From a virus, in IMG/VR virus record IMGVR_UViG_3300028025_002290, positions 1-47,942 of that record: a stretch of 47,942 nt of DNA; one strand, given 5' to 3'. This document shows, piece by piece, positions 1 to 47,942 of this stretch (positions are counted from its first letter, which is position 1; each line of letters starts with the position of its first letter). The notes below the pieces were generated by a model. It saw only the letters and a program-made list of their open reading frames with translations. It made no database searches and had not been told where the DNA came from. The translations under genes were made by a program, and so were the position numbers.

Positions 1-2
1 CC

Positions 3-74
3 CTGGAGGTGGCAACAGGCGAAAGATTTTCTGTCTCAACCGGGACAGGAATAAACCCCAATCCGCGTTCATAA
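3..74 (+). CDS. 3' end of an upstream gene (partial)
   Basis: An open frame enters from the left edge and ends at TAA 72-74, overlapping the AAGGAG ribosome site of the next gene. Only about 23 residues are visible, ending ...TGINPNPRS. The tight coupling to the next gene is what one expects of a real gene end. By position (just before co-chaperonin, scaffold and capsid genes) it could be the portal or another packaging gene, but the residues do not identify it. The other two frames either stop earlier or run on into the next gene out of phase. Confidence 0.5.
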   Translation: MEVATGERFSVSTGTGINPNPRS

Positions 75-83
75 GGAGCAATC

Positions 84-317
84 ATGGTAGCAATCAGCCT
101 ACACAAACAGATGGCCATGGGTAAAGGTTACCCAAAAGCCAAGAAGATCGCTAGCGATCCTTCACCAACACCTGGTTTGCCAGATGCAAACTACAAGACC
201 ATGGCCAAGATGAAGACCGAAAAGGTCACAGGCGAAGGCGGCGGCAATGGCGGCACAAACAGCCAGCGCGGAAAAGGTCCTAACCAGATCTCCACCGTCA
301 TGGGTGGACGCCGCTAA
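84..317 (+). CDS. Small basic Gly/Lys-rich hypothetical protein
   Basis: This 77-residue protein starts at an ATG with a clear AAGGAG site 5-10 bases upstream. It is rich in Lys, Gly, Ser and Asn, has no predicted membrane segment, and its C-terminal half looks disordered (GEGGGNGGTNSQRGKG). It stops immediately before the next gene's GTG. It lies at the head of the capsid gene block, so a role in head assembly is possible, but I recognise no family. Confidence 0.7.
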   Translation: MVAISLHKQMAMGKGYPKAKKIASDPSPTPGLPDANYKTMAKMKTEKVTGEGGGNGGTNSQRGKGPNQISTVMGGRR

Positions 318-518
318 GTGTTAGCAAAAATCATCACGACAATCCGAGCCGAGCAGCAGGCACTGGCCGTTGAGGCCATCAGGGTGCAGACAGCAGAAGG
401 CAAGGACATCAGCTTTGAATATGGAAAACGTCAGGGCGTCTACGCCGGCCTTGACCGAGCCGTCCAGCTGATTGAGCGGATCTATCGTGATATTGAGAAT
501 GATAGTCGAGATCTTTAA
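318..518 (+). CDS. Small helical hypothetical protein
   Basis: A 66-residue frame starts with GTG directly after the TAA of the preceding gene, so it is probably translated by coupling; no strong ribosome site of its own is visible. The sequence reads as two helices with a central FEYGKRQGVYAGLDRA segment, a pattern seen in many small phage proteins of unknown function. The opposite strand also has an open frame here (321-527), but without a ribosome site, and the + frame fits the operon. Confidence 0.6.
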   Translation: MLAKIITTIRAEQQALAVEAIRVQTAEGKDISFEYGKRQGVYAGLDRAVQLIERIYRDIENDSRDL

Positions 519-539
519 CCCCAGCATACGGAGAAGCGA

Positions 540-959
540 ATGCTACTTGAAACCCCCATGTCCTTCAACTACGCCTCATTAGACGAGGCCTTCCCAACAG
601 TAGACTGCGGTCACGAACCCCTGGGTTCACGCGTGATCGTACAAGTCCGCAAAGCCAAGAATCAAACGGCTGGCGGTATCTACATCCCGGAAGAAGCAAG
701 AAAGACAGAAGCCAGCAATACACAGATTGCCAAAGTTGTGGCAGTTGGCTGCTTGGCTTACAAGAATCGAAACACTATGGAACCGTGGCCCGAAGGTTCG
801 TGGTGTGAAGTTGGTGCCTACGTCCGTGCACCTAAATACGGAGGAGATCGTTGGACTGTAAGGTCTGGCGACGAGGAGATCGAATTTGTGATGTTCAATG
901 ACCTAGACATTCTTGCCAAGGTTACTGGAGATCCCACTGCGATCAGAGCATTCATCTAA
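540..959 (+). CDS. GroES-like co-chaperonin
   Basis: The 139-residue product matches the GroES fold. An N-terminal PLGSRVIVQVRKAKNQTAGG segment (about residues 28-47) corresponds to the 'DRVIVKR...AGGI' strand-turn and is followed by IYIPEEARKTEA, IAKVVAVG and a C-terminal VMFNDLDILAKV that matches the GroES 'V.M...DILA.V' end. The mobile loop would lie around residues 45-60. GroES caps GroEL; phage homologues such as T4 gp31 replace host GroES so that the capsid protein can fold. Its position four genes before the major capsid gene supports that role. It is longer than usual GroES (about 97 residues) because of an N-terminal extension and an insertion near residues 80-105. The start ATG has GGAGA six bases upstream. 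Confidence 0.8.
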   Translation: MLLETPMSFNYASLDEAFPTVDCGHEPLGSRVIVQVRKAKNQTAGGIYIPEEARKTEASNTQIAKVVAVGCLAYKNRNTMEPWPEGSWCEVGAYVRAPKYGGDRWTVRSGDEEIEFVMFNDLDILAKVTGDPTAIRAFI

Positions 960-978
960 CTGCTGAAAGGAGCAGGTC

Positions 979-1965
979 ATGGCTGGAGAAACACTACTCA
1001 TCGAAGATGATGAAGATCAAAAAGGCGGCAAGCCTCAGGAAGTCGAGTTTGTTCCTGTAACCACCAAACAAGGTGACGACCAGGGCGAAGACGACGATGA
1101 TGAACGCCAAGAGGACTCGCGTCTCTCAGAAGATAACGAGGAACGTGAAGACATACGACGCAAACGCCGCGAGGAGAAAGCAGATCGCGCAGCGCGTAGA
1201 AAGCAGGCTATTGAGCGAGATAAGACCGAGCTCAACTTCCTGAGGCAGCGGAATGAGGCGCTAGAAAAGCGCGTGTTCCAAGTCGAGAAGACGACCGTGG
1301 CCAATACCATCTCTGGCATTGATGCTAGGATTGCCGACACCGTGTCAGAAGTCCGGGCAGCTGAACGCATCATGGCTCATGCCATTGAGGCGGGTAACGG
1401 AGAAGATGCAGCCAAGGCTCTTCGTATCCGTGACGAGGCCATGAAGAAGGTGCAGCAGCTTCAGATGCATAAGCATCAACACAACGAGGCCGCGCAGCAA
1501 ATTCATCAACAGGCTCAACCCCAGGCACCTGGTCCTGACCCCGACATCGCGAGCTTTGCTCAAGACTGGGTGTCAAAGAACAGCTGGTACGATCCCAATG
1601 GAAAAGACGAAGCTTCAAAAATTGTGCTGGCAATCGATCAGTCGCTCGTAGAATCTGGCTATAATCCAAAAACAGAGGCATATTGGCGCGAGCTAGACAA
1701 GCGAGTGGCCAAACGATTGCCCGAGGCTAAAGGAAGCGGTAACTATGACGACAGTCAAGATGAAGATCGCCGCGGACAACGTAGAGGTCCGCCAGTTGGT
1801 TCCAGCAGGGATCAGGCCCCGCAGTCTACTCGCCGTGAAGTATACATCTCCCCAGAACGAAAGCAAGCTATGACTGATGCTGGAGTTTGGGAAGACCCCG
1901 TCCTACGCCAACGCTACTTGAAACAGTATGCGAAGTGGGACCGTGAAAACAATTCAACTCGCTGA
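979..1965 (+). CDS. Capsid scaffolding-type protein
   Basis: This 328-residue protein has the composition of a phage scaffold. The first 65 residues are very acidic (runs of D/E), followed by a long charged helix or coiled coil (about 50-170, rich in R, K, E, A), a Gln/Pro linker, and a basic C-terminal third that ends with a helical RQRYLKQYAKWDRENN. Scaffolds guide assembly of the procapsid and leave or are cleaved before packaging. The gene sits two genes upstream of the major capsid gene, the usual place. A strong GAAAGGAGCAGGTC ribosome site fixes the ATG. The call rests on composition and position, not on a catalytic motif. Confidence 0.7.
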   Translation: MAGETLLIEDDEDQKGGKPQEVEFVPVTTKQGDDQGEDDDDERQEDSRLSEDNEEREDIRRKRREEKADRAARRKQAIERDKTELNFLRQRNEALEKRVFQVEKTTVANTISGIDARIADTVSEVRAAERIMAHAIEAGNGEDAAKALRIRDEAMKKVQQLQMHKHQHNEAAQQIHQQAQPQAPGPDPDIASFAQDWVSKNSWYDPNGKDEASKIVLAIDQSLVESGYNPKTEAYWRELDKRVAKRLPEAKGSGNYDDSQDEDRRGQRRGPPVGSSRDQAPQSTRREVYISPERKQAMTDAGVWEDPVLRQRYLKQYAKWDRENNSTR

Positions 1966-1979
1966 AAGGAGTGAGGAAA

Positions 1980-2513
1980 ATGACTGATGAACGTTTAAAA
2001 AAATCCCCTGATCTTGTCCGCCAATCACGTGGAGCCACAGACCGCAATGTGACTGAAGACCGTGCTATTAGCGACGAAGATCGTGTTGAGATGTTTAGAT
2101 CTCAATTTTTCCAAGACGCATTGCCAGATCTGCCAAAGATCCCTGGCTTTCACACATGTTGGTTGACCACCACTAACCCCCGCGACTCCATTCAGCAACG
2201 GATCCGGTTGGGTTATCAACCTATTAAAGCCGAAGACGTGCCTGGCTGGGAATATGTTTCCATCAAGTCGGGTGAATGGCAAGGGTTTATTGGTGTCAAC
2301 GAGATGCTTGCATTCAAGCTGCCTATGTCTCTCTATTCACGATTCATGCAAGAAGCTCACCATGACGCTCCTGCACGTGAGGATGAGAAGCTTACAGCCA
2401 TCTTGGACGGCATTAAAGAAGCTGCAGCAGCTGCAGGCGGACGTGTGATTGAAGGTGATGGTATTCAGGCATTGCGCGAAAACCCTGGTCGAGCTAAATT
2501 TGAAGAGCTTTGA
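1980..2513 (+). CDS. Conserved hypothetical protein of the head gene block
   Basis: I chose ATG 1980 (177 residues) over the in-frame GTG at 1971, because GGAG at 1968-1971 lies eight bases before the ATG. The middle of the protein (PGFHTCWLTTTNPRDSIQQR, then LGYQPIKAEDVPGWEY) looks like a compact folded domain. The C-terminal third is a helix rich in Ala and Glu. It has no membrane segment or known catalytic motif. It lies between scaffold and capsid genes and may be a minor head protein; I do not know its function. Confidence 0.7.
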   Translation: MTDERLKKSPDLVRQSRGATDRNVTEDRAISDEDRVEMFRSQFFQDALPDLPKIPGFHTCWLTTTNPRDSIQQRIRLGYQPIKAEDVPGWEYVSIKSGEWQGFIGVNEMLAFKLPMSLYSRFMQEAHHDAPAREDEKLTAILDGIKEAAAAAGGRVIEGDGIQALRENPGRAKFEEL

Positions 2514-2548
2514 CCAATCCACCAATTCTCTTTTGAGGAAAAGCAAAC

Positions 2549-3115
2549 ATGTCTACTACTAGCACACCGTTTGGCTTCCAGCCCGTTTACCACGCAAGTG
2601 GTTTCGTGCGCCCGGCAGCCTTCACGCTGGCGGACAACGCTGCAGTTACCTTGTTGCAATACCAACCTGTGGCGATTAACACGTCCACTGGTGTTGTAAC
2701 TCCGGCAACTGTTGGCGATGCCTTCGTCGGTACTTTCATGGGTGTTGAATTCACCGATGGCGATGGTCGCCGTCGTGTTTCCAACAAGTTCCTTGCGAAC
2801 ACCCCTGCAACTGAGGTGACCGCGTACATCACGCGCGACCCTGCTATCGTTTATCAGATCCAAGCCAATGGCTCTGTAAACATTAGCAACATTGGCAACC
2901 AATACAACTTTGGTTCAATCACTGCCGGTTCTACCGTCATTGGTTTGAGCACATGCGTGTTGGACACAGCCTCTGTTGTTGCTTCAGGCAGCACTGCCCA
3001 AATGCGCGTGATCGGAATTACCCCCGGTCCCGATAATGCATGGGGTGATGCTTATACGATTGTCCAAGTTCAGATCTCTGAGCATCAGGACGTTGCCACC
3101 ATCAACGCTTACTAA
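2549..3115 (+). CDS. Probable head decoration or minor capsid protein
   Basis: The 188-residue product begins MSTTSTPFGFQPVYHASG and continues as a beta-rich chain with many V, T, G and few charged residues. It includes a GTFMGVEFTDGDGRRRVSNK turn and an AYITRDPAIVYQIQANG strand pair. This 'TPFGxxPVYHxSG' start is familiar from phage virion proteins encoded just upstream of the major capsid gene, often called decoration or capsid-stabilising proteins. The gene ends 11 bases before the capsid gene, implying matched high expression. The start has TTTTGAGGAAAAGC upstream. Function is inferred from position and composition. Confidence 0.65.
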   Translation: MSTTSTPFGFQPVYHASGFVRPAAFTLADNAAVTLLQYQPVAINTSTGVVTPATVGDAFVGTFMGVEFTDGDGRRRVSNKFLANTPATEVTAYITRDPAIVYQIQANGSVNISNIGNQYNFGSITAGSTVIGLSTCVLDTASVVASGSTAQMRVIGITPGPDNAWGDAYTIVQVQISEHQDVATINAY

Positions 3116-3126
3116 GGAGCTAAAAA

Positions 3127-4041
3127 ATGGCTGTCCCAATGCGCAGTACGGACTTTCGGTCCATTGTCGAACCCATTTTGAACGAAGAGTTCGATGGCTT
3201 ATATAACCAGCGCGCTGATGAGTGGAAACAAGTTTTCACTGAGCGTAACGGTATCCCACGTAACTACCACGAAGAGCCCGTCTTGTACGGTTTCGGAGCG
3301 GCTCCTGAGTTGCCTGACGGCATGCCAGTGACCTACCAATCTGGTGGCGTCCTGTTCAATGCACGTTACGTCTACAAGGTCTACGGTCTGGCTTTTGCCT
3401 TGACCAAGGTCCTCGTGGAAGACGGCGACCACATCTCTATCGGTCAGACTTACGCCAAACACTTGGCACAGTCCCTGATTGAGACGAAAGAAACTTTGTG
3501 TGCCAACATCCTGAACCGCGCCTTCAACAGCGCGTATGCAGGCGGTGACGGCGTGTCGTTGGTTAACTCAGCACACCCTATCGCCTCAGGCACATTCAGC
3601 AACGTGTTGACCACAGCGGCTAACTTGTCGCAAACATCTCTTGAGCAGATGCTCATTCAGATCCGCAACGCCATTGACAACAATGGTAAGCGTATCCGTT
3701 TGACTCCTACCAAGTTGGTGTTGAGCCCAAGCAACGTGTTCCAAGGTGAAGTGCTGTTGAAGTCCGTCCTGCGCGCAGGTACTGGCAACAACGACATCAA
3801 CCCAATCAACTCGATGGGCATGATCGACGGCGGCCAAGCTAACTTGTCACGTTTGACTTCAACTACCGCTTGGTGGGTGCAGACAGACGCTAAGGTCGGC
3901 TTGCAGTTGATGATGCGTCGTAAGCTTGAGAAGAGCATGGAAGGTGATTTCGAAACCGACTCTATGCGCTACAAAGCAACCGAGCGTTACATCCCAGGTT
4001 GGACTGACCCACGTACCATCTACGGTACAGCAGGTCTGTAA
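3127..4041 (+). CDS. Major capsid protein
   Basis: The 304-residue protein has features of HK97-fold, Mu-gpT-like major head proteins. These are an N-terminal helix (DFRSIVEPILNEEFDG), an E-loop-like beta stretch (VTYQSGGVLFNARYVYKVYG), a long spine helix (AKHLAQSLIETKETLCANIL), the NSAHPIASG segment, the helix QTSLEQMLIQIRNAIDNNGK followed by LTPTKLVLSPSN, and a C-terminal RYKATERYIPGWTDPRTIYG. It builds the icosahedral shell. It follows the scaffold and decoration genes and is followed at once by a strong hairpin terminator, as expected of the most highly expressed phage gene. AAGGAGC lies just before the ATG. No protease domain is visible nearby. Confidence 0.85.
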   Translation: MAVPMRSTDFRSIVEPILNEEFDGLYNQRADEWKQVFTERNGIPRNYHEEPVLYGFGAAPELPDGMPVTYQSGGVLFNARYVYKVYGLAFALTKVLVEDGDHISIGQTYAKHLAQSLIETKETLCANILNRAFNSAYAGGDGVSLVNSAHPIASGTFSNVLTTAANLSQTSLEQMLIQIRNAIDNNGKRIRLTPTKLVLSPSNVFQGEVLLKSVLRAGTGNNDINPINSMGMIDGGQANLSRLTSTTAWWVQTDAKVGLQLMMRRKLEKSMEGDFETDSMRYKATERYIPGWTDPRTIYGTAGL

Positions 4042-4043
4042 AC

Positions 4044-4079
4044 AAGAAGGGGGCGAAAGTCCCCTTCTTTTCATTTTTT
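4044..4079 (+). terminator. Rho-independent terminator after the capsid gene
   Basis: AAGAAGGGG at 4044-4052 pairs perfectly with CCCCTTCTT at 4061-4069. The stem can extend by G-U and C-G pairs to close a GAAA tetraloop at 4055-4058, giving up to 11 pairs. A T-rich tail (TTTCATTTTTT) follows. It lies 3 bases after the capsid stop codon. Because virion genes continue downstream on the same strand with no obvious strong promoter, it probably lets part of the transcription through. Confidence 0.85.
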
Positions 4080-4110
4080 AATTTGTCAAGCTTTTCAAGG
4101 AGAAGACACC

Positions 4111-5346
4111 ATGCCTCAGTATTCAGACGACCTCTTTTTAGGTTCCTCACAAACATTCATGGGCACTGGCTTGCGCAACGCCAGTTCCACTTTCACTGGT
4201 AGCATCTCTACCACCACCCTCACCGTGACAGCTATGTTGTCAGGTGACCCTTTGATCATTGGCCAATACGTCGATGGTTCAGGCGTAACCAACGGCACCT
4301 ACATCACCGCTTTTGTTAGCGGAAACGGCGGCACAGGTACCTACACCGTCAACACTTCCCAGTCGGCCAGCAGCACCACCATGTTTGCCAACGGCAACGC
4401 CCTGCTCGGTGATCCTGCTCCAATGGACCGCGGTGTTGGCCCCTTGGGTCGCATCTACGTTTGGGACACTATTCCTCAAGCCCTGGTTGCAAACAACATT
4501 GCCGCTTCACAAACTCCAGCAGCTGCCGGTTCTTTGACCTTGACTGCCGGTACTTCAGTGAAGTCTACCACCAATGCAGCGGCTATCTCCGTGCTTCAAC
4601 TTGACGTGCCTCGTGCAGTTAAAGTGACAACTTCTACTGCCGCTGTTGCTACCTTGTCTACCGTTGTGATTGCAGGTACAGGTGGTCAAATTACTTTTGC
4701 TTCGCAAGCAGGTTTGGTTACTGGTCAACGTTTGACTATCTCTGGTACTTTGGGTGGCACAGGCACAATCACTGGCTACACAGACCCAACAACCTACATC
4801 TTGACCGCTGTGACAGCTACATCAGCTACCCTGACCACTACGGCAGGTGCAGCAGTTGTGACAACCGCTGGTACACCAACAGGCCTGACTTACACCTTGG
4901 GCGTGGCTCCCGCCACCATCACCGTGTCAGGCTACGACTACTACGGCCAAGCCATGAGCGAAGCAATTACGTCTAGCGCAGCGGTTAGCACAGCTGTGAA
5001 TGGCAAGAAAGCTTTCTACCAGATCAGCGGCATCACAACATCTGGCGCAACAGGAACAGCCATAACTGTTGGAACTACTGACATCCTTGGCATCCCAGTG
5101 CGGGTGACCAACGCAGCGTACATCGCCAGCGTGAAGACTAACAGCACACTTGCACAAGATACCGGCACGTTTGTTGCCGCTGCCACAGCTACTGCTACCA
5201 CTACCACAGGCGACGTTCGTGGAACCTACGTTCCAGGCACTGCGTCTGACGGTATCAATCGCACTGTGATGGGCATCTTGTTGCCTGCAATCGCTGTTGG
5301 ACCTAACTCAACCCGCGTTGGCGCTCTTGGCGTAACTCAGGCCTAA
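4111..5346 (+). CDS. Beta-rich virion protein with Ig-like repeat modules
   Basis: This 411-residue protein is dominated by Thr, Ala, Gly, Val and Ser and has almost no Lys or Glu, typical of beta-structured virion surface proteins. Residues about 28-93 form a module (SGxTLTV...GQYV.GSGV..GTYITA...[11 protein letters not shown]) that also occurs inside the fibre gene at 11008. Residues about 185-270 contain a second module ([19 protein letters not shown]...). The end is ISGITTSG...[11 protein letters not shown]. It follows the capsid terminator and has its own strong site (CAAGGAGAAGACACC). It may be a head fibre or other surface protein; function is not proven. Confidence 0.7.
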
Positions 5347-5353
5347 TTAACCA

Positions 5354-5369
5354 GGGGGCTTCGGCCCCC
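5354..5369 (+). other. UUCG-capped intergenic hairpin
   Basis: GGGGGC at 5354-5359 and GCCCCC at 5364-5369 enclose a TTCG loop: the extra-stable C(UUCG)G tetraloop. It follows the stop at 5346. No T-run follows (ATCCTTAATGG), so it is more likely an mRNA-stabilising or processing hairpin than a complete intrinsic terminator. A near copy occurs at 35203-35218. Confidence 0.7.
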
Positions 5370-5389
5370 ATCCTTAATGGGAGATTGAT

Positions 5390-5794
5390 ATGGCTGATGC
5401 AGTCACAAGCCAAACGCTTATTGATGGTGAGCGTTTGGTCATCATGAAATTCACCAACATCAGTGACGGCACGGGCGAGTCTGCTGTATTAAAGGTAGAT
5501 GTTTCTGCACTAGCAGCAAGCGCAACAGGAGCGGTCTGCGATAGGGTTACGGTTACCAAAATTTACATTTCTACTCATGGCATGGAAGTCAGAATGCTTT
5601 GGGACGCCACAACAGATGTGCCGTTTTTTCTATCAGCGCCCAATGCTACCCAAACGCTTGACATGAGCGCTTTTGGTGGTATTACTAACAACGGCGGTGC
5701 TGGAGTTACTGGCGACATTATGTTTAGCACGGCTGATGCTTCTTCTGGTGACACCTACTGGTGTATCTTGGAGATGGTCAAGGGTTACGCATAA
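5390..5794 (+). CDS. Conserved virion-associated hypothetical protein
   Basis: The 134-residue product is beta-rich, with AVLKVDVSALAAS, VTVTKIYISTHGMEVRMLWDA and DTYWCILEMVKGYA segments suggesting a compact jelly-roll or Ig-like fold. It has no signal peptide or membrane helix. The gene has a GGGAGATTGAT ribosome site and its TAA overlaps the next ATG by one base, so the two are co-translated. Similar small proteins sit near decoration and fibre genes in many phages, but I cannot assign a role. Confidence 0.65.
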   Translation: MADAVTSQTLIDGERLVIMKFTNISDGTGESAVLKVDVSALAASATGAVCDRVTVTKIYISTHGMEVRMLWDATTDVPFFLSAPNATQTLDMSAFGGITNNGGAGVTGDIMFSTADASSGDTYWCILEMVKGYA

Positions 5795-6354
5795 TGGCAA
5801 ACCTAAAGATCACGGACTTACCTGCAGGCACCACGCTTGTTGGCACAGAGCAGTTTGAGTCGGTCCAGTCCGCCTCTTCTGTCAAGCTGACTGCTGACCA
5901 GATCAAGGCCTTTGCCAATTCCGTTCCAACCTTGCTGGTTGAGACGGCCAACACCAACACACCGGCCACTGCTGCAACTTTAAGTCATCAGACTTCAGGT
6001 ACTGCCGCAGTCGGCATTGGAACCCGTCTTGCTTTCCAGTGCGAGACATCGGCTAGTAACACAGAGATTGGCGCTTTGCTTTCGGCAGTAAGCACAAATG
6101 TAGGCTCCGGCACAGAAGCTTTCAACTTGCAAGTCTTGTTGATGGCAGCAGGTGCAGCAGCAACAGCGGTTGCTACATTCAACAGCAACGGCAATTTTGG
6201 CGTCACCGGCAACACCATCAACCTCCCCAACACTAGGACCCCTGCTTCGGCATCAGCTCCTGGTACAACAGGAGACATTTGCTGGGACACCAGTTACATC
6301 TACGTGTGCGTGGCGACTGACACGTGGAAACGTGTGGCGATTGCAACATGGTAA
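5794..6354 (+). CDS. Short fibre-like virion protein
   Basis: I start this gene at ATG 5794, which overlaps the previous TAA, giving 186 residues; an in-frame upstream start at 5761 would run 33 bases back into the previous gene. The N-terminus MANLKITDLPAGTTLVGTEQFESVQ is a common attachment-type start of phage fibre proteins. The middle is Ala/Thr/Gly-rich, with FNSNGNFGVTGNTINLPN resembling the 'SGNVGIG' fibre motif. The C-terminus (SAPGTTGDICWDTSYIYVCV) resembles the tip segment of many phage fibres. It probably forms a short trimeric fibre or spike. Confidence 0.65.
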   Translation: MANLKITDLPAGTTLVGTEQFESVQSASSVKLTADQIKAFANSVPTLLVETANTNTPATAATLSHQTSGTAAVGIGTRLAFQCETSASNTEIGALLSAVSTNVGSGTEAFNLQVLLMAAGAAATAVATFNSNGNFGVTGNTINLPNTRTPASASAPGTTGDICWDTSYIYVCVATDTWKRVAIATW

Positions 6355-6659
6355 ACGATCACAAGTTTGGTAAAGGCGGAGGCACTTTGTTTGTAGCAAA
6401 GGGCGGAGCCGTCTGGGCGCGCAAAGAGGGACAAAATCCCAAAGGCGGCTTAAACCAAAAAGGTCGTGATGCCTACAACAGCAAGACAGGCGGCAATTTA
6501 AAGCCACCGGTCTCTGCCAAGCAAGCTGCAAAGAGCCCCAAGGCTGCAGGACGTCGTGACAGTTTTTGTGCGCGAATGTCAGGCATGCCTGGTCCAATGA
6601 AAGACGACAAAGGCCGACCAACCAGGAAAGCCCTTGCCCTTAACAAGTGGGACTGCTGA
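6348..6659 (+). CDS. Small basic protein of a conserved phage family, unknown function
   Basis: ATG 6348 overlaps the previous stop; the GTG at 6324 is an unlikely alternative start inside the previous gene. The 103-residue product is strongly basic. It opens with FGKGGGTLFVAKGG and contains a conserved-looking core: GLNQKGRDAYNSKTGGNLKPP, a SFCARMSGMPGP segment and a C-terminal PTRKALALNKWDC. This core resembles a family of short phage proteins of unknown function (I believe the DUF6321-type group, not verified). Lys/Arg content suggests nucleic-acid contact or a capsid-internal role. It starts a run of three Lys/Gly-rich genes. Confidence 0.65.
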   Translation: MVNDHKFGKGGGTLFVAKGGAVWARKEGQNPKGGLNQKGRDAYNSKTGGNLKPPVSAKQAAKSPKAAGRRDSFCARMSGMPGPMKDDKGRPTRKALALNKWDC

Positions 6660-6660
6660 T

Positions 6661-6858
6661 ATGATAGGAAAGAAAATGGCCTTCGCAAAAGGGGGCAAAG
6701 TAAAAGCACCTTGGGATAAGCCAAGGCCAAAAGACCTGCCAAAGCCTAAAAAGCTGTCGTCTTCTGCCAAGTCAAGTGCTAAGGCAGCCGCCGCAGCAGC
6801 CGGACGCCCCTATCCCAACCTTGTAGATAACATGCGGGCAGCCGCAAAAAGGAAATAA
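6661..6858 (+). CDS. Small Lys/Ala-rich protein
   Basis: The 65-residue product is highly basic, with MAFAKGGKVKAPWDKPRPKD followed by a Ser/Lys/Ala stretch and a C-terminal GRPYPNLVDNMRAAAKRK. Two starts are possible: ATG 6661 right after the preceding stop, or ATG 6676 (MAFAKGG...), which has AGGAAAG just before it. It carries the FAKGGK version of a short motif found in six proteins of this window. The composition suggests nucleic-acid binding or a virion-internal peptide. No known family recognised. Confidence 0.6.
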   Translation: MIGKKMAFAKGGKVKAPWDKPRPKDLPKPKKLSSSAKSSAKAAAAAAGRPYPNLVDNMRAAAKRK

Positions 6859-6859
6859 C

Positions 6860-7519
6860 ATGGGAAAAAATATCAAATATGGGGAATTTACGTTCCCTGC
6901 GTCGCCTGTCCGTCCAACTGGTCGTGCAGTATCCACTGCAAAGTCAACAAAAGGCATCCCTAAGGCCATGTATGACGCTCCGCATGCCATGAAAGATGGC
7001 GGATATGCTAAAGGTGGTCCAAAAGTCAAGCCAAAACGTGAACCAGAAGCCATGGTCCGCAAGGAAGTGGCTCTTTTGCGTAAGTCTGGCGCCCCAAAGG
7101 CCCTGATAAGCCACGAAGTGCGCGAAATGTCCGGTGAGATGGACACTCCGGCCACAAAAAAGGCTGAAGTGGGCATGATGCGCAAGGCAAAAGCGCCTCT
7201 GACCATGCTCAAGCATGAGATGGAAGAGCCTACAGGCATGAAAAAGGGCGGAATGGCTGGCTGCTATGCTGAAGGCGGTCAATATGCTGCAGGTACTCGC
7301 TCCAAGATGGATGCCGAAGGCAAGGCCGGGAACAAATTGGCCAAAAAGTTTGGTACCGAGAGCCAAAAATACGCAAAAGGCGGGGCTGTTGAAGCAAAGC
7401 TTGAAAAGCACGCCAATATGCCTGCTGGCAAGGCCCACGGTCCAGGAGCCGGAAACAAGCTTGCCAAGGGTGGCGTGCCAACGTTCTCAAAAGTTCCAAA
7501 ATTTGGCAAGATGAAGTAA
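6860..7519 (+). CDS. Lys/Gly-rich repetitive basic protein with AKGG motifs
   Basis: This 219-residue protein is very basic and repetitive. It contains DGGYAKGGPK, MKKGGMAGCYAEGG, QKYAKGGAVE and NKLAKGGVPT, a related helix pair (MVRKEVALLRKSGAPKALIS and VGMMRKAKAPLTMLKHEMEE, about residues 65-90 and 105-125) that looks like an internal duplication, and a KVPKFGKMK end. It has no membrane segment. Such composition fits a DNA-condensing or capsid-internal protein, but no family with known function is evident. It lies one base after the previous stop, with AAAAAGGAAATAAC as ribosome site. Confidence 0.65.
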   Translation: MGKNIKYGEFTFPASPVRPTGRAVSTAKSTKGIPKAMYDAPHAMKDGGYAKGGPKVKPKREPEAMVRKEVALLRKSGAPKALISHEVREMSGEMDTPATKKAEVGMMRKAKAPLTMLKHEMEEPTGMKKGGMAGCYAEGGQYAAGTRSKMDAEGKAGNKLAKKFGTESQKYAKGGAVEAKLEKHANMPAGKAHGPGAGNKLAKGGVPTFSKVPKFGKMK

Positions 7520-7587
7520 AATAAAGGCAATCCCCCTGGGTCTGCCATTGACGGCATGCCGCAACTCAACAAATAGGAGCAGATCCG

Positions 7588-8580
7588 GTGGCAGTTTCAG
7601 GCACAGTCAGCATGACGGTTTTCAATACGCGTAAGGTCATTGACCACGCGTATCGTCGCTGCCGTATTCCTCCTGAAGGCATCTCATCGGAGCAAATTGA
7701 TTTTGCTCTTGACACGCTCTATCTTGTGCTCAGCATGTTGGCCAATCGTGGCCTTCAGCTGTGGTGCATTGAGCGATACTTGATGCCTCTCTATCAGGCT
7801 CAAGGCTTGATCACCATGCCTAATGGCATCGTTGACATTCTCAACACTAACTTGCGCACCATTGAGGTTGTGAATGAGAACACGACAGACACAACCACCT
7901 CAACTACTTACACAACGATTTTTCCAACGGAAACGCAAGTTACGGTTGTTGGCATTGAGTGGTCAGGAGCATCGACTGCCTATGCGCTAGAGACCTCAAC
8001 AAACGGTACCACCTGGACCACCGTATCAACCCAGAGCAATCCAAATACGGTTGCCAATGAGGTTACATGGGTTGACATTCAAGGGTCCCTAGCGACCACC
8101 TATTTCAGGGTAAGAGCCACAACAGGCGTACTTAATCAAACACAGGTGATCATGGCCAACACGCCAAACGAGATCCCTATGGCGCGTCTGAACCGCGACG
8201 ATTACGTCAATTTGCCAAACAAGACGTTTGAAGGTCGTCCATTGCAATTCTGGTGCGATCGCCAACTCAACAACCCAGTGCTCTACTTGTGGCCTGTACC
8301 ATCAGCGCAGTTTGTCACGGCCCAAGTGGTTGTATGGGTCAAGCGGTACATCATGGACGTCGGCACAATGACGCAAGAGATTGAGGTGCCACAACGCTGG
8401 TATGACTCAATTGTCTACGTCTTGGCGGCACGCTTGGCTGAAGAGACTCCGACGGTGGACCCCCAGATGATTGCCATCTTAGACCAGAAAGCGCAACGCT
8501 CCCTGCTTGAGGCAGAGAACGAAGAACGCGATGACTCGCCAATCTACTTGACTCCTAACATTGCGGTGTACACACGATGA
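7588..8580 (+). CDS. P22 gp4-like head-to-tail adaptor/tail accessory protein
   Basis: The GTG start at 7588 is supported by AGGAG 11 bases upstream. The 330-residue product has an N-terminal four-helix segment (TRKVIDHAYRRCRIPPEGIS, then FALDTLYLVLSMLANRGLQLW) like gp4-type adaptors that sit under the portal. A beta-rich insertion (about residues 105-195, TTSTTYTTIFPTETQVTVVG) follows. The C-terminal half (PLQFWCDRQLNNPVLYLWPV..., VPQRWYDSIVYVLAARLAEE) closes the fold. This protein would extend the portal and seal the packaged genome. The beta insertion is larger than in P22 gp4 and may be a surface domain. The stop overlaps the next ATG (ATGA). Confidence 0.7.
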   Translation: MAVSGTVSMTVFNTRKVIDHAYRRCRIPPEGISSEQIDFALDTLYLVLSMLANRGLQLWCIERYLMPLYQAQGLITMPNGIVDILNTNLRTIEVVNENTTDTTTSTTYTTIFPTETQVTVVGIEWSGASTAYALETSTNGTTWTTVSTQSNPNTVANEVTWVDIQGSLATTYFRVRATTGVLNQTQVIMANTPNEIPMARLNRDDYVNLPNKTFEGRPLQFWCDRQLNNPVLYLWPVPSAQFVTAQVVVWVKRYIMDVGTMTQEIEVPQRWYDSIVYVLAARLAEETPTVDPQMIAILDQKAQRSLLEAENEERDDSPIYLTPNIAVYTR

Positions 8581-8876
8581 GTGTCTGGCTAGATACCCGC
8601 GGACGCAGCACATTGGGCATTGGCCTGTGCGCCCGTTGCAGCCGCAAGATGAGCCTTGACCAGTTGTTTTCAGATCCAAATTCTCCCGGGTTGAGAGTCT
8701 GCAAAGAAGACTTAGACGAGCTTGATCCCTATCGCTTGCCTCCTCGTCAGCCCGACAACATTACCTTGCCATTTGTGAGGCCTGATTTGCCACTTACCAC
8801 TAACCCAGCGGGCATTGTGACTGAGGACGACAACAGCTTCATTATCGGCACAAATGACGAGTACATGATACCATGA
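8577..8876 (+). CDS. Small putative zinc-ribbon virion-associated protein
   Basis: This 99-residue protein is coupled by ATGA overlap to both neighbours. Near the N-terminus it has CARCSRKMSLDQLFSDP and then LRVCKEDLDELDPYRLPPRQ; the CxxC pair plus a third Cys suggest a degenerate metal-binding knuckle. A Pro-rich stretch (LPFVRPDLPL) and an acidic tail follow. I have a general memory of similar short 'CxRCSRK...DPYRLP' proteins between adaptor and fibre genes of phages. Function is unknown; it could help assemble the tail or fibre. Confidence 0.65.
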   Translation: MSVWLDTRGRSTLGIGLCARCSRKMSLDQLFSDPNSPGLRVCKEDLDELDPYRLPPRQPDNITLPFVRPDLPLTTNPAGIVTEDDNSFIIGTNDEYMIP

Positions 8877-11011
8877 CAGTACCATCAAACCTTGTACCAA
8901 CGTCGATTACGCAGCTTCCAGTTGCGCCAAACCCGACTTCGTCGGCGACAATGATCTGCGTGATTCAGGGGATCACTTACCAGGTTCCGTTCATTGACTT
9001 GCAGTCAACTGTTTCGGTCCCTGCTTCTCGCCTGATCAGCACAGGCGGCGGCCTACAAGGCGGCGGCGATCTTTCCCAAGACCGTACCTTGAGCATTGCA
9101 GACGGCGGCGTAACTAATGCCAAGCTAGCAGATAACGGGGTCGTTGCTGGTACGTATGGCTCTGGCTCGCTTATTCCCGTAATCACAATAGATGCTAAGG
9201 GCCTTGTCACAAATGTCTCTACGACAGCCCTAGTCATCTCTGGGTATGTTCCTGATACCAGGCAGATCATTGCAGGCAGCGGTTTGACTGGTGGCGGTAA
9301 CTTGCAGGCTGATCGGACGCTTGCTGTTAACTTTTCGACAGCTTCGCCATTAGCCCTTGGGACAGCTTCGGAAGGATCTGCTGCAGCATCTTCTCGTGGA
9401 GATCACGTTCACCCCGCGCTAAACTTTGCAAACCTGACTGAATATACTGGCTTGCTGCCATTGACACGCGGCGGAACCGGTATGCAAGTCAATAGCTTGA
9501 CTGCCGGAGCCATCTGGTATAACGATGGCAGCAATGGTTTCTTGCAGACTGTCCAGGGATCAAGTGGCCAAGTCTTGGTCTCGGGAGGCGCCTCTGCTCC
9601 AACTTGGGGCTCTGCCCTGGTTGTGTCTGCCCAGCCAGCCAATTACGTATATGCCGGCCCAACGTCTGGTGCTGCGGCTACAACGTCCTTCCGTTTGCTC
9701 GTAAATGACGACATTCCAAGCTTGCTGACAGGCAAGTCGATGAGCGGGGCAACAAACACTTTTAGCAGCATCCCCAACGCTGCTCTGACCAATTCGTCAG
9801 TCACGTTTAACGGTACGACAGTCGCCTTGGGCGGATCAGGCACCATCACGGCAACGGCAACGGCTGCCTTGACAATTGGAACCGGCTTGTCTGGCACAAG
9901 CTACAACGGCTCAACTGCCGTGACGATTGCAATTGACGCAACTGTTGCAACCCTGACGGGTTCTCAGACCCTGACTAACAAGACAATCAGCGGCAGCAAT
10001 AACACGCTTAGCAACATTGCAAATGCCTCGTTGACAAATAGCTCGGTCACGGTGGGCACTACGGCAATTGCTCTTGGGGGCTCTTCATTGACCCTCGGCG
10101 GTTTGACTTCAGTGGCCGTGACGCAAGACCCAACGTCTGCCTTGCAATTGGCAACCAAGCAGTATGTAGACGCGGTGGCTGAAGGTCTTCACATTCACGC
10201 CTCTTGTGCTGCAGCTACAACAGGGACGCTTGCCTCAATCACTGGTGGCACGGTTACATACAGCAATGGTACGGATGGAGTCGGAGCCACCCTTACCTTG
10301 TCTGTTGCCTTGACTGTTTTGGATGGCTATACGTTGCTCAATGGCGACCGTGTAGTAGTAAAGAACGAAGTTGCTACGGCTAACAACGGCATCTACACCT
10401 GGGCAACTGGCGGCACGGTCTTAACCAGGGCAACAGACTTTGACACGGCTGCCGAGATGGCAAGCGGTGACTTTACGTTTGTGTCCAACGGTACTTTGTA
10501 CGGAAATACGGGATGGGTTCAGACTAGCCCGGTCACGGTTGTTGGTGCAAGCCCGGTCACTTGGATTCAGTTCTCAGGAGCAGGTACTTACACTGCTGGC
10601 ACGGGCCTGACCCTGACCGGTACGTCGTTTAGCCTGACAGAGCCTGTCACGGCAATTTTAGGTGGCACTGGACAGACGTCCTATGCCGTTGGCGACTTGC
10701 TCTACGCCTCAACCACAACAGCCCTGAGTAAGTTGGCTGATGTTGCAACTGGTAACGCCTTGATCTCTGGAGGCGTGTCTACTGCTCCTGCATGGGGCAA
10801 GATTGGATTGACGACTCACGTGAGCGGGACGTTACCAATTGCAAATGGTGGTACAAATGCCACAACAACTCCAACGTCTGGAGCAGTGTCTTATGGCACT
10901 GGAACAGCTTATGGCTTTAGCGCTGCCGGTACATCTGGCGACTTTTTGATCTCAGGTGGTACCGGTTCACCTACCTGGACTAGTACAATCTCTGGAGGAA
11001 CTTACGCATGA
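8873..11011 (+). CDS. Long tail fibre protein
   Basis: The 712-residue product has the low-complexity beta composition of phage fibres (Thr, Ser, Gly, Ala, Val, Leu). The N-terminus ([20 protein letters not shown]) may attach to the virion. It continues with [22 protein letters not shown] and a second [21 protein letters not shown] copy, a [12 protein letters not shown] segment (possible His metal sites), [11 protein letters not shown], two copies of a [16 protein letters not shown]-type repeat (about residues 297-345 and 375-410), and a C-terminal [19 protein letters not shown] fibre motif. It overlaps the next gene by ATGA. It likely forms a trimeric fibre for host recognition, perhaps the shaft carrying the following protein. 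Confidence 0.75.
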
Positions 11012-13911
11012 CAACAATTCTGACTAAGAAAAAGGACACGGCAGGGGCTCCGGTCGCCGGCGACCTGACCAATTCTGCTGGAGGCGCTGAGCTTGCTGTC
11101 AACACGGCAACCAAGCGTCTTTATACCAAGGACAGTAGCGGCAACGTCGTTGAGATTGGTACCAATCCAAGCTCGCTTGATGTCCCCGTAGTCATCTCAG
11201 GCACGACCACTTCAGCAGCCTTACGTATCACACAGCTTGGTACTGGCAATGCTTTGTTGGTTGAGGATTCAAGTAATCCTGATTCAACACCGTTTGTGAT
11301 TGACGCAAGTGGTAATGTTTTAGTGGGCTTAACCACTGCCAGAAGTTCTTTTACTGGAGGAACTGTAACCCCAAACGTTCAAATAGAACAGGTCAATGGC
11401 GGAAGACTTTCTATTACTAGGGACTCGGCAACTGGTGGCGCAGATTTGTTCTTGGCAAGAACAAGGGGTGCGGCGCTTGGTGACGTAACAGTTGTTCAAA
11501 GCGGCGACAGAATGGGCGGCATTTATTTTGCAGGCGCTGATGGAACAAATCTTATAACAGGCGCATCTATAGATGGGTGGGTAGACGGCACTCCCGGTAC
11601 AAACGATATGCCCGGACGTTTGGTGTTCAGCACCACTGCTGACGGAGCAAGTACTCCTACTGAACGCATGCGTATCGACTCCAGCGGTAATGTGGGTATT
11701 GGCTCTACTAGTCCTGTCACCAAATTGGAAATTTCTGGCACTACAAACCAGACATGGAGCGTGACCGCTTCTATTTCTGGAACAACTTTAGATGTGACGA
11801 TAGTTTCAAGCGGAACAATTGCCGTTGGCGATTTAATATTTGGCTTGAACGTACAGCCCGGCACTCGCATCACTGCGCTTGGTACTGGCGCTGGCGGTAT
11901 AGGCACATATACGGTAAGCGTTTCACAAACTGTTGCGTCAGGCACTGTTGCGGGAACGACATCTTATGCAAGCAACATCATTCGTATCACCAACACTGAT
12001 ACATCTATTACTATCAACGACCAGCCAGAAGGTATTTTGCAGTTTTTTGGCTCGGATGCAACAACGCCTACTGCTGGCGTGTCTTCATATATTGCCTCAG
12101 TTGCAGAGTCAAGCAGTCCTGATAGCGCACTTGTGCTTGGTACTCGTAACAACACAGGCGGTGGGGTAGATGCTAACGAGCGGATGCGTATTAACTCCGC
12201 TGGTAATGTGGGTATTGGCACAAATGCTCCCACCAGAAGACTTTCTGTTTATGGAGAGAATGCAACTGCGCTTCTTGCGGACAGCGGAACAGACAACACA
12301 GTTGCAACTTTTAACAGTGCAAACGCACAAGCCAACTTAGACATTACAGGAAGTGGTGCTAGATTTAGGATTGGCGCATCGGGAAGCGGTGAGTTCTTCT
12401 TATCAACTGGGACAACAAGCACATACACAGAACGTATGCGTATCGACTCCTCTGGTAATGTGGGGATTGGTACGAGTTCACCTACGGCTGGGGTTAGCTT
12501 TAATACAAATACTCGTATTTTGGGGATTGCTGGTAGCGCAGGAGCATCAGCATTATCTTACGGAGCAATAGCACTTCAAAACAACAGAGCAACTGCAACA
12601 GTAAGCGATACGATTGGCTCATTAGGATTTTTGTCTGCAAACGACACTGCTCCGCTAAAAGCTGAAATTTCTTCGGTACTTAAAGGTTCTGGAGGTGTAA
12701 CTGGTGGCTTTGGCGCTGATTTAGTTTTTTCCACCCGTACGGACAATAGCGCATCTGTTACTGAACGTATGCGTATCGACTCCAGCGGCAACTTACTGTT
12801 AGGGACTACTGCTACAAGAACTTTTGCTGGGGTTACGGCTGCATTGCAAGTTGAAAGCACGACAGTAAATGGTGGCTCTCAATTTCTAACAGTCAACAAC
12901 GCAACAGCGGGGAACGGCCCTCTTTTTTCATTCAACCGATCTCGTGGAACTGCACTTGGCGCTGTTACTGCGGTGGCGCAAGGCGACACGTTGGGTCGTG
13001 TATTCTTTGCAGGTGCTGATGGAACTGCGTTGATTGGCGCTGCATCAATTTCTGCTCAAGTAGACGCTACTCCCGGCACAAATGATATGCCCGGACGCTT
13101 GATATTCAGCACTACTGCTGACGGAGCAAGCTCGCCCACAGAACGTATGCGTATCGACTCCAGCGGTAATGTGGGGATTGGTACGAGTTCGCCATTATCC
13201 TCAAGTAAGTTAACTGTATCTGGTGCTGTTGCATCAAATGGCGGTTTATCTGCTGATCTTGTGTCCGCTATTTCTTTAGATTTTTCAGGTGGTGAAGGTC
13301 GAATAATTGCACAAGGTTCATCTGGTAATTCCGCTGCTATCACATTTAGAAATGGAAATTCAGGTAGTGGTACTACAGAACGTATGCGTATCGACACCAG
13401 CGGTAACTTGCTGGTGGGGGGTACGAGCACTTATTCATCAATTCCTGGAGTGTACTCAACTCAAAATTATGTTTTAGGGCTTTCTACTGGATATTGGAAA
13501 CTAGCAATATCGTCAACAAACTTTTTCTTTGCTTATGGCGCAAGTGGCGCACCTAGTGATAGAGCAAGCATAAATTCATCTACTGGTGTTTATACGCCGC
13601 TGTCTGACAGAAACAAGAAAAAAGATTTTGAAGCTTCAAATATTGGTTTGTCGGCAGTAATGCAACTTAAACCAACATTGTTCAGAATGATTGAAGATGA
13701 TGAAACAAAAGAAAAAGAATTGGGATTCATTGCTCAAGAGGTTCAATCTGTCATTCCACAGGCTTATTTTGAGCAAAATGGTTCAGATGGAACAAAATTT
13801 ATTGGATTGCAAGACCGACCAATTATTGCTGTTTTGACAAAAGCAATCCAAGAACAACAAGCCCTTATCCAATCCCTTACAACCCGCATAACCGCACTGG
13901 AAACAAAATGA
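11008..13911 (+). CDS. Tail fibre/spike with C-terminal S74 intramolecular chaperone
   Basis: This 967-residue protein is a repeat-rich fibre. The motif [15 protein letters not shown] and variants start at nucleotides 11662, 12178, 12430, 12763, 13141 and 13378. Residues about 250-320 carry the same beta module as the 411-residue virion protein at 4111. The C-terminal 100 residues are a peptidase S74/endosialidase-type chaperone: [20 protein letters not shown] (candidate cleavage Ser866), [22 protein letters not shown], then a coiled-coil end ([20 protein letters not shown]). In this family the domain trimerises the fibre and then cuts itself off. The last 450 bases are more AT-rich than the repeats, suggesting domain exchange. 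Confidence 0.85.
11464..11703 (+). repeat. Fibre internal repeat, copy 1 (80 codons)
   Basis: This 240-base coding segment begins [20 protein letters not shown], contains [19 protein letters not shown] and ends at SGNVGIG. It aligns without gaps to 12943-13182 within the same gene. Protein identity is high, while many third codon positions differ, so the duplication is old or was built by recombination between fibre genes. Confidence 0.8.
12943..13182 (+). repeat. Fibre internal repeat, copy 2 (80 codons)
   Basis: Second copy of the 80-codon unit (begins [20 protein letters not shown], contains [19 protein letters not shown]). It has the same length as copy 1, so the unit is likely a complete structural repeat of the trimeric shaft rather than a random fragment. 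Confidence 0.8.
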
Positions 13912-14195
13912 ACATCACATACTCAATCGCACAACTTGACCGCCAAACCTTTGATGGCTTGGTAACCACTGCTCATTACACAGTTAACGCTGTTGATGGC
14001 GCACACACTGCTGGCTCTTACGGCACAGTAGGTTTTGAGCGTGGCGACACATTCATTGCTTATGACTCATTGACTGAAGTTCAAGTCATTGCTTGGGTTA
14101 AAGACAAGCTAGATGTTGAGGCTATTGAAGCAAGCCTTGCCGCACAAATTGAATCAAAGAAGAACCCTGTTACAGCAACAGGAGTGCCTTGGTGA
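13908..14195 (+). CDS. Small conserved fibre-associated protein (DUF7936-like)
   Basis: The 95-residue product contains [40 protein letters not shown] and a C-terminal helix ending [12 protein letters not shown]. This pattern is typical of a small protein encoded after fibre genes in many phages; I associate it with DUF7936, from memory. It may assist fibre assembly or cap the fibre. It overlaps the preceding fibre gene by ATGA and ends in tandem stops (TGA TAA). A possible RNA pseudoknot follows directly. Confidence 0.7.
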
Positions 14196-14196
14196 T

Positions 14197-14225
14197 AAAG
14201 GCAAGCCGCCAGCCTTTGATGGCGG
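14197..14225 (+). other. Possible H-type RNA pseudoknot
   Basis: Two interleaved stems are seen. AAAGGC 14197-14202 pairs with GCCTTT 14212-14217, and CCGCCA 14206-14211 pairs with TGGCGG 14220-14225. They are arranged as a pseudoknot with linkers of 3, 0 and 2 bases; the 2-base linker is short, so the stems may instead be alternatives. It lies between the stop at 14195 and the TAAGGAGC ribosome site of the next gene. Confidence 0.4.
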
Positions 14226-14243
14226 TAATTTAAGGAGCATGAA

Positions 14244-14468
14244 ATGGGCAACAACACAAAACCCCAACTCATCATTGACGGAGTTGAGCACGACATCGAG
14301 TCTTTGAACGACCAGCAGAAAGTGATTTTGGATCACGTTGCTGACTTGGAGCGTAAGGTAGCATCGGCCAAGTTTAACTTGGATCAGCTGCAAGTAGGAC
14401 GCGATGCGTTTCTCAATATGTTAAGACAATCGTTGGCCGAACAGCCAACTGTGACACAAGCGGAGTAA
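14244..14468 (+). CDS. Small coiled-coil protein (DUF6447-like)
   Basis: The 74-residue protein starts with a short beta segment (PQLIIDGVEHDIESLNDQQK) followed by one long helix (VILDHVADLERKVASAKFNL to MLRQSLAEQP). The 'IxIDGxExDxxSLxDxxK' start is shared by the DUF6447 group of small phage proteins. Role unknown; placed at the head of the lysis/membrane cassette. TTTAAGGAGCATGAA supplies the ribosome site. Confidence 0.65.
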   Translation: MGNNTKPQLIIDGVEHDIESLNDQQKVILDHVADLERKVASAKFNLDQLQVGRDAFLNMLRQSLAEQPTVTQAE

Positions 14469-14472
14469 GTAC

Positions 14473-14688
14473 ATGGAAGCGGTTCAAGAATTAGCCACCG
14501 AGACTGATAAGCGTTTGAGTGTCCATGAGGCAATCTGCGCCCAACGGTACGAGGTCATTCAGACCCGCTTCGATGAGGGTTCCAAGCGCATGACCAGGGT
14601 TGAGTACCTCTTGTATGTAGTCATCTTGGTCGTGCTGCTGGGTCCTGGGGTAGCAGCAGAGTTTGTCAAGAAATTTTTGGGGCTGTAA
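14473..14688 (+). CDS. Small membrane-anchored coiled-coil protein
   Basis: This 71-residue protein has an N-terminal charged helix (MEAVQELATETDKRLSVHEA...RFDEGSKRMTRVEY) and one transmembrane helix near the C-terminus (YLLYVVILVVLLGPGVAAEF, about residues 45-65), followed by a short basic tail. That topology fits a holin-like or lysis accessory protein. Its TAA (14686-14688) is directly followed, in the same frame, by the next gene. Confidence 0.6.
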   Translation: MEAVQELATETDKRLSVHEAICAQRYEVIQTRFDEGSKRMTRVEYLLYVVILVVLLGPGVAAEFVKKFLGL

Positions 14689-15354
14689 ATTGACCCGCTC
14701 AGCATTCTTTTTGCCGCCAATGCCTGTGTCTCTGCTATTAAGCAAGGATGCAAGCTGTACAAAGACGCTAAAACGTCCTTTATGGAGATCAAGAAGACTG
14801 TTGATGAGGTTGCTTCAGATGTCAAAGCAGTCAGAGGATTCTGGGCAAAGCTTTTCGGAACAGCCCCAGCCACGCCCCAGCCTGTGGCGAAAAAGAAGGA
14901 GAAGTACGTTGCCGTTGACGAAACCCAAGTCATGGCAGACATCGTTACTCAGCTTACCCAGTTTTTTAAGCTACAAGAACAGCTTGCCGACCACATAAGG
15001 GAAGAGGAAGAGAAGAGCAAAACGGTTTATAACCCAGATGCCAACCTGATGGAAGCTGCCCTGAAGCGGGTAATGGCTCAAGACCAGATGGCGGCGTTGG
15101 AGGTGGAGATAAGAGAGGCGATGGTGTACGGCGCGCCTAAAGAGATGGGCGCGTTGTACAGCAAAGTGTTTGATATGCGGGATGTCATCAAGGTAGAGCA
15201 AGACAAAGCAAGGAAGAAACGGGATGATGAATCATGGCAACGCAAGGAAGAGGAGCGGCTCCTAAGAGAAAGGCAGGCGTATCTGCTGGCGACTATCCTA
15301 TTCCTCCTATATATGTGGTTGCTCCTCGGCCTCTTGTACAAGACTGGGAGATAG
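14689..15354 (+). CDS. Membrane-associated coiled-coil protein, apparent ATT start
   Basis: The first in-frame ATG is at 14782, but the 31 codons upstream read convincingly as protein (DPLSILFAANACVSAIKQGC, then KLYKDAKTSF), a typical N-terminus of this phage protein type. The open frame begins immediately after the previous gene's TAA, with ATT at 14689 in the first codon. I therefore propose an ATT start by termination-reinitiation (221 residues). The protein has an amphipathic N-terminus, a Lys/Glu-rich helical middle, a long charged helix (KARKKRDDESWQRKEEERLL) and a C-terminal transmembrane helix (AYLLATILFLLYMWLLLGLL). Role unknown; near lysis genes. If ATG 14782 is used, the product has 190 residues. 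Confidence 0.6.
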   Translation: MDPLSILFAANACVSAIKQGCKLYKDAKTSFMEIKKTVDEVASDVKAVRGFWAKLFGTAPATPQPVAKKKEKYVAVDETQVMADIVTQLTQFFKLQEQLADHIREEEEKSKTVYNPDANLMEAALKRVMAQDQMAALEVEIREAMVYGAPKEMGALYSKVFDMRDVIKVEQDKARKKRDDESWQRKEEERLLRERQAYLLATILFLLYMWLLLGLLYKTGR

Positions 15355-15539
15355 TTGTGGGGTGGATTGCAGCGTGTATTCTTGTGGTGCTGATGTTGCC
15401 CTTGCTTGGGATGCTGTACATGGATGTGCTGCAAACCAAAAAGGAAGCTCAAGCACAGATTGAGAAGATGGAAAAAGTACGTAGAAAAATTGAAAAGGAA
15501 GAACGAAATGATTCCAATAGTAGCGTCCCTCCTCGGTAG
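15234..15539 (+). CDS. Single-pass membrane protein, possible spanin-like
   Basis: This 101-residue frame overlaps the previous gene's 3' end by 121 bases. Both frames look coding. Residues about 1-40 are basic and Pro-rich (GDYPIPPIYVVAPRPLVQDW), 42-66 form a transmembrane helix (IVVGWIAACILVVLMLPLLG), and the rest is a charged coiled coil (TKKEAQAQIEKMEKVRRKIE). One N-terminal membrane helix followed by a periplasmic coiled coil is the layout of inner-membrane spanins, but the long N-terminal segment is unusual and no outer-membrane lipoprotein partner is seen. The ribosome site is weak. Confidence 0.55.
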   Translation: MATQGRGAAPKRKAGVSAGDYPIPPIYVVAPRPLVQDWEIVVGWIAACILVVLMLPLLGMLYMDVLQTKKEAQAQIEKMEKVRRKIEKEERNDSNSSVPPR

Positions 15540-16020
15540 CCTAGCCGAAAACGGCCTTGGGCTGCTCTCCAGTGCCATCCAAGCCAAAGGCAAGGAAGTG
15601 GTAGAGAGCACGCTTGGCGTAAAGATCCCTGACAATCCAACTCCAGAGGATGTCAGCAAGCTGCGACAACTTCAGTTTGAGCACGAAGAACGCTTGCTTG
15701 AACTTGGAATTGAGAAGGCCAAGATGGAGCTGGCCGAACTGCAATTGTTTGCAGATGCCGCCAAGAACGAAGACAACAACGTCACAGATCGTTGGCAGTC
15801 AGATATGAACAGTGATTCTTGGCTGTCCAAGAACATCCGACCCATGAGCCTGATTGCCATCTTCTTTGGTTATTTCCTATTTGCCATGATGAGTGCCTTC
15901 GGCTTAAACGCCAACGAATCCTACGTCCAGTTGCTCGGGCAGTGGGGGATGCTCATCATGGGCGCATACTTTGGCGGTAGAACCATTGAGAAACTAGCTG
16001 AAATGAAAGGCAGAAAATGA
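15508..16020 (+). CDS. Holin of the 3TM (GTA-holin-like) type
   Basis: I start at ATG 15508, which has AAAAGGAAGAACGA upstream; a longer in-frame start at 15406 would lie within the previous gene. The 170-residue product has an N-terminal hydrophobic helix (IPIVASLLGSLAENGLGLLS), a soluble helical middle with KLRQLQFEHEERLLELGIEK, and two C-terminal membrane segments (RPMSLIAIFFGYFLFAMMSA and LGQWGMLIMGAYFGGRTIEK). This matches the Pfam '3TM holin' family known from gene transfer agents and phages. It would permeabilise the inner membrane at lysis. It overlaps its upstream neighbour and is ATGA-coupled to the next small membrane gene. Confidence 0.75.
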   Translation: MIPIVASLLGSLAENGLGLLSSAIQAKGKEVVESTLGVKIPDNPTPEDVSKLRQLQFEHEERLLELGIEKAKMELAELQLFADAAKNEDNNVTDRWQSDMNSDSWLSKNIRPMSLIAIFFGYFLFAMMSAFGLNANESYVQLLGQWGMLIMGAYFGGRTIEKLAEMKGRK

Positions 16021-16247
16021 AAGCCAAGCTAACCTTTTTTGTGACCTTGATGGTCAGCTTTACTCTATGCGTTGTCATTATTGGCATGGTAGCCGTGCTA
16101 ATGGCTGGTTTGTTCGACCCGATTGTTGACAACTCTGAAATCTTTAAACTCATATCACCAGCGTTTCAAACCATTGTTGGTGGTTTTATTGGCTTACTGG
16201 CTGGCGTGAAACTGTCTCACGGTGAAAAAGATGCGGAGGAAAAATGA
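16017..16247 (+). CDS. Small two-TM membrane protein, possible second holin or antiholin
   Basis: The 76-residue product has two strong hydrophobic helices (about residues 6-32, LTFFVTLMVSFTLCVVIIGM, and 45-66, LISPAFQTIVGGFIGLLAGV) joined by a short polar loop, with a charged C-terminus (HGEKDAEEK). Its ATG overlaps the 3TM holin stop, and its stop overlaps the endolysin ATG (ATGA). Size, topology and position fit a class II holin or an antiholin; no finer assignment is possible. Confidence 0.65.
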   Translation: MKAKLTFFVTLMVSFTLCVVIIGMVAVLMAGLFDPIVDNSEIFKLISPAFQTIVGGFIGLLAGVKLSHGEKDAEEK

Positions 16248-16582
16248 GTCTCAATACTGAACAAGCCGCATTTTTGCTGGACATGTGTAAGCTAATCCAG
16301 TACGCTACAGACCAAGGATTCGTGGTTACCGGCGGGGAACTTGCCCGTACTCCCGAACAGCAAGCCATTTATTTTAAGACGGGGCGTTCCAAGACAATGA
16401 ATTCCATCCATCTGAAGCGCTGCGCAATTGACCTAAACTTCTTCAAAGAAGGTAAGATCATTTGGGATAAAACAATCTTGGAGCCATTGGGTGCCTATTG
16501 GGAAAGTCTACACCCTAAGAATCGTTGGGGCGGCAATTTCAAGAGCCTGGTGGATTGTCCGCACTTTGAGAGGAACGTCTAA
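16244..16582 (+). CDS. Endolysin, M15-type peptidase
   Basis: The 112-residue enzyme matches M15-type peptidases. It has GGELARTPEQQAIYFKTGRS near the N-terminus, then MNSIHLKRCAIDLNFF with candidate zinc ligands His56 and Asp63, and a C-terminal RWGGNFKSLVDCPHFE with the third ligand His107. Such enzymes cut peptidoglycan stem peptides. The usual motif is SxHxxxxAxD, with a small shift in spacing here (SIHLKRCAID). It lacks a signal peptide and therefore needs the holin genes just upstream. GCGGAGGAAAA before the ATG is a strong ribosome site. Confidence 0.85.
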   Translation: MSLNTEQAAFLLDMCKLIQYATDQGFVVTGGELARTPEQQAIYFKTGRSKTMNSIHLKRCAIDLNFFKEGKIIWDKTILEPLGAYWESLHPKNRWGGNFKSLVDCPHFERNV

Positions 16583-17235
16583 TGCCACAAGCAATGACCT
16601 TTACGTCGCTGCAGAACGACGTCCGCAGCTACCTTGAACGCGGAGCCTCGTCAGTCACTGACCCATTGGTCTTTGCGCAAATCCCAAGCCTGATCAACTT
16701 TGCTGAGCGACGCATCAGTCGAGACCTTAAGATTCAAGGCTTCCAGGTGGCGGTAGTCACAAACTTGCAGGCAGGTGTTGCGGTCCTTGCCAAGCCAGAC
16801 CGCTGGCGCGATACCATCTCGATGAACATTGGAACGGGGACTGGCAATAATACCAGGCAGCAACTTTTTACGCGCGGCTATGAGTATGTCAGAAGCTACT
16901 GGCCCGATGAGACGCAAGTTGACGAGCCCGTCTTCTATGCCGACTACAACTACACAAATTGGATTATTGCCCCCACACCGGATGCGGCTTACCCAATCGA
17001 GATCCTGTACTACGAATTGCCCGTCTTGTTGGACGAGAACACTCAGACCAACTGGCTTACCCAGTACGCTCCCAACTTGCTGCTTTACGCTACCTTGTTG
17101 GAAGCTACTCCATTCCTGAAGAACGACGAACGCATCCCAGTCTGGCAAAGCATGTACGCATCAGCAGCACAAGCGCTGCAAGGTGAGGACATGAGCAAGG
17201 TCCTTGACCGCGGTGCAGTAAGAAACGAGGCCTAA
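16582..17235 (+). CDS. SU10-type phage adaptor (head-tail connector) protein
   Basis: The 217-residue protein resembles the adaptor family of podoviruses such as SU10. It has an N-terminal helix (FTSLQNDVRSYLERG), PSLINFAERRISRDLKIQGF, a beta core with VLAKPDRWRDTISMNIGTG, GYEYVRSYWPDETQ, PVFYADYNYTNWIIAPTPDA and YPIEILYYELPVLL, and C-terminal helices (NLLLYATLLEATPFLKNDER). It would form a ring under the portal. ATG 16582 overlaps the endolysin stop and follows AGAGGAACG. With the gp4-like protein at 7588 the genome encodes two connector proteins, separated by fibre and lysis genes. Confidence 0.7.
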   Translation: MPQAMTFTSLQNDVRSYLERGASSVTDPLVFAQIPSLINFAERRISRDLKIQGFQVAVVTNLQAGVAVLAKPDRWRDTISMNIGTGTGNNTRQQLFTRGYEYVRSYWPDETQVDEPVFYADYNYTNWIIAPTPDAAYPIEILYYELPVLLDENTQTNWLTQYAPNLLLYATLLEATPFLKNDERIPVWQSMYASAAQALQGEDMSKVLDRGAVRNEA

Positions 17236-17236
17236 T

Positions 17237-18427
17237 ATGACCGTCTACACCAACATCTTCGGTGGAAGCAACATCTCTCCAGCAGAGATCAGCTACGCCG
17301 CAGTCAGCTTAACTGCTAACACCACCTACGACTGGGCCCTGGAGACTGCGCCATCTACTGATCTGATTGCCGGTATCATGGATGTCACGGCCACCTCAGG
17401 TCCTTGGAGCCTGACCTTGCCAAGCGCCCTGGAAGCTTCTACTGGCCAGACTATCCTGTTCAACAACGTTGGGTCAAATTCCTTCATCATCAGGAACAAC
17501 AGTGGCACGCAAATTGCAGCTCCCACTGCCGGCCAAGTCTGGCAGATTTACCTGACCGACAACACCACGGCCGGTGGTACTTGGCTTGCATTCCAGTATG
17601 GCGCGGCAGTATCAACGGCAAATGCCGCTTCTTTGGCAGGAACCGGCCTGATTGCAATTGGCTCACTCTTGTCCTTGGCCATGCCTGTCACGTTTTTTGG
17701 AAGCAACTTTACAGCTGACACAGACAGTAGAGCCAGGACGTATATCTGGAATGGAGGAGCTGGAACTCTTACCATGTCTACTGCCGGCACTCTCGGCAAT
17801 AACTGGTTCATTCAGCTTCGCAATGAAGGTACAGGTGCTCTTGTAGTTGATCCTCCTGGTGCTCAAACAATCAACGGATCTTCTACCCTGACCTTCCAAC
17901 CAGGCGACTCTGCCATCATCTTTACAGACGGCAACAACTTCTATACACTTGGCTACGGCCAATCTCCCGTCTTTGCGTTTGACTATACGTCAATCGGCGT
18001 GGCCGGAACAGGCAACTACACCTTGTCTGGCAGCGAGCTAAACCGCATCGCCTACAACTTCACCGGCGTCTTGACTGGCAACCGCAACATTATCGTGCCG
18101 CAGACCGTTCAGCAATACTGGGTGGCCAACAATACAACGGGCCCTTACACGCTAACTGTCAAGACCTCAATTGCAGCAGGATATACGGTTAACCAAGGCT
18201 CGCGGGCCATCTTGTATTCTGACGGTACTAACGTAGTAGCCGCAGATACTGGCGGCGTGGCTGTTCCTATCAGCGTCTCTGACGGTGGTACTGGAGCCAC
18301 TACGGCAGGAAACGCCTTGATTAACCTAGGTGGAACGGCAACGGGTATTGCCCTATTCACGGCCGCTTCTCAGGCAGCTGCCCAATCGGCCATCGGTCTT
18401 GATCCAATTCAAGGCGGAACATACTGA
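17237..18427 (+). CDS. Fibre-like virion protein
   Basis: The 396-residue product is beta-rich and poor in charged residues. It has Ser/Thr/Asn-rich strands such as ILFNNVGSNSFIIRNNSGTQ and NWFIQLRNEGTGALVVDPPG, repeated turns of the 'IIFTDGNNFYTLG' and 'ILYSDGTNVVAAD' type, and a C-terminal ISVSDGGTGATTAGNALINL motif typical of fibre proteins. It may be a tail or connector-associated fibre. The next gene's ATG overlaps its TGA by one base. It lies between adaptor and nozzle genes, so it is probably attached to the tail. Confidence 0.65.
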   Translation: MTVYTNIFGGSNISPAEISYAAVSLTANTTYDWALETAPSTDLIAGIMDVTATSGPWSLTLPSALEASTGQTILFNNVGSNSFIIRNNSGTQIAAPTAGQVWQIYLTDNTTAGGTWLAFQYGAAVSTANAASLAGTGLIAIGSLLSLAMPVTFFGSNFTADTDSRARTYIWNGGAGTLTMSTAGTLGNNWFIQLRNEGTGALVVDPPGAQTINGSSTLTFQPGDSAIIFTDGNNFYTLGYGQSPVFAFDYTSIGVAGTGNYTLSGSELNRIAYNFTGVLTGNRNIIVPQTVQQYWVANNTTGPYTLTVKTSIAAGYTVNQGSRAILYSDGTNVVAADTGGVAVPISVSDGGTGATTAGNALINLGGTATGIALFTAASQAAAQSAIGLDPIQGGTY

Positions 18428-20073
18428 TGGCAACAACCCCCGTCGTCCTGAAGTCTCTACCTGGCATCAAGCGCGATGGCACCAGGTATGAGGGTGACTA
18501 CCACGTCGACGGCCAATGGGTACGTTGGCAACGCGGACTTCCTCGTAAGGTTGGTGGCTACACAGTCATCAACCGTTACTTGACAGAGATCAGCCGAGGA
18601 GTAAAAACGTTCACAGAGAATGGCTTGACATATTTCCATTCCGGCAGTGCAAGCTTCGTTGAGCGCTTTACCGTTGACGCCAGCGGCAACACAAGCCTGA
18701 TCACGGACCGCACGCCAATCACTTATAACGACAACGACGATAACCTCTGGCAGTTTGACGTGATCTACGATACCCAGTCAATCCCGGCGGCCAACATGAT
18801 CGTGGCTCAAGTGGCACCAAATGCAGGCTGCCTTTGCAACACTGCCGGTGGCCAGTTGTTTATTGGCTCGATGACCGGAACGGACCCCTTGACCGAGGTC
18901 ACAACATTTCCTGCAGGCGTAAGCGTCACGGGCGGCGTAGTTTCCTTGCACCCCTACCTGATGTATTTTGGCAATGACGGTGTCGTTGGATGGTCAGTGG
19001 CAGGAGCCCCAACAGACTTGACTGGATCTGGTTCAGGCAATGCTCGCGTAGCTGGTCAAAAGATTGTCAAGGCTTTGGCACTTCGAGGCGGTCCAGGTAA
19101 CGCTCCGGCAGGTCTCTTTTGGAGTGCGGATGCAGTCATACGCGCTTCTTTTGTAGGAGGCGCTGAGATCTTCCAGTTTGACACGATCAGCCCTTATTCC
19201 AGCATCTTGTCTGCTGGCTCAGTCATCGAGTATGACGGCATCTACTACTGGTTAGGTACCGACCGCATGCTGATGTTTAACGGCGTGATTCGAGAGATCC
19301 CTAACAACCTGAACATCAACTACTTTTATGACGGTCTAAACAGAGCCGCTGCCCAACGCGTTTGGGCATATAAGGTTCCCAGATATGGCGAGATCTGGTG
19401 GTGTTATCCACGGGGCGATGCAACTGAATGCACCCATGCCATCATCTACAACGTTCGTGAGAACACTTGGTATGACACTGAGTTGCCCAATGGAGGCAGG
19501 ACAGCTGGCGAATGGTCACCTATTTACGCAGCCCCATTACTGTGCGGTCTAGAAACATCAACCTTTGTGCCAAACAACCGGGTCACAGAGGCCGGAGATC
19601 TTCGCATCACTCAAGACGAAGACCAACGGGTCACCGTTCCTGAGGAAGGCTATAAGGTCTGGCAGCACGAGCATGACGTCAACGAGATTGATGGCCAATT
19701 CATCACGGCTGTCCCTTCCTACTTTGAGACGGCTGACATGAGCATGCTGGTTCCTTCAGGCGGATCTAAGAACAAGTGGATCCGGGTTGAAGCCATTGAG
19801 CCCGACTTTGTGCAGTCTGAAAACATGACGGTTCAATTGACCGGACGCGCCAATGCCAAGGCCCTAGAAGTCCAAGGCCCTGAACGTACCATCTTTGCAG
19901 AGCCAACTACTCCTTACGAACAAGTGGTCTGGTTCAAAGAAGAACGCCGCGAACTGCGGTTTAAGTTTACCTCAAACACCATCAACGGCGACTACCAAAT
20001 GGGCCAAGTTATTGCCCACGTAGGCGAGGCTGACGGCTCTATGCTCGGCGGTGTCGTAGGGGGTTCCACGTGA
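18427..20073 (+). CDS. Tail nozzle/hub-like protein (T7 gp12 / P22 gp10 position)
   Basis: This 548-residue beta-rich protein starts PVVLKSLPGIKRDGTRYEGD and includes VRWQRGLPRKVGGY, a propeller-like series of strands (LTYFHSGSASFVERF, LMYFGNDGVVGWSV, IYYWLGTDRMLMFNGVIREI, EIWWCYPRG, AIIYNVRENTWYDTELP) and a C-terminal FKEERRELRFKFTSNTINGD domain. This order is like podoviral nozzle or gp10-type hub proteins that extend the tail tube. It follows the adaptor and precedes the internal virion genes, the same order as T7 gp12 before gp13-16. Fold assignment is by pattern only. Confidence 0.6.
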   Translation: MATTPVVLKSLPGIKRDGTRYEGDYHVDGQWVRWQRGLPRKVGGYTVINRYLTEISRGVKTFTENGLTYFHSGSASFVERFTVDASGNTSLITDRTPITYNDNDDNLWQFDVIYDTQSIPAANMIVAQVAPNAGCLCNTAGGQLFIGSMTGTDPLTEVTTFPAGVSVTGGVVSLHPYLMYFGNDGVVGWSVAGAPTDLTGSGSGNARVAGQKIVKALALRGGPGNAPAGLFWSADAVIRASFVGGAEIFQFDTISPYSSILSAGSVIEYDGIYYWLGTDRMLMFNGVIREIPNNLNINYFYDGLNRAAAQRVWAYKVPRYGEIWWCYPRGDATECTHAIIYNVRENTWYDTELPNGGRTAGEWSPIYAAPLLCGLETSTFVPNNRVTEAGDLRITQDEDQRVTVPEEGYKVWQHEHDVNEIDGQFITAVPSYFETADMSMLVPSGGSKNKWIRVEAIEPDFVQSENMTVQLTGRANAKALEVQGPERTIFAEPTTPYEQVVWFKEERRELRFKFTSNTINGDYQMGQVIAHVGEADGSMLGGVVGGST

Positions 20074-20297
20074 TCACGCAACCTGCTATAATGGGCTTGC
20101 GCGATTGGGCGGATTGCATCGTTATGGATCTGTCAACCTATGGAGCACTCTCGAGACTAGACGACGAGGAAAAGTGGAAAGAATGGGCCCTACAGTTCTG
20201 CGTAATTTCAGGACTTAGCCAGAAAAACGTTCCTGACCCATTTGACTTTATTGACTGGCGTGAGTGGGCACAACGTTTTGTTGGAGTGGTAGACTGA
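20070..20297 (+). CDS. Small Trp-rich acidic protein, unknown
   Basis: The 75-residue frame starts with GTG 20070, overlapping the nozzle stop (GTGA), and ends overlapping the next ATG. It has many tryptophans and the pattern WKEWALQF..., then VPDPFDFIDWREWAQRFVGV. Similar 'DWREWAxRxVG' short proteins occur next to tail genes in other phages. It is probably co-translated with the nozzle and ACP genes; no function recognised. Confidence 0.65.
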   Translation: MITQPAIMGLRDWADCIVMDLSTYGALSRLDDEEKWKEWALQFCVISGLSQKNVPDPFDFIDWREWAQRFVGVVD

Positions 20298-20590
20298 TGA
20301 CAGATCAAGAATTTATACAGCTACTGAACGACGTAGCTAAGAAAGCTAGGCCATTCAGCAATAGTGGGGTCAAAGAGATTGACTCCATGGAGATGATTCT
20401 AAAGGATACCGGGCTTGACAGCCTTGACATGCTGATGTGCATAGTCTACCTCTGCGAGATCTACGACGTCGAGGACGAGAAGAGCAAAGAGATGCTTGGC
20501 GAGACACCGCAAGATCTTTTAAACTTCCTGAATGAATGGGGGCGTAGAAAGCCGGCTAACTACGAAGAAGCCAAGGGTTGGCTCGTATGA
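20297..20590 (+). CDS. Acyl carrier protein
   Basis: ATG 20297 overlaps the preceding TGA; an upstream in-frame start at 20264 would invade that gene. The 97-residue acidic protein has the ACP signature DTGLDSLDMLMCIVYLCEIY, with Ser42 in D-S-L as the expected 4'-phosphopantetheine site. It begins the recognition helix (LDMLMCIVYLCEIYDVEDE), and a final helix follows (ETPQDLLNFLNEWGRR). ACPs carry acyl chains as thioesters and would need a host phosphopantetheinyl transferase. A short C-terminal extension (KPANYEEAKGWLV) exceeds the usual 77-80 residues. Its stop overlaps the ketosynthase ATG, so the two are co-translated. It could serve lipid, polyketide-like or protein-acylation chemistry; the substrate is unknown. 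Confidence 0.85.
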   Translation: MTDQEFIQLLNDVAKKARPFSNSGVKEIDSMEMILKDTGLDSLDMLMCIVYLCEIYDVEDEKSKEMLGETPQDLLNFLNEWGRRKPANYEEAKGWLV

Positions 20591-21708
20591 GAATCTTCCT
20601 AACTGAAAGCAGAATAGCCTGCACGGAAGATACGACGCTCATTTCAGACCATACCTTCCCCCAAAAAGTACATCTGTTTCCTGAGACTTATAACCGGGTC
20701 AAGACCGGATTGATCAATCCAGCCCACAAAGTAGCTGAAAAGGTCTTAGATCCTGACCTGTTAAACCTGCTCAGAGATACCCAACCTGGCAAGACGGCCT
20801 TCATATTGGCCTCAGGAAACAGCAACTTTGCCAACGAAGGTGCCAAGCTTAGTCGTGAGACTGACTGGACCTACAACTACAAGATCCTGCCTCTGTCATT
20901 GACCCAGATCTATGCTGGACGTGTTGCCGCGCAGTGCGGAGAGATAGATCACACAGCCACTGATGCCACGGCCTGTACCTCTAGCCTCAAGGCCCTGATG
21001 GACGTGCAGACCCTGATCAAGTTTTACGGCTTTGACCGGGTCATTGTCCTGGCAGTTGAAGACCAGGTCAACAACATGACTCTTCAGTTCTTTGGAGAAG
21101 CTAAGGCAACCCTGACCGAAAGCATGGCCGAGACTCACCAGGTGGTCCCCAGTGCATTCGATTCAACCAACTTTGGGTTCTACATAGGCCAGGGCGCCGC
21201 GTTTGCCGTATTTGAGTCAGAAGAAGCCTTGACGCGTTCAGGGCTTACGCCAAGGGCTGAGCTTTTGTCGTCTTGGACAGCCACGGAAGTGGCAACAAAT
21301 GCCATCGGGCAACGTGAAGATGGACAGGGATTTAGACGAGCAATCGAGGGGGCCCTTGAACTTTGTCAAATTTCCCCAGAACAAATTAAAATCGTGAAAA
21401 CTCATGGCACTGGGACTAAGTCCAACAACGCGGCCGAAAAAGCTGCGCTTGAAAAGTGCCTGAGCGGTTTTGTAGCAACATCGTACAAGCAGCGAATCGG
21501 CCATACGATGGGAGCGAGCGGACTGTTAGAGACCCTCTTGCTGTTCAATGATTTAGAAAAGGGAACTGTCCCTGGGATCTTGAATCGAAGTGAGGAGGAT
21601 CATGTGTTCCTCTCAGAAGAGATTAAAGCTCCTGAAGGGATAGTGTTAAGCTTGAGTGCTGGCATGGGCAACGTGTTCAGTGCTGCGCTTTTCAACATGA
21701 GGATCTAA
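20587..21708 (+). CDS. Beta-ketoacyl-ACP synthase (KAS I/II-like)
   Basis: ATG 20587 overlaps the ACP stop (ATGA); the TTG at 20578 is less likely. The 373-residue protein carries the full Cys-His-His set of condensing enzymes: Cys130 in TDATACTSSLKALMD, His273 in KTHGTGTKSN, and His306 in KQRIGHTMGASG with the conserved Lys301. KAS I/II enzymes join malonyl-ACP to an acyl chain with loss of CO2; His-His rather than His-Asn separates it from KAS III. The N-terminus is shorter than FabF (about 410 residues). The C-terminal gating loop reads SAGMGNVFSAAL instead of the usual GFGGTNAAL type, so chain selection may differ. No reductase or dehydratase lies nearby; later steps, if any, would use host enzymes. 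Confidence 0.9.
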   Translation: MRIFLTESRIACTEDTTLISDHTFPQKVHLFPETYNRVKTGLINPAHKVAEKVLDPDLLNLLRDTQPGKTAFILASGNSNFANEGAKLSRETDWTYNYKILPLSLTQIYAGRVAAQCGEIDHTATDATACTSSLKALMDVQTLIKFYGFDRVIVLAVEDQVNNMTLQFFGEAKATLTESMAETHQVVPSAFDSTNFGFYIGQGAAFAVFESEEALTRSGLTPRAELLSSWTATEVATNAIGQREDGQGFRRAIEGALELCQISPEQIKIVKTHGTGTKSNNAAEKAALEKCLSGFVATSYKQRIGHTMGASGLLETLLLFNDLEKGTVPGILNRSEEDHVFLSEEIKAPEGIVLSLSAGMGNVFSAALFNMRI

Positions 21709-21710
21709 TT

Positions 21711-22166
21711 ATGCCACTCGTAGACAGCCGACAACAAATGCTAGAACTTGGCGAGCTACTTAAGGTAGCGGCTGAGAACACACAATCAGAATATCCGATG
21801 GAATTCGTGTATGCTGCCTTCGTCAAAGAAGTGCAGATGCCTGATAGCAAGTTCTATCGATATGGCAACACGGTCTACGTCGTGCATGGATCGCCAAAGA
21901 ATCCTAGCAAGGGCACATTTAGAGCACTAAATGCAGACACAGCTCCTAATTTTATGGCTTCTGGATTTGCCTTTGTAGTTGACGCCTACAAAAACGGCTT
22001 TGACACCTTAGTCACCCAGTTCAGAGATCAAAGTTTATTGAACATCTTTAGAAACGTAGCTAAAAATCCTCCTAACCCTGGTATGGGCTACAACGTGCAA
22101 ATGCTTGCCAACGGCGAATACCAAGTTGCTTTGCAACTCGGACAGAAAAGACAAGGAGCACAATAA
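21711..22166 (+). CDS. GNAT-like protein in the T7 gp13 position
   Basis: The 151-residue protein reads as a small alpha/beta fold: an N-terminal helix (RQQMLELGELLKVAAEN), GNTVYVVHGSPKNPSKGTFR, RALNADTAPNFMASGFAFVV (long helix), then a beta-helix-beta end (FDTLVTQFRDQSLLNIFRNV, MGYNVQMLANGEYQVALQLG). This order of elements resembles the C-terminal half of GNAT acyltransferases. The gene sits where T7-like phages encode gp13, a GNAT-like virion protein. No acetyl-CoA loop (Q/RxxGxG/A) is obvious, so it may be non-catalytic or use another donor. Its TAA overlaps the next ATG. Alternative: simply a conserved virion assembly protein. Confidence 0.5.
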   Translation: MPLVDSRQQMLELGELLKVAAENTQSEYPMEFVYAAFVKEVQMPDSKFYRYGNTVYVVHGSPKNPSKGTFRALNADTAPNFMASGFAFVVDAYKNGFDTLVTQFRDQSLLNIFRNVAKNPPNPGMGYNVQMLANGEYQVALQLGQKRQGAQ

Positions 22167-24160
22167 TGGGTGCAGTAGCAAGTTTTGTTGAAGACGTTGT
22201 CGGCGGCGTTGTTGAAGCCGTTGGTGACGTTGTTGAAAGCGTTGGGGACGTAGTCTCTGACGTTGGCGAGGCGATTGACACGTATGTCATTCAACCTATC
22301 ATGGAAGATCCGCTTACGGCGATTGCGACGGTGGCTGCCGCAGCTTATCTAGGGCCGGCAGCCGCTTCTTATTTTGGAACGTCGGCCGCTGTTGGCACAG
22401 GTATAGCGGCAGGTCTAGGCAATACAGCAGCAGGTCTTGTTCAAGGTGAAGACTTTGACGAAGCCATCAAAGGTGGCGCAATGGCTGGCTTGACGGCCGG
22501 TGTCACTCAAGCGGCCTTTGGTCCTAGTGCAGCCGGTGAAGGTCCCATGGGCCCACCTGCTCCTGCAGGCTTAGGTGAAAACTTCGTTGGTCCTCCAATG
22601 GAGAGTGGTTCTTATTTCACAGAGCCCTTGGCTACGTCAACTCCTGTTATTCCTCAGTCGACTATGTCACCGACTGAACTTCCTCCTCTAGAATCAGCTG
22701 CGCCGGCACCAGCGCCTAGTCCACTGCAAACAGCGCAGCCTGCTCCAGTGGCAATGCCTGATGTTGCACCTCCTATATCGCCCTTGTCAGTAGACTATTC
22801 GGTGCCCAAGATTGACTTGACGTCAGGTCTCAAGCCAAATACTATGGGGCTTGACGGCGGCGCGTTTACGCCTGCAAATTCTTTCGACATCTACGGCGAA
22901 CCTAGCTACGACTTGTTTGGTGCCCCTGGCGGAACATCAGGACCTGGAATGCAGATTCCAGATTCACCTTACCTAAGCAGAATGGGTGGGGGTCAAGGAC
23001 TGACGGCTAATGTTTCGGGCATGGATCAGTTTACCTACGGACCTGGTTCAGGTACTGATTACATGGGTTCTCCATGGGAAGGCACTGCTGACACATGGGG
23101 AAGAAACCCAGATGGTAGTTTTAGGGCTGGCGATCAGTATGGAACTGCAGAACCAGGAGGTACTTTAAGCTCAAAAGGCTTTACTCCTGATCAACCCACT
23201 ATCCCCTACGGCAGCGAAAACATCGGTGAGATGAGTACTTGGGACAAGTTTACGAGCGGTGACCTTATGGGAACCGCCAAAGACCTTGGCACAGATGCTT
23301 GGGACTATGCTAAGAATAATAAATTGACGACTGCGGCGGGCCTCCTGGCTGCAGACCAGTTATTAAACCCTACTAAGCCTCCAGAGCCGCCAAGACCATC
23401 CGGCGGCAACACTCGTGACAAGTCCTTTGACAAGGGTCTTGACTTGTACGCCTACCTGCGAGACCGCCAACAATACCAAGGCGACTTGACAAGGTATGGT
23501 CAAGCTGGTCAAGGTGGTGAGCAAAACTTCTTTGCAAACGAACGCTTTGTGCCAATTCCTATTGGCGCCAAGATGGGCGGCTTGATCCAGATGAAGCACT
23601 TTGCGCAAGGCGGTCAGATGCAAGGAGCTGGTCAGATGGATCCTCGTCGCGCCCAGATGATGGCGGCAATGGCTCAACAGCGCCCTGCTGGCATGGGAGG
23701 TCCTCAGACTGGACGACCAATGCCTCCTCAAGGCGGACGTCCTCAGATGATGCCCCCTCAGGGTGGTCCTCAAGGTGGTCTCCAACAAGGCATGCAGCCA
23801 CAACAAGGACAACGTCCTCCAATGCCCCAGCGTCCTCGTGACCCTAAGATGGCCTATTACCAATATGGCAATCCTCCACCACAAGCGAAAGCTATGGGGG
23901 GTCTCAGCCAGGTGCACAGCATGAAGATTGGCGGCGGTGCAGACGGTCGTTCAGACGATGTCAACGCTGTCTTGTCAGATGGTGAATACGTGATGGATGC
24001 CGAGACCGTGGCAATGCTTGGAAATGGATCGTCTAAGGCAGGGGCCGCCCAGCTTGACCAGATGAGGGCTAACTTGCGCAAGCAAAAAGGACAAGCCCTG
24101 TCACGCGGCAAGATCAGCCCAAATGCTAAGAGCCCACTGTCATACTTGAAGGGAGCCTAA
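22166..24160 (+). CDS. Internal virion/ejection-type protein, 664 residues
   Basis: The N-terminus (VASFVEDVVGGVVEAVGDVV, to about residue 40) is an amphipathic helix with VGDVVE repeats. A hydrophobic Ala/Gly region follows (about 48-100). The middle is Pro/Gly/Ser-rich, and residues about 490-575 are Gln/Pro/Met/Gly-rich (RPMPPQGGRPQMMPPQGG). The C-terminus contains HFAQGGQMQ, MKIGGGADGRSDDV, then VLSDGEYVMDAETVAMLGNG, a segment common at the ends of phage tail or internal proteins. Position after the nozzle and gp13-like genes matches T7 gp14. It probably inserts in the host membrane during DNA ejection. AAGGAGCACAATA precedes the ATG. Confidence 0.6.
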   Translation: MGAVASFVEDVVGGVVEAVGDVVESVGDVVSDVGEAIDTYVIQPIMEDPLTAIATVAAAAYLGPAAASYFGTSAAVGTGIAAGLGNTAAGLVQGEDFDEAIKGGAMAGLTAGVTQAAFGPSAAGEGPMGPPAPAGLGENFVGPPMESGSYFTEPLATSTPVIPQSTMSPTELPPLESAAPAPAPSPLQTAQPAPVAMPDVAPPISPLSVDYSVPKIDLTSGLKPNTMGLDGGAFTPANSFDIYGEPSYDLFGAPGGTSGPGMQIPDSPYLSRMGGGQGLTANVSGMDQFTYGPGSGTDYMGSPWEGTADTWGRNPDGSFRAGDQYGTAEPGGTLSSKGFTPDQPTIPYGSENIGEMSTWDKFTSGDLMGTAKDLGTDAWDYAKNNKLTTAAGLLAADQLLNPTKPPEPPRPSGGNTRDKSFDKGLDLYAYLRDRQQYQGDLTRYGQAGQGGEQNFFANERFVPIPIGAKMGGLIQMKHFAQGGQMQGAGQMDPRRAQMMAAMAQQRPAGMGGPQTGRPMPPQGGRPQMMPPQGGPQGGLQQGMQPQQGQRPPMPQRPRDPKMAYYQYGNPPPQAKAMGGLSQVHSMKIGGGADGRSDDVNAVLSDGEYVMDAETVAMLGNGSSKAGAAQLDQMRANLRKQKGQALSRGKISPNAKSPLSYLKGA

Positions 24161-24161
24161 T

Positions 24162-25577
24162 ATGGCGTTCACAGACTTCCTGTTTCAAGGCGCTCCTCCG
24201 CCGTCGGTCACGACCTATGGCGAGACCACGACAAGCGTTCCTGCCTGGTACAGCGACTATACGCAGGGCTTAATCAGCAGGGCAAACGCCATCGCTGCCG
24301 AGCCTTATCAGGCGTATGGACAACAGAGAATTGCAAACCTGGATCCTGCACAAGAAGCTGCTTACAACAAGGCCTACGGCCTTGAGAGCCAGTATTCTCC
24401 TCTTATGGGTCAGGCGCAGCAAAACATTGCGGGATCATCTGGTAGTGCGGCAAGTGCTGCACAGCCGTACATCAACACGGCCCTGAGCTACAACCCGTAC
24501 ACGACTGCTCAGCCAATGCTTGGTGAGGCAGGAAACCTCTTGCGCCAGCAAGTTGGCGACACTAGCGCCCTGGCCCAACCGTACTTTCAACAGGCTGGTC
24601 AGCTGACTAACCAAGGAACTCAATCGGCTGCTGGTCTGGCCACTCCCTATTTCCAGCAAGCTTCTAACTTGTCGCAGCAAGGGGCTCAAACAGGTCTTGG
24701 CAATATCCAAGACTACATGAACCCATACACCGATCAGGTGGTGAATCGTATAGGTGAACTTGGAGCCCGCAACTTAAAAGAAAACCTGCTGCCCAACATA
24801 CAAGACCGCGCCATTCAGGCAGGTACGTTTGGCGGCAGCCGCAGTGGTGAAGCTATTGGACGCGCTTTGCGTGATACCCAAGAATCTACCTTAGCCCAGC
24901 AATCTGCCGCCCTTCAACAAGGCTACGGACAAGCTGGCCAGCTGCTGCAAGCTGATCGTGCCCGTCAATTACAAGCTGCCCAACAGCAACAAGGCATTGG
25001 CCAAGCAACGGCAGGCCTTACTGCGGCAGACTATCAGCGCATGTTGGCAGGTGCCCAACAACAGGCCGCTATGGGGCAAGCAGCCGCTGGTCTTGAGGGT
25101 GCAGACCTTGCAAGATACGGTCAGGCAGGTGCCCAGATCGGAGCCCTTGGTCAGATGCAAGGACAACTGGCTGGTCAAGCAGGTACCCAAAACTTGCAGG
25201 CTGCTCAGCAAATCGGAGCCTTGTCTAATCAGGACTTTGCTCGCATGCTGCAGTCTGGCCAGGCGCTTGGTGCCCTTGGTCAACAGACCCAGCAGATGGG
25301 CATGCAAAACATTGCAGGTCTGGAAGCTGCTGGCGCAACTCAACAGCAACAAGCCCAGCGTTCTTTGGATCAGGCCTACCAAGACTTCTTGAACCAACGC
25401 GACTATGGACGAGGCAATATCGCGTTCTTGAACGCAGCTGTTCGTGGTTTGCAGGTTCCAACTTCAACTACCAGCGAGTCAAGCGGTCCGGCAAGTGTGT
25501 ATCAGCCTTCGCCTTTGGCCCAGTTTGGCCAGACTCTTGCAACGGGCTACGGCCTCAAGAAACTCATCGGCCCATAA
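24162..25577 (+). CDS. Gln/Ala-rich internal virion protein
   Basis: The 471-residue chain is about one quarter Gln and Ala and is largely helical. Repeating heptads run through residues 60-180 and 250-420 (YFQQAGQLTNQGTQS, YFQQASNLSQQGAQT). A conserved-looking centre reads IQDYMNPYTDQVVNRIGELG, followed by NLLPNIQDRAIQAGTFGGSR. The N-terminus (FQGAPPPSVTTYGETTTSVP) is disordered. The C-terminus ends LATGYGLKKLIGP. This 'MNPYT..V..RIGELG' segment is familiar from internal or injection proteins of podovirus-like phages. It lies in the ejection gene block, so a role in the DNA-delivery channel is likely but unproven. Confidence 0.6.
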   Translation: MAFTDFLFQGAPPPSVTTYGETTTSVPAWYSDYTQGLISRANAIAAEPYQAYGQQRIANLDPAQEAAYNKAYGLESQYSPLMGQAQQNIAGSSGSAASAAQPYINTALSYNPYTTAQPMLGEAGNLLRQQVGDTSALAQPYFQQAGQLTNQGTQSAAGLATPYFQQASNLSQQGAQTGLGNIQDYMNPYTDQVVNRIGELGARNLKENLLPNIQDRAIQAGTFGGSRSGEAIGRALRDTQESTLAQQSAALQQGYGQAGQLLQADRARQLQAAQQQQGIGQATAGLTAADYQRMLAGAQQQAAMGQAAAGLEGADLARYGQAGAQIGALGQMQGQLAGQAGTQNLQAAQQIGALSNQDFARMLQSGQALGALGQQTQQMGMQNIAGLEAAGATQQQQAQRSLDQAYQDFLNQRDYGRGNIAFLNAAVRGLQVPTSTTSESSGPASVYQPSPLAQFGQTLATGYGLKKLIGP

Positions 25578-25586
25578 GGACACAAC

Positions 25587-28500
25587 ATGGCATTCGAAGA
25601 CGACGCAGACAACGACCTGGACACAGCAGACGAACAAGGCAGCAATAGCAGCCAAGTCGTCTCTTCAACGGGCTACACTTCGTCACGAGGTGCAGCTAAT
25701 CCTTACACCGGGCAACTTCAAACCTTGCTCTCTAAATATCTGGAAAACAGTGAAAAATCGGCGACTGATAAACAGGCCTTGCTGGATAAGGCGCGTGAGC
25801 GGATCATGGCTAGGTCCGCTGGTCCGGATTCGGCAGAAGTGGCGTTTCGTCTTGCGGCTGCTCTCGGCAAGCCTACTAGGACTGGGGGCTTTGGTGAAAC
25901 GCTTGGTAATGTTGCAGAGGCGACTGCGGAAAGCTTGGCCTCTCAGCGGAAGTCAAAGCAAGAACTAGAAGACTTAAGCCTCAAATATGAGTTGGCTTCT
26001 TCTGATGTCCAGGGCGAAAAGTACAAGACCCAAGTGGGTGCCTTGTCTGCCTTGGCTAAGGCGTCTCCAAAAGACCGGCTGACCGAGATTGAGAAGATGC
26101 AAGAGATCATTGACGACCCTAAGGCCAATCAAAAGGCCAAGGACAATGCTCAAGCTCGTATCAGTTACTTGACCACCAGGCCGTCTTCTGCTCCCAAGCA
26201 GACAGAGATTGAGCGCCTGACAGACAAGATCAATGATCCTACTACCCCAGCAACCACAAAGGCAATCCTCAAGCAGCGCCTCAAAAAACTGACCTACATT
26301 GCCCCTGAAGCTAAAGCTGAACGAGATGCTGACAAGCCTCAATCAACTCCAGGCAAGATTGCCAAGGATGAAGGCCTGACTCCAGGGACACCTGAATATC
26401 AGGCGCGCGTCAAACAACTGACGGGCGAAGGCAAGGGCATGACTTTGAGTGCCAAAGAACAAACGGAATTGTTTGAGGCTGAAGACCAAGTCAACGCTGG
26501 CAAGACAGTCATCTTGAACTTGTCAAAAGCCAAAGAGTTAAACAGCAAGGCCTATTCGGGTTTTGGTGCAGGGGCTCGTCGCTCAATTGCCCGCAACATC
26601 CCTGGCGTCGGTGGTTCTGAGGGAGTTACCGCAACCACCGAACTCGAGAACCTGGTATTGACCAACGGCCTTGATCAGTTGAAAGCAACTTTTGGTGGCA
26701 ACCCAACCGAAGGCGAACGGGCCATCTTGTTACAGATTCAAGGCTCACTCAGCATGGGAGTTGAGGAACGTGACAAACTCTGGGATCGTGCTATGCAGAT
26801 GGCGGCCAGACGCGTCAGGATAGGCCAGGACAAGATGAAAAAGCTCCAATCAGGGAGCTATAGCCGTGTTCAGCCTGATGAAGCAAAAGCGGCTGGCGGA
26901 CCTGTTGGCCAATACGCCAAAGGCGGACCAGTCCACATGCAAGAAGGCGGCGAGATGTCCTTTGCAAACATGGGGCGCGCCGTAGGCCAGGGCTTAGGTC
27001 TTGGTTTCGGTGACGAGGCAATTGCAAAAGTTCGTGCCAAGATGGAGGGACGCCCTTATGCGGACGTTGTGGCCGAAGAACGAGCTGCCTACCAGAAGTT
27101 TCAAGACAAGCATCCCTTTGTTGCATTAGGGACAGAGCTTGTTTCTGGCGCAATTCCAACCATCGGTATGGCTATGGTGCCAGGCGCAGGAACCCCAGGA
27201 GCCGTGCTTGGCGGCAGCCGTATGGCAATGGCTGCCCAGCGTTTTTCATCTGCCCTTCCCAAGTTTATGACTGGCACAACGGCCAAGGCGGCAGGTGCAG
27301 GAGCAACGACCGGAGCAGTTGCAGGAGCCGGTTCCGCGACCGAGGGCAACCGCACAAGCGGAGCCGTCTCAGGCGGAACAACAGGCGCAGTCCTTGGCCC
27401 GGCAGTAGCTAAGACAATCCAGCTTGGCGGCAAAGCCGTTGGAGCCGTCAAGAACGCAGTCAAGCCTTCTCCCGGTGCCGTTGAGCAGCGGGCTACCAAC
27501 AAGGTCCTTGAGGCCATGGCTCGTGACGAGATGGATCCTGCAGCACTTCAAGCAAAGATGCTAGCAGACCAAAAGCTTGGCGTCAAGTCTACCATCATGG
27601 ACGCAAGTCCATCCTTGTCAAGTCTTGGCGAGGCCGTGGTAACACGTGCAGGACCAGGACGCAAGATCTTAGGCACTGGCCTAGAGGAGCGCCTGGAAGG
27701 TGGCCGCGAGATTGCTGGCTCTAGAGCCCTTAAGGACATCGGCAAGGGCGTTGACTACACTGCCCAAGAAGACACCTTGATGGGCAAGCTTCGTGCCAAT
27801 GCAAATACTCTCTACGATCAGGCCTATGCCCACGGTTCTGTGGACGATACCCGTATCTTGAAGGTCTTGGAGGACGATACCTTTAAGAAGGCGTTCAAGG
27901 AAGCTCAAGCAATTGCCGGCAAAGAAGCACGCGCAGCAGAACTTCGCGGAGAAGATGCTAGCCGCTTCAAGCTGAACGACATCTATGGTCAAGACAAAGA
28001 CGGCAACCTGACTACGGTCGGCAAGATCCCTGACGTCAGGACCCTGGACTACATCAAGCGAGGTATTGATGCCTTGATTGACAAAGGCTATCGCGGTGAA
28101 GGTATGTCTAAGGCAGAAGCCAACGCGCTTAAGGACCTCAAGAAGGCTTACGTCCAAGTCATTGACGAGAACGTGCCAGAGTACGCCGTGGCACGCGCAA
28201 AGTATGCAGGCGATATGGAAGTATTGGATGCGCTCAGACTTGGCCGTACGGACTATCTGTCGCCCAAGATGCTGCCAGCCGAAGCCAAGAAGCTGGTTGA
28301 TGGTATGTCAGACGGCGAACGCGATGCCTTGCGTGCCGGCGTAGCCCAGTCGCTCTTGACCAAGGTCATGGATGCCCCTCAACAAGTCAATGCAGCACAA
28401 CGGATCATTGGGGCCCCAGCAACCCGCAAGCGTCTTGAGGCCTTGTTTAAAGACCCCAACGAGTATAAGATATTTGAGGCTGCCATGCAGCGTGAGTCCG

Positions 28501-28961
28501 AGTTGTTCCGTAATGCCCAGAACACTATTCGCAATAGCCGAACAGCCAATAGACAAGAAGCCCTTGCAGACTTAAAGGCAAGCTCAGGCATCTTTGACAT
28601 TGCAGGAGAGGCTGTTGACATGGCCGTAGGATCCCCTGGTTCCGTGATTGGTCGCGTCTTGAAATACTTGCAGGCCAGCACGACTCTTGACGAGAAAAGC
28701 GCCGGCCAGATAGCTACGATGCTCAAGTCAGGCAGCCAACAAGAAGTTGATGATGTCTTAAAACGCCTTGAATCCAGCAGCGCCAAGTTTATCGAGGGCC
28801 GTGAAAAGTCAGCCAGTCGCCTCAAGACCATCTCAGGAACCGTCGGTGCCGCTGCGCCAGTCACCCCAAGGCCAGCTCCTCCAGTTGAGGCTGCGCCTGA
28901 AGGCGAGACCGATGAAGAGAAAATCAAAAGGTTGATGGACAAATACAACATACAGGAATAA
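25587..28961 (+). CDS. Large internal virion protein, 1124 residues (gp15 position)
   Basis: The protein seems to consist of two joined parts. Residues 1-435 are charged and helical (TEIEKMQEIIDDPKANQKAK; GFGAGARRSIARNIPGVGGS). At about 443 there is a linker YAKGGPVHMQEGGEM. The second part opens FANMGRAVGQGLGLGFGDEA, has a long Ala/Gly hydrophobic region (about 510-620: GTELVSGAIPTIGMAMVPGA...) that could insert in membranes, and then a helical domain (about 640-1090). The tail is Pro-rich and ends MDKYNIQE. It follows two other ejection-type genes and precedes the 1645-residue protein, the order of T7 gp15-gp16. ATAAGGACACAAC precedes the ATG. Confidence 0.6.
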   Translation: MAFEDDADNDLDTADEQGSNSSQVVSSTGYTSSRGAANPYTGQLQTLLSKYLENSEKSATDKQALLDKARERIMARSAGPDSAEVAFRLAAALGKPTRTGGFGETLGNVAEATAESLASQRKSKQELEDLSLKYELASSDVQGEKYKTQVGALSALAKASPKDRLTEIEKMQEIIDDPKANQKAKDNAQARISYLTTRPSSAPKQTEIERLTDKINDPTTPATTKAILKQRLKKLTYIAPEAKAERDADKPQSTPGKIAKDEGLTPGTPEYQARVKQLTGEGKGMTLSAKEQTELFEAEDQVNAGKTVILNLSKAKELNSKAYSGFGAGARRSIARNIPGVGGSEGVTATTELENLVLTNGLDQLKATFGGNPTEGERAILLQIQGSLSMGVEERDKLWDRAMQMAARRVRIGQDKMKKLQSGSYSRVQPDEAKAAGGPVGQYAKGGPVHMQEGGEMSFANMGRAVGQGLGLGFGDEAIAKVRAKMEGRPYADVVAEERAAYQKFQDKHPFVALGTELVSGAIPTIGMAMVPGAGTPGAVLGGSRMAMAAQRFSSALPKFMTGTTAKAAGAGATTGAVAGAGSATEGNRTSGAVSGGTTGAVLGPAVAKTIQLGGKAVGAVKNAVKPSPGAVEQRATNKVLEAMARDEMDPAALQAKMLADQKLGVKSTIMDASPSLSSLGEAVVTRAGPGRKILGTGLEERLEGGREIAGSRALKDIGKGVDYTAQEDTLMGKLRANANTLYDQAYAHGSVDDTRILKVLEDDTFKKAFKEAQAIAGKEARAAELRGEDASRFKLNDIYGQDKDGNLTTVGKIPDVRTLDYIKRGIDALIDKGYRGEGMSKAEANALKDLKKAYVQVIDENVPEYAVARAKYAGDMEVLDALRLGRTDYLSPKMLPAEAKKLVDGMSDGERDALRAGVAQSLLTKVMDAPQQVNAAQRIIGAPATRKRLEALFKDPNEYKIFEAAMQRESELFRNAQNTIRNSRTANRQEALADLKASSGIFDIAGEAVDMAVGSPGSVIGRVLKYLQASTTLDEKSAGQIATMLKSGSQQEVDDVLKRLESSSAKFIEGREKSASRLKTISGTVGAAAPVTPRPAPPVEAAPEGETDEEKIKRLMDKYNIQE

Positions 28962-28964
28962 GCC

Positions 28965-31900
28965 ATGCCCTACGACGAACAAGGTAACTTCTACGGGTCT
29001 AATGAAGACCTTGGCGACTTAAAGGCAAAGTACATAAAACCTGATCCGGTGTCCCAGATACCTGGTCAGGTTGTCTCGCCTAAGCAAGAAGAATCAAAGA
29101 CTCTCCGCGAGCAGGCTGTTTCTGCTTTAATGAAGTACAACCCGCTGATGATGCAAAAATCATTGCAGGATGTGCCAAGGACCTTGGTCGGCGGAGCTTT
29201 ACTTCCTGTCGTTGCTCCTGTTAGCGCTGGCGTCCAATACTTGAATGCCTTGCCTGGTAACCTGCTGCGTCGTTCACGCGGCGAGGAAGAAGTCAAGACT
29301 CCAACAGCAGAAGACCTGATGCGCAAGTATGGGGAAGCAATTGCTCCAAAGACTGAGTTAGGCCGTGATTTTCAAGAGGGTCTTGTCAAGACCATGGACA
29401 CCCTCAAGATACCTGCAGCTTGGCCAATGGTTCCCAATGCCCCTAAGCGCCCAATGCTGACTCCAACAGACGTTCGCGTAGGTGCAGGTCAGATCAAGCA
29501 ACTGGCCAAGGAACTCAAAGAGACTCCACAAGACTTCCAGGCTGCTCAATCTGGCCTCAAACGTCAGAACTTATACGGTGAAGACACCCTTGGTGTCAAG
29601 GCACAGGCGGCCGCAGATTCTTTAGGTGATACCCTTGAACGTCGTCGGGCATCAGATCGTTCTCTAATTCCAGGGGTTCCTGGTGTCCTTACTCCTGAGA
29701 CTAGCATGTACGCTGTACGTCCAAAGGGTTCCAGGCTTGTGCAGCCAAAGGTGCCGGCATCTGCTAAGAACTTCACTCCTTCCTTTAGTGAAATTCCTGA
29801 TTTTGTGGACGACGTCTACGGTAATGTGGAGGCTGGCGAGATACCTCCAACCATGATCATGAGCGAGTACGGTCCAAGGTTCATGAATACCGAAGCAACC
29901 CGAGACTTCAAGGAAGGCGTCTTGGCTCTTGATAGGAAAAAAGCCATGGAGATGTTTCCAGACGCTCCAAGTGAACCCCTGGCTTTGCGGGCCTATGAGA
30001 TCTTGTACAGCGACAGGAACGCAAGGGCAGCAAAAAGCTTAGAGACCATTGAAGAATTCCTGGCTATGCCAGAAAATCAGCGCTTTATTGAGGAAGGTAT
30101 CCCAACCCCAAGCCAGTTTGTTGAGCGCTTTAAAGAAGCAGAGCGTGTTGTCAAAGGACCCTTGGTCAACTACCTCAGCAAAAACGTTGGAGCTGAAGGC
30201 GATCCTACAGTCAAGCTTGCTCGTCAAGGTATTACCTATGAATCTCCTGAGCGCATCAACGAATTGGCGGGGTTTGTCACGCCAACTCCGGGAGGAAGAC
30301 TGGCCGAAACCCGCGTAAAAGCGGGTTTTCCTGCTATGGGTAGTTTCCACGAGGAACGATTGGCCAAAACTGGCGAACTTGACAAACTCAATGAAGAGAT
30401 TGCTGCTTTAGAAGAAGTCCGAACTCCGTTGTTTAACAGGGCTCACGAGGAAGGTATTGATCCGGCGTCAATCCCAGAATACGCGGAGACCACCAATCCA
30501 CTTCGCCAAAAGCTTCGTCAGAGAGAACAGTTGCAAGGTGAACTTGAAAACATCAAGTTGGCCACCGCTGTGGAAAACATAAGCGACTACGCCGTTACAC
30601 CAAAGAGTAAGCTGCAGATGGAAATGGACATCCCATACCAGGAGCGCCAGTTCTTCCCATCTGTTACCAAGGGCGGTGAGAATGAGACCTTCTACACAGT
30701 TGGTAACAGGTCGTTGCTGAACGACATAGGCTATCAGAAGCTTGGAAAAGATTTAGTTGAAGACATCTTGACCGGCAAGGCCGGAGATACCTCTAAGCTT
30801 ACCATTGAGGGCTATATCAGAGACAAAGGCTTGTCTCGTATTGAGGCCGAAAAGGCAGCAAAGGTTCAACAGCAACAGTACCGTCAAAATCTTGAGGGCG
30901 TCTTGCTTAAGCGTCTTCAAGAAGATCCCAACGTCAAGACATTTGGAAATGCTTCAATCATCACGCTCAACAAGGATACTCCTAAAGACGTAGCCTTGCG
31001 TGACGTGAGTACAGACACGGCAATCTTAGATCACTGCGTTGGACAAGGTGGCTCGGCGCCAGAGGGCAGACGCAACCTGTTGACAAACAACCAACAATAC
31101 TACGAACCAATTGTTGACCCAATCACTGGGGAACGCAATAAAAATGCCAAGAGCGATGCCTACAGCAGCTATGTAGACCAGTTAGCCAGTGGCAACGAGT
31201 TGATTAGCGTTCGTGATTCCAGGACTGGATTGCCAGCTGCTACCATCCAACTTTTAACCACTGGAGACCCTGGCAACTTTAGAGTTGGCTATGCTTCAGG
31301 CGCTAAAAACGGCGCAATTGAGCCTCAGTACGTGGACGCCATCAAGCAGTACTTGAACAGCCGGGCTGATTCAATTACAAGCGCTGGAGAAAACTTGTCT
31401 GACAACGCAGGCATCTTTGACTTGGCCAATTCAAGAGGTAGAGACCAGGCCATACGGGCCGCAAACATTCCTGGATCTGGGCGCGGTAAAAAAGCAGATG
31501 AGCTTCAAAGAACGCTGGAGTTTGCAATTCAAAACTCTCCTGACATACGGAGGTTTGTGACTTCTGACGACGTCAAGAAGATCTTTGAAAGCACCTCTAA
31601 CGAAGTGGCCGTTGTCAATCAGCCGTCTGCTGCTCGTCCTACCGGAGTGATGAGGCTACAAGACTATGAAGGCTTTGTTGACGAATTTAATAGCGCCCTT
31701 GAAGCAGCAGTTGAATCCGCAATGGAGAACTCTAACCTTGAGAATCCAAACAGGGTTGAAGGAGCCATGGGCCGCGCAGTGGCAAATATATTTGATAACC
31801 ACTTAAATGACCCAGTAGAGTTTATTCAGGAGCCTGTTGCCCGTTTGCGTCGTGTTGAACGTGACCTTCAAAACGTCATTCAAAACTCTTATGCCCAAAG

Positions 31901-33902
31901 GCGCGATGTTGATACTGAATTGGCCAACGGCTTAGAAGATTTCCTGATTGACGTCAGGGGTCTTCGTGCAAGTATTGAGCGGCGCCTGCAGGCAGAGCAA
32001 GATCGTCCAGCAGAAGATCGTTTTAGCTTGTCTCTTCAGTACAACATACCCCCTGTGACAGTCCTTGAGTTGCAAGCAAGGTTCAGGGCCCCTAATATAA
32101 CTGTTGCCAACTTGAACACAATGCGAGACTACGCTCAAGCAGGGGAGCCTCATACAATTTTTGCAACTTTGCCAGAAGAAAGCCGGGCAGGTGCGGTCAG
32201 AATGATCTCCGATGAGATTGAGCGTCGTCAGCAAGGCGCGGCTCAAAACCAGGTTGCAGCTCCAACCATAGAGGGCTTTACAACTGAAGTTAGACGCCTA
32301 GATGAAGGCGTTGGAGATAGGGTTGCAGGCGTTTTGTACGCCATAAACGAGGCAATCAATATCAATACCCGTCCGGCAGAGTATGCTAGGGCTGTGCTCC
32401 AGGCGGCAGATCAGCAAGGCACAACAGGCACGGTTCAGGACGTTAGTGTTGCGAGCTTCTTGAATCAGTTTGCAAGTCAACTTGAAACAGCCACTCGCCA
32501 AGCTTTTAATGCTCCAGCCAGGAACGAAGTTGCCGTACAAGGCGAGCCAATGCCTGCCATGGGGGCTGATGAATTGCTGCTTGAGCATGGCGACCGCATG
32601 ACCCAGGCCCAACGTAATTGGCTGCAAAACTTTATTCAGAGGTGGGACACTTTTGTCGATGATACTCCTGGTGGAGCCGTATACCGCGACGAACTTGAGC
32701 GGACATTTGATGAATGGTCAAATCGCGAGCGTTTGCAGCCGCGGGCTGAAGAAAATCTTGGCGACTGGGAAGTTGACGAGGCTCATGGTGCAAACAATCG
32801 GGCGTTTGTTGCAGCAGACTTGGCCAATGAGCTTTTCAACATGGACGTCAATACCGGAGGTGTTGCAGATATTCCGGCCATTGAGAACACCATCTTTGCC
32901 CTTCGGAATGGAACGGTTGACCATCGCGACTTTAGAAACCTTCCTGAGGACAGACGTCCTGCTGCAATGAACCTGGTTGCTGATTTCATGCAGGCCATGA
33001 TTGAACAGCCAGAGTTATTGGACCGCCCAGTGTCGGCCAGGGACAGGGAATTGTTGACGATGTTTAATAGTCTTGTCGACGACGCCATTGAAGAAGGAAG
33101 CTTTCCTGCTGGCATGGCAAACAGCGACCTAGCTCAACTTGTGATTGACGACGAGATTGGTGGCCTTGATGATTTAAGCGCAGCTGATCGTAACCGATTA
33201 GTTGAACTCTTAACCCGTCCTGAGCAGGAGGCTCCGCAGGCTTCTGCAAGACAAACGCTCCCAGCCCCTCAGGCTCCTCGGATTCAAGTGCAGGACCCCG
33301 TACCTCGTGAAATGCAGACGCTGAACAGGCAAGATCTGATCCTTAGATTGGGGCCACAAGGTGTTGATGAAGCACAAAGGATCGCGCGGATATACTTCAA
33401 CGACAACCTCTTCAATGAAAATGTGCCGGTTTCAGCCGCGACAAATGCGATCAGGAGCTACAACTTTGGGCCCCATGAAGGACAACAGCCCATGGTGCGT
33501 GAACTTGCAGCACGTGAACTGGAAGAACTTTTTTCAACGGCGCAACAAGATGCAAGTATTCTTGCGAACAGTCTTGATGAAGCTATGTACCAAGACATGG
33601 ATGGTCCAGAAGAAGCTATGCGGGCTGCGGACAGGGATATTTCCTTACTCCGTCGTCATGGCGAGACTGCTTGGGAAGATGTGTTTGGTCCCCTGGCCGA
33701 AGATTACCCTTGGAGTCGGAATACGCAAGAACAGGCCATTCTGTTCTTGCGAGAGATTGCGGATGGCTATAGGCGCCAACGCGACGCGGATAGACCTTTT
33801 GCCAAGGGTGGACCTGTCAAGAAACCTATGATGCCCCCGGTGATCACCAGAAGGCACCCAGAGCTAGCCGAAATGCAATATCGATATGGTGGCATAGTCT
33901 AA
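28965..33902 (+). CDS. Giant internal virion protein, 1645 residues, with PcfJ-like domain
   Basis: This is the largest gene in the window and the last of the late block (gp16 position). The N-terminus holds a short hydrophobic segment (VGGALLPVVAPVSAGVQYLN, about 74-95). At about residues 680-800 there is a PcfJ-like segment: TAILDHCVGQGG (His690, Cys691), YSSYVDQLASGNELISVRDS, LPAATIQLLTTG, then YVDAIKQYLNSR. The rest is helical and charged. The C-terminus (about 1612-1645) carries PFAKGGPVKKPMMPPVITRR and ends RYGGIV. I see no lytic transglycosylase motif, unlike T7 gp16. It is presumably ejected into the host with the DNA; the role of the PcfJ-like part is unknown. Confidence 0.65.
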   Translation: MPYDEQGNFYGSNEDLGDLKAKYIKPDPVSQIPGQVVSPKQEESKTLREQAVSALMKYNPLMMQKSLQDVPRTLVGGALLPVVAPVSAGVQYLNALPGNLLRRSRGEEEVKTPTAEDLMRKYGEAIAPKTELGRDFQEGLVKTMDTLKIPAAWPMVPNAPKRPMLTPTDVRVGAGQIKQLAKELKETPQDFQAAQSGLKRQNLYGEDTLGVKAQAAADSLGDTLERRRASDRSLIPGVPGVLTPETSMYAVRPKGSRLVQPKVPASAKNFTPSFSEIPDFVDDVYGNVEAGEIPPTMIMSEYGPRFMNTEATRDFKEGVLALDRKKAMEMFPDAPSEPLALRAYEILYSDRNARAAKSLETIEEFLAMPENQRFIEEGIPTPSQFVERFKEAERVVKGPLVNYLSKNVGAEGDPTVKLARQGITYESPERINELAGFVTPTPGGRLAETRVKAGFPAMGSFHEERLAKTGELDKLNEEIAALEEVRTPLFNRAHEEGIDPASIPEYAETTNPLRQKLRQREQLQGELENIKLATAVENISDYAVTPKSKLQMEMDIPYQERQFFPSVTKGGENETFYTVGNRSLLNDIGYQKLGKDLVEDILTGKAGDTSKLTIEGYIRDKGLSRIEAEKAAKVQQQQYRQNLEGVLLKRLQEDPNVKTFGNASIITLNKDTPKDVALRDVSTDTAILDHCVGQGGSAPEGRRNLLTNNQQYYEPIVDPITGERNKNAKSDAYSSYVDQLASGNELISVRDSRTGLPAATIQLLTTGDPGNFRVGYASGAKNGAIEPQYVDAIKQYLNSRADSITSAGENLSDNAGIFDLANSRGRDQAIRAANIPGSGRGKKADELQRTLEFAIQNSPDIRRFVTSDDVKKIFESTSNEVAVVNQPSAARPTGVMRLQDYEGFVDEFNSALEAAVESAMENSNLENPNRVEGAMGRAVANIFDNHLNDPVEFIQEPVARLRRVERDLQNVIQNSYAQRRDVDTELANGLEDFLIDVRGLRASIERRLQAEQDRPAEDRFSLSLQYNIPPVTVLELQARFRAPNITVANLNTMRDYAQAGEPHTIFATLPEESRAGAVRMISDEIERRQQGAAQNQVAAPTIEGFTTEVRRLDEGVGDRVAGVLYAINEAININTRPAEYARAVLQAADQQGTTGTVQDVSVASFLNQFASQLETATRQAFNAPARNEVAVQGEPMPAMGADELLLEHGDRMTQAQRNWLQNFIQRWDTFVDDTPGGAVYRDELERTFDEWSNRERLQPRAEENLGDWEVDEAHGANNRAFVAADLANELFNMDVNTGGVADIPAIENTIFALRNGTVDHRDFRNLPEDRRPAAMNLVADFMQAMIEQPELLDRPVSARDRELLTMFNSLVDDAIEEGSFPAGMANSDLAQLVIDDEIGGLDDLSAADRNRLVELLTRPEQEAPQASARQTLPAPQAPRIQVQDPVPREMQTLNRQDLILRLGPQGVDEAQRIARIYFNDNLFNENVPVSAATNAIRSYNFGPHEGQQPMVRELAARELEELFSTAQQDASILANSLDEAMYQDMDGPEEAMRAADRDISLLRRHGETAWEDVFGPLAEDYPWSRNTQEQAILFLREIADGYRRQRDADRPFAKGGPVKKPMMPPVITRRHPELAEMQYRYGGIV

Positions 33903-33952
33903 GGCTTCCGGCTCCTCTATCAAAATCCCTATAGATGATATTTTTACCCATA

Positions 33953-33980
33953 ACAAAGAGGATCAATACTCTCTGTTTTT
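33953..33980 (+). terminator. Probable terminator at the end of the late operon
   Basis: ACAAAGAG 33953-33960 pairs with CTCTCTGT 33969-33976 (7 of 8 pairs) around an 8-base loop, followed by a T-run ending at 33980. It lies 50 bases after the giant virion gene stop and before the early control region, exactly where transcription units should separate. The stem is AT-rich and modest in strength. Confidence 0.55.
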
Positions 33981-34211
33981 ACTTCGCGGAGACTTAGTAA
34001 AGTCGAGCGAGCGAATAGAATATAGTTAGTTAAATGAACTAGTACACTCTGTTATGGCTCTAGAATCACTCTATAGGGTTTTTGGCCGTACCTGGTATAA
34101 GTCCTAGCAATTATTTTAATAAAACTGCGCGCTGCGTGGTTTTACGCGCTAGAATCAATCCCATGCACAGCAATCCTGCTGGCATAAACAGAAAGAAGAA
34201 AGGTATTTATC
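33981..34211 (+). promoter_or_regulatory. Control region upstream of the DUF932 gene, copy A
   Basis: This 231-base non-coding stretch is AT-rich. A hairpin GACTT-AGTA-AAGTC lies about 33991-34004. TAGAAT (-10-like) occurs at 34016, 34061 and 34150. GTATAAGTCCTAG at 34095-34107 and a 24-base block at 34149-34172 (starts CTAGAATCAATCCCATG) recur with identical 54-base spacing at 47809 and 47863. GCGCGC lies exactly 17 bases upstream of the TAGAAT in both copies, where a -35 box would be, so an unusual sigma factor, an activator or a phage polymerase may be involved. The leader GAAAGAAGAAAGGT (34191-34204) carries the ribosome site. Confidence 0.65.
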
Positions 34212-35198
34212 ATGTCACATGAAGTTGAAACGATGGCTTACGCCAATGAGACCCCTTGGCACGGCCTTGGTACCCCTGTCGCTGACAACTTGACGCCCAC
34301 CCAGATGTTAGACGCAGCTGGACTCAATTGGCAAGTCAAGAAGAAGGCCTTAGTGGTTGACGAACTAGACCACACTCTGAGCAGCCACTTTGCATTGGTG
34401 CGCGACACAGACAGCAAGATCCTTGGCATCTGCGGCAACGAGTACACGCCCACGCAAAATCAAGACGTCTTTGAGTTCTTTGACAAGTTCTGCAAAGCCG
34501 GCGACATGAAGATGGAGACTGCCGGTTCACTCCATGGCGGTAAGCGCGTTTGGGGCCTTGCAAAGATCAACGGCGGCTTTATGCTTGGCGGCAAAGACGA
34601 AGTCGAAGGCTACATCTTGCTTGACAATCCACACATCTGGGGACGCAGCTTGCAGATCTTGTTTACGCCAATCCGCGTAGTTTGCAACAACACCTTGACT
34701 GCTGCCTTAAACAATAACTCGAACAAAGACAACACCTTCCGCATGTCGCACGATCGCGCATTTGACGATCAGATCAAGCAAACTGCGGCAGAAAAAGTCG
34801 GTCTGGCCATGAAGTCCTTGAACGTGTTCAAGCAGCAAGCCGAGTTCTTGTCTAAGAAACGTGCAAAAGATCAACAAGTCATGGAATTCTTTTCCAAGCT
34901 TGTCAACCCTGACCAGTATCAAGCAGCCTTGGTTGCTTCTGATGACGGTCTAGTCAATCGCGCAGATCTTGGCCGCACGGTCAACCGTCTGCTCGACATC
35001 GTGCACACCCAACCAGGAGCCGATCTGAAGACTTCAGCCGGTACTTGGTGGGGCGCATTCAACGCCGTGACGTACTACTACGACCACGTCGCTGGAACTG
35101 ATCAAGACAAGCGTCTGACAAGCGCGTGGTTTGGTTCAGCAGCAACACGTAAACGCCAAGCACTTGACCTCGCCGTCGAGTTCGCTGAAGCCGCGTAA
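34212..35198 (+). CDS. DUF932 family protein
   Basis: The 328-residue protein matches the DUF932/phage-plasmid-like (TIGR03299) family: an N-terminal ANETPWHGLGTPVADNLTPT, GLNWQVKKKALVVD, ILGICGNEYTPTQNQDVFEF, then GGKRVWGLAKING, a central LQILFTPIRVVCNNTLTAAL with the family's RVVCxNT, and a C-terminal TSAGTWWGAFNAVTYYYDH. Proteins of this group are common near replication and recombination genes on phages and plasmids, but their reaction is unknown. It is the first gene after control region A, so probably one of the earliest expressed. AAAGGTATTTATC precedes the ATG. Confidence 0.85.
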   Translation: MSHEVETMAYANETPWHGLGTPVADNLTPTQMLDAAGLNWQVKKKALVVDELDHTLSSHFALVRDTDSKILGICGNEYTPTQNQDVFEFFDKFCKAGDMKMETAGSLHGGKRVWGLAKINGGFMLGGKDEVEGYILLDNPHIWGRSLQILFTPIRVVCNNTLTAALNNNSNKDNTFRMSHDRAFDDQIKQTAAEKVGLAMKSLNVFKQQAEFLSKKRAKDQQVMEFFSKLVNPDQYQAALVASDDGLVNRADLGRTVNRLLDIVHTQPGADLKTSAGTWWGAFNAVTYYYDHVAGTDQDKRLTSAWFGSAATRKRQALDLAVEFAEAA

Positions 35199-35202
35199 AC
35201 CC

Positions 35203-35218
35203 AGGGGCTTCGGCCCCT
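35203..35218 (+). other. UUCG-capped intergenic hairpin
   Basis: AGGGGC 35203-35208 and GCCCCT 35213-35218 enclose a TTCG loop, nearly the same element as at 5354-5369. It follows the DUF932 stop and has no T-run. It may protect or process the mRNA, giving the first gene a separate level from those downstream. Confidence 0.65.
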
Positions 35219-35242
35219 ACCTTCCAACCTTAGGAGAAAATT

Positions 35243-36097
35243 ATGGCAAACGCCAGAGGAAAGTCCATTGACAATACCCACCTGAGCATCGATCAGGCGG
35301 AAGAGCGCGGCTTCATTCACCGTGACTACATCGCCCACTGTCTTCGCTGGACCCACGTGGCCAAGTGGATGGGCAAGCCTGCAAACCGCAAGGACTGCAA
35401 CCTGCTTGACATTGGCTGCGGCAAGGACGTACCGTTGGCCAAGATGCTCATGACAAGCCGTATGGCATCAGACGGTCTGAATTACATCGGCATTGACTAC
35501 AACAAGCTCGAGATGCCAAAAGCGTTTGAGAATACTAAGTTCAAGCCAACTCTGATCGGTAACGTTGCGTTCCCTGACGTCCAGTTGCCAGTTGAGAAGT
35601 TCAACGTCATCACTTGCTTTGAGGTCCTTGAGCACGTGGAACCGCTGCATGCCTACAAGATGCTGGAAGGTATCCGTGATCGCCTTGACAAGGACGGCAT
35701 GGCCTTCGTCAGCACACCAGTCTATGACCCACAAGTCGGTGCAGCAGACAACCACGTCAACGAGATGACTTATGAGGTCATGCAAGTCATGCTGCACAAG
35801 GTGGGCTTGGAAGTTGACGACCACTTTGGCACTTTTGCCTCAATTAGGGACTACAAGCAAGTAGCCGAAAAGGAAGACATCGATGGAGTGTTCAATCGCT
35901 TGCGTGATTACTACGACAGCAATTATCTGGCAACTATCTTTGCCCCGCTTTACCCACAACATTCACGCAACGTGCTCTGGCGAGTCAAACTGCCGAAGAA
36001 CACGGAATTCTTTGAACCACCAAAGTTTGCAGAACTTACTAAGCCACTCTCAAGCAGCGAAGCCTGGCAGCCCTTGTTTGATTACTTGGGAGAGTAA
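35243..36097 (+). CDS. Class I SAM-dependent methyltransferase
   Basis: The 284-residue protein has a Rossmann methyltransferase core: motif I NLLDIGCGKDVPLAKML (about 54-70), motif II YIGIDYNK, and a motif III/IV region FNVITCFEVLEHVEPLHAYK, with GMAFVSTPVYDP after it. The absence of a DPPY or PCQ motif argues against a standard DNA adenine or cytosine-C5 methyltransferase; FEVLEHV is typical of small-molecule, sugar or lipid methyltransferases. The C-terminal half (YPQHSRNVLWRVKLP) is of unknown type. It begins the nucleotide-metabolism block. The substrate could be a modified nucleotide or a small molecule. ATG preceded by TTAGGAGAAAATT. Confidence 0.75.
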   Translation: MANARGKSIDNTHLSIDQAEERGFIHRDYIAHCLRWTHVAKWMGKPANRKDCNLLDIGCGKDVPLAKMLMTSRMASDGLNYIGIDYNKLEMPKAFENTKFKPTLIGNVAFPDVQLPVEKFNVITCFEVLEHVEPLHAYKMLEGIRDRLDKDGMAFVSTPVYDPQVGAADNHVNEMTYEVMQVMLHKVGLEVDDHFGTFASIRDYKQVAEKEDIDGVFNRLRDYYDSNYLATIFAPLYPQHSRNVLWRVKLPKNTEFFEPPKFAELTKPLSSSEAWQPLFDYLGE

Positions 36098-36099
36098 GG

Positions 36100-36489
36100 A
36101 TGGACTTATTTCAAATGGTGGCCGACTTTCACAAGAAGTTCGGGCTGGAACCAACTGACGGTCCTGACTTTCCAAGGCACGAGATCGTTCGACTCAAGAG
36201 CCAACACCTGCAAGAAGAGCTGGATGAGATCTTTAAGGCTGGCGAGGAAAAAGACCTTGAGGAGTATTTTGACGGCCTGATTGACCTGATCTATGTAGCA
36301 CTCGGTGCTGCTTATCTTGCCAATCTGCCGTTCAATCAGGGGTTTATCCGGGTGCATCAAGCGAACATGACAAAGATTCGCGCTTTAAGGCAAGAAGATA
36401 GCAAACGCGGGTCCACTTATGATATAGTGAAACCTGCAGGATTCGTGGCCCCAACGCTAACGGACCTCATCAGAAAGGAGAAAGAATGA
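36100..36489 (+). CDS. MazG-like nucleotide pyrophosphohydrolase
   Basis: The 129-residue all-helical protein has MazG/PRA-PH superfamily metal-binding motifs: QEELDEIFKAGEEKDLEEYF followed by DGLIDLIYVALGAAYLANLP, that is an EExxE-type helix and a downstream ExxD-type helix. These enzymes hydrolyse NTPs or dNTPs to monophosphates plus pyrophosphate, and phages use them to adjust dNTP pools or alarmone levels. It is followed, with a 4-base overlap, by a nucleotide kinase, suggesting linked nucleotide handling. The C-terminal KRGSTYDIVKPAGFVAPTL is common to phage members of this type. Confidence 0.75.
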   Translation: MDLFQMVADFHKKFGLEPTDGPDFPRHEIVRLKSQHLQEELDEIFKAGEEKDLEEYFDGLIDLIYVALGAAYLANLPFNQGFIRVHQANMTKIRALRQEDSKRGSTYDIVKPAGFVAPTLTDLIRKEKE

Positions 36490-37478
36490 AAGGCATTATT
36501 GTCATTGATGGTTGCGATGGTACAGGCAAGACCACCCTTGCTAAAGCTATCTGCGATCGTTTTGATGGCGTCTACATTCACAACACATATCGCTGGCCAA
36601 CTAAGATGCCGCTGTATCACACAGCAGCCTTGCATCGTGCATTAAAGCTTGCACGTACGCGCTTGGTAGTCATAGATCGTTTGTGGATGAGTGAAGCCAT
36701 CTATGCAGACGTGTATCGTGGTGGCAGCCCTTGGCCTCACATGGGTCGCACGATGGACCGCATTATCCGCAAGGTCGGTGGCGTCTATATCTTGGCTCAA
36801 TCACCTGCTAACCATGCAGAAAAGTTCGAGCAACTGAAGTCAGAACGCGAAGAGATGTATGACAACGTTGACCCTGTACGTGAGCGCTTTGACATGCTGT
36901 TTCAAGGTGGCTTTGCTGGCCATGACCGCGACTATGTTCAGCAGCTTTCTGTCTTTGGCATGCGCAGCAGAGATGATGTGCTGCCCTACAGGTATGACGT
37001 TGAAGGCCGCGACCTTGATGTCTACATTGGCATGGTCTACTCTGTCCTTGAATCGCGCTGGATGAAGCAATACGAGCCTGCTCTGCACCTGCATACCAAA
37101 AACTTTGCAGGTCACTTGCACGAAGCAAAGATCATCTTTGTTGGCGACAAGGCCAATAGCAAGTTTCGCGCTGTCAGCTGGCCTTTTTACGACTTTGCCA
37201 ATTGCAGCGAGTTCTTTGCAGATGTGTTGCATGAGCTTAACTTTGATGAGACACGTGCTGTCTACATCAACGCGCACGATGGCAATGGTCCGCTGTATGT
37301 TAATGACTGCTTGCGCGCCAAGCCTTACATGAGGGTCATTTGCCTTGGCAATGGAGCTTACGACACCATGACTGAATTCACCCGCAGGATTCACAAGGTC
37401 ATGCACCCATCTTACGCAAAGCGTTTTAACAAGCGCTCTGAGTTTTTACAAGAACTTAAGGAGGTCCTCAATGGTTAA
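36486..37478 (+). CDS. Nucleotide (dNMP) kinase fused to a UDG-like domain
   Basis: Residues 1-200 form a P-loop kinase. Walker A is IDGCDGTGKTTLAK (8-20), followed by LVVIDRLWMSEAIYADVYRG (a DRxxxSExxY motif typical of thymidylate or deoxynucleoside kinases) and a QLKSEREEMYDN region. Residues about 215-312 form a second domain: IIFVGDKANSKFRAVSWPFY, CSEFFADVLHELNF, AVYINAHDGNG, KPYMRVICLGNGAYDTM, and KVMHPSYAKRF with an HPS motif at 307-309. This resembles the uracil-DNA glycosylase superfamily (family 4/5 'G-E-P-G...PF', 'HPS'), though the catalytic N-terminal motif is altered. The kinase would phosphorylate dNMPs, possibly a modified pyrimidine. It overlaps the ThyA-like gene by 8 bases. 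Confidence 0.7.
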   Translation: MKGIIVIDGCDGTGKTTLAKAICDRFDGVYIHNTYRWPTKMPLYHTAALHRALKLARTRLVVIDRLWMSEAIYADVYRGGSPWPHMGRTMDRIIRKVGGVYILAQSPANHAEKFEQLKSEREEMYDNVDPVRERFDMLFQGGFAGHDRDYVQQLSVFGMRSRDDVLPYRYDVEGRDLDVYIGMVYSVLESRWMKQYEPALHLHTKNFAGHLHEAKIIFVGDKANSKFRAVSWPFYDFANCSEFFADVLHELNFDETRAVYINAHDGNGPLYVNDCLRAKPYMRVICLGNGAYDTMTEFTRRIHKVMHPSYAKRFNKRSEFLQELKEVLNG

Positions 37479-38265
37479 TACAACCAACATGAATTGGCAA
37501 GGTCTGCTAGATGTCATCATGACTCATGGAGACCAGACAAGCCCAAGGGGTAAGAACACAAAGGAGCTGCTTGGCTACAAGTCAATGATTGACATGAACC
37601 AGCCTGTTCTCACAATCAAAGAACGCAAGCTTGGCTATAAGTTTATGGCTGCCGAAGCTGCATGGATCATGTCAGGTGACAACCGTGTCAGCACGATTGC
37701 CCCGTACAGCAGGGCCATCAGTGCATTTAGCGATGACGGCATCTTGTTCTTTGGAGCCTACGGTCCACAGATCAGAGACCAGCTTGGCCATGTCATCCAA
37801 ACATTAGCCGATGATACAGATTCGCGTCAAGCGGTCATGACCATCTGGAGGCCTAATCCTAGGGCCAGCAAAGACATACCTTGCACCATCAGCTGCCAAT
37901 TCATGATCCGCAAAGGTTACCTTTATTGCTTCATGAACATGCGTTCATCTGATGCTTGGCTCGGTGTTCCTTACGACTGGTTCAACTTCAGCATGCTGTC
38001 AGCAGGCGTTGCGTTGATGTTGCGTGAGAAGGGTATCCACGTCAAGCTTGGTGCCCTGCACTTCTACGCAGCCAGCCAGCACCTGTATGAAGAGAACTGG
38101 TACAAGGTTGATGCTTGCTTGAATGGCGAGATCCTTGGCGACTATGAGCCTTTTAACCTTGACTACTTCAACGACTACGACCACCTCGTCAATCATTTGT
38201 GGGCCTTGGCCAGTGGCCATGTGCACAACGGATTCTTGAAAGAAGTCTCATCATGGAAAGAATAA
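37471..38265 (+). CDS. ThyA-family enzyme, dCMP hydroxymethylase-like
   Basis: The 264-residue enzyme is a thymidylate synthase homologue. The catalytic Cys138 lies in DIPCTISCQFMIRKGYLYCF, followed by MRSSDAWLGVPYDWFNFSML. In true ThyA the residue after Cys is His and the position in 'PFN' is Asn, which selects dUMP. Here they are Thr139 and Asp169. T4 dCMP hydroxymethylase also has Asp at the Asn position, so this enzyme likely acts on dCMP and may form a hydroxymethyl or methyl pyrimidine. The nucleotide-binding HFYAASQHLYEEN is present. A perfect AAGGAGGT site precedes ATG 37471. Genes for a kinase and dCMP deaminase flank it. Confidence 0.8.
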   Translation: MVNTTNMNWQGLLDVIMTHGDQTSPRGKNTKELLGYKSMIDMNQPVLTIKERKLGYKFMAAEAAWIMSGDNRVSTIAPYSRAISAFSDDGILFFGAYGPQIRDQLGHVIQTLADDTDSRQAVMTIWRPNPRASKDIPCTISCQFMIRKGYLYCFMNMRSSDAWLGVPYDWFNFSMLSAGVALMLREKGIHVKLGALHFYAASQHLYEENWYKVDACLNGEILGDYEPFNLDYFNDYDHLVNHLWALASGHVHNGFLKEVSSWKE

Positions 38266-38759
38266 GCAAAGATGAATACTTTTCGCAACTGGCTCTACTC
38301 GTTAGCCGACGAGGTACATGCGCAAGGCGGCTTGTGGGCTGTGTCCTTGTATCCAATCGTGGGCACGTTCTTGCTACTGGTTACAACGGGGTGCCTGCTG
38401 GTCATCAGCATTGCATTGATGTTAACTGTCCCGGTGCTAGTCTTCCTTCGGGGACTGGTCTGGATCTATGTGAAGCTATCCACGCGGAACAAAACGCACT
38501 CCTCCAATGCCGGGATGTAAACCAGATCGACACGGCTTACGTGACTGCCATGCCATGCATGACTTGCACAAAGCTGCTGCTTAACACAAGCTGCAAACGC
38601 ATCATCTACACCGAACCTTATCCACACGAAGAAGCAAGACAACTCTGGACAAAAAATGGACGCATCATCTTATCAGCCGCCGAAGCACTTTCCAAACCTA
38701 TTTCTGGCAAAGCGTATAGCAATCGACTGCGAGACGCGCGACCCGAACTTAATGACTAA
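38253..38759 (+). CDS. dCMP deaminase
   Basis: I start at ATG 38253 (168 residues), within the last codons of the ThyA-like gene; the upstream in-frame start at 38199 would overlap further. Zinc-dependent cytidine-deaminase motifs are complete: HAEQNAL (His77, catalytic Glu79) and PCMTC (Cys102, Cys105). An N-terminal GTCARRLVGCVLVSNRGHVL strand and TGYNGVPAGHQHC, with extra Cys/His that may bind the second zinc of T4-type dCMP deaminases, also occur. It converts dCMP to dUMP. Paired with a ThyA homologue that seems to prefer dCMP, it would balance dUMP and dCMP use. Its last 104 bases overlap the polymerase gene in another frame. Confidence 0.85.
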   Translation: MERISKDEYFSQLALLVSRRGTCARRLVGCVLVSNRGHVLATGYNGVPAGHQHCIDVNCPGASLPSGTGLDLCEAIHAEQNALLQCRDVNQIDTAYVTAMPCMTCTKLLLNTSCKRIIYTEPYPHEEARQLWTKNGRIILSAAEALSKPISGKAYSNRLRDARPELND

Positions 38760-40518
38760 AGGACCAGGTGGAGTACGCGGAGATGGCTACATCGTTGGAT
38801 TCTCAGTTGCCACGGATGACGGCTTTGCTGAGTACTATCCAGTGCGCCATGCAGCAGGCGGGAACCTTAACCCTGACAACGCATTTGCTTGGTTACGCGA
38901 CATGCTGAAGACCGACATCCCAAAGATAGGAGCCAACATCCCATACGACTTGGAATGGCTGCTGACAGAAGGTGTCATCGTTGGTGGACCAAAGTACGAC
39001 GTACAGATTGCCGAGCCGCTGCTTGATGAAGACCGTATCACCTACAAGCTTGATGCGTTGGCCCAGGCTTACCTTGGCGAGTCCAAGGACGAGACTGAGC
39101 TTATTGCAGCAGCTGTCAGGCGTGGCATCCATCCAAGCAAGGTCAAGGAAAACCTCTGGCAGTTTCATGCAGGTGAGGTAGCGCCTTATGGACGCAAGGA
39201 TGCAGACTTGCCAATTCGCATCTTTGCCCAACAAGAAGTCTTGCTGCACGACGAGAAGCTGTGGGAAGTCTTTGAGATGGAGACGCAGCTGGTCGACGTC
39301 ATAGTGGCCATGCGCCAGAAAGGTGTACCTGTGGACCTTGATCGGGCCCACAAAGTCAAGGCACAACTACTTGATGAGCAGGGCCAGCTTATGGAGCAAC
39401 TCAAGAAGGTTGCTGAGCGGGATGTAGACATCTGGTCTGGTGATGACATACAGGCAGCCAGTGACGCATTGAAGCTGGATTACCCAAAGACTGAGAAGGG
39501 GAATGCTAGTTTTCCCAGTGAGTTTCTTGAAGCTAGTGAACATGAATTTTTCTCCTTAATTTCGAAGGTCCGGAAGCTTGACCGGGCCGGTGGAGTATTT
39601 ATCGACAGCAAGATCATTCAGATGGAAAAAGATGGAAAAATTTACCCGACTTTCAGACAAGTCCGCGACGACCGCGGGGGCACAAAGTCCGGGCGCTTTG
39701 CGTCGGCTAACCCGAACATGCAACAGGTACCAGCTAGGGATCCAGTTCTGGCTCCTCTCATCAGAAGCATCTTTGTACCTGAAGAGGGTTGCCAATGGGG
39801 CGTCTTCGACTACTCGCAGCAAGAGCCTCGTGTCACGGTTCACTACAGTTATCTTCGTAGCTTTCCTGGTGCTGAGACTGCGCGCAACCGGTACCTTGAT
39901 GATCCCGATACTGACTACCATCAACTCGTCGCTGATATGGCTGGAATCACGCGTAAGAACGCGAAGACCTTAAACCTAGGACTGGCCTACGGTATGGGGG
40001 CTGCCAAGGCCGCTACTCAACTGGGCCTGCCGCCAGCAGAAGCTAAGCGCGTCTACGAGCAATACCACGAGAACGTGCCCTTCATCAAGGCGCTTGGCGA
40101 GGAATGCACGCGGATTGCGACCAACAGGGGCTACGTCAAGACGTTCCTTGGTAGACGCAGACGGTTCCAGTTGTTTGGACCACCTAAATACAGCCCTGGT
40201 TTGATCCCATTGAAGAAAGACTTGGCAGAAGAAAAGTATGGCCTGCCGTTGAAGCGTTATTTTGTCCACAAGGCAATGAACGCGGTCATCCAGGGGTCAT
40301 CGGCAGACATGATCAAGATGGCCATGATCAACTTGTTTAAAAAAGGCGAAGTTCCACATCTGACTATTCACGATGAATTGGACTTCAGTGTACGTGACTT
40401 AGATCATGCCCGCATGATTCGACAGGAGATGCTTACATGCGTGGACTTGGTAGTGCCATTAAAAGTAGACTGCGAGCTTGGACCCAGCTGGGGAGAAGCG
40501 GTCGAGGTGAAGCTATGA
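38656..40518 (+). CDS. Family A DNA polymerase with 3'-5' exonuclease
   Basis: The 620-residue enzyme has an N-terminal DEDD exonuclease (Exo I IAIDCETRD with Asp24/Glu26; Exo II IGANIPYDLEWLL; Exo III YGRKDADLPIRI) and a family A polymerase domain. Motif A reads FDYSQQEPRVT (Asp385), unlike the usual DYSQIELR. Motif B is RKNAKTLNLGLAYGMG, with Leu441 at the E. coli Phe762 position. Motif C is HDELDF (His572-Asp573). It replicates the phage genome. The start is inside the dCMP deaminase gene, because the exonuclease motif begins at residue 21 and no later start keeps it. There is no 5' nuclease domain, as in most phage enzymes. Confidence 0.9.
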   Translation: MDASSYQPPKHFPNLFLAKRIAIDCETRDPNLMTKGPGGVRGDGYIVGFSVATDDGFAEYYPVRHAAGGNLNPDNAFAWLRDMLKTDIPKIGANIPYDLEWLLTEGVIVGGPKYDVQIAEPLLDEDRITYKLDALAQAYLGESKDETELIAAAVRRGIHPSKVKENLWQFHAGEVAPYGRKDADLPIRIFAQQEVLLHDEKLWEVFEMETQLVDVIVAMRQKGVPVDLDRAHKVKAQLLDEQGQLMEQLKKVAERDVDIWSGDDIQAASDALKLDYPKTEKGNASFPSEFLEASEHEFFSLISKVRKLDRAGGVFIDSKIIQMEKDGKIYPTFRQVRDDRGGTKSGRFASANPNMQQVPARDPVLAPLIRSIFVPEEGCQWGVFDYSQQEPRVTVHYSYLRSFPGAETARNRYLDDPDTDYHQLVADMAGITRKNAKTLNLGLAYGMGAAKAATQLGLPPAEAKRVYEQYHENVPFIKALGEECTRIATNRGYVKTFLGRRRRFQLFGPPKYSPGLIPLKKDLAEEKYGLPLKRYFVHKAMNAVIQGSSADMIKMAMINLFKKGEVPHLTIHDELDFSVRDLDHARMIRQEMLTCVDLVVPLKVDCELGPSWGEAVEVKL

Positions 40519-40922
40519 AAGAGAGCCAATTCTGGGCGCTTGTCAAAGGCAAGCTGCCAGGACATGCTGAACGCATGGAGAACGCCTTGACAAGGGGGAC
40601 TCCTGACGTAAACATGTGCCACGAAGCCATAGAGCTATGGCTAGAGCTCAAGATTTTGGATGCTAAGGGTAGCTGTCAGCTTAGGCCAGAACAGGTCCTC
40701 TGGCATCGTAAGAGGCAAGAGCACGGGGGCCGCGTGTTTGTACTGGCTAGAAACGAAGAGACGCTCAAGATCCTTCAAGTCCAGCGAGACATGGAGATGT
40801 TTGAGATTTGGGCTTGTACAAAGCCTTTTGACTGGAATAACATGAATGAATTGCTTTTTAATGTGCCACCCTTTTGTACGGAATACACGATCCGTCATCT
40901 GCAATACGGAGGAAAACAATGA
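40515..40922 (+). CDS. VRR-NUC-type PD-(D/E)xK nuclease
   Basis: I chose ATG 40515 (ATGA overlap with the polymerase), giving 135 residues. The nuclease core is MENALTRGTPDVNMC followed by AIELWLELKILDAKGSCQLR, with candidate catalytic Asp31, Glu44 and Lys46, then LRPEQVLWHRKRQEHGGRVF and VLARNEETL. This matches the VRR-NUC family of small structure-specific nucleases, found beside replication genes in phages; a role in resolving branched DNA or processing replication intermediates is likely. The C-terminus (WNNMNELLFNVPPFCTEYTI) is less typical. Confidence 0.75.
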   Translation: MKESQFWALVKGKLPGHAERMENALTRGTPDVNMCHEAIELWLELKILDAKGSCQLRPEQVLWHRKRQEHGGRVFVLARNEETLKILQVQRDMEMFEIWACTKPFDWNNMNELLFNVPPFCTEYTIRHLQYGGKQ

Positions 40923-41236
40923 CTGTCTACGTTGTACAAGATTCGCCTAAGTTTAACCTCTTGCCTGCAGCAGAGTATGGTGAACTACAAACATTGTTGC
41001 CACCAGGGCAAGTGATGATGGCGACATCGCCAACCATCCGCGTCTTACGTGACAAGCTCAGAAGTTTTTCAGACAGCGATTATCTCTTGGCCATTGGTGA
41101 CCCCATAGCCATTGGCATGTCTGTTGCAATAGCTGCCGGGTTCAATCGCGGCGTTATCAAGATGCTCAAGTGGGATCGCCAAGAGCATCGTTACTACGCC
41201 ATTGAGGCGGATCTTACAGGAGTGAAAAATGCTTGA
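40919..41236 (+). CDS. Conserved hypothetical protein of the replication block
   Basis: The start at ATG 40919 is supported by ATACGGAGGAAAACA and gives 105 residues. The sequence TVYVVQDSPKFNLLPAAEYG, LRDKLRSFSDSDYLLAIGDP, AIGMSVAIAAGFNRGVIKML, KWDRQEHRYYAIEADL is a familiar pattern of a small phage protein encoded between polymerase and single-strand-binding genes. It has no membrane segment and no clear catalytic motif. The function is unknown; a replication-related role is suggested only by position. Confidence 0.7.
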   Translation: MTVYVVQDSPKFNLLPAAEYGELQTLLPPGQVMMATSPTIRVLRDKLRSFSDSDYLLAIGDPIAIGMSVAIAAGFNRGVIKMLKWDRQEHRYYAIEADLTGVKNA

Positions 41237-41777
41237 AGAGGAAATGATGGCTGACAGTCAGATGCCAACTGACCAAGGCTTAGGCAAGATCAGTACCCTT
41301 GCAGAACGGTACACAGATCTTGATGAGGAGATCAAAGAAGCGGAGACGCGTCTGAAGGTCTTAAAAGAACAGGCCAGGGAGATTGCCGAGAAGCAATTGC
41401 CCGATGCTATGGCAGAGATCGGCGTTGCTAAGTTTACGCTTACAGACGGTAGTGAAGTGACCGTCAAACCGTACTACAGCGCCAAGATCAGTGACGAGAA
41501 ACGTGAGGAGTGCTTTGGCTGGTTGCAAGACCACGGCCACGAGGCGCTAATAAAAGACGAAGTCGTCCTGACATTCAATCGCGGTGAGCACGAGAAGGCC
41601 GAAGAATTTAAAGCCCAGCTGGAAGAGCAGGGTCTGGATTATTCTGGCAAGATGGGTGTTCATCCTCAAACTTTGACAGCTTTCGTCAAAGAGCAAGTGG
41701 AAAGTGGTGCCGAATTTCCGCTTGAACTTTTCAACGTGTACATCGGCCAAATTGCTAAAGTTAAAAGGAGCAAATGA
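41229..41777 (+). CDS. Helical hypothetical protein of the replication block
   Basis: The longest frame (182 residues) starts at ATG 41229, but ATG 41244 or 41247 (MADSQM...), preceded by GAAGAGGAA, may be the true start. An N-terminal coiled coil (LDEEIKEAETRLKVLKEQAR) precedes a beta segment VAKFTLTDGSEVTVKPYYSA, a helical region, and a C-terminal MGVHPQTLTAFVKEQVESGA. It sits between the nuclease-linked gene and the SSB-like gene, with 4-base overlap to the latter. Similar proteins occur in many phage replication blocks; function unknown. Confidence 0.65.
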   Translation: MLEEEMMADSQMPTDQGLGKISTLAERYTDLDEEIKEAETRLKVLKEQAREIAEKQLPDAMAEIGVAKFTLTDGSEVTVKPYYSAKISDEKREECFGWLQDHGHEALIKDEVVLTFNRGEHEKAEEFKAQLEEQGLDYSGKMGVHPQTLTAFVKEQVESGAEFPLELFNVYIGQIAKVKRSK

Positions 41778-42544
41778 TGGTAAAGAAAACTGAAGTGGCT
41801 GTAGTCCAGCCTGGCGCCGTAGTGGCATTCGCAGACGACATGATGGCTGATGCCGGTCTCGGTTTCGAGAACGTATCGGCAAACGATGTCGCTATCCCGT
41901 ACCTCAAGGTGCTGCAGGCATTGTCTCCTGAACTTCGCGGAGTCACCAAGGTTGCTGGTGCTGAAGAAGGTTTGATCATCAACACCGTCACGGGTGTCTT
42001 GATGAAAGAAGTCCGCGTCATCCCATGCGCATTTAAGAAGAGTTACGTCGAGTGGACTCCTCGTGAGGCAGGCGGCGGCTTGGTGAAAGAGCACACGGAT
42101 GAAAAGATCCTTGACAAGTGCAAGAAGAACGAACGCAATCAAGACGTGTTAGCTAACGGGAACTTGATTGTCACGACAGCTTATCACTACGTGTTGGTGT
42201 TGTCTGAAAGCGGTTTTGAACGCGCGTTGATCGCCATGTCATCTACACAACTGAAGAAGTCACGCCGCTGGCTTGGTCAGATGATGGCGCTGCAAGTCAA
42301 GATTGGTGAGAAGTCATTCACCCCTCCACCGTTTAGCCATAGCTATCATTTGGGTACAGGTATGGAGACTAAGGATGCCAACAGCTGGTATGGTTGGTTG
42401 ATTAACGATCCCTCGATGGTGCAAGACAAGGGGATCTACGAGGCGGCCAAGAAGTTTGGTTTAGATGTAACTGCTGGCTTGGTAAAAGTTGCCGAGCCGC
42501 CTGCTGAAGGTGTTGTTCAAGGTGAAGACGATGTCCCATATTAA
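41774..42544 (+). CDS. Single-stranded DNA-binding-like protein
   Basis: The 256-residue protein begins with a flexible region, then VAIPYLKVLQALSPELRGVT, GLIINTVTGVLMKEVRVIPC, a central LIVTTAYHYVLVLSESGFER-type beta region, and SSTQLKKSRRWLGQMMALQV. The C-terminus is acidic and ends GEDDVPY, resembling the DDDIPF tip of bacterial SSB that recruits partner proteins. Location among polymerase, nuclease and primase genes and this tip support ssDNA binding, though no OB-fold motif is certain. AAAAGGAGCAA precedes the start; ATG 41777 is an equally possible start codon. Confidence 0.55.
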   Translation: MMVKKTEVAVVQPGAVVAFADDMMADAGLGFENVSANDVAIPYLKVLQALSPELRGVTKVAGAEEGLIINTVTGVLMKEVRVIPCAFKKSYVEWTPREAGGGLVKEHTDEKILDKCKKNERNQDVLANGNLIVTTAYHYVLVLSESGFERALIAMSSTQLKKSRRWLGQMMALQVKIGEKSFTPPPFSHSYHLGTGMETKDANSWYGWLINDPSMVQDKGIYEAAKKFGLDVTAGLVKVAEPPAEGVVQGEDDVPY

Positions 42545-42761
42545 GGACATCTTTCCGATGCTGGGTGCTGACATGGGTAAGTCTGATGGCCGAAATCCAT
42601 CGGCTACCAAGAAGGGACCTGGGCGCAAGCCCGTTGACGGACACAAGAAAGGCAAAGCTAAACGCACTGCCTTTCAAAAGGCCGCAGCAAAGGTCAAGGT
42701 AGCAGCACAGACAGCCAACGTGACTAACACGCCGCTTAAGGCGGCGGCAAGGGGGAGTTGA
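42531..42761 (+). CDS. Small basic protein
   Basis: The start at ATG 42531, preceded by AAGGTGAAGACG, lies inside the end of the SSB-like gene and gives 76 residues. The N-terminal 20 residues may fold (HIKDIFPMLGADMGKSDGRN), and the rest is Lys/Ala/Gly-rich and disordered (KKGPGRKPVDGHKKGKAKRT). Basic charge suggests DNA or RNA contact. It is translationally linked to the SSB-like gene and ends one base before the Tad2-like gene. No known family. Confidence 0.55.
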   Translation: MSHIKDIFPMLGADMGKSDGRNPSATKKGPGRKPVDGHKKGKAKRTAFQKAAAKVKVAAQTANVTNTPLKAAARGS

Positions 42762-42762
42762 T

Positions 42763-43062
42763 ATGAATTTCGGTGACGCAATTGACGCTTTGAAAAAGGG
42801 CTTTAGGGTTACTCGTGAAGGTTGGAATGGTAAGGGCATGTTTCTTATCTTGGCAGGTGGTTACACAGTCAAGAAAGCGGATCTTCGTCCTAACAGTCCA
42901 ATCGACGCGGAATTCCTTGAATCAAGGGGCCTTGAAGAGATGGAGATTCTGCCGCATATTGATATGTGGACAGTTAATGCGCATGGTCGTCAAGCTTATT
43001 TAGCTGGATGGCTTGCGTCTCAGACGGACATGCTGTCGGAAGACTGGATGATCGTCGAATAA
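42763..43062 (+). CDS. tad2: Tad2 (DUF2829) anti-Thoeris protein homologue
   Basis: The 99-residue protein is a clear DUF2829/Tad2 match. The N-terminus is MNFGDAIDALKKGFRVTREG followed by WNGKGMFLIL, and the C-terminus is PHIDMWTVNAHGRQAYLAGW then LASQTDMLSEDWMIVE, the family's GWLASQxDMLxxDW signature. Tad2 proteins form sponges that bind the cyclic ADP-ribose-type signal made by Thoeris ThsB, preventing activation of the effector ThsA. Length is typical of the family. It lies in the early block, where an anti-defence gene should be. Confirmation needs conservation of the ligand pocket; some DUF2829 members may bind other molecules. GGGGGAGTTGAT precedes the ATG. Confidence 0.8.
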   Translation: MNFGDAIDALKKGFRVTREGWNGKGMFLILAGGYTVKKADLRPNSPIDAEFLESRGLEEMEILPHIDMWTVNAHGRQAYLAGWLASQTDMLSEDWMIVE

Positions 43063-43066
43063 GTAT

Positions 43067-43086
43067 GGGGCGGCTTTGGCCGCTCC
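43067..43086 (+). other. Intergenic hairpin after the Tad2 gene
   Basis: GGGGCGGC 43067-43074 and GCCGCTCC 43079-43086 form an 8-pair stem (one G-U) around a TTTG loop. No T-run follows. Like the two UUCG hairpins, it lies between a stop and the next start, so it may serve mRNA stability or partial termination. Confidence 0.6.
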
Positions 43087-43112
43087 CTCTATCAACCAAA
43101 CGAGAAAGAATT

Positions 43113-44636
43113 ATGCTTGCACAAAGATTCATGGCGTTATTTTCCGGGCACACAGGTGCCTACGGGACCTATGACATCGATGGCAAGAATACCGGCCTTA
43201 AGGTACAGGGGACAGCAGTCACGAAACGAGCAGCAGTTACAGAGCAGCTTTGGGACGGTCATCTTGCAGGATCAAAAGGAATCGGTATTGTGCCAATCAG
43301 GGAGGACAACACATGCCTCTTTGGAGCGATTGATGTTGACGAATATAAGAATTTTGACTTAAAGGAGGCCGTTGAAGCTTGCGCCAAGGCCAAGGCGCCC
43401 GTTGCCGTGTGCCGCAGCAAATCAGGCGGCGCCCACATCTACATGTTCTTCAGCGAGCCGATACCAGCTGCTGATGTCAAACGAAAACTTGGTGAATTGG
43501 CCAGCGTGATTGGACATCCCAACTGCGAGATATTTCCTAAGCAAGATCAAGTGTTGTCTGAACGCGGTGACGTCGGCAACTGGATCAACATGCCTTACTT
43601 TGAAGGCGATCAGACCAGCCGCTATGGCGTGGCTGATAACGGCAGCCCGTTGCCGATCGAAGACTTCCTCACCTATGCCGAAGGCTTGAAGCTCACCAGA
43701 GCCAACTTCGTCAGACTCAAGTTTGCAGAAGCCAAGAGCAAGAAGCGTGCCTACAAGGATGCTCCTCCATGCATCGAGAAGCTAGCACAGACCGGCTTTC
43801 CTGAAGGTACCCGCAACAACGGCTTGTTCAACCTATGCGTCTTGGCGCGTAAGATGAAGCCAGACGATTGGCAGCCATTAGTCATGCAGATGAACATCGA
43901 TATCATGGATCCGCCACTGCCAGAATCAGAGGCCATGGGGGTCATCCAGTCGATGCAGAACAGCGACTATCAGTACACGTGCAGCAGGCCGCCTCTTCGA
44001 CCTAACTGCAACGCAGGAATGTGTCGCATGCGGAAATTTGGAGTCGGCCAGCAATCAGGAACACCTCGTCTGTCGTCACTCAGCAAGTACAACACAGAGC
44101 CTCCTATTTGGTTTCTTGACATGGACAATGGTATGCGTTTGTCGCTGTCTACAGAGGACCTGCAGAACCAGGCAGGCTTTCAGAAGCGGTGTATGGAGGC
44201 CATGAATTACATGCCGCCAAAGATGAACCAGACGCAGTGGAACCAGATGATCCAGGCGTTGCTGCAAGACGTGGTCATCATTGAGGCTCCTGAGGATGCC
44301 AGCCCCAAGGGCCAGTTCATCGACTTGCTAGAACGCTTCTGCACCGGCAAGGCGCAAGCCAAGCACCTTGATGAGATCCTCCTTGGTAAACCATTCCATG
44401 ATCGTGACGACAACAGGCACTTGTTTCGCTTGGCAGACTTCATCAACTTTCTTGACAAGCAGAAGTTTAAGGAGTTCAAGCTGAATCAGATAAGTTCTGC
44501 CATCCGTGACTACGGCGGCGAGACGCACACCTACAAGCTGAACGGCAAGCGGGCCACGGTCTGGTCTGTGCCTGCCTTCTCATTCCAGGACAAGGGTCAT
44601 CAGACTCCGGACTTCAGCAATGGCAGCCTTATCTAG
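43113..44636 (+). CDS. TOTE-type archaeo-eukaryotic primase (AEP)
   Basis: ATG 43113 (CGAGAAAGAATT upstream) gives 507 residues. The catalytic region is an AEP of the TOTE type: WDGHLAGSKGIGIVP, LFGAIDVDEYKNFD with Asp74 and Asp76 as metal ligands, PVAVCRSKSGGAHIYMFFSE (His108), and CEIFPKQDQVLSERGDVGNW. A Cys cluster (CSRPPLRPNCNAGMCRMRKF) near residue 325 probably binds zinc. The C-terminal third (LERFCTGKAQAKHLDEILLG ... GGETHTYKLNGKRATVW) is helical, then winged-helix-like. It would prime DNA replication in place of a DnaG-type primase. Two helicase genes follow directly, making a primase-helicase unit. The stop overlaps the helicase gene by 17 bases. Confidence 0.8.
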   Translation: MLAQRFMALFSGHTGAYGTYDIDGKNTGLKVQGTAVTKRAAVTEQLWDGHLAGSKGIGIVPIREDNTCLFGAIDVDEYKNFDLKEAVEACAKAKAPVAVCRSKSGGAHIYMFFSEPIPAADVKRKLGELASVIGHPNCEIFPKQDQVLSERGDVGNWINMPYFEGDQTSRYGVADNGSPLPIEDFLTYAEGLKLTRANFVRLKFAEAKSKKRAYKDAPPCIEKLAQTGFPEGTRNNGLFNLCVLARKMKPDDWQPLVMQMNIDIMDPPLPESEAMGVIQSMQNSDYQYTCSRPPLRPNCNAGMCRMRKFGVGQQSGTPRLSSLSKYNTEPPIWFLDMDNGMRLSLSTEDLQNQAGFQKRCMEAMNYMPPKMNQTQWNQMIQALLQDVVIIEAPEDASPKGQFIDLLERFCTGKAQAKHLDEILLGKPFHDRDDNRHLFRLADFINFLDKQKFKEFKLNQISSAIRDYGGETHTYKLNGKRATVWSVPAFSFQDKGHQTPDFSNGSLI

Positions 44637-46128
44637 ACCTAACATCATCTTGGGGCCTCCTGGAACCGGCAAGACAACGACGCTTATGAACATCGTCGAG
44701 TCTCTGCTGGAGAAGGGCGTCAAGCCTGATGAGATCGGCTTCATCAGCTTTACCAAGAAGGCCACCATAGAAGCCAGGGATAAGGCAAGGGCCAGGTTTG
44801 GCTTTGACGCTGATGCCATGCCGTTCTTCCGGACCATACACAGCCTGGCATTCAGGCAGCTGGGACTTAGCCGGCAGCAGGTCATGCAGTATAACCACTA
44901 CCAGGAACTTTGCGATGAACTGGGCGTTGAGATCACCGGCAGGGGCACAGGCGAAGACGGCACCCTGGTTGGCATGTCTCAAGGCGACAAGCTGCGCTTT
45001 GTTGAGGGCATGGCTAGGATCAGGTGTGTGCCACTCAAGCAGCAGTGGGAAGAATTGAATGACGACGACCTTGGCTGGTTTGAACTTGAACAGTACTCCA
45101 AGGCTCTCAAGGAGTACAAGGACAACTCAGGACTGATAGACTACACAGACATGCTGGAGTTGATGCGGTCAGAGGGATTCGTACCTAAATTGAAGGCGCT
45201 GCTTGTGGATGAGGCGCAAGACTTGTCTAAGCTGCAATGGCAGGTAGTTGAACGAATGATGGAGAAGGCTGATGAAGTTTATATTGCTGGAGATGATGAC
45301 CAAGCAATCTTTCGCTGGGCAGGAGCTGACATCGATCATTTCATATCCTTGGATGGGAATGTGCGCGTTCTTGACCAGTCGTACAGAATACCGGCGGTTG
45401 TGCACGACCTCAGCTTTGACATCATTAGATCGGTCACTAGGCGGCGGGAAAAGATTTTCAAACCTGCTGGGCACCAAGGATCCATTAACTACCACAACGA
45501 CATAGAACACGTTGACATGGGCCAAGGGACATGGCTGTTGCTTGCTAGGAATGTCTACATGCTCAGGGAATTGGTTGACTTATGCCATCGTGAGGGCTAC
45601 GCCTACGAGTGTCAAGGATTCTCACCTCGTAAGTCTGAGGCACTATTGGCCATAAGGGCCTGGGAGAAGCTGCGCAAGGGCGAATACATCGCTGCCAATC
45701 AGCTGCGCCTAGTCTATGCTCACATGTCAAAGCGGATGGTAGACCACGGCCATCTGTCCTTGAAGACACTGACCGAAGACATGGTCAACATGGACCTGCT
45801 GCACGAGAAGTACGGGCTGCAGACCAAGGCGATCTGGCACGTGGCTTTGGACCGCATCAGCGACGAGGAGAAGGAATATTTTCTCTCGGCATTGAGACAA
45901 GGGGAAGCTTTGAGTGGAGAGCCCCGCATCATGATCAGCACGATCCACGGCAGCAAGGGCGGCGAGGCAGACAACGTGCTGCTGATCACGGACCTCAGCC
46001 CTAAGACCTACAACGGATACCAAGAGAATCAAGACGATGAACTGCGCGTGTTTTATGTGGCAGCAACACGAACTAAGAAGAACCTACACATCATCACGCC
46101 ACGCACACAAAGGTACTTTGACCTATGA
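44620..46128 (+). CDS. UvrD/Rep-like superfamily 1 DNA helicase
   Basis: The 502-residue enzyme has SF1A motifs: Walker A NIILGPPGTGKTTTLMNIVE (about 8-27), motif Ia FISFTKKATIEAR, Walker B LLVDEAQDLSKLQWQ, motif III AGDDDQAIFRWAGAD, motif IV VRVLDQSYRIPAVV, motif V STIHGSKGGEADNVLLI, and motif VI LRVFYVAATRTKKNLHI. It is shorter than UvrD because the 2B domain is reduced. It unwinds DNA 3'-5' and may serve replication or recombination. The ATG is within the primase gene's end, and its own stop overlaps the next helicase by 4 bases. Confidence 0.9.
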   Translation: MAALSRPNIILGPPGTGKTTTLMNIVESLLEKGVKPDEIGFISFTKKATIEARDKARARFGFDADAMPFFRTIHSLAFRQLGLSRQQVMQYNHYQELCDELGVEITGRGTGEDGTLVGMSQGDKLRFVEGMARIRCVPLKQQWEELNDDDLGWFELEQYSKALKEYKDNSGLIDYTDMLELMRSEGFVPKLKALLVDEAQDLSKLQWQVVERMMEKADEVYIAGDDDQAIFRWAGADIDHFISLDGNVRVLDQSYRIPAVVHDLSFDIIRSVTRRREKIFKPAGHQGSINYHNDIEHVDMGQGTWLLLARNVYMLRELVDLCHREGYAYECQGFSPRKSEALLAIRAWEKLRKGEYIAANQLRLVYAHMSKRMVDHGHLSLKTLTEDMVNMDLLHEKYGLQTKAIWHVALDRISDEEKEYFLSALRQGEALSGEPRIMISTIHGSKGGEADNVLLITDLSPKTYNGYQENQDDELRVFYVAATRTKKNLHIITPRTQRYFDL

Positions 46129-47561
46129 TTGAATATAAATACAAGACCAAGCCGTTCGAGCATCAAGACAAGGACTTCTTGCTCAGCAGGGACATGGACG
46201 AATACGCCTTGTTCTGGGAGATGGGGCTTGGCAAGTCTAAGACCACGGTCGATACGGCTGCATGGTTGTACGCGACGGGCAAGATCAATGCTGTGTTTAT
46301 CCTTGGCAACAAGGGTTCGTATCGCAACTGGGTGACCAAGGAGCTACCAGAACACATGCCAGACTACATCGATTGGGTCGGTACATATTGGGACTCATCT
46401 GCCAACACAGAACTCAAGAAGAGCTACGACTTGTTGCTGACACCGATGGAGCCGTTGAAGATCTTCGTCATGAACATCGAGGCACTGGCCTTTGACCGCA
46501 GCTACAAGACGGCCGAGTCATTTGTCAACTGCCACAATACGCTGATGGTGATTGACGAATCCACGACCATCAAGAACAGGGACGCCAAGCGCACCAAGGC
46601 AGCTGTGAAGATTGGCCGCAAGGCAAACTACCGACGGATCCTGACGGGGTCCCCAGTGACCAACAACCCGCTAGACCTGTTCAGTCAGGCCTGGTTCCTC
46701 AATCCTCACCTGCTTGGCTTCACAAGCTACTACACATTCAGGGCAAAGTATGCAGAGATGGTCAAGATCACAGCTGGCAACAGGGCCTTCACTAAAGTCA
46801 AAGGCTTCAAGCACCTTGACGAGCTTACCAAGTCGATTCAGACGTGGTCGTCTAGGCGGACCAAGCTTGAATGCCTCGATCTACCAGACAAGATCTATCA
46901 ATACTACGAGGTGGAACTTACGGACGAGCAGAAGAAGCACTACAAGTCACTTCGCGAGAAGGCTATGGCTGAACTGGAAGGCCAACTGGTCTCGGCACCA
47001 ATCGTACTTACAAAGCTGCTTCGGCTCCATCAGTTGGTGTGCGGCCACCTCACAACGGACGATGGCACGGTTATTCCCATCGAGAACAATAGGATGAAAG
47101 CCCTCATGGAGGTGCTCGATGAAGCGTCTGGCAAGGTCATCATCTGGGCAACCTATAGGGCAGACATCAACGACATTGCAGCAGCCCTACAAGAAGAGTA
47201 TGGCAAGCATGCAGCAGTGTCTTACTTTGGCGACACGACTGGCGAAGATAGACAGGAAGCTGTCCGCAGGTTTCAGACAGATCCGGAGTGCAGGTACTTC
47301 GTGGGCAACCCCCAGACCGGCGGCTTTGGTATCACGCTGACCGCGGCGACTAACGTGGTCTACTACAGCAACAGCTACAACCTAGAGCATCGTCTGCAGT
47401 CTGAAGACCGTGCCCACCGGATTGGTCAAAAGCACGCGGTGACTTACGTGGACTTGATCTGCAGGAAGTCGGTCGACGAGAAGATCGTCAAGGCGCTGCG
47501 CGAGAAGAAGATGCTGTCGTCTAAAGTACTTGGCGACGAGTGGAAAGAATGGCTTAGCTAG
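46125..47561 (+). CDS. SNF2-like superfamily 2 helicase
   Basis: The 478-residue protein has SF2/SNF2 motifs: FEHQDKDFLL, Walker A YALFWEMGLGKSKTTVDTA, motif Ib VMNIEAL, Walker B LMVIDESTTIKN (DEST instead of DEAH), motif III RRILTGSPVTNNPLDLFSQA, motif IV VIIWATYRADIND, motif V GGFGITLTAATNVVYYSNSY and motif VI QSEDRAHRIGQKHAVTYVDL. Such phage enzymes remodel DNA-protein complexes or help replication and recombination. It ends the rightward replication operon; its last 4 bases overlap the end of a leftward gene. Confidence 0.9.
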   Translation: MIEYKYKTKPFEHQDKDFLLSRDMDEYALFWEMGLGKSKTTVDTAAWLYATGKINAVFILGNKGSYRNWVTKELPEHMPDYIDWVGTYWDSSANTELKKSYDLLLTPMEPLKIFVMNIEALAFDRSYKTAESFVNCHNTLMVIDESTTIKNRDAKRTKAAVKIGRKANYRRILTGSPVTNNPLDLFSQAWFLNPHLLGFTSYYTFRAKYAEMVKITAGNRAFTKVKGFKHLDELTKSIQTWSSRRTKLECLDLPDKIYQYYEVELTDEQKKHYKSLREKAMAELEGQLVSAPIVLTKLLRLHQLVCGHLTTDDGTVIPIENNRMKALMEVLDEASGKVIIWATYRADINDIAAALQEEYGKHAAVSYFGDTTGEDRQEAVRRFQTDPECRYFVGNPQTGGFGITLTAATNVVYYSNSYNLEHRLQSEDRAHRIGQKHAVTYVDLICRKSVDEKIVKALREKKMLSSKVLGDEWKEWLS

Positions 47562-47746
47562 TCCTTGATCCGAAGGAAGAAGGACATAAAGATGTCGTGG
47601 GACATTGTGCGCAGGGCGCTGCCAGGAAAGAACTGGTCTGGCCAGCCCTGTTCCTTGTCCTTAAGGATATACAGGCGCATACCGTTGTCGTACTCAAGGC
47701 TCAAGCCGTTCTCTTGGGCGATCTTTTTTGCTATAGCTACACGCAT
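47558..47746 (-). CDS. Small leftward gene, unknown function
   Basis: This is the only convincing minus-strand gene. Its ATG (complement of 47744-47746) is preceded on that strand by GAAAGGAACTAACC, a good ribosome site with 7-base spacing. The 62-residue product (VAIAKKIAQENGLSLEYDNG, then LYILKDKEQGWPDQFFPGSA) folds plausibly as helix-beta-beta-helix and has no membrane segment. It converges with the SNF2 gene and diverges from the gene at 47920, so control region B serves both directions. It might be an early regulator, but no DNA-binding motif is evident. Confidence 0.65.
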   Translation of the reverse strand: MRVAIAKKIAQENGLSLEYDNGMRLYILKDKEQGWPDQFFPGSALRTMSHDIFMSFFLRIKD

Positions 47747-47919
47747 GGTTAGTTCCTTTCAAGCCACATTTTACTACGTACTGCAGCAGTGCGCACAATT
47801 AAATTCTAGTATAAGTCCTAGTAAATATTTTGCAGAGAATGCGCGCAGTGCGCAGTTTTGCACTAGAATCAATCCCATGCACAGCATGTCGCGGTGCTAA
47901 GAAAGAAGAAAGGTTCATC
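47747..47919 (+). promoter_or_regulatory. Divergent control region, copy B
   Basis: The 173-base stretch contains GTATAAGTCCTAG at 47809-47821 and the 24-base block at 47863-47886, spaced exactly as in copy A (54 bases start to start). TAGAAT at 47864-47869 is preceded at 17 bases by GCGCGC (47841-47846). GCAGTGCGCA occurs twice (about 47786-47795 and 47845-47854), and TGCGC-GCAGT-GCGCA is an inverted repeat, so a repressor or activator may bind here. The leader GAAAGAAGAAAGGT (47901-47914) matches copy A. Confidence 0.65.
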
Positions 47920-47942
47920 ATGGAAATCACTGTACGCATCAC
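47920..47942 (+). CDS. 5' end of a gene cut by the window (partial)
   Basis: ATG 47920 follows the conserved leader with AAAGG seven bases upstream. Only MEITVRI is visible. It is under control region B, which repeats the signals of the DUF932 gene, so it is probably expressed at the same early time. No identity can be given. Confidence 0.6.

Follow-up and report, generated by a model that had tools for sequence, protein, structure and literature searches.

The window analysed here is the whole of a single virus record, IMGVR_UViG_3300028025_002290, with a length of 47,942 bases. In its virion operon, genes for an acyl carrier protein (ACP), a beta-ketoacyl-ACP synthase (KAS) and a protein with a predicted GNAT fold lie between a nozzle-type gene and a block of ejection-type genes (Table 1). 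The SU10_adaptor gene is a marker of a short-tailed virion module, and the homologue of the nozzle-type protein in phage MW202545 is named as a phage stabilization protein. As had been claimed in the original prediction, the ACP and the condensing enzyme are intact inside the virion operon; their open reading frames overlap in an ATGA, and Ser42 of the ACP within the motif DSLD as well as Cys130, His273, Lys301, and His306 of the KAS are all found at the places given for them. The further claim that all junctions are overlaps of 1-4 bases holds for ACP and KAS but not for the next junction, where the KAS gene ends at 21708 and the GNAT gene starts at 21711, with 2 bases in between and no overlap. 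The description of the pair as a two-gene system has to be revised as well, since this third gene, with its GNAT fold, is associated with it. The protein encoded directly behind the GNAT gene starts with MGAVAS, contains no cysteine, and shows a weak tape-measure match (phrog_6090, 0.0051).

Table 1. Features of the ACP-KAS-GNAT region and its surroundings in the window
Feature	Position	Strand	Basis
Tail adaptor, SU10_adaptor PF24175	16582..17235	+	Pfam 5.7e-28; phrog_2941 2.3e-28
Nozzle/stabilisation-type virion protein, 5' of the cassette	18427..20073	+	phrog_3287 virion structural protein 1.2e-28
Small conserved protein, 75 aa, between nozzle gene and ACP gene	20070..20297	+	homologue in 63 of 89 loci
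Acyl carrier protein, 97 aa	20297..20590	+	predicted 4'-phosphopantetheine site Ser42 (DSLD), codon 20420-20422
Beta-ketoacyl-ACP synthase, 373 aa	20587..21708	+	PF00109 and PF02801; AF2; VIA
KAS catalytic codons	C130 20974-20976; H273 21403-21405; K301 21487-21489; H306 21502-21504	+	
GNAT-fold protein, 151 aa, proposed acyl-ACP-dependent acyltransferase	21711..22166	+	AF2, Foldseek, VIA
664-aa protein heading the ejection block, proposed acyl target	22166..24160	+	directly 3' of GNAT gene
DNA ejection-type protein	24162..25577	+	phrog_4287 DNA ejection protein 1.7e-7
Large ejection-block protein, by position	25587..28961	+	in 37 of 89 loci, several stopping earlier; no Pfam match
1645-aa protein, end of ejection block by position	28965..33902	+	in 16 of 89 loci, many stopping earlier; no Pfam match

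Families and Predicted Folds of the Three Cassette Proteins

The Pfam check that had been suggested for the pair gave a divided result, whereby the KAS passed both PF00109 (2.1e-8, 34.5 bits) and PF02801 (9.9e-18, 64.7 bits; cut-off 20.8), whereas the window ACP by itself matched no family, PF00550 included. A KAS profile run against the PDB retrieved FabF (2rjt) at 1.7e-28. The AF2 model of the KAS (pLDDT 89.9, pTM 0.92) was aligned by VIA to FabF from S. pneumoniae (1oxh) over 354 of 373 residues with a Z of 41.8 and an rmsd of 2.8, and each of the 122 distinct phage KAS proteins that exceed 340 aa has the Cys/His/Lys/His tetrad. Structural modelling, which had been named earlier as a possible refutation, predicts a thiolase-like fold along the full length of the protein with a conserved tetrad. 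The phage enzyme also deviates from the bacterial one. Against the FabF equivalog TIGR03150 it scores 116.5 bits, far under the curated cut-off of 493.75. The catalytic Cys is preceded by 128-129 residues in three phage KAS compared to 150-172 residues in five bacterial ones, and the phage proteins are about 20-45 residues shorter 5' of this Cys in the examples compared. In FabF, the Phe in the GFGG-type loop is the gating residue; the corresponding KAS loop is AGMGN, where all 25 phage sequences have Met; among 29 bacterial sequences, 22 have Phe. The short N-terminal part, the AGMGN gate loop, and the score far below the FabF equivalog together suggest that the KAS substrate is probably not that of the housekeeping FabF.

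Judged by its sequence, the window ACP is divergent. Its match to TIGR00517 is weak (0.0092), and PF00550 was matched at E<=1 by 11 of the 37 ACP family members, with 0.0017 as the best value. The profile built from these 37 members gave a best PDB match of 3.3e-4, and the best 60 of 86 PDB matches are all ACPs or ACP-type subunits of larger complexes. The mean column identity amounts to 45% for the ACP (37 rows) versus 69% for the KAS (25 rows), and the serine motif DS[LM]D is kept in 130 of 130 distinct ACPs.

Sequence searches gave no GNAT match for the third gene, neither when 32 family members were run against Pfam and PHROGs nor when the window protein was run against NCBIfam, and a PDB profile search yielded two matches, neither of them meaningful. 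The AF2 model of the protein (pLDDT 92.7) has a GNAT fold. In Foldseek, acetyltransferases are the best matches (4avb, 1.7e-5), and the rows include TofI (3p2h, 5.5e-4) as well as Rv1347c (1yk3, 2.7e-4), both of which we take to be users of acyl-ACP. VIA aligned the model to RimI (2cnm) over 119 residues with a Z of 11.7 and an rmsd of 2.7; a Z of at least 8 was obtained for 472 of 998 chains, and the top rows are CoA-dependent acetyltransferases. Among viral structures, the nearest library entry is A0A6J7WZS3 (9.2e-19), an uncharacterised protein from a phage. Invariant residues of the family are N74, D76, and N80 at the beta4-alpha3 turn and F104 at the end of beta5, with the nearly invariant D106 just past F104; in GNAT enzymes both places presumably border the pantetheine groove. 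The classical CoA pyrophosphate loop of GNAT enzymes reads Q/RxxGxG/A. Judged by eye, the beta4-alpha3 turn reads ALNADTxxN in most rows, and the classical motif is absent from it. Since this turn is unlike the classical loop, the GNAT-fold protein may be a dead scaffold, comparable to Gp13 of T7, for which Pfam gives a probable scaffold role.

Spread, Selection, and Natural Variants

The family is widespread in environmental viral contigs. A search of viral contigs with the window KAS returned 38 loci, and in an alignment-based search 523 of 551 matching stretches encode a relative, whereby the lowest identity among the best 80 of the 523 relatives is 56%. An ACP gene is located 5' of the KAS gene in 88 of 89 loci (the exception, L038, is a cut locus), and a GNAT gene is located 3' of it in 81 of 89. 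The eight loci without it are L032, L033, L034, L037, L040, L060, L073, and L083; seven of these stop at the KAS gene or within 90 bases, and in L060 the ACP-KAS pair lies apart from the ejection genes, which occupy the other strand. The order ACP-KAS-GNAT-ejection gene is therefore conserved; a search of viral databases for an ACP-KAS-virion order had been suggested earlier as a check. Because this order recurs in many contigs, a chimeric assembly of the pair, which the original prediction had named as a possible refutation, was rejected.

Between the window and four relatives, dN/dS ranged from 0.04 to 0.12 over ACP, KAS, and GNAT, with some pairs saturated, including one ACP pair; in two other close pairs, values of up to 0.31 rest on few changes. 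These values indicate that all three genes are under purifying selection, and we hold it to be highly likely that an intact, selected ACP and KAS are real. In a quick KAS tree, a long-stemmed branch with an SH-aLRT of 91 separates the 25 phage rows from 56 bacterial ORFs, which came from a search seeded by the phage KAS and several of which have long branches. With the phage rows on one side of the tree behind a long stem, a recent capture of a bacterial fabF was rejected.

PHROGs holds families for both proteins, each without a function (phrog_35856, 1.5e-42; phrog_28189, 3.7e-5). A tblastn search with the KAS in a published phage collection, which may omit records close to the window, led to 18 records, 17 of them below 29% identity. 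MW202545 is the only record of the collection with a close KAS (55%) and the only one with an ACP match (32%). The 17 other matches, in unannotated records, look like bacterial KAS and were not accepted as phage relatives; Bordetella phage BPP-1 was also discarded as a relative, as the annotation of NC_005357 contains no such pair. A Balneolaceae match (L090, 53%) has the same cassette with a fibre-type gene on its 5' side, and we read it as phage DNA inside a MAG.

Natural variants were counted by distinct GNAT proteins because loci L133-L207 and L209-L288 overlap earlier contigs. Among the 145 distinct GNAT proteins, both ACP and KAS are encoded nearby for 111, the ACP alone for 8, and neither for 20; the remaining 6 belong to cut loci. 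Seven of the eight ACP-only loci are close to the window lineage (L146, L147, L149, L153, L154, L155, L175); between ACP and GNAT they retain a short relic of the KAS around His273, recognised by profile or alignment, and six aligned relics share one common right-hand junction. The distant L176 has ACP followed by GNAT, and a search of its contig (34 kb) revealed no KAS. The ACPs of the KAS-deleted lineage retain the serine, with a dN/dS of 0.06-0.15 in 13 of 15 pairs from six loci, the other two pairs being saturated. The KAS is thus dispensable in some lineages, and the view that it is always needed did not survive, since one lineage lost it and kept the ACP. Purifying selection on the ACP after the deletion suggests that it has a use other than with the phage KAS.

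Thirteen of the contigs with neither gene near the GNAT gene were searched as a whole. In three of them (L198, L210, L213) the two genes occur together at another place, within a non-virion block; in the other 10 (12.7-36.8 kb, possibly incomplete) neither ACP nor KAS was found. The statement that the pair is made late together with the virion proteins is therefore not general. In G002 and G004 the pair lies 3' of a gene that by eye is helicase-like, in a block without virion genes that is presumably early, and the GNAT gene still adjoins the ejection protein. The ACP search places the ACP at 898-1188 in G003 and at 12374-12664 in G004, overlapped by a longer frame. Mapped on a quick GNAT tree with 61 representatives, the three states require 6 changes.

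Apparent Host Dependence, Candidate Acceptor, and Possible Functions

In 19 virus records, which are possibly incomplete, no match was found to the phosphopantetheinyl transferase family PF01648, the FabG-type reductase family PF13561, the malonyl transferase family PF00698, or the FabA/Z dehydratase family PF07977 (0 of 19 in each case). The single positive of the PF01648 search, which comprised 20 records, was the bacterial MAG of L090, and the control genomes contained these fatty-acid families in 9-13 of 14 cases. The earlier statement that reductase and dehydratase genes are missing, with host enzymes borrowed or a single condensation product made, is consistent with these counts. With none of the four families found in the virus records, the phage seems to rely on host AcpS, on host FabD and, if the chain is reduced, on host reductases.

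For the proteins encoded downstream of the cassette, 48 non-redundant sequences (<50% identity) out of 206 ORFs were compared. A small residue (S, G, A, or T) occupies position 2 in 47 of 48; position 3 is A in 35, and position 4 is V in 39. Nine of the 206 ORFs, three of them among the 48, had been trimmed to an internal Met by an ad hoc pattern; L048 was trimmed wrongly, and with its original start, too, residue 2 is a small one. L047 is a misfit to the N-terminal pattern, and L180 and L075 fit it in part. As a lead, the pattern would suit N-terminal acylation after removal of the Met, and it can instead reflect an amphipathic helix. A thioester acylation is argued against by the absence of cysteine from 44 of the 48 proteins.

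We infer from these data a phage acyl-ACP cassette, in which a host-armed ACP would be used by the KAS for chain extension and by the GNAT-fold protein for transfer, likeliest onto the adjacent ejection protein; this is the reading that we tentatively prefer, at somewhat less than an even chance. Ser42 of the phage carrier would receive 4'-phosphopantetheine from host AcpS, and malonate would be loaded by host FabD, whereupon the phage KAS would condense an acyl chain from host acyl-ACP with the malonyl group on the phage ACP to a 3-oxoacyl chain. This chain would stay on the phage carrier, with reduction, if any, by host enzymes. Background for the next step is provided by GNAT enzymes that depend on acyl-ACP, namely LuxI/TofI, MbtK, and HlyC. 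Similarly, the GNAT-fold protein would take the acyl group from the phage ACP and pass it to an amine; for a functional link between these two proteins we see the chances as evenly balanced. The acceptor would most plausibly be the neighbouring ejection protein, modified either at a lysine or at its N-terminus with the small residues, and the acylated ejection apparatus would gain an acyl anchor for the host envelope. Taken as a separate claim, the acylation of an ejection protein is doubtful, and the full statement that this phage group encodes a protein lipidation system of its own that depends on acyl-ACP, whereby the GNAT-fold protein acylates the ejection protein and the channel is anchored in the envelope, is rather unlikely to be right as it stands. 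Sequence, predicted folds, and conservation show the intact and selected ACP and KAS, the GNAT fold, and the linkage of the genes, while the chemistry, the transfer from ACP to GNAT-fold protein, and the acceptor are proposals. Among the observations that weigh against the cassette reading are the 20 GNAT loci without the pair nearby, the dispensable KAS of some lineages, the turn that is unlike the CoA loop, the CoA-dependent enzymes in the top VIA rows, and that the GNAT-fold protein is known by its predicted fold alone.

The same 20 loci, together with the pair in a non-virion block away from the virion genes, would suit an auxiliary lipid metabolism, in which ACP and KAS redirect or boost the fatty-acid elongation of the host, with a change in membrane lipids in the course of infection. 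The GNAT-fold protein would then be an unrelated virion scaffold, as is probable for the T7 protein of the same operon position (PF11090 in Pfam), and its adjacency to the pair would reflect operon history only. We nevertheless consider this explanation unlikely, as the ACP of the KAS-deleted lineage is still under purifying selection beside the GNAT gene, a GNAT gene follows in 81 of 89 KAS loci with seven of the other eight ending at or near the KAS gene, and boosting a host pathway would not obviously need a private, divergent ACP. It might also be that the GNAT-fold protein completes a small acyl product, such as an N-acyl amino acid or a homoserine-lactone-like compound, which acts as a signal or a membrane-active molecule. 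3-Oxoacyl-ACP, the product of a KAS, is the kind of substrate that LuxI enzymes use, and GNAT folds include the AHL synthase TofI, which is among the Foldseek rows. The probability of such a product appears low, however, because Pfam, the PDB profile search, and NCBIfam revealed no resemblance in sequence to AHL synthases, and because the GNAT gene is still found in the virion module where ACP and KAS have moved away, a pattern more in keeping with a role linked to the virion.

A location in the virion operon, and a gating loop with Met in all 25 phage sequences in place of the Phe of 22 of 29 bacterial ones, could be expected if ACP, KAS, and GNAT-fold protein were virion or assembly parts kept for binding and not for catalysis; the mitochondrial ACP in complex I is a precedent for such a structural use. 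With the tetrad present in 122 of 122 and the serine motif in 130 of 130 proteins, and with a pair that can lie outside the virion operon, we give this structural or regulatory role a slim probability. The full conservation of the catalytic residues also speaks against a decoy or counter-defence function, in which phage ACP and KAS would titrate or block acyl-ACP enzymes of the host, even though the higher divergence of the ACP compared to the KAS (45% versus 69% identity) is what adaptation to changing partners might produce. PADLOC gave no match, on which ground a defence system was rejected, and the decoy function is left with a very faint probability. If the acyl-ACP cassette reading is true, a virus would be altering the proteins that deliver its DNA by means of fatty-acid machinery, and the way in which short-tailed phages build an ejection channel across the membrane could be tested directly by mass spectrometry of a single purified phage. 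Even on the weaker readings, the separate phage lineage of ACP and ketosynthase is a source of compact enzymes whose gate loop is altered.

Comparison With Known Systems

Gene 13 of T7 (PF11090), which codes for the probable scaffold Gp13, occupies the corresponding place in its operon, with gene 12 on one side and the genes for internal virion proteins on the other. However, the T7 region 24500-37000 has no annotated ACP or KAS gene, PF11090 was matched by none of the 32 GNAT-family members, and the GNAT profile aligned to the single T7 Gp13 sequence in hhalign at an E of 0.41. Acyltransferases of the LuxI/TofI, MbtK (Rv1347c), and HlyC type, which use acyl-ACP, share the GNAT fold and, in the phage, an ACP gene is likewise close by; the phage protein differs from them in that no sequence similarity was found and in that its top VIA rows are CoA-dependent enzymes of the RimI type. 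With bacterial FabF and its ACP, the phage pair has in common the fold over the whole length, the Cys-His-Lys-His residues, the DSL serine, and the order ACP then KAS, whereas it stands apart by its score far below the FabF equivalog, the AGMGN gate, and the shorter part before the Cys. Unlike in the bacterial type II system, FabG, FabD, FabZ, and the phosphopantetheinyl transferase were not found in the 19 virus records.

The literature comparison is based on the parts consulted of PMC8224337, PMC5463345, PMC10152775, and PMC5977210. ORF32 of Erythrobacter phage R6L and ORF117 of Vibrio phage R16F are described there as single phage ACP genes, whereby the function of the R6L ACP is called unclear in the R6L paper; in these parts no adjacent KAS is named for either, and both lie outside the ejection cassette seen here. 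Three Rhodobacteraceae prophages contain an ACP together with a KAS II, but in the bacterial fab operon order fabG-acpP-fabF according to the part consulted (PMC8224337), in contrast to which the phage KAS described here is a separate lineage located in a virion module. A limited search of open-licence PMC papers, as far as their text was covered, did not find a description of such a phage system. MW202545, a metagenomic phage from Manatee Spring, has the same cassette in the same order; there, ACP and GNAT-fold protein are annotated as hypothetical, and KAS and ACP are 55% and 32% identical to those of the window, respectively. The parts of the cassette thus belong to known families, and what sets the cassette apart is their combination, their place in a virion operon, and their separate lineage.

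Cysteines, a KAS remnant and relocated pairs

Among 48 non-redundant proteins encoded directly after the GNAT-fold gene (less than 50% mutual identity), which form the set of the 664-residue protein at the head of the ejection block, 44 are free of cysteine, whereas the homologue from the metagenomic phage MW202545 carries 36 cysteines in 639 residues. In L149, which belongs to the lineage that has lost most of the ketosynthase (KAS) but keeps the ACP and GNAT genes, reading by eye indicates that the deletion left an in-frame frame of 44 codons upstream of the GNAT gene, made up of a start codon, a segment around His273 and a stop codon. In the contigs G002 and G004 (loci L290 and L292), the relocated ACP-KAS pair adjoins a helicase-like gene within a non-virion block. 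A gene similar in size to that of the 75-residue protein of the window adjoins virion genes at L195, L198 and in G004; ACP and KAS are absent from there.

Possible host hint

In the genome-collection scan, the cassette together with a closely related KAS (53%) occurred at a single locus, on a contig of a Balneolaceae MAG (L090). It may hint at the host, or else it might be a binning artefact.

Other genes of the window

The Tad2-like protein is a candidate anti-Thoeris protein. The gene beside thymidylate synthase shows P-loop kinase-type matches and one UDG match, all of them weak, and the two genes could possibly serve nucleotide or base modification.

Coordinates and matches of the features discussed
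Feature	Locus	Position	Match or remark
GroES-like chaperonin	window	540-959	Cpn10, 4e-12; near capsid gene
967-aa protein	window	11008-13911	endosialidase chaperone domain at C-terminal end (PF13884, 1e-10)
75-aa protein	window	20070-20297	conserved; between nozzle gene and ACP
Gene adjoining thymidylate synthase	window	36486-37478	
Thymidylate synthase	window	37471-38265	thymidylate synthase, 2.8e-23
Tad2-like protein	window	42763-43062	PF11195, 1.8e-22
Cysteine-rich homologue	L001 (MW202545)	21542-23461	
44-codon frame	L149	4679-4813	

The annotation of MW202545 lists a chaperonin 10 kd subunit at a position like that of the GroES-like gene.

Follow-up and report, generated by a model that had tools for sequence, protein, structure and literature searches.

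A phage operon that very probably puts hydroxymethylcytosine in place of cytosine, and a methyltransferase that suggests a cytosine modification not yet described

The DNA analyzed here, which will be called the window, is 47,942 nt long and corresponds to positions 1-47,942 of the IMG/VR virus record IMGVR_UViG_3300028025_002290. It is a linear virus record, so that genes missing from it count for little, and no megablast match was obtained when positions 30000-47942 were compared with phage records. Five genes on the plus strand form an operon in the order methyltransferase, MazG, kinase fused to a uracil-DNA glycosylase (UDG)-fold domain, hydroxymethylase and dCMP deaminase. The first gene (35243-36097) encodes a SAM-dependent class I methyltransferase (PF13489, 1.7e-12), for which tailoring of 5-hydroxymethylcytosine (5hmC), at the level of the base, the nucleotide or the DNA, is predicted from fold and synteny. 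It is followed by a nucleotide pyrophosphohydrolase of the MazG/PRA-PH type (36100-36489; PF01503, 1.9e-11, and phrog_671, 1.7e-25), a two-domain protein of 330 aa (36486-37478), a thymidylate synthase homologue of the dCMP hydroxymethylase type (37471-38265; 264 aa, assigned by alignment, Pfam and relatives), and a dCMP deaminase (38253-38759; PF00383, 9.5e-21, and phrog_174, 1.1e-38), whose ATG at 38253 overlaps the stop of the hydroxymethylase gene. A first-pass annotation of the sequence had placed a nucleotide kinase and a MazG-like protein beside the synthase homologue, and the Pfam searches bore this out; it had mentioned neither the UDG-fold domain on the kinase nor the deaminase directly downstream. 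Elsewhere in the window we observed a GroES-like co-chaperonin (540-959; PF00166, 4e-12), a beta-ketoacyl synthase-like protein among the structural genes (20578-21708; PF02801, 1e-17, and PF00109, 2e-8), three genes in a row that match the Pam3 phage gp32, gp33 and gp34 families (40874-42544; PF23992, PF23984 and PF23977), a Tad2-like domain of the Thoeris anti-defence family (42763-43062; PF11195, 1.8e-22), and, in the replication module, an archaeo-eukaryotic-type primase of the TOTE conflict system (43008-44636; PF22548, 3.8e-20).

The 37471-38265 protein belongs to PF00303 (2.8e-23 in the Pfam search), and its nearest solved structure by sequence was MilA, the mildiomycin CMP 5-hydroxymethylase (1.5e-24, versus 1e-14 for ThyA). 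The residues were compared in an alignment with T4 gp42, E. coli ThyA, an SPO1-like dUMP hydroxymethylase and MilA. The first-pass annotation had read Cys138 as followed by Thr, and the key Asn of the 'PFN' motif as replaced by Asp169, as in T4 dCMP hydroxymethylase; both readings were confirmed by the alignment and by 85 relatives. Its likeness to T4 held for the active-site residues, but among solved structures MilA is a nearer relative than the T4 enzyme. The codons for D135-I-P-C138-T139 (37873-37887, plus strand) specify the nucleophile, the Thr that replaces ThyA His147, and, three residues before Cys138, an Asp at the place of ThyA Leu143; the T4 equivalent of this Asp, Asp145, activates the water that ends as the hydroxyl (PMC6400193). 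The codon for D169 (37975-37977, plus strand) corresponds to T4 Asp179 and E. coli Asn177; an Asp at this position gives preference to cytosine over uracil (PMC6400193, PMC8670742), and T4 Asp179 both selects and protonates cytosine (PMC6400193). At Cys-3, Cys, Cys+1 and the 177 position the window protein thus carries D/C/T/D, the same letters as T4 gp42, whereas ThyA carries L/C/H/N and the SPO1-like enzyme D/C/N/N. It is also the same as T4 gp42 at E60, Y96, R123, D145, C148, T149, S169 and D179 of the latter, and it lacks the C-terminal tail of ThyA. MilA shares the D-x-x-C-T motif and the cytosine-selecting Asp, but uses Ala176/Lys133 for ribose, whereas the window protein keeps S159/R119, the Ser/Arg pair of the enzymes that use deoxyribose (PMC5175136).

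In the 85 relatives, which are about 29-96% identical, E62, Y97, R119, D135, C138, S159 and D169 were each found in 85/85, and position 139 was Thr in 81 and Ser in 4. The active-site pattern is therefore not due to chance, but the loci share descent, so that these counts overstate their independence. In the MetaGPA study, changes at positions 147 and 177 were the top two markers of cytosine-modified contigs (PMC8670742). The protein meets the residue criteria for a dCMP hydroxymethylase of the T4 gp42 type (the nucleophilic Cys, the equivalents of Glu60, Tyr96 and Arg123, Asp at the ThyA Asn177 position, Asp at Cys-3, and the deoxyribose Ser/Arg), and it fails as a ThyA (D169, T139, D135 and no tail, instead of Asn177, His147, Leu143 and a tail), as an SPO1-type dUMP hydroxymethylase (no Asn at the 177 position or after the catalytic Cys) and as a CMP hydroxymethylase of the MilA/BcmA kind (S159/R119 instead of Ala176/Lys133). 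Membership of the T4 gp42 clade also failed, because gp42 and its orthologues split off separately in the tree (100/99); this tree has long branches, which leaves the deeper placement unsure. The protein very probably works like a dCMP hydroxymethylase, although we do not file it as a gp42 orthologue, and the formation of hydroxymethyl-dCMP (hmdCMP) is inferred.

The neighborhood of the gene was followed in a first IMG/VR scan with the hydroxymethylase, from which 80 loci were kept; two further scans with divergent hydroxymethylases added one new contig. At least 3.3 kb of upstream sequence was available in 77 loci, counting the IMG/VR loci and five annotated phages together. The methyltransferase was present in 59 of the 77 and was accompanied by the fused kinase in 53 of these 59, and all five genes were found in the same order in Stenotrophomonas phage AXL3, Pseudoxanthomonas phage PW916 and the metagenomic phage ctUtU524. 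In the Pelagibacter podophages HTVC119P and HTVC200P (loci L004 and L005) the hydroxymethylase is accompanied by a kinase of one domain alone, with no MazG, methyltransferase or deaminase nearby. The 18 loci without the methyltransferase had a beta-glucosyltransferase (five loci, about three of them distinct), a protein of the carbamoyltransferase family (three), a PLP-dependent enzyme (three) or none of these (seven), and in 0/77 loci did two tailoring types occur together. Two of the carbamoyltransferases (L047 and L063; PF16861 and PF02543) lie immediately 5' of MazG, i.e., at the usual place of the methyltransferase, and in L073 a PF16861 match occupies the same slot; the family includes a biochemically demonstrated 5hmC carbamoyltransferase (PMC8670742). 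The glucosyltransferase is of the T4 type (PF09198, down to 5e-24; 29-30% identity to T4 BGT in blastp, E 1e-33 to 1e-36) and is located between the hydroxymethylase and the deaminase. Both beta-glucosyltransferase and 5hmC carbamoyltransferase act on 5hmC, and from their presence in operons that lack the methyltransferase it may be inferred that hydroxymethylcytosine is what the hydroxymethylase produces and what the methyltransferase acts upon. Furthermore, in the hydroxymethylase tree these lineages are interspersed among the methyltransferase-bearing ones; from this nesting we conclude that swaps of the tailoring gene have happened. The PLP-dependent enzyme (PF00291/phrog_7093) was observed 5' of the kinase-UDG gene in three loci, all without the methyltransferase (L062:4063-4986, L067:4131-5033 and L069:3694-4659), and may represent a fourth kind of tailoring of hydroxymethylcytosine, one of the amino-acid type.

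The same domains were described in MetaGPA, where TS, PRA-PH and dCMP deaminase domains co-occur in cytosine-modified contigs (PMC8670742). PF00303 with Asp177 and a changed position 147, PF01503, PF00383 and PF14437 are common to both sets, and the PF16861 match in three relatives of the window operon is a further likeness; the difference is that here a methyltransferase fills the slot, and neither it nor the kinase or the glycosylase is found in the main text of PMC8670742.

AXL3 carries the five genes as gp27-gp31, with identities to the window proteins of about 51% for the hydroxymethylase, 33% for the methyltransferase and 25% for the kinase. Of 37 restriction enzymes applied to its DNA, just two, TasI (AATT) and Tru1I (TTAA), were able to cut, and the 35 enzymes that did not cut all have G/C in their sites (PMC7504290). 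The AXL3 authors annotate a thymidylate pathway and give no cause for the resistance (PMC7504290). Such a digestion cannot separate modified C from modified G. As read in the AXL3 and PW916 papers, the synthase homologue would be an ordinary thymidylate synthase that makes dTMP, with the deaminase and the kinase as its dTMP pathway, and PF00303 membership, the database labels and the adjoining dCMP deaminase and thymidylate-kinase-like domain all fit this; we nevertheless regard it as very improbable, because Asn177, His147, Leu143 and the tail of ThyA are all replaced and the changes are kept in the 85 relatives, because hmC-type glucosyl- and carbamoyltransferases sit in operons of relatives, and because AXL3 and PW916 have a separate ThyX. 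As AXL3 also encodes ThyX, its gp28 need not make dTMP. ThyX was present in 7/50 records of relatives, but was absent from a search of the window, so that a dTMP source of this phage's own is not shown.

Equally hard to sustain is a dUMP hydroxymethylase in a phage with modified thymine derived from 5hmdU, as carried by SPO1, ViI and M6. The PW916 gene is annotated as 'deoxyuridylate hydroxymethyltransferase', and the Asp at Cys-3 is common to the SPO1-like enzyme; however, the latter has Asn both at 177 and after the Cys, and at these two positions the window protein differs from it and matches the T4 enzyme. The digestion of AXL3 DNA, moreover, worked at sites made of A and T alone and failed at those with G/C, and relatives carry a T4-type glucosyltransferase. 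Only marginally less remote is a dCMP methylase that would replace cytosine with 5-methylcytosine (5mC), which is contained in the DNA of Xanthomonas phage XP12. In the literature as cited in PMC8670742, Asn177Asp alone is described as letting ThyA methylate dCMP; against this, the water-activating Asp at Cys-3 of the T4 enzyme is conserved without exception in the window protein and its relatives but has no counterpart in ThyA, and the glucosyl- and carbamoyltransferases of sister operons require a hydroxyl. The residues, the conservation of the operon, the 5hmC enzymes of relatives and the AXL3 resistance (PMC7504290) thus support the earlier suggestion that cytosine is modified in this phage, and the operon very probably puts hydroxymethylcytosine in its place. 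This prediction rests on sequence, and the base modification itself has not been shown: we came across neither mass spectrometry nor an enzyme assay for any member of the group. As a whole, we give the replacement of genomic cytosine by a modified cytosine a probability of roughly 80%.

The kinase gene encodes two domains, both of them covered by an AlphaFold model with a pLDDT of 92.5. The N-terminal one (residues 1-200; 36486-37085, plus strand) is a P-loop nucleotide kinase (PF02223, 2.9e-5) that resembled thymidylate kinases and YorR in the fold search and is presumed to be an hmdCMP kinase; in a sequence comparison with T4 gp1, no kinship was seen beyond the P-loop. The C-terminal one (residues 212-330; 37119-37475, plus strand) has the UDG fold, with 1l9g, a UDG, as the top Foldseek match (2.4e-5) and UdgX also matched, and PF03167 (UDG) was detected at 0.004 in the window protein and at 1.9e-5 in one relative. 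The UDG motif residues are kept (D/E221 and P233 in 39/39, N262 in 37/39, H307 in 36/39), so that by fold and motif the domain is placed in the UDG superfamily. Its presence tracks the methyltransferase, with 53 loci that have both and 4 that have the domain without the methyltransferase (Fisher 1e-7, the loci not being independent). Brig3, an enzyme of the UDG superfamily, excises 5hmC, and the domain is like Brig1/Brig3 (PMC13160076) in fold and motif residues; the difference is that here it is phage-encoded and joined to a nucleotide kinase. Its probable task, which is no more than a guess, is to check for a wrong pyrimidine or to remove it, with the excision activity being an inference.

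With the T4 gp42 pathway the window shares the superfamily, the catalytic and specificity residues and a dCMP deaminase (T4 cd), and the kinase (T4 gp1) and pyrophosphohydrolase (gp56) follow the same logic, T4-type beta-glucosyltransferase being found in some relatives. It differs from T4 in that its hydroxymethylase is a separate lineage, its operon is compact, a methyltransferase replaces the glucosyltransferase, the kinase is fused to the UDG-fold domain, and neither the kinase nor MazG is detectably related to its T4 counterpart. In particular, a sequence comparison of the MazG-like protein with the gp56 dCTPase gave no real similarity, and its presumed role in clearing unmodified dCTP is inferred from family and synteny, without a sequence link to gp56.

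The AlphaFold model of the 35243-36097 methyltransferase (pLDDT 88) had small-molecule methyltransferases as its nearest folds, a type that serves many substrates. An identity as a HEN1-type metal-dependent 2'-O-methyltransferase was considered on weak PDB matches and dropped, because its FEVLEH motif, which is widespread in class I methyltransferases, is not specific and the fold search favored others. A reciprocal IMG/VR scan with the methyltransferase alignment yielded 295 relatives, of which the best 80 were kept; 64 of these had at least 3.3 kb of downstream sequence, and among them 47 have a hydroxymethylase of the window type. In 14 of the other 17 a T4 gp42 orthologue lies upstream (37-52% identical to T4 gp42, active-site residues intact), with a gap to the methyltransferase of 16 bases in the closest cases. 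In L146 the hydroxymethylase was found across the end of the contig, and L118 and L138 have less than 400 bases of upstream sequence. The genetic tie to a dCMP hydroxymethylase expected of a 5hmC-tailoring enzyme is thus met, the exceptions being contig ends or permutation. A scan of bacterial genomes showed the methyltransferase to be very rare there, with four convincing matches. L178 lies in a cluster with a kinase and a hydroxymethylase, L179 shares its contig with a fragment of a hydroxymethylase, L176 is at the edge of a contig, and the MAG that contains L177 encodes, at another place, a protein with the D/CT/D signature of hydroxymethylases. By eye, genes beside the gp42 orthologue, methyltransferase and dCMP deaminase in L130 (3787-5606) and L154 (2972-4749) have starts that resemble those of a UDP-glucose dehydrogenase and of a sugar-nucleotide epimerase, and a start like that of a cytidylyltransferase lies upstream; also by eye, L146:6135-7762, between the methyltransferase and MazG, encodes one protein whose motif NPPCAPWS is like that of C5-cytosine DNA methyltransferases and another that is possibly a second methyltransferase.

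The proposal that this enzyme 'could act further' on the cytosine was strengthened by its exchange with glucosyl- and carbamoyltransferases and by its pairing with T4 gp42 orthologues. It remains a real possibility, if not the one we prefer, that cytosine is 5hmC and the methyltransferase targets N4, or RNA, protein or a small metabolite, rather than the hydroxyl: its fold is of the broad small-molecule type, and 7/77 loci have the hydroxymethylase without a recognized tailoring gene. Such a target is argued against by the methyltransferase never occurring together with a glucosyl- or carbamoyltransferase, by its taking the carbamoyltransferase position, and by its accompanying two separate hydroxymethylase lineages. 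Capping of 5hmC by this enzyme, perhaps to 5-methoxymethylcytosine, is somewhat favored; the transfer is inferred and the methyl acceptor has not been determined.

The pathway that we propose would begin with the conversion of dCMP into 5-hydroxymethyl-dCMP by the 37471-38265 protein, with methylene-tetrahydrofolate and water, as inferred from the invariant active-site residues; this chemistry, with incorporation of the product as 5hmC, is considered highly likely. From family and synteny, the kinase domain would then phosphorylate the product towards hmdCTP, the MazG-like enzyme would keep the level of unmodified dCTP down, and the deaminase would set the balance between dCMP and dUMP, so that the polymerase could incorporate 5hmC. 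Finally, the methyltransferase would cap the hydroxymethyl group, for which O-methylation to 5-methoxymethylcytosine is the simplest route, and would do the protective job of the T4 beta-glucosyltransferase or the 5hmC carbamoyltransferase; this last step is drawn from the observed slot replacement and the pairing with two hydroxymethylase lineages. Only tentatively do we extend this to widespread phages with methyl-capped 5hmC (e.g., 5-methoxymethylcytosine), in which the methyltransferase substitutes for glucosyl- or carbamoyltransferase and the kinase-UDG protein polices the nucleotide pool.

Cytosine hydroxymethylation by such enzymes is already known from T4 and MetaGPA. The methyltransferase as an alternative 5hmC tailoring and the kinase-UDG fusion appear to be new, in that they were not found in the open-access literature, where we also found no account of the AXL3 resistance and no methoxymethylcytosine or variants of it. 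In the host, 5hmC is a target of type IV restriction enzymes and of glycosylases such as Brig3, and it is for this reason that the protection of 5hmC matters. The present analysis offers a specific and testable account of the restriction resistance of AXL3, ties two hydroxymethylase lineages to a single unstudied methyltransferase family (295 IMG/VR relatives), and predicts a DNA base that was not found in that literature. The methyltransferase suggests a cytosine modification not yet described and is a candidate enzyme for the chemical marking of 5hmC in DNA; if the prediction is true, methylation would be a third chemistry that protects 5hmC, beside glycosylation and carbamoylation.
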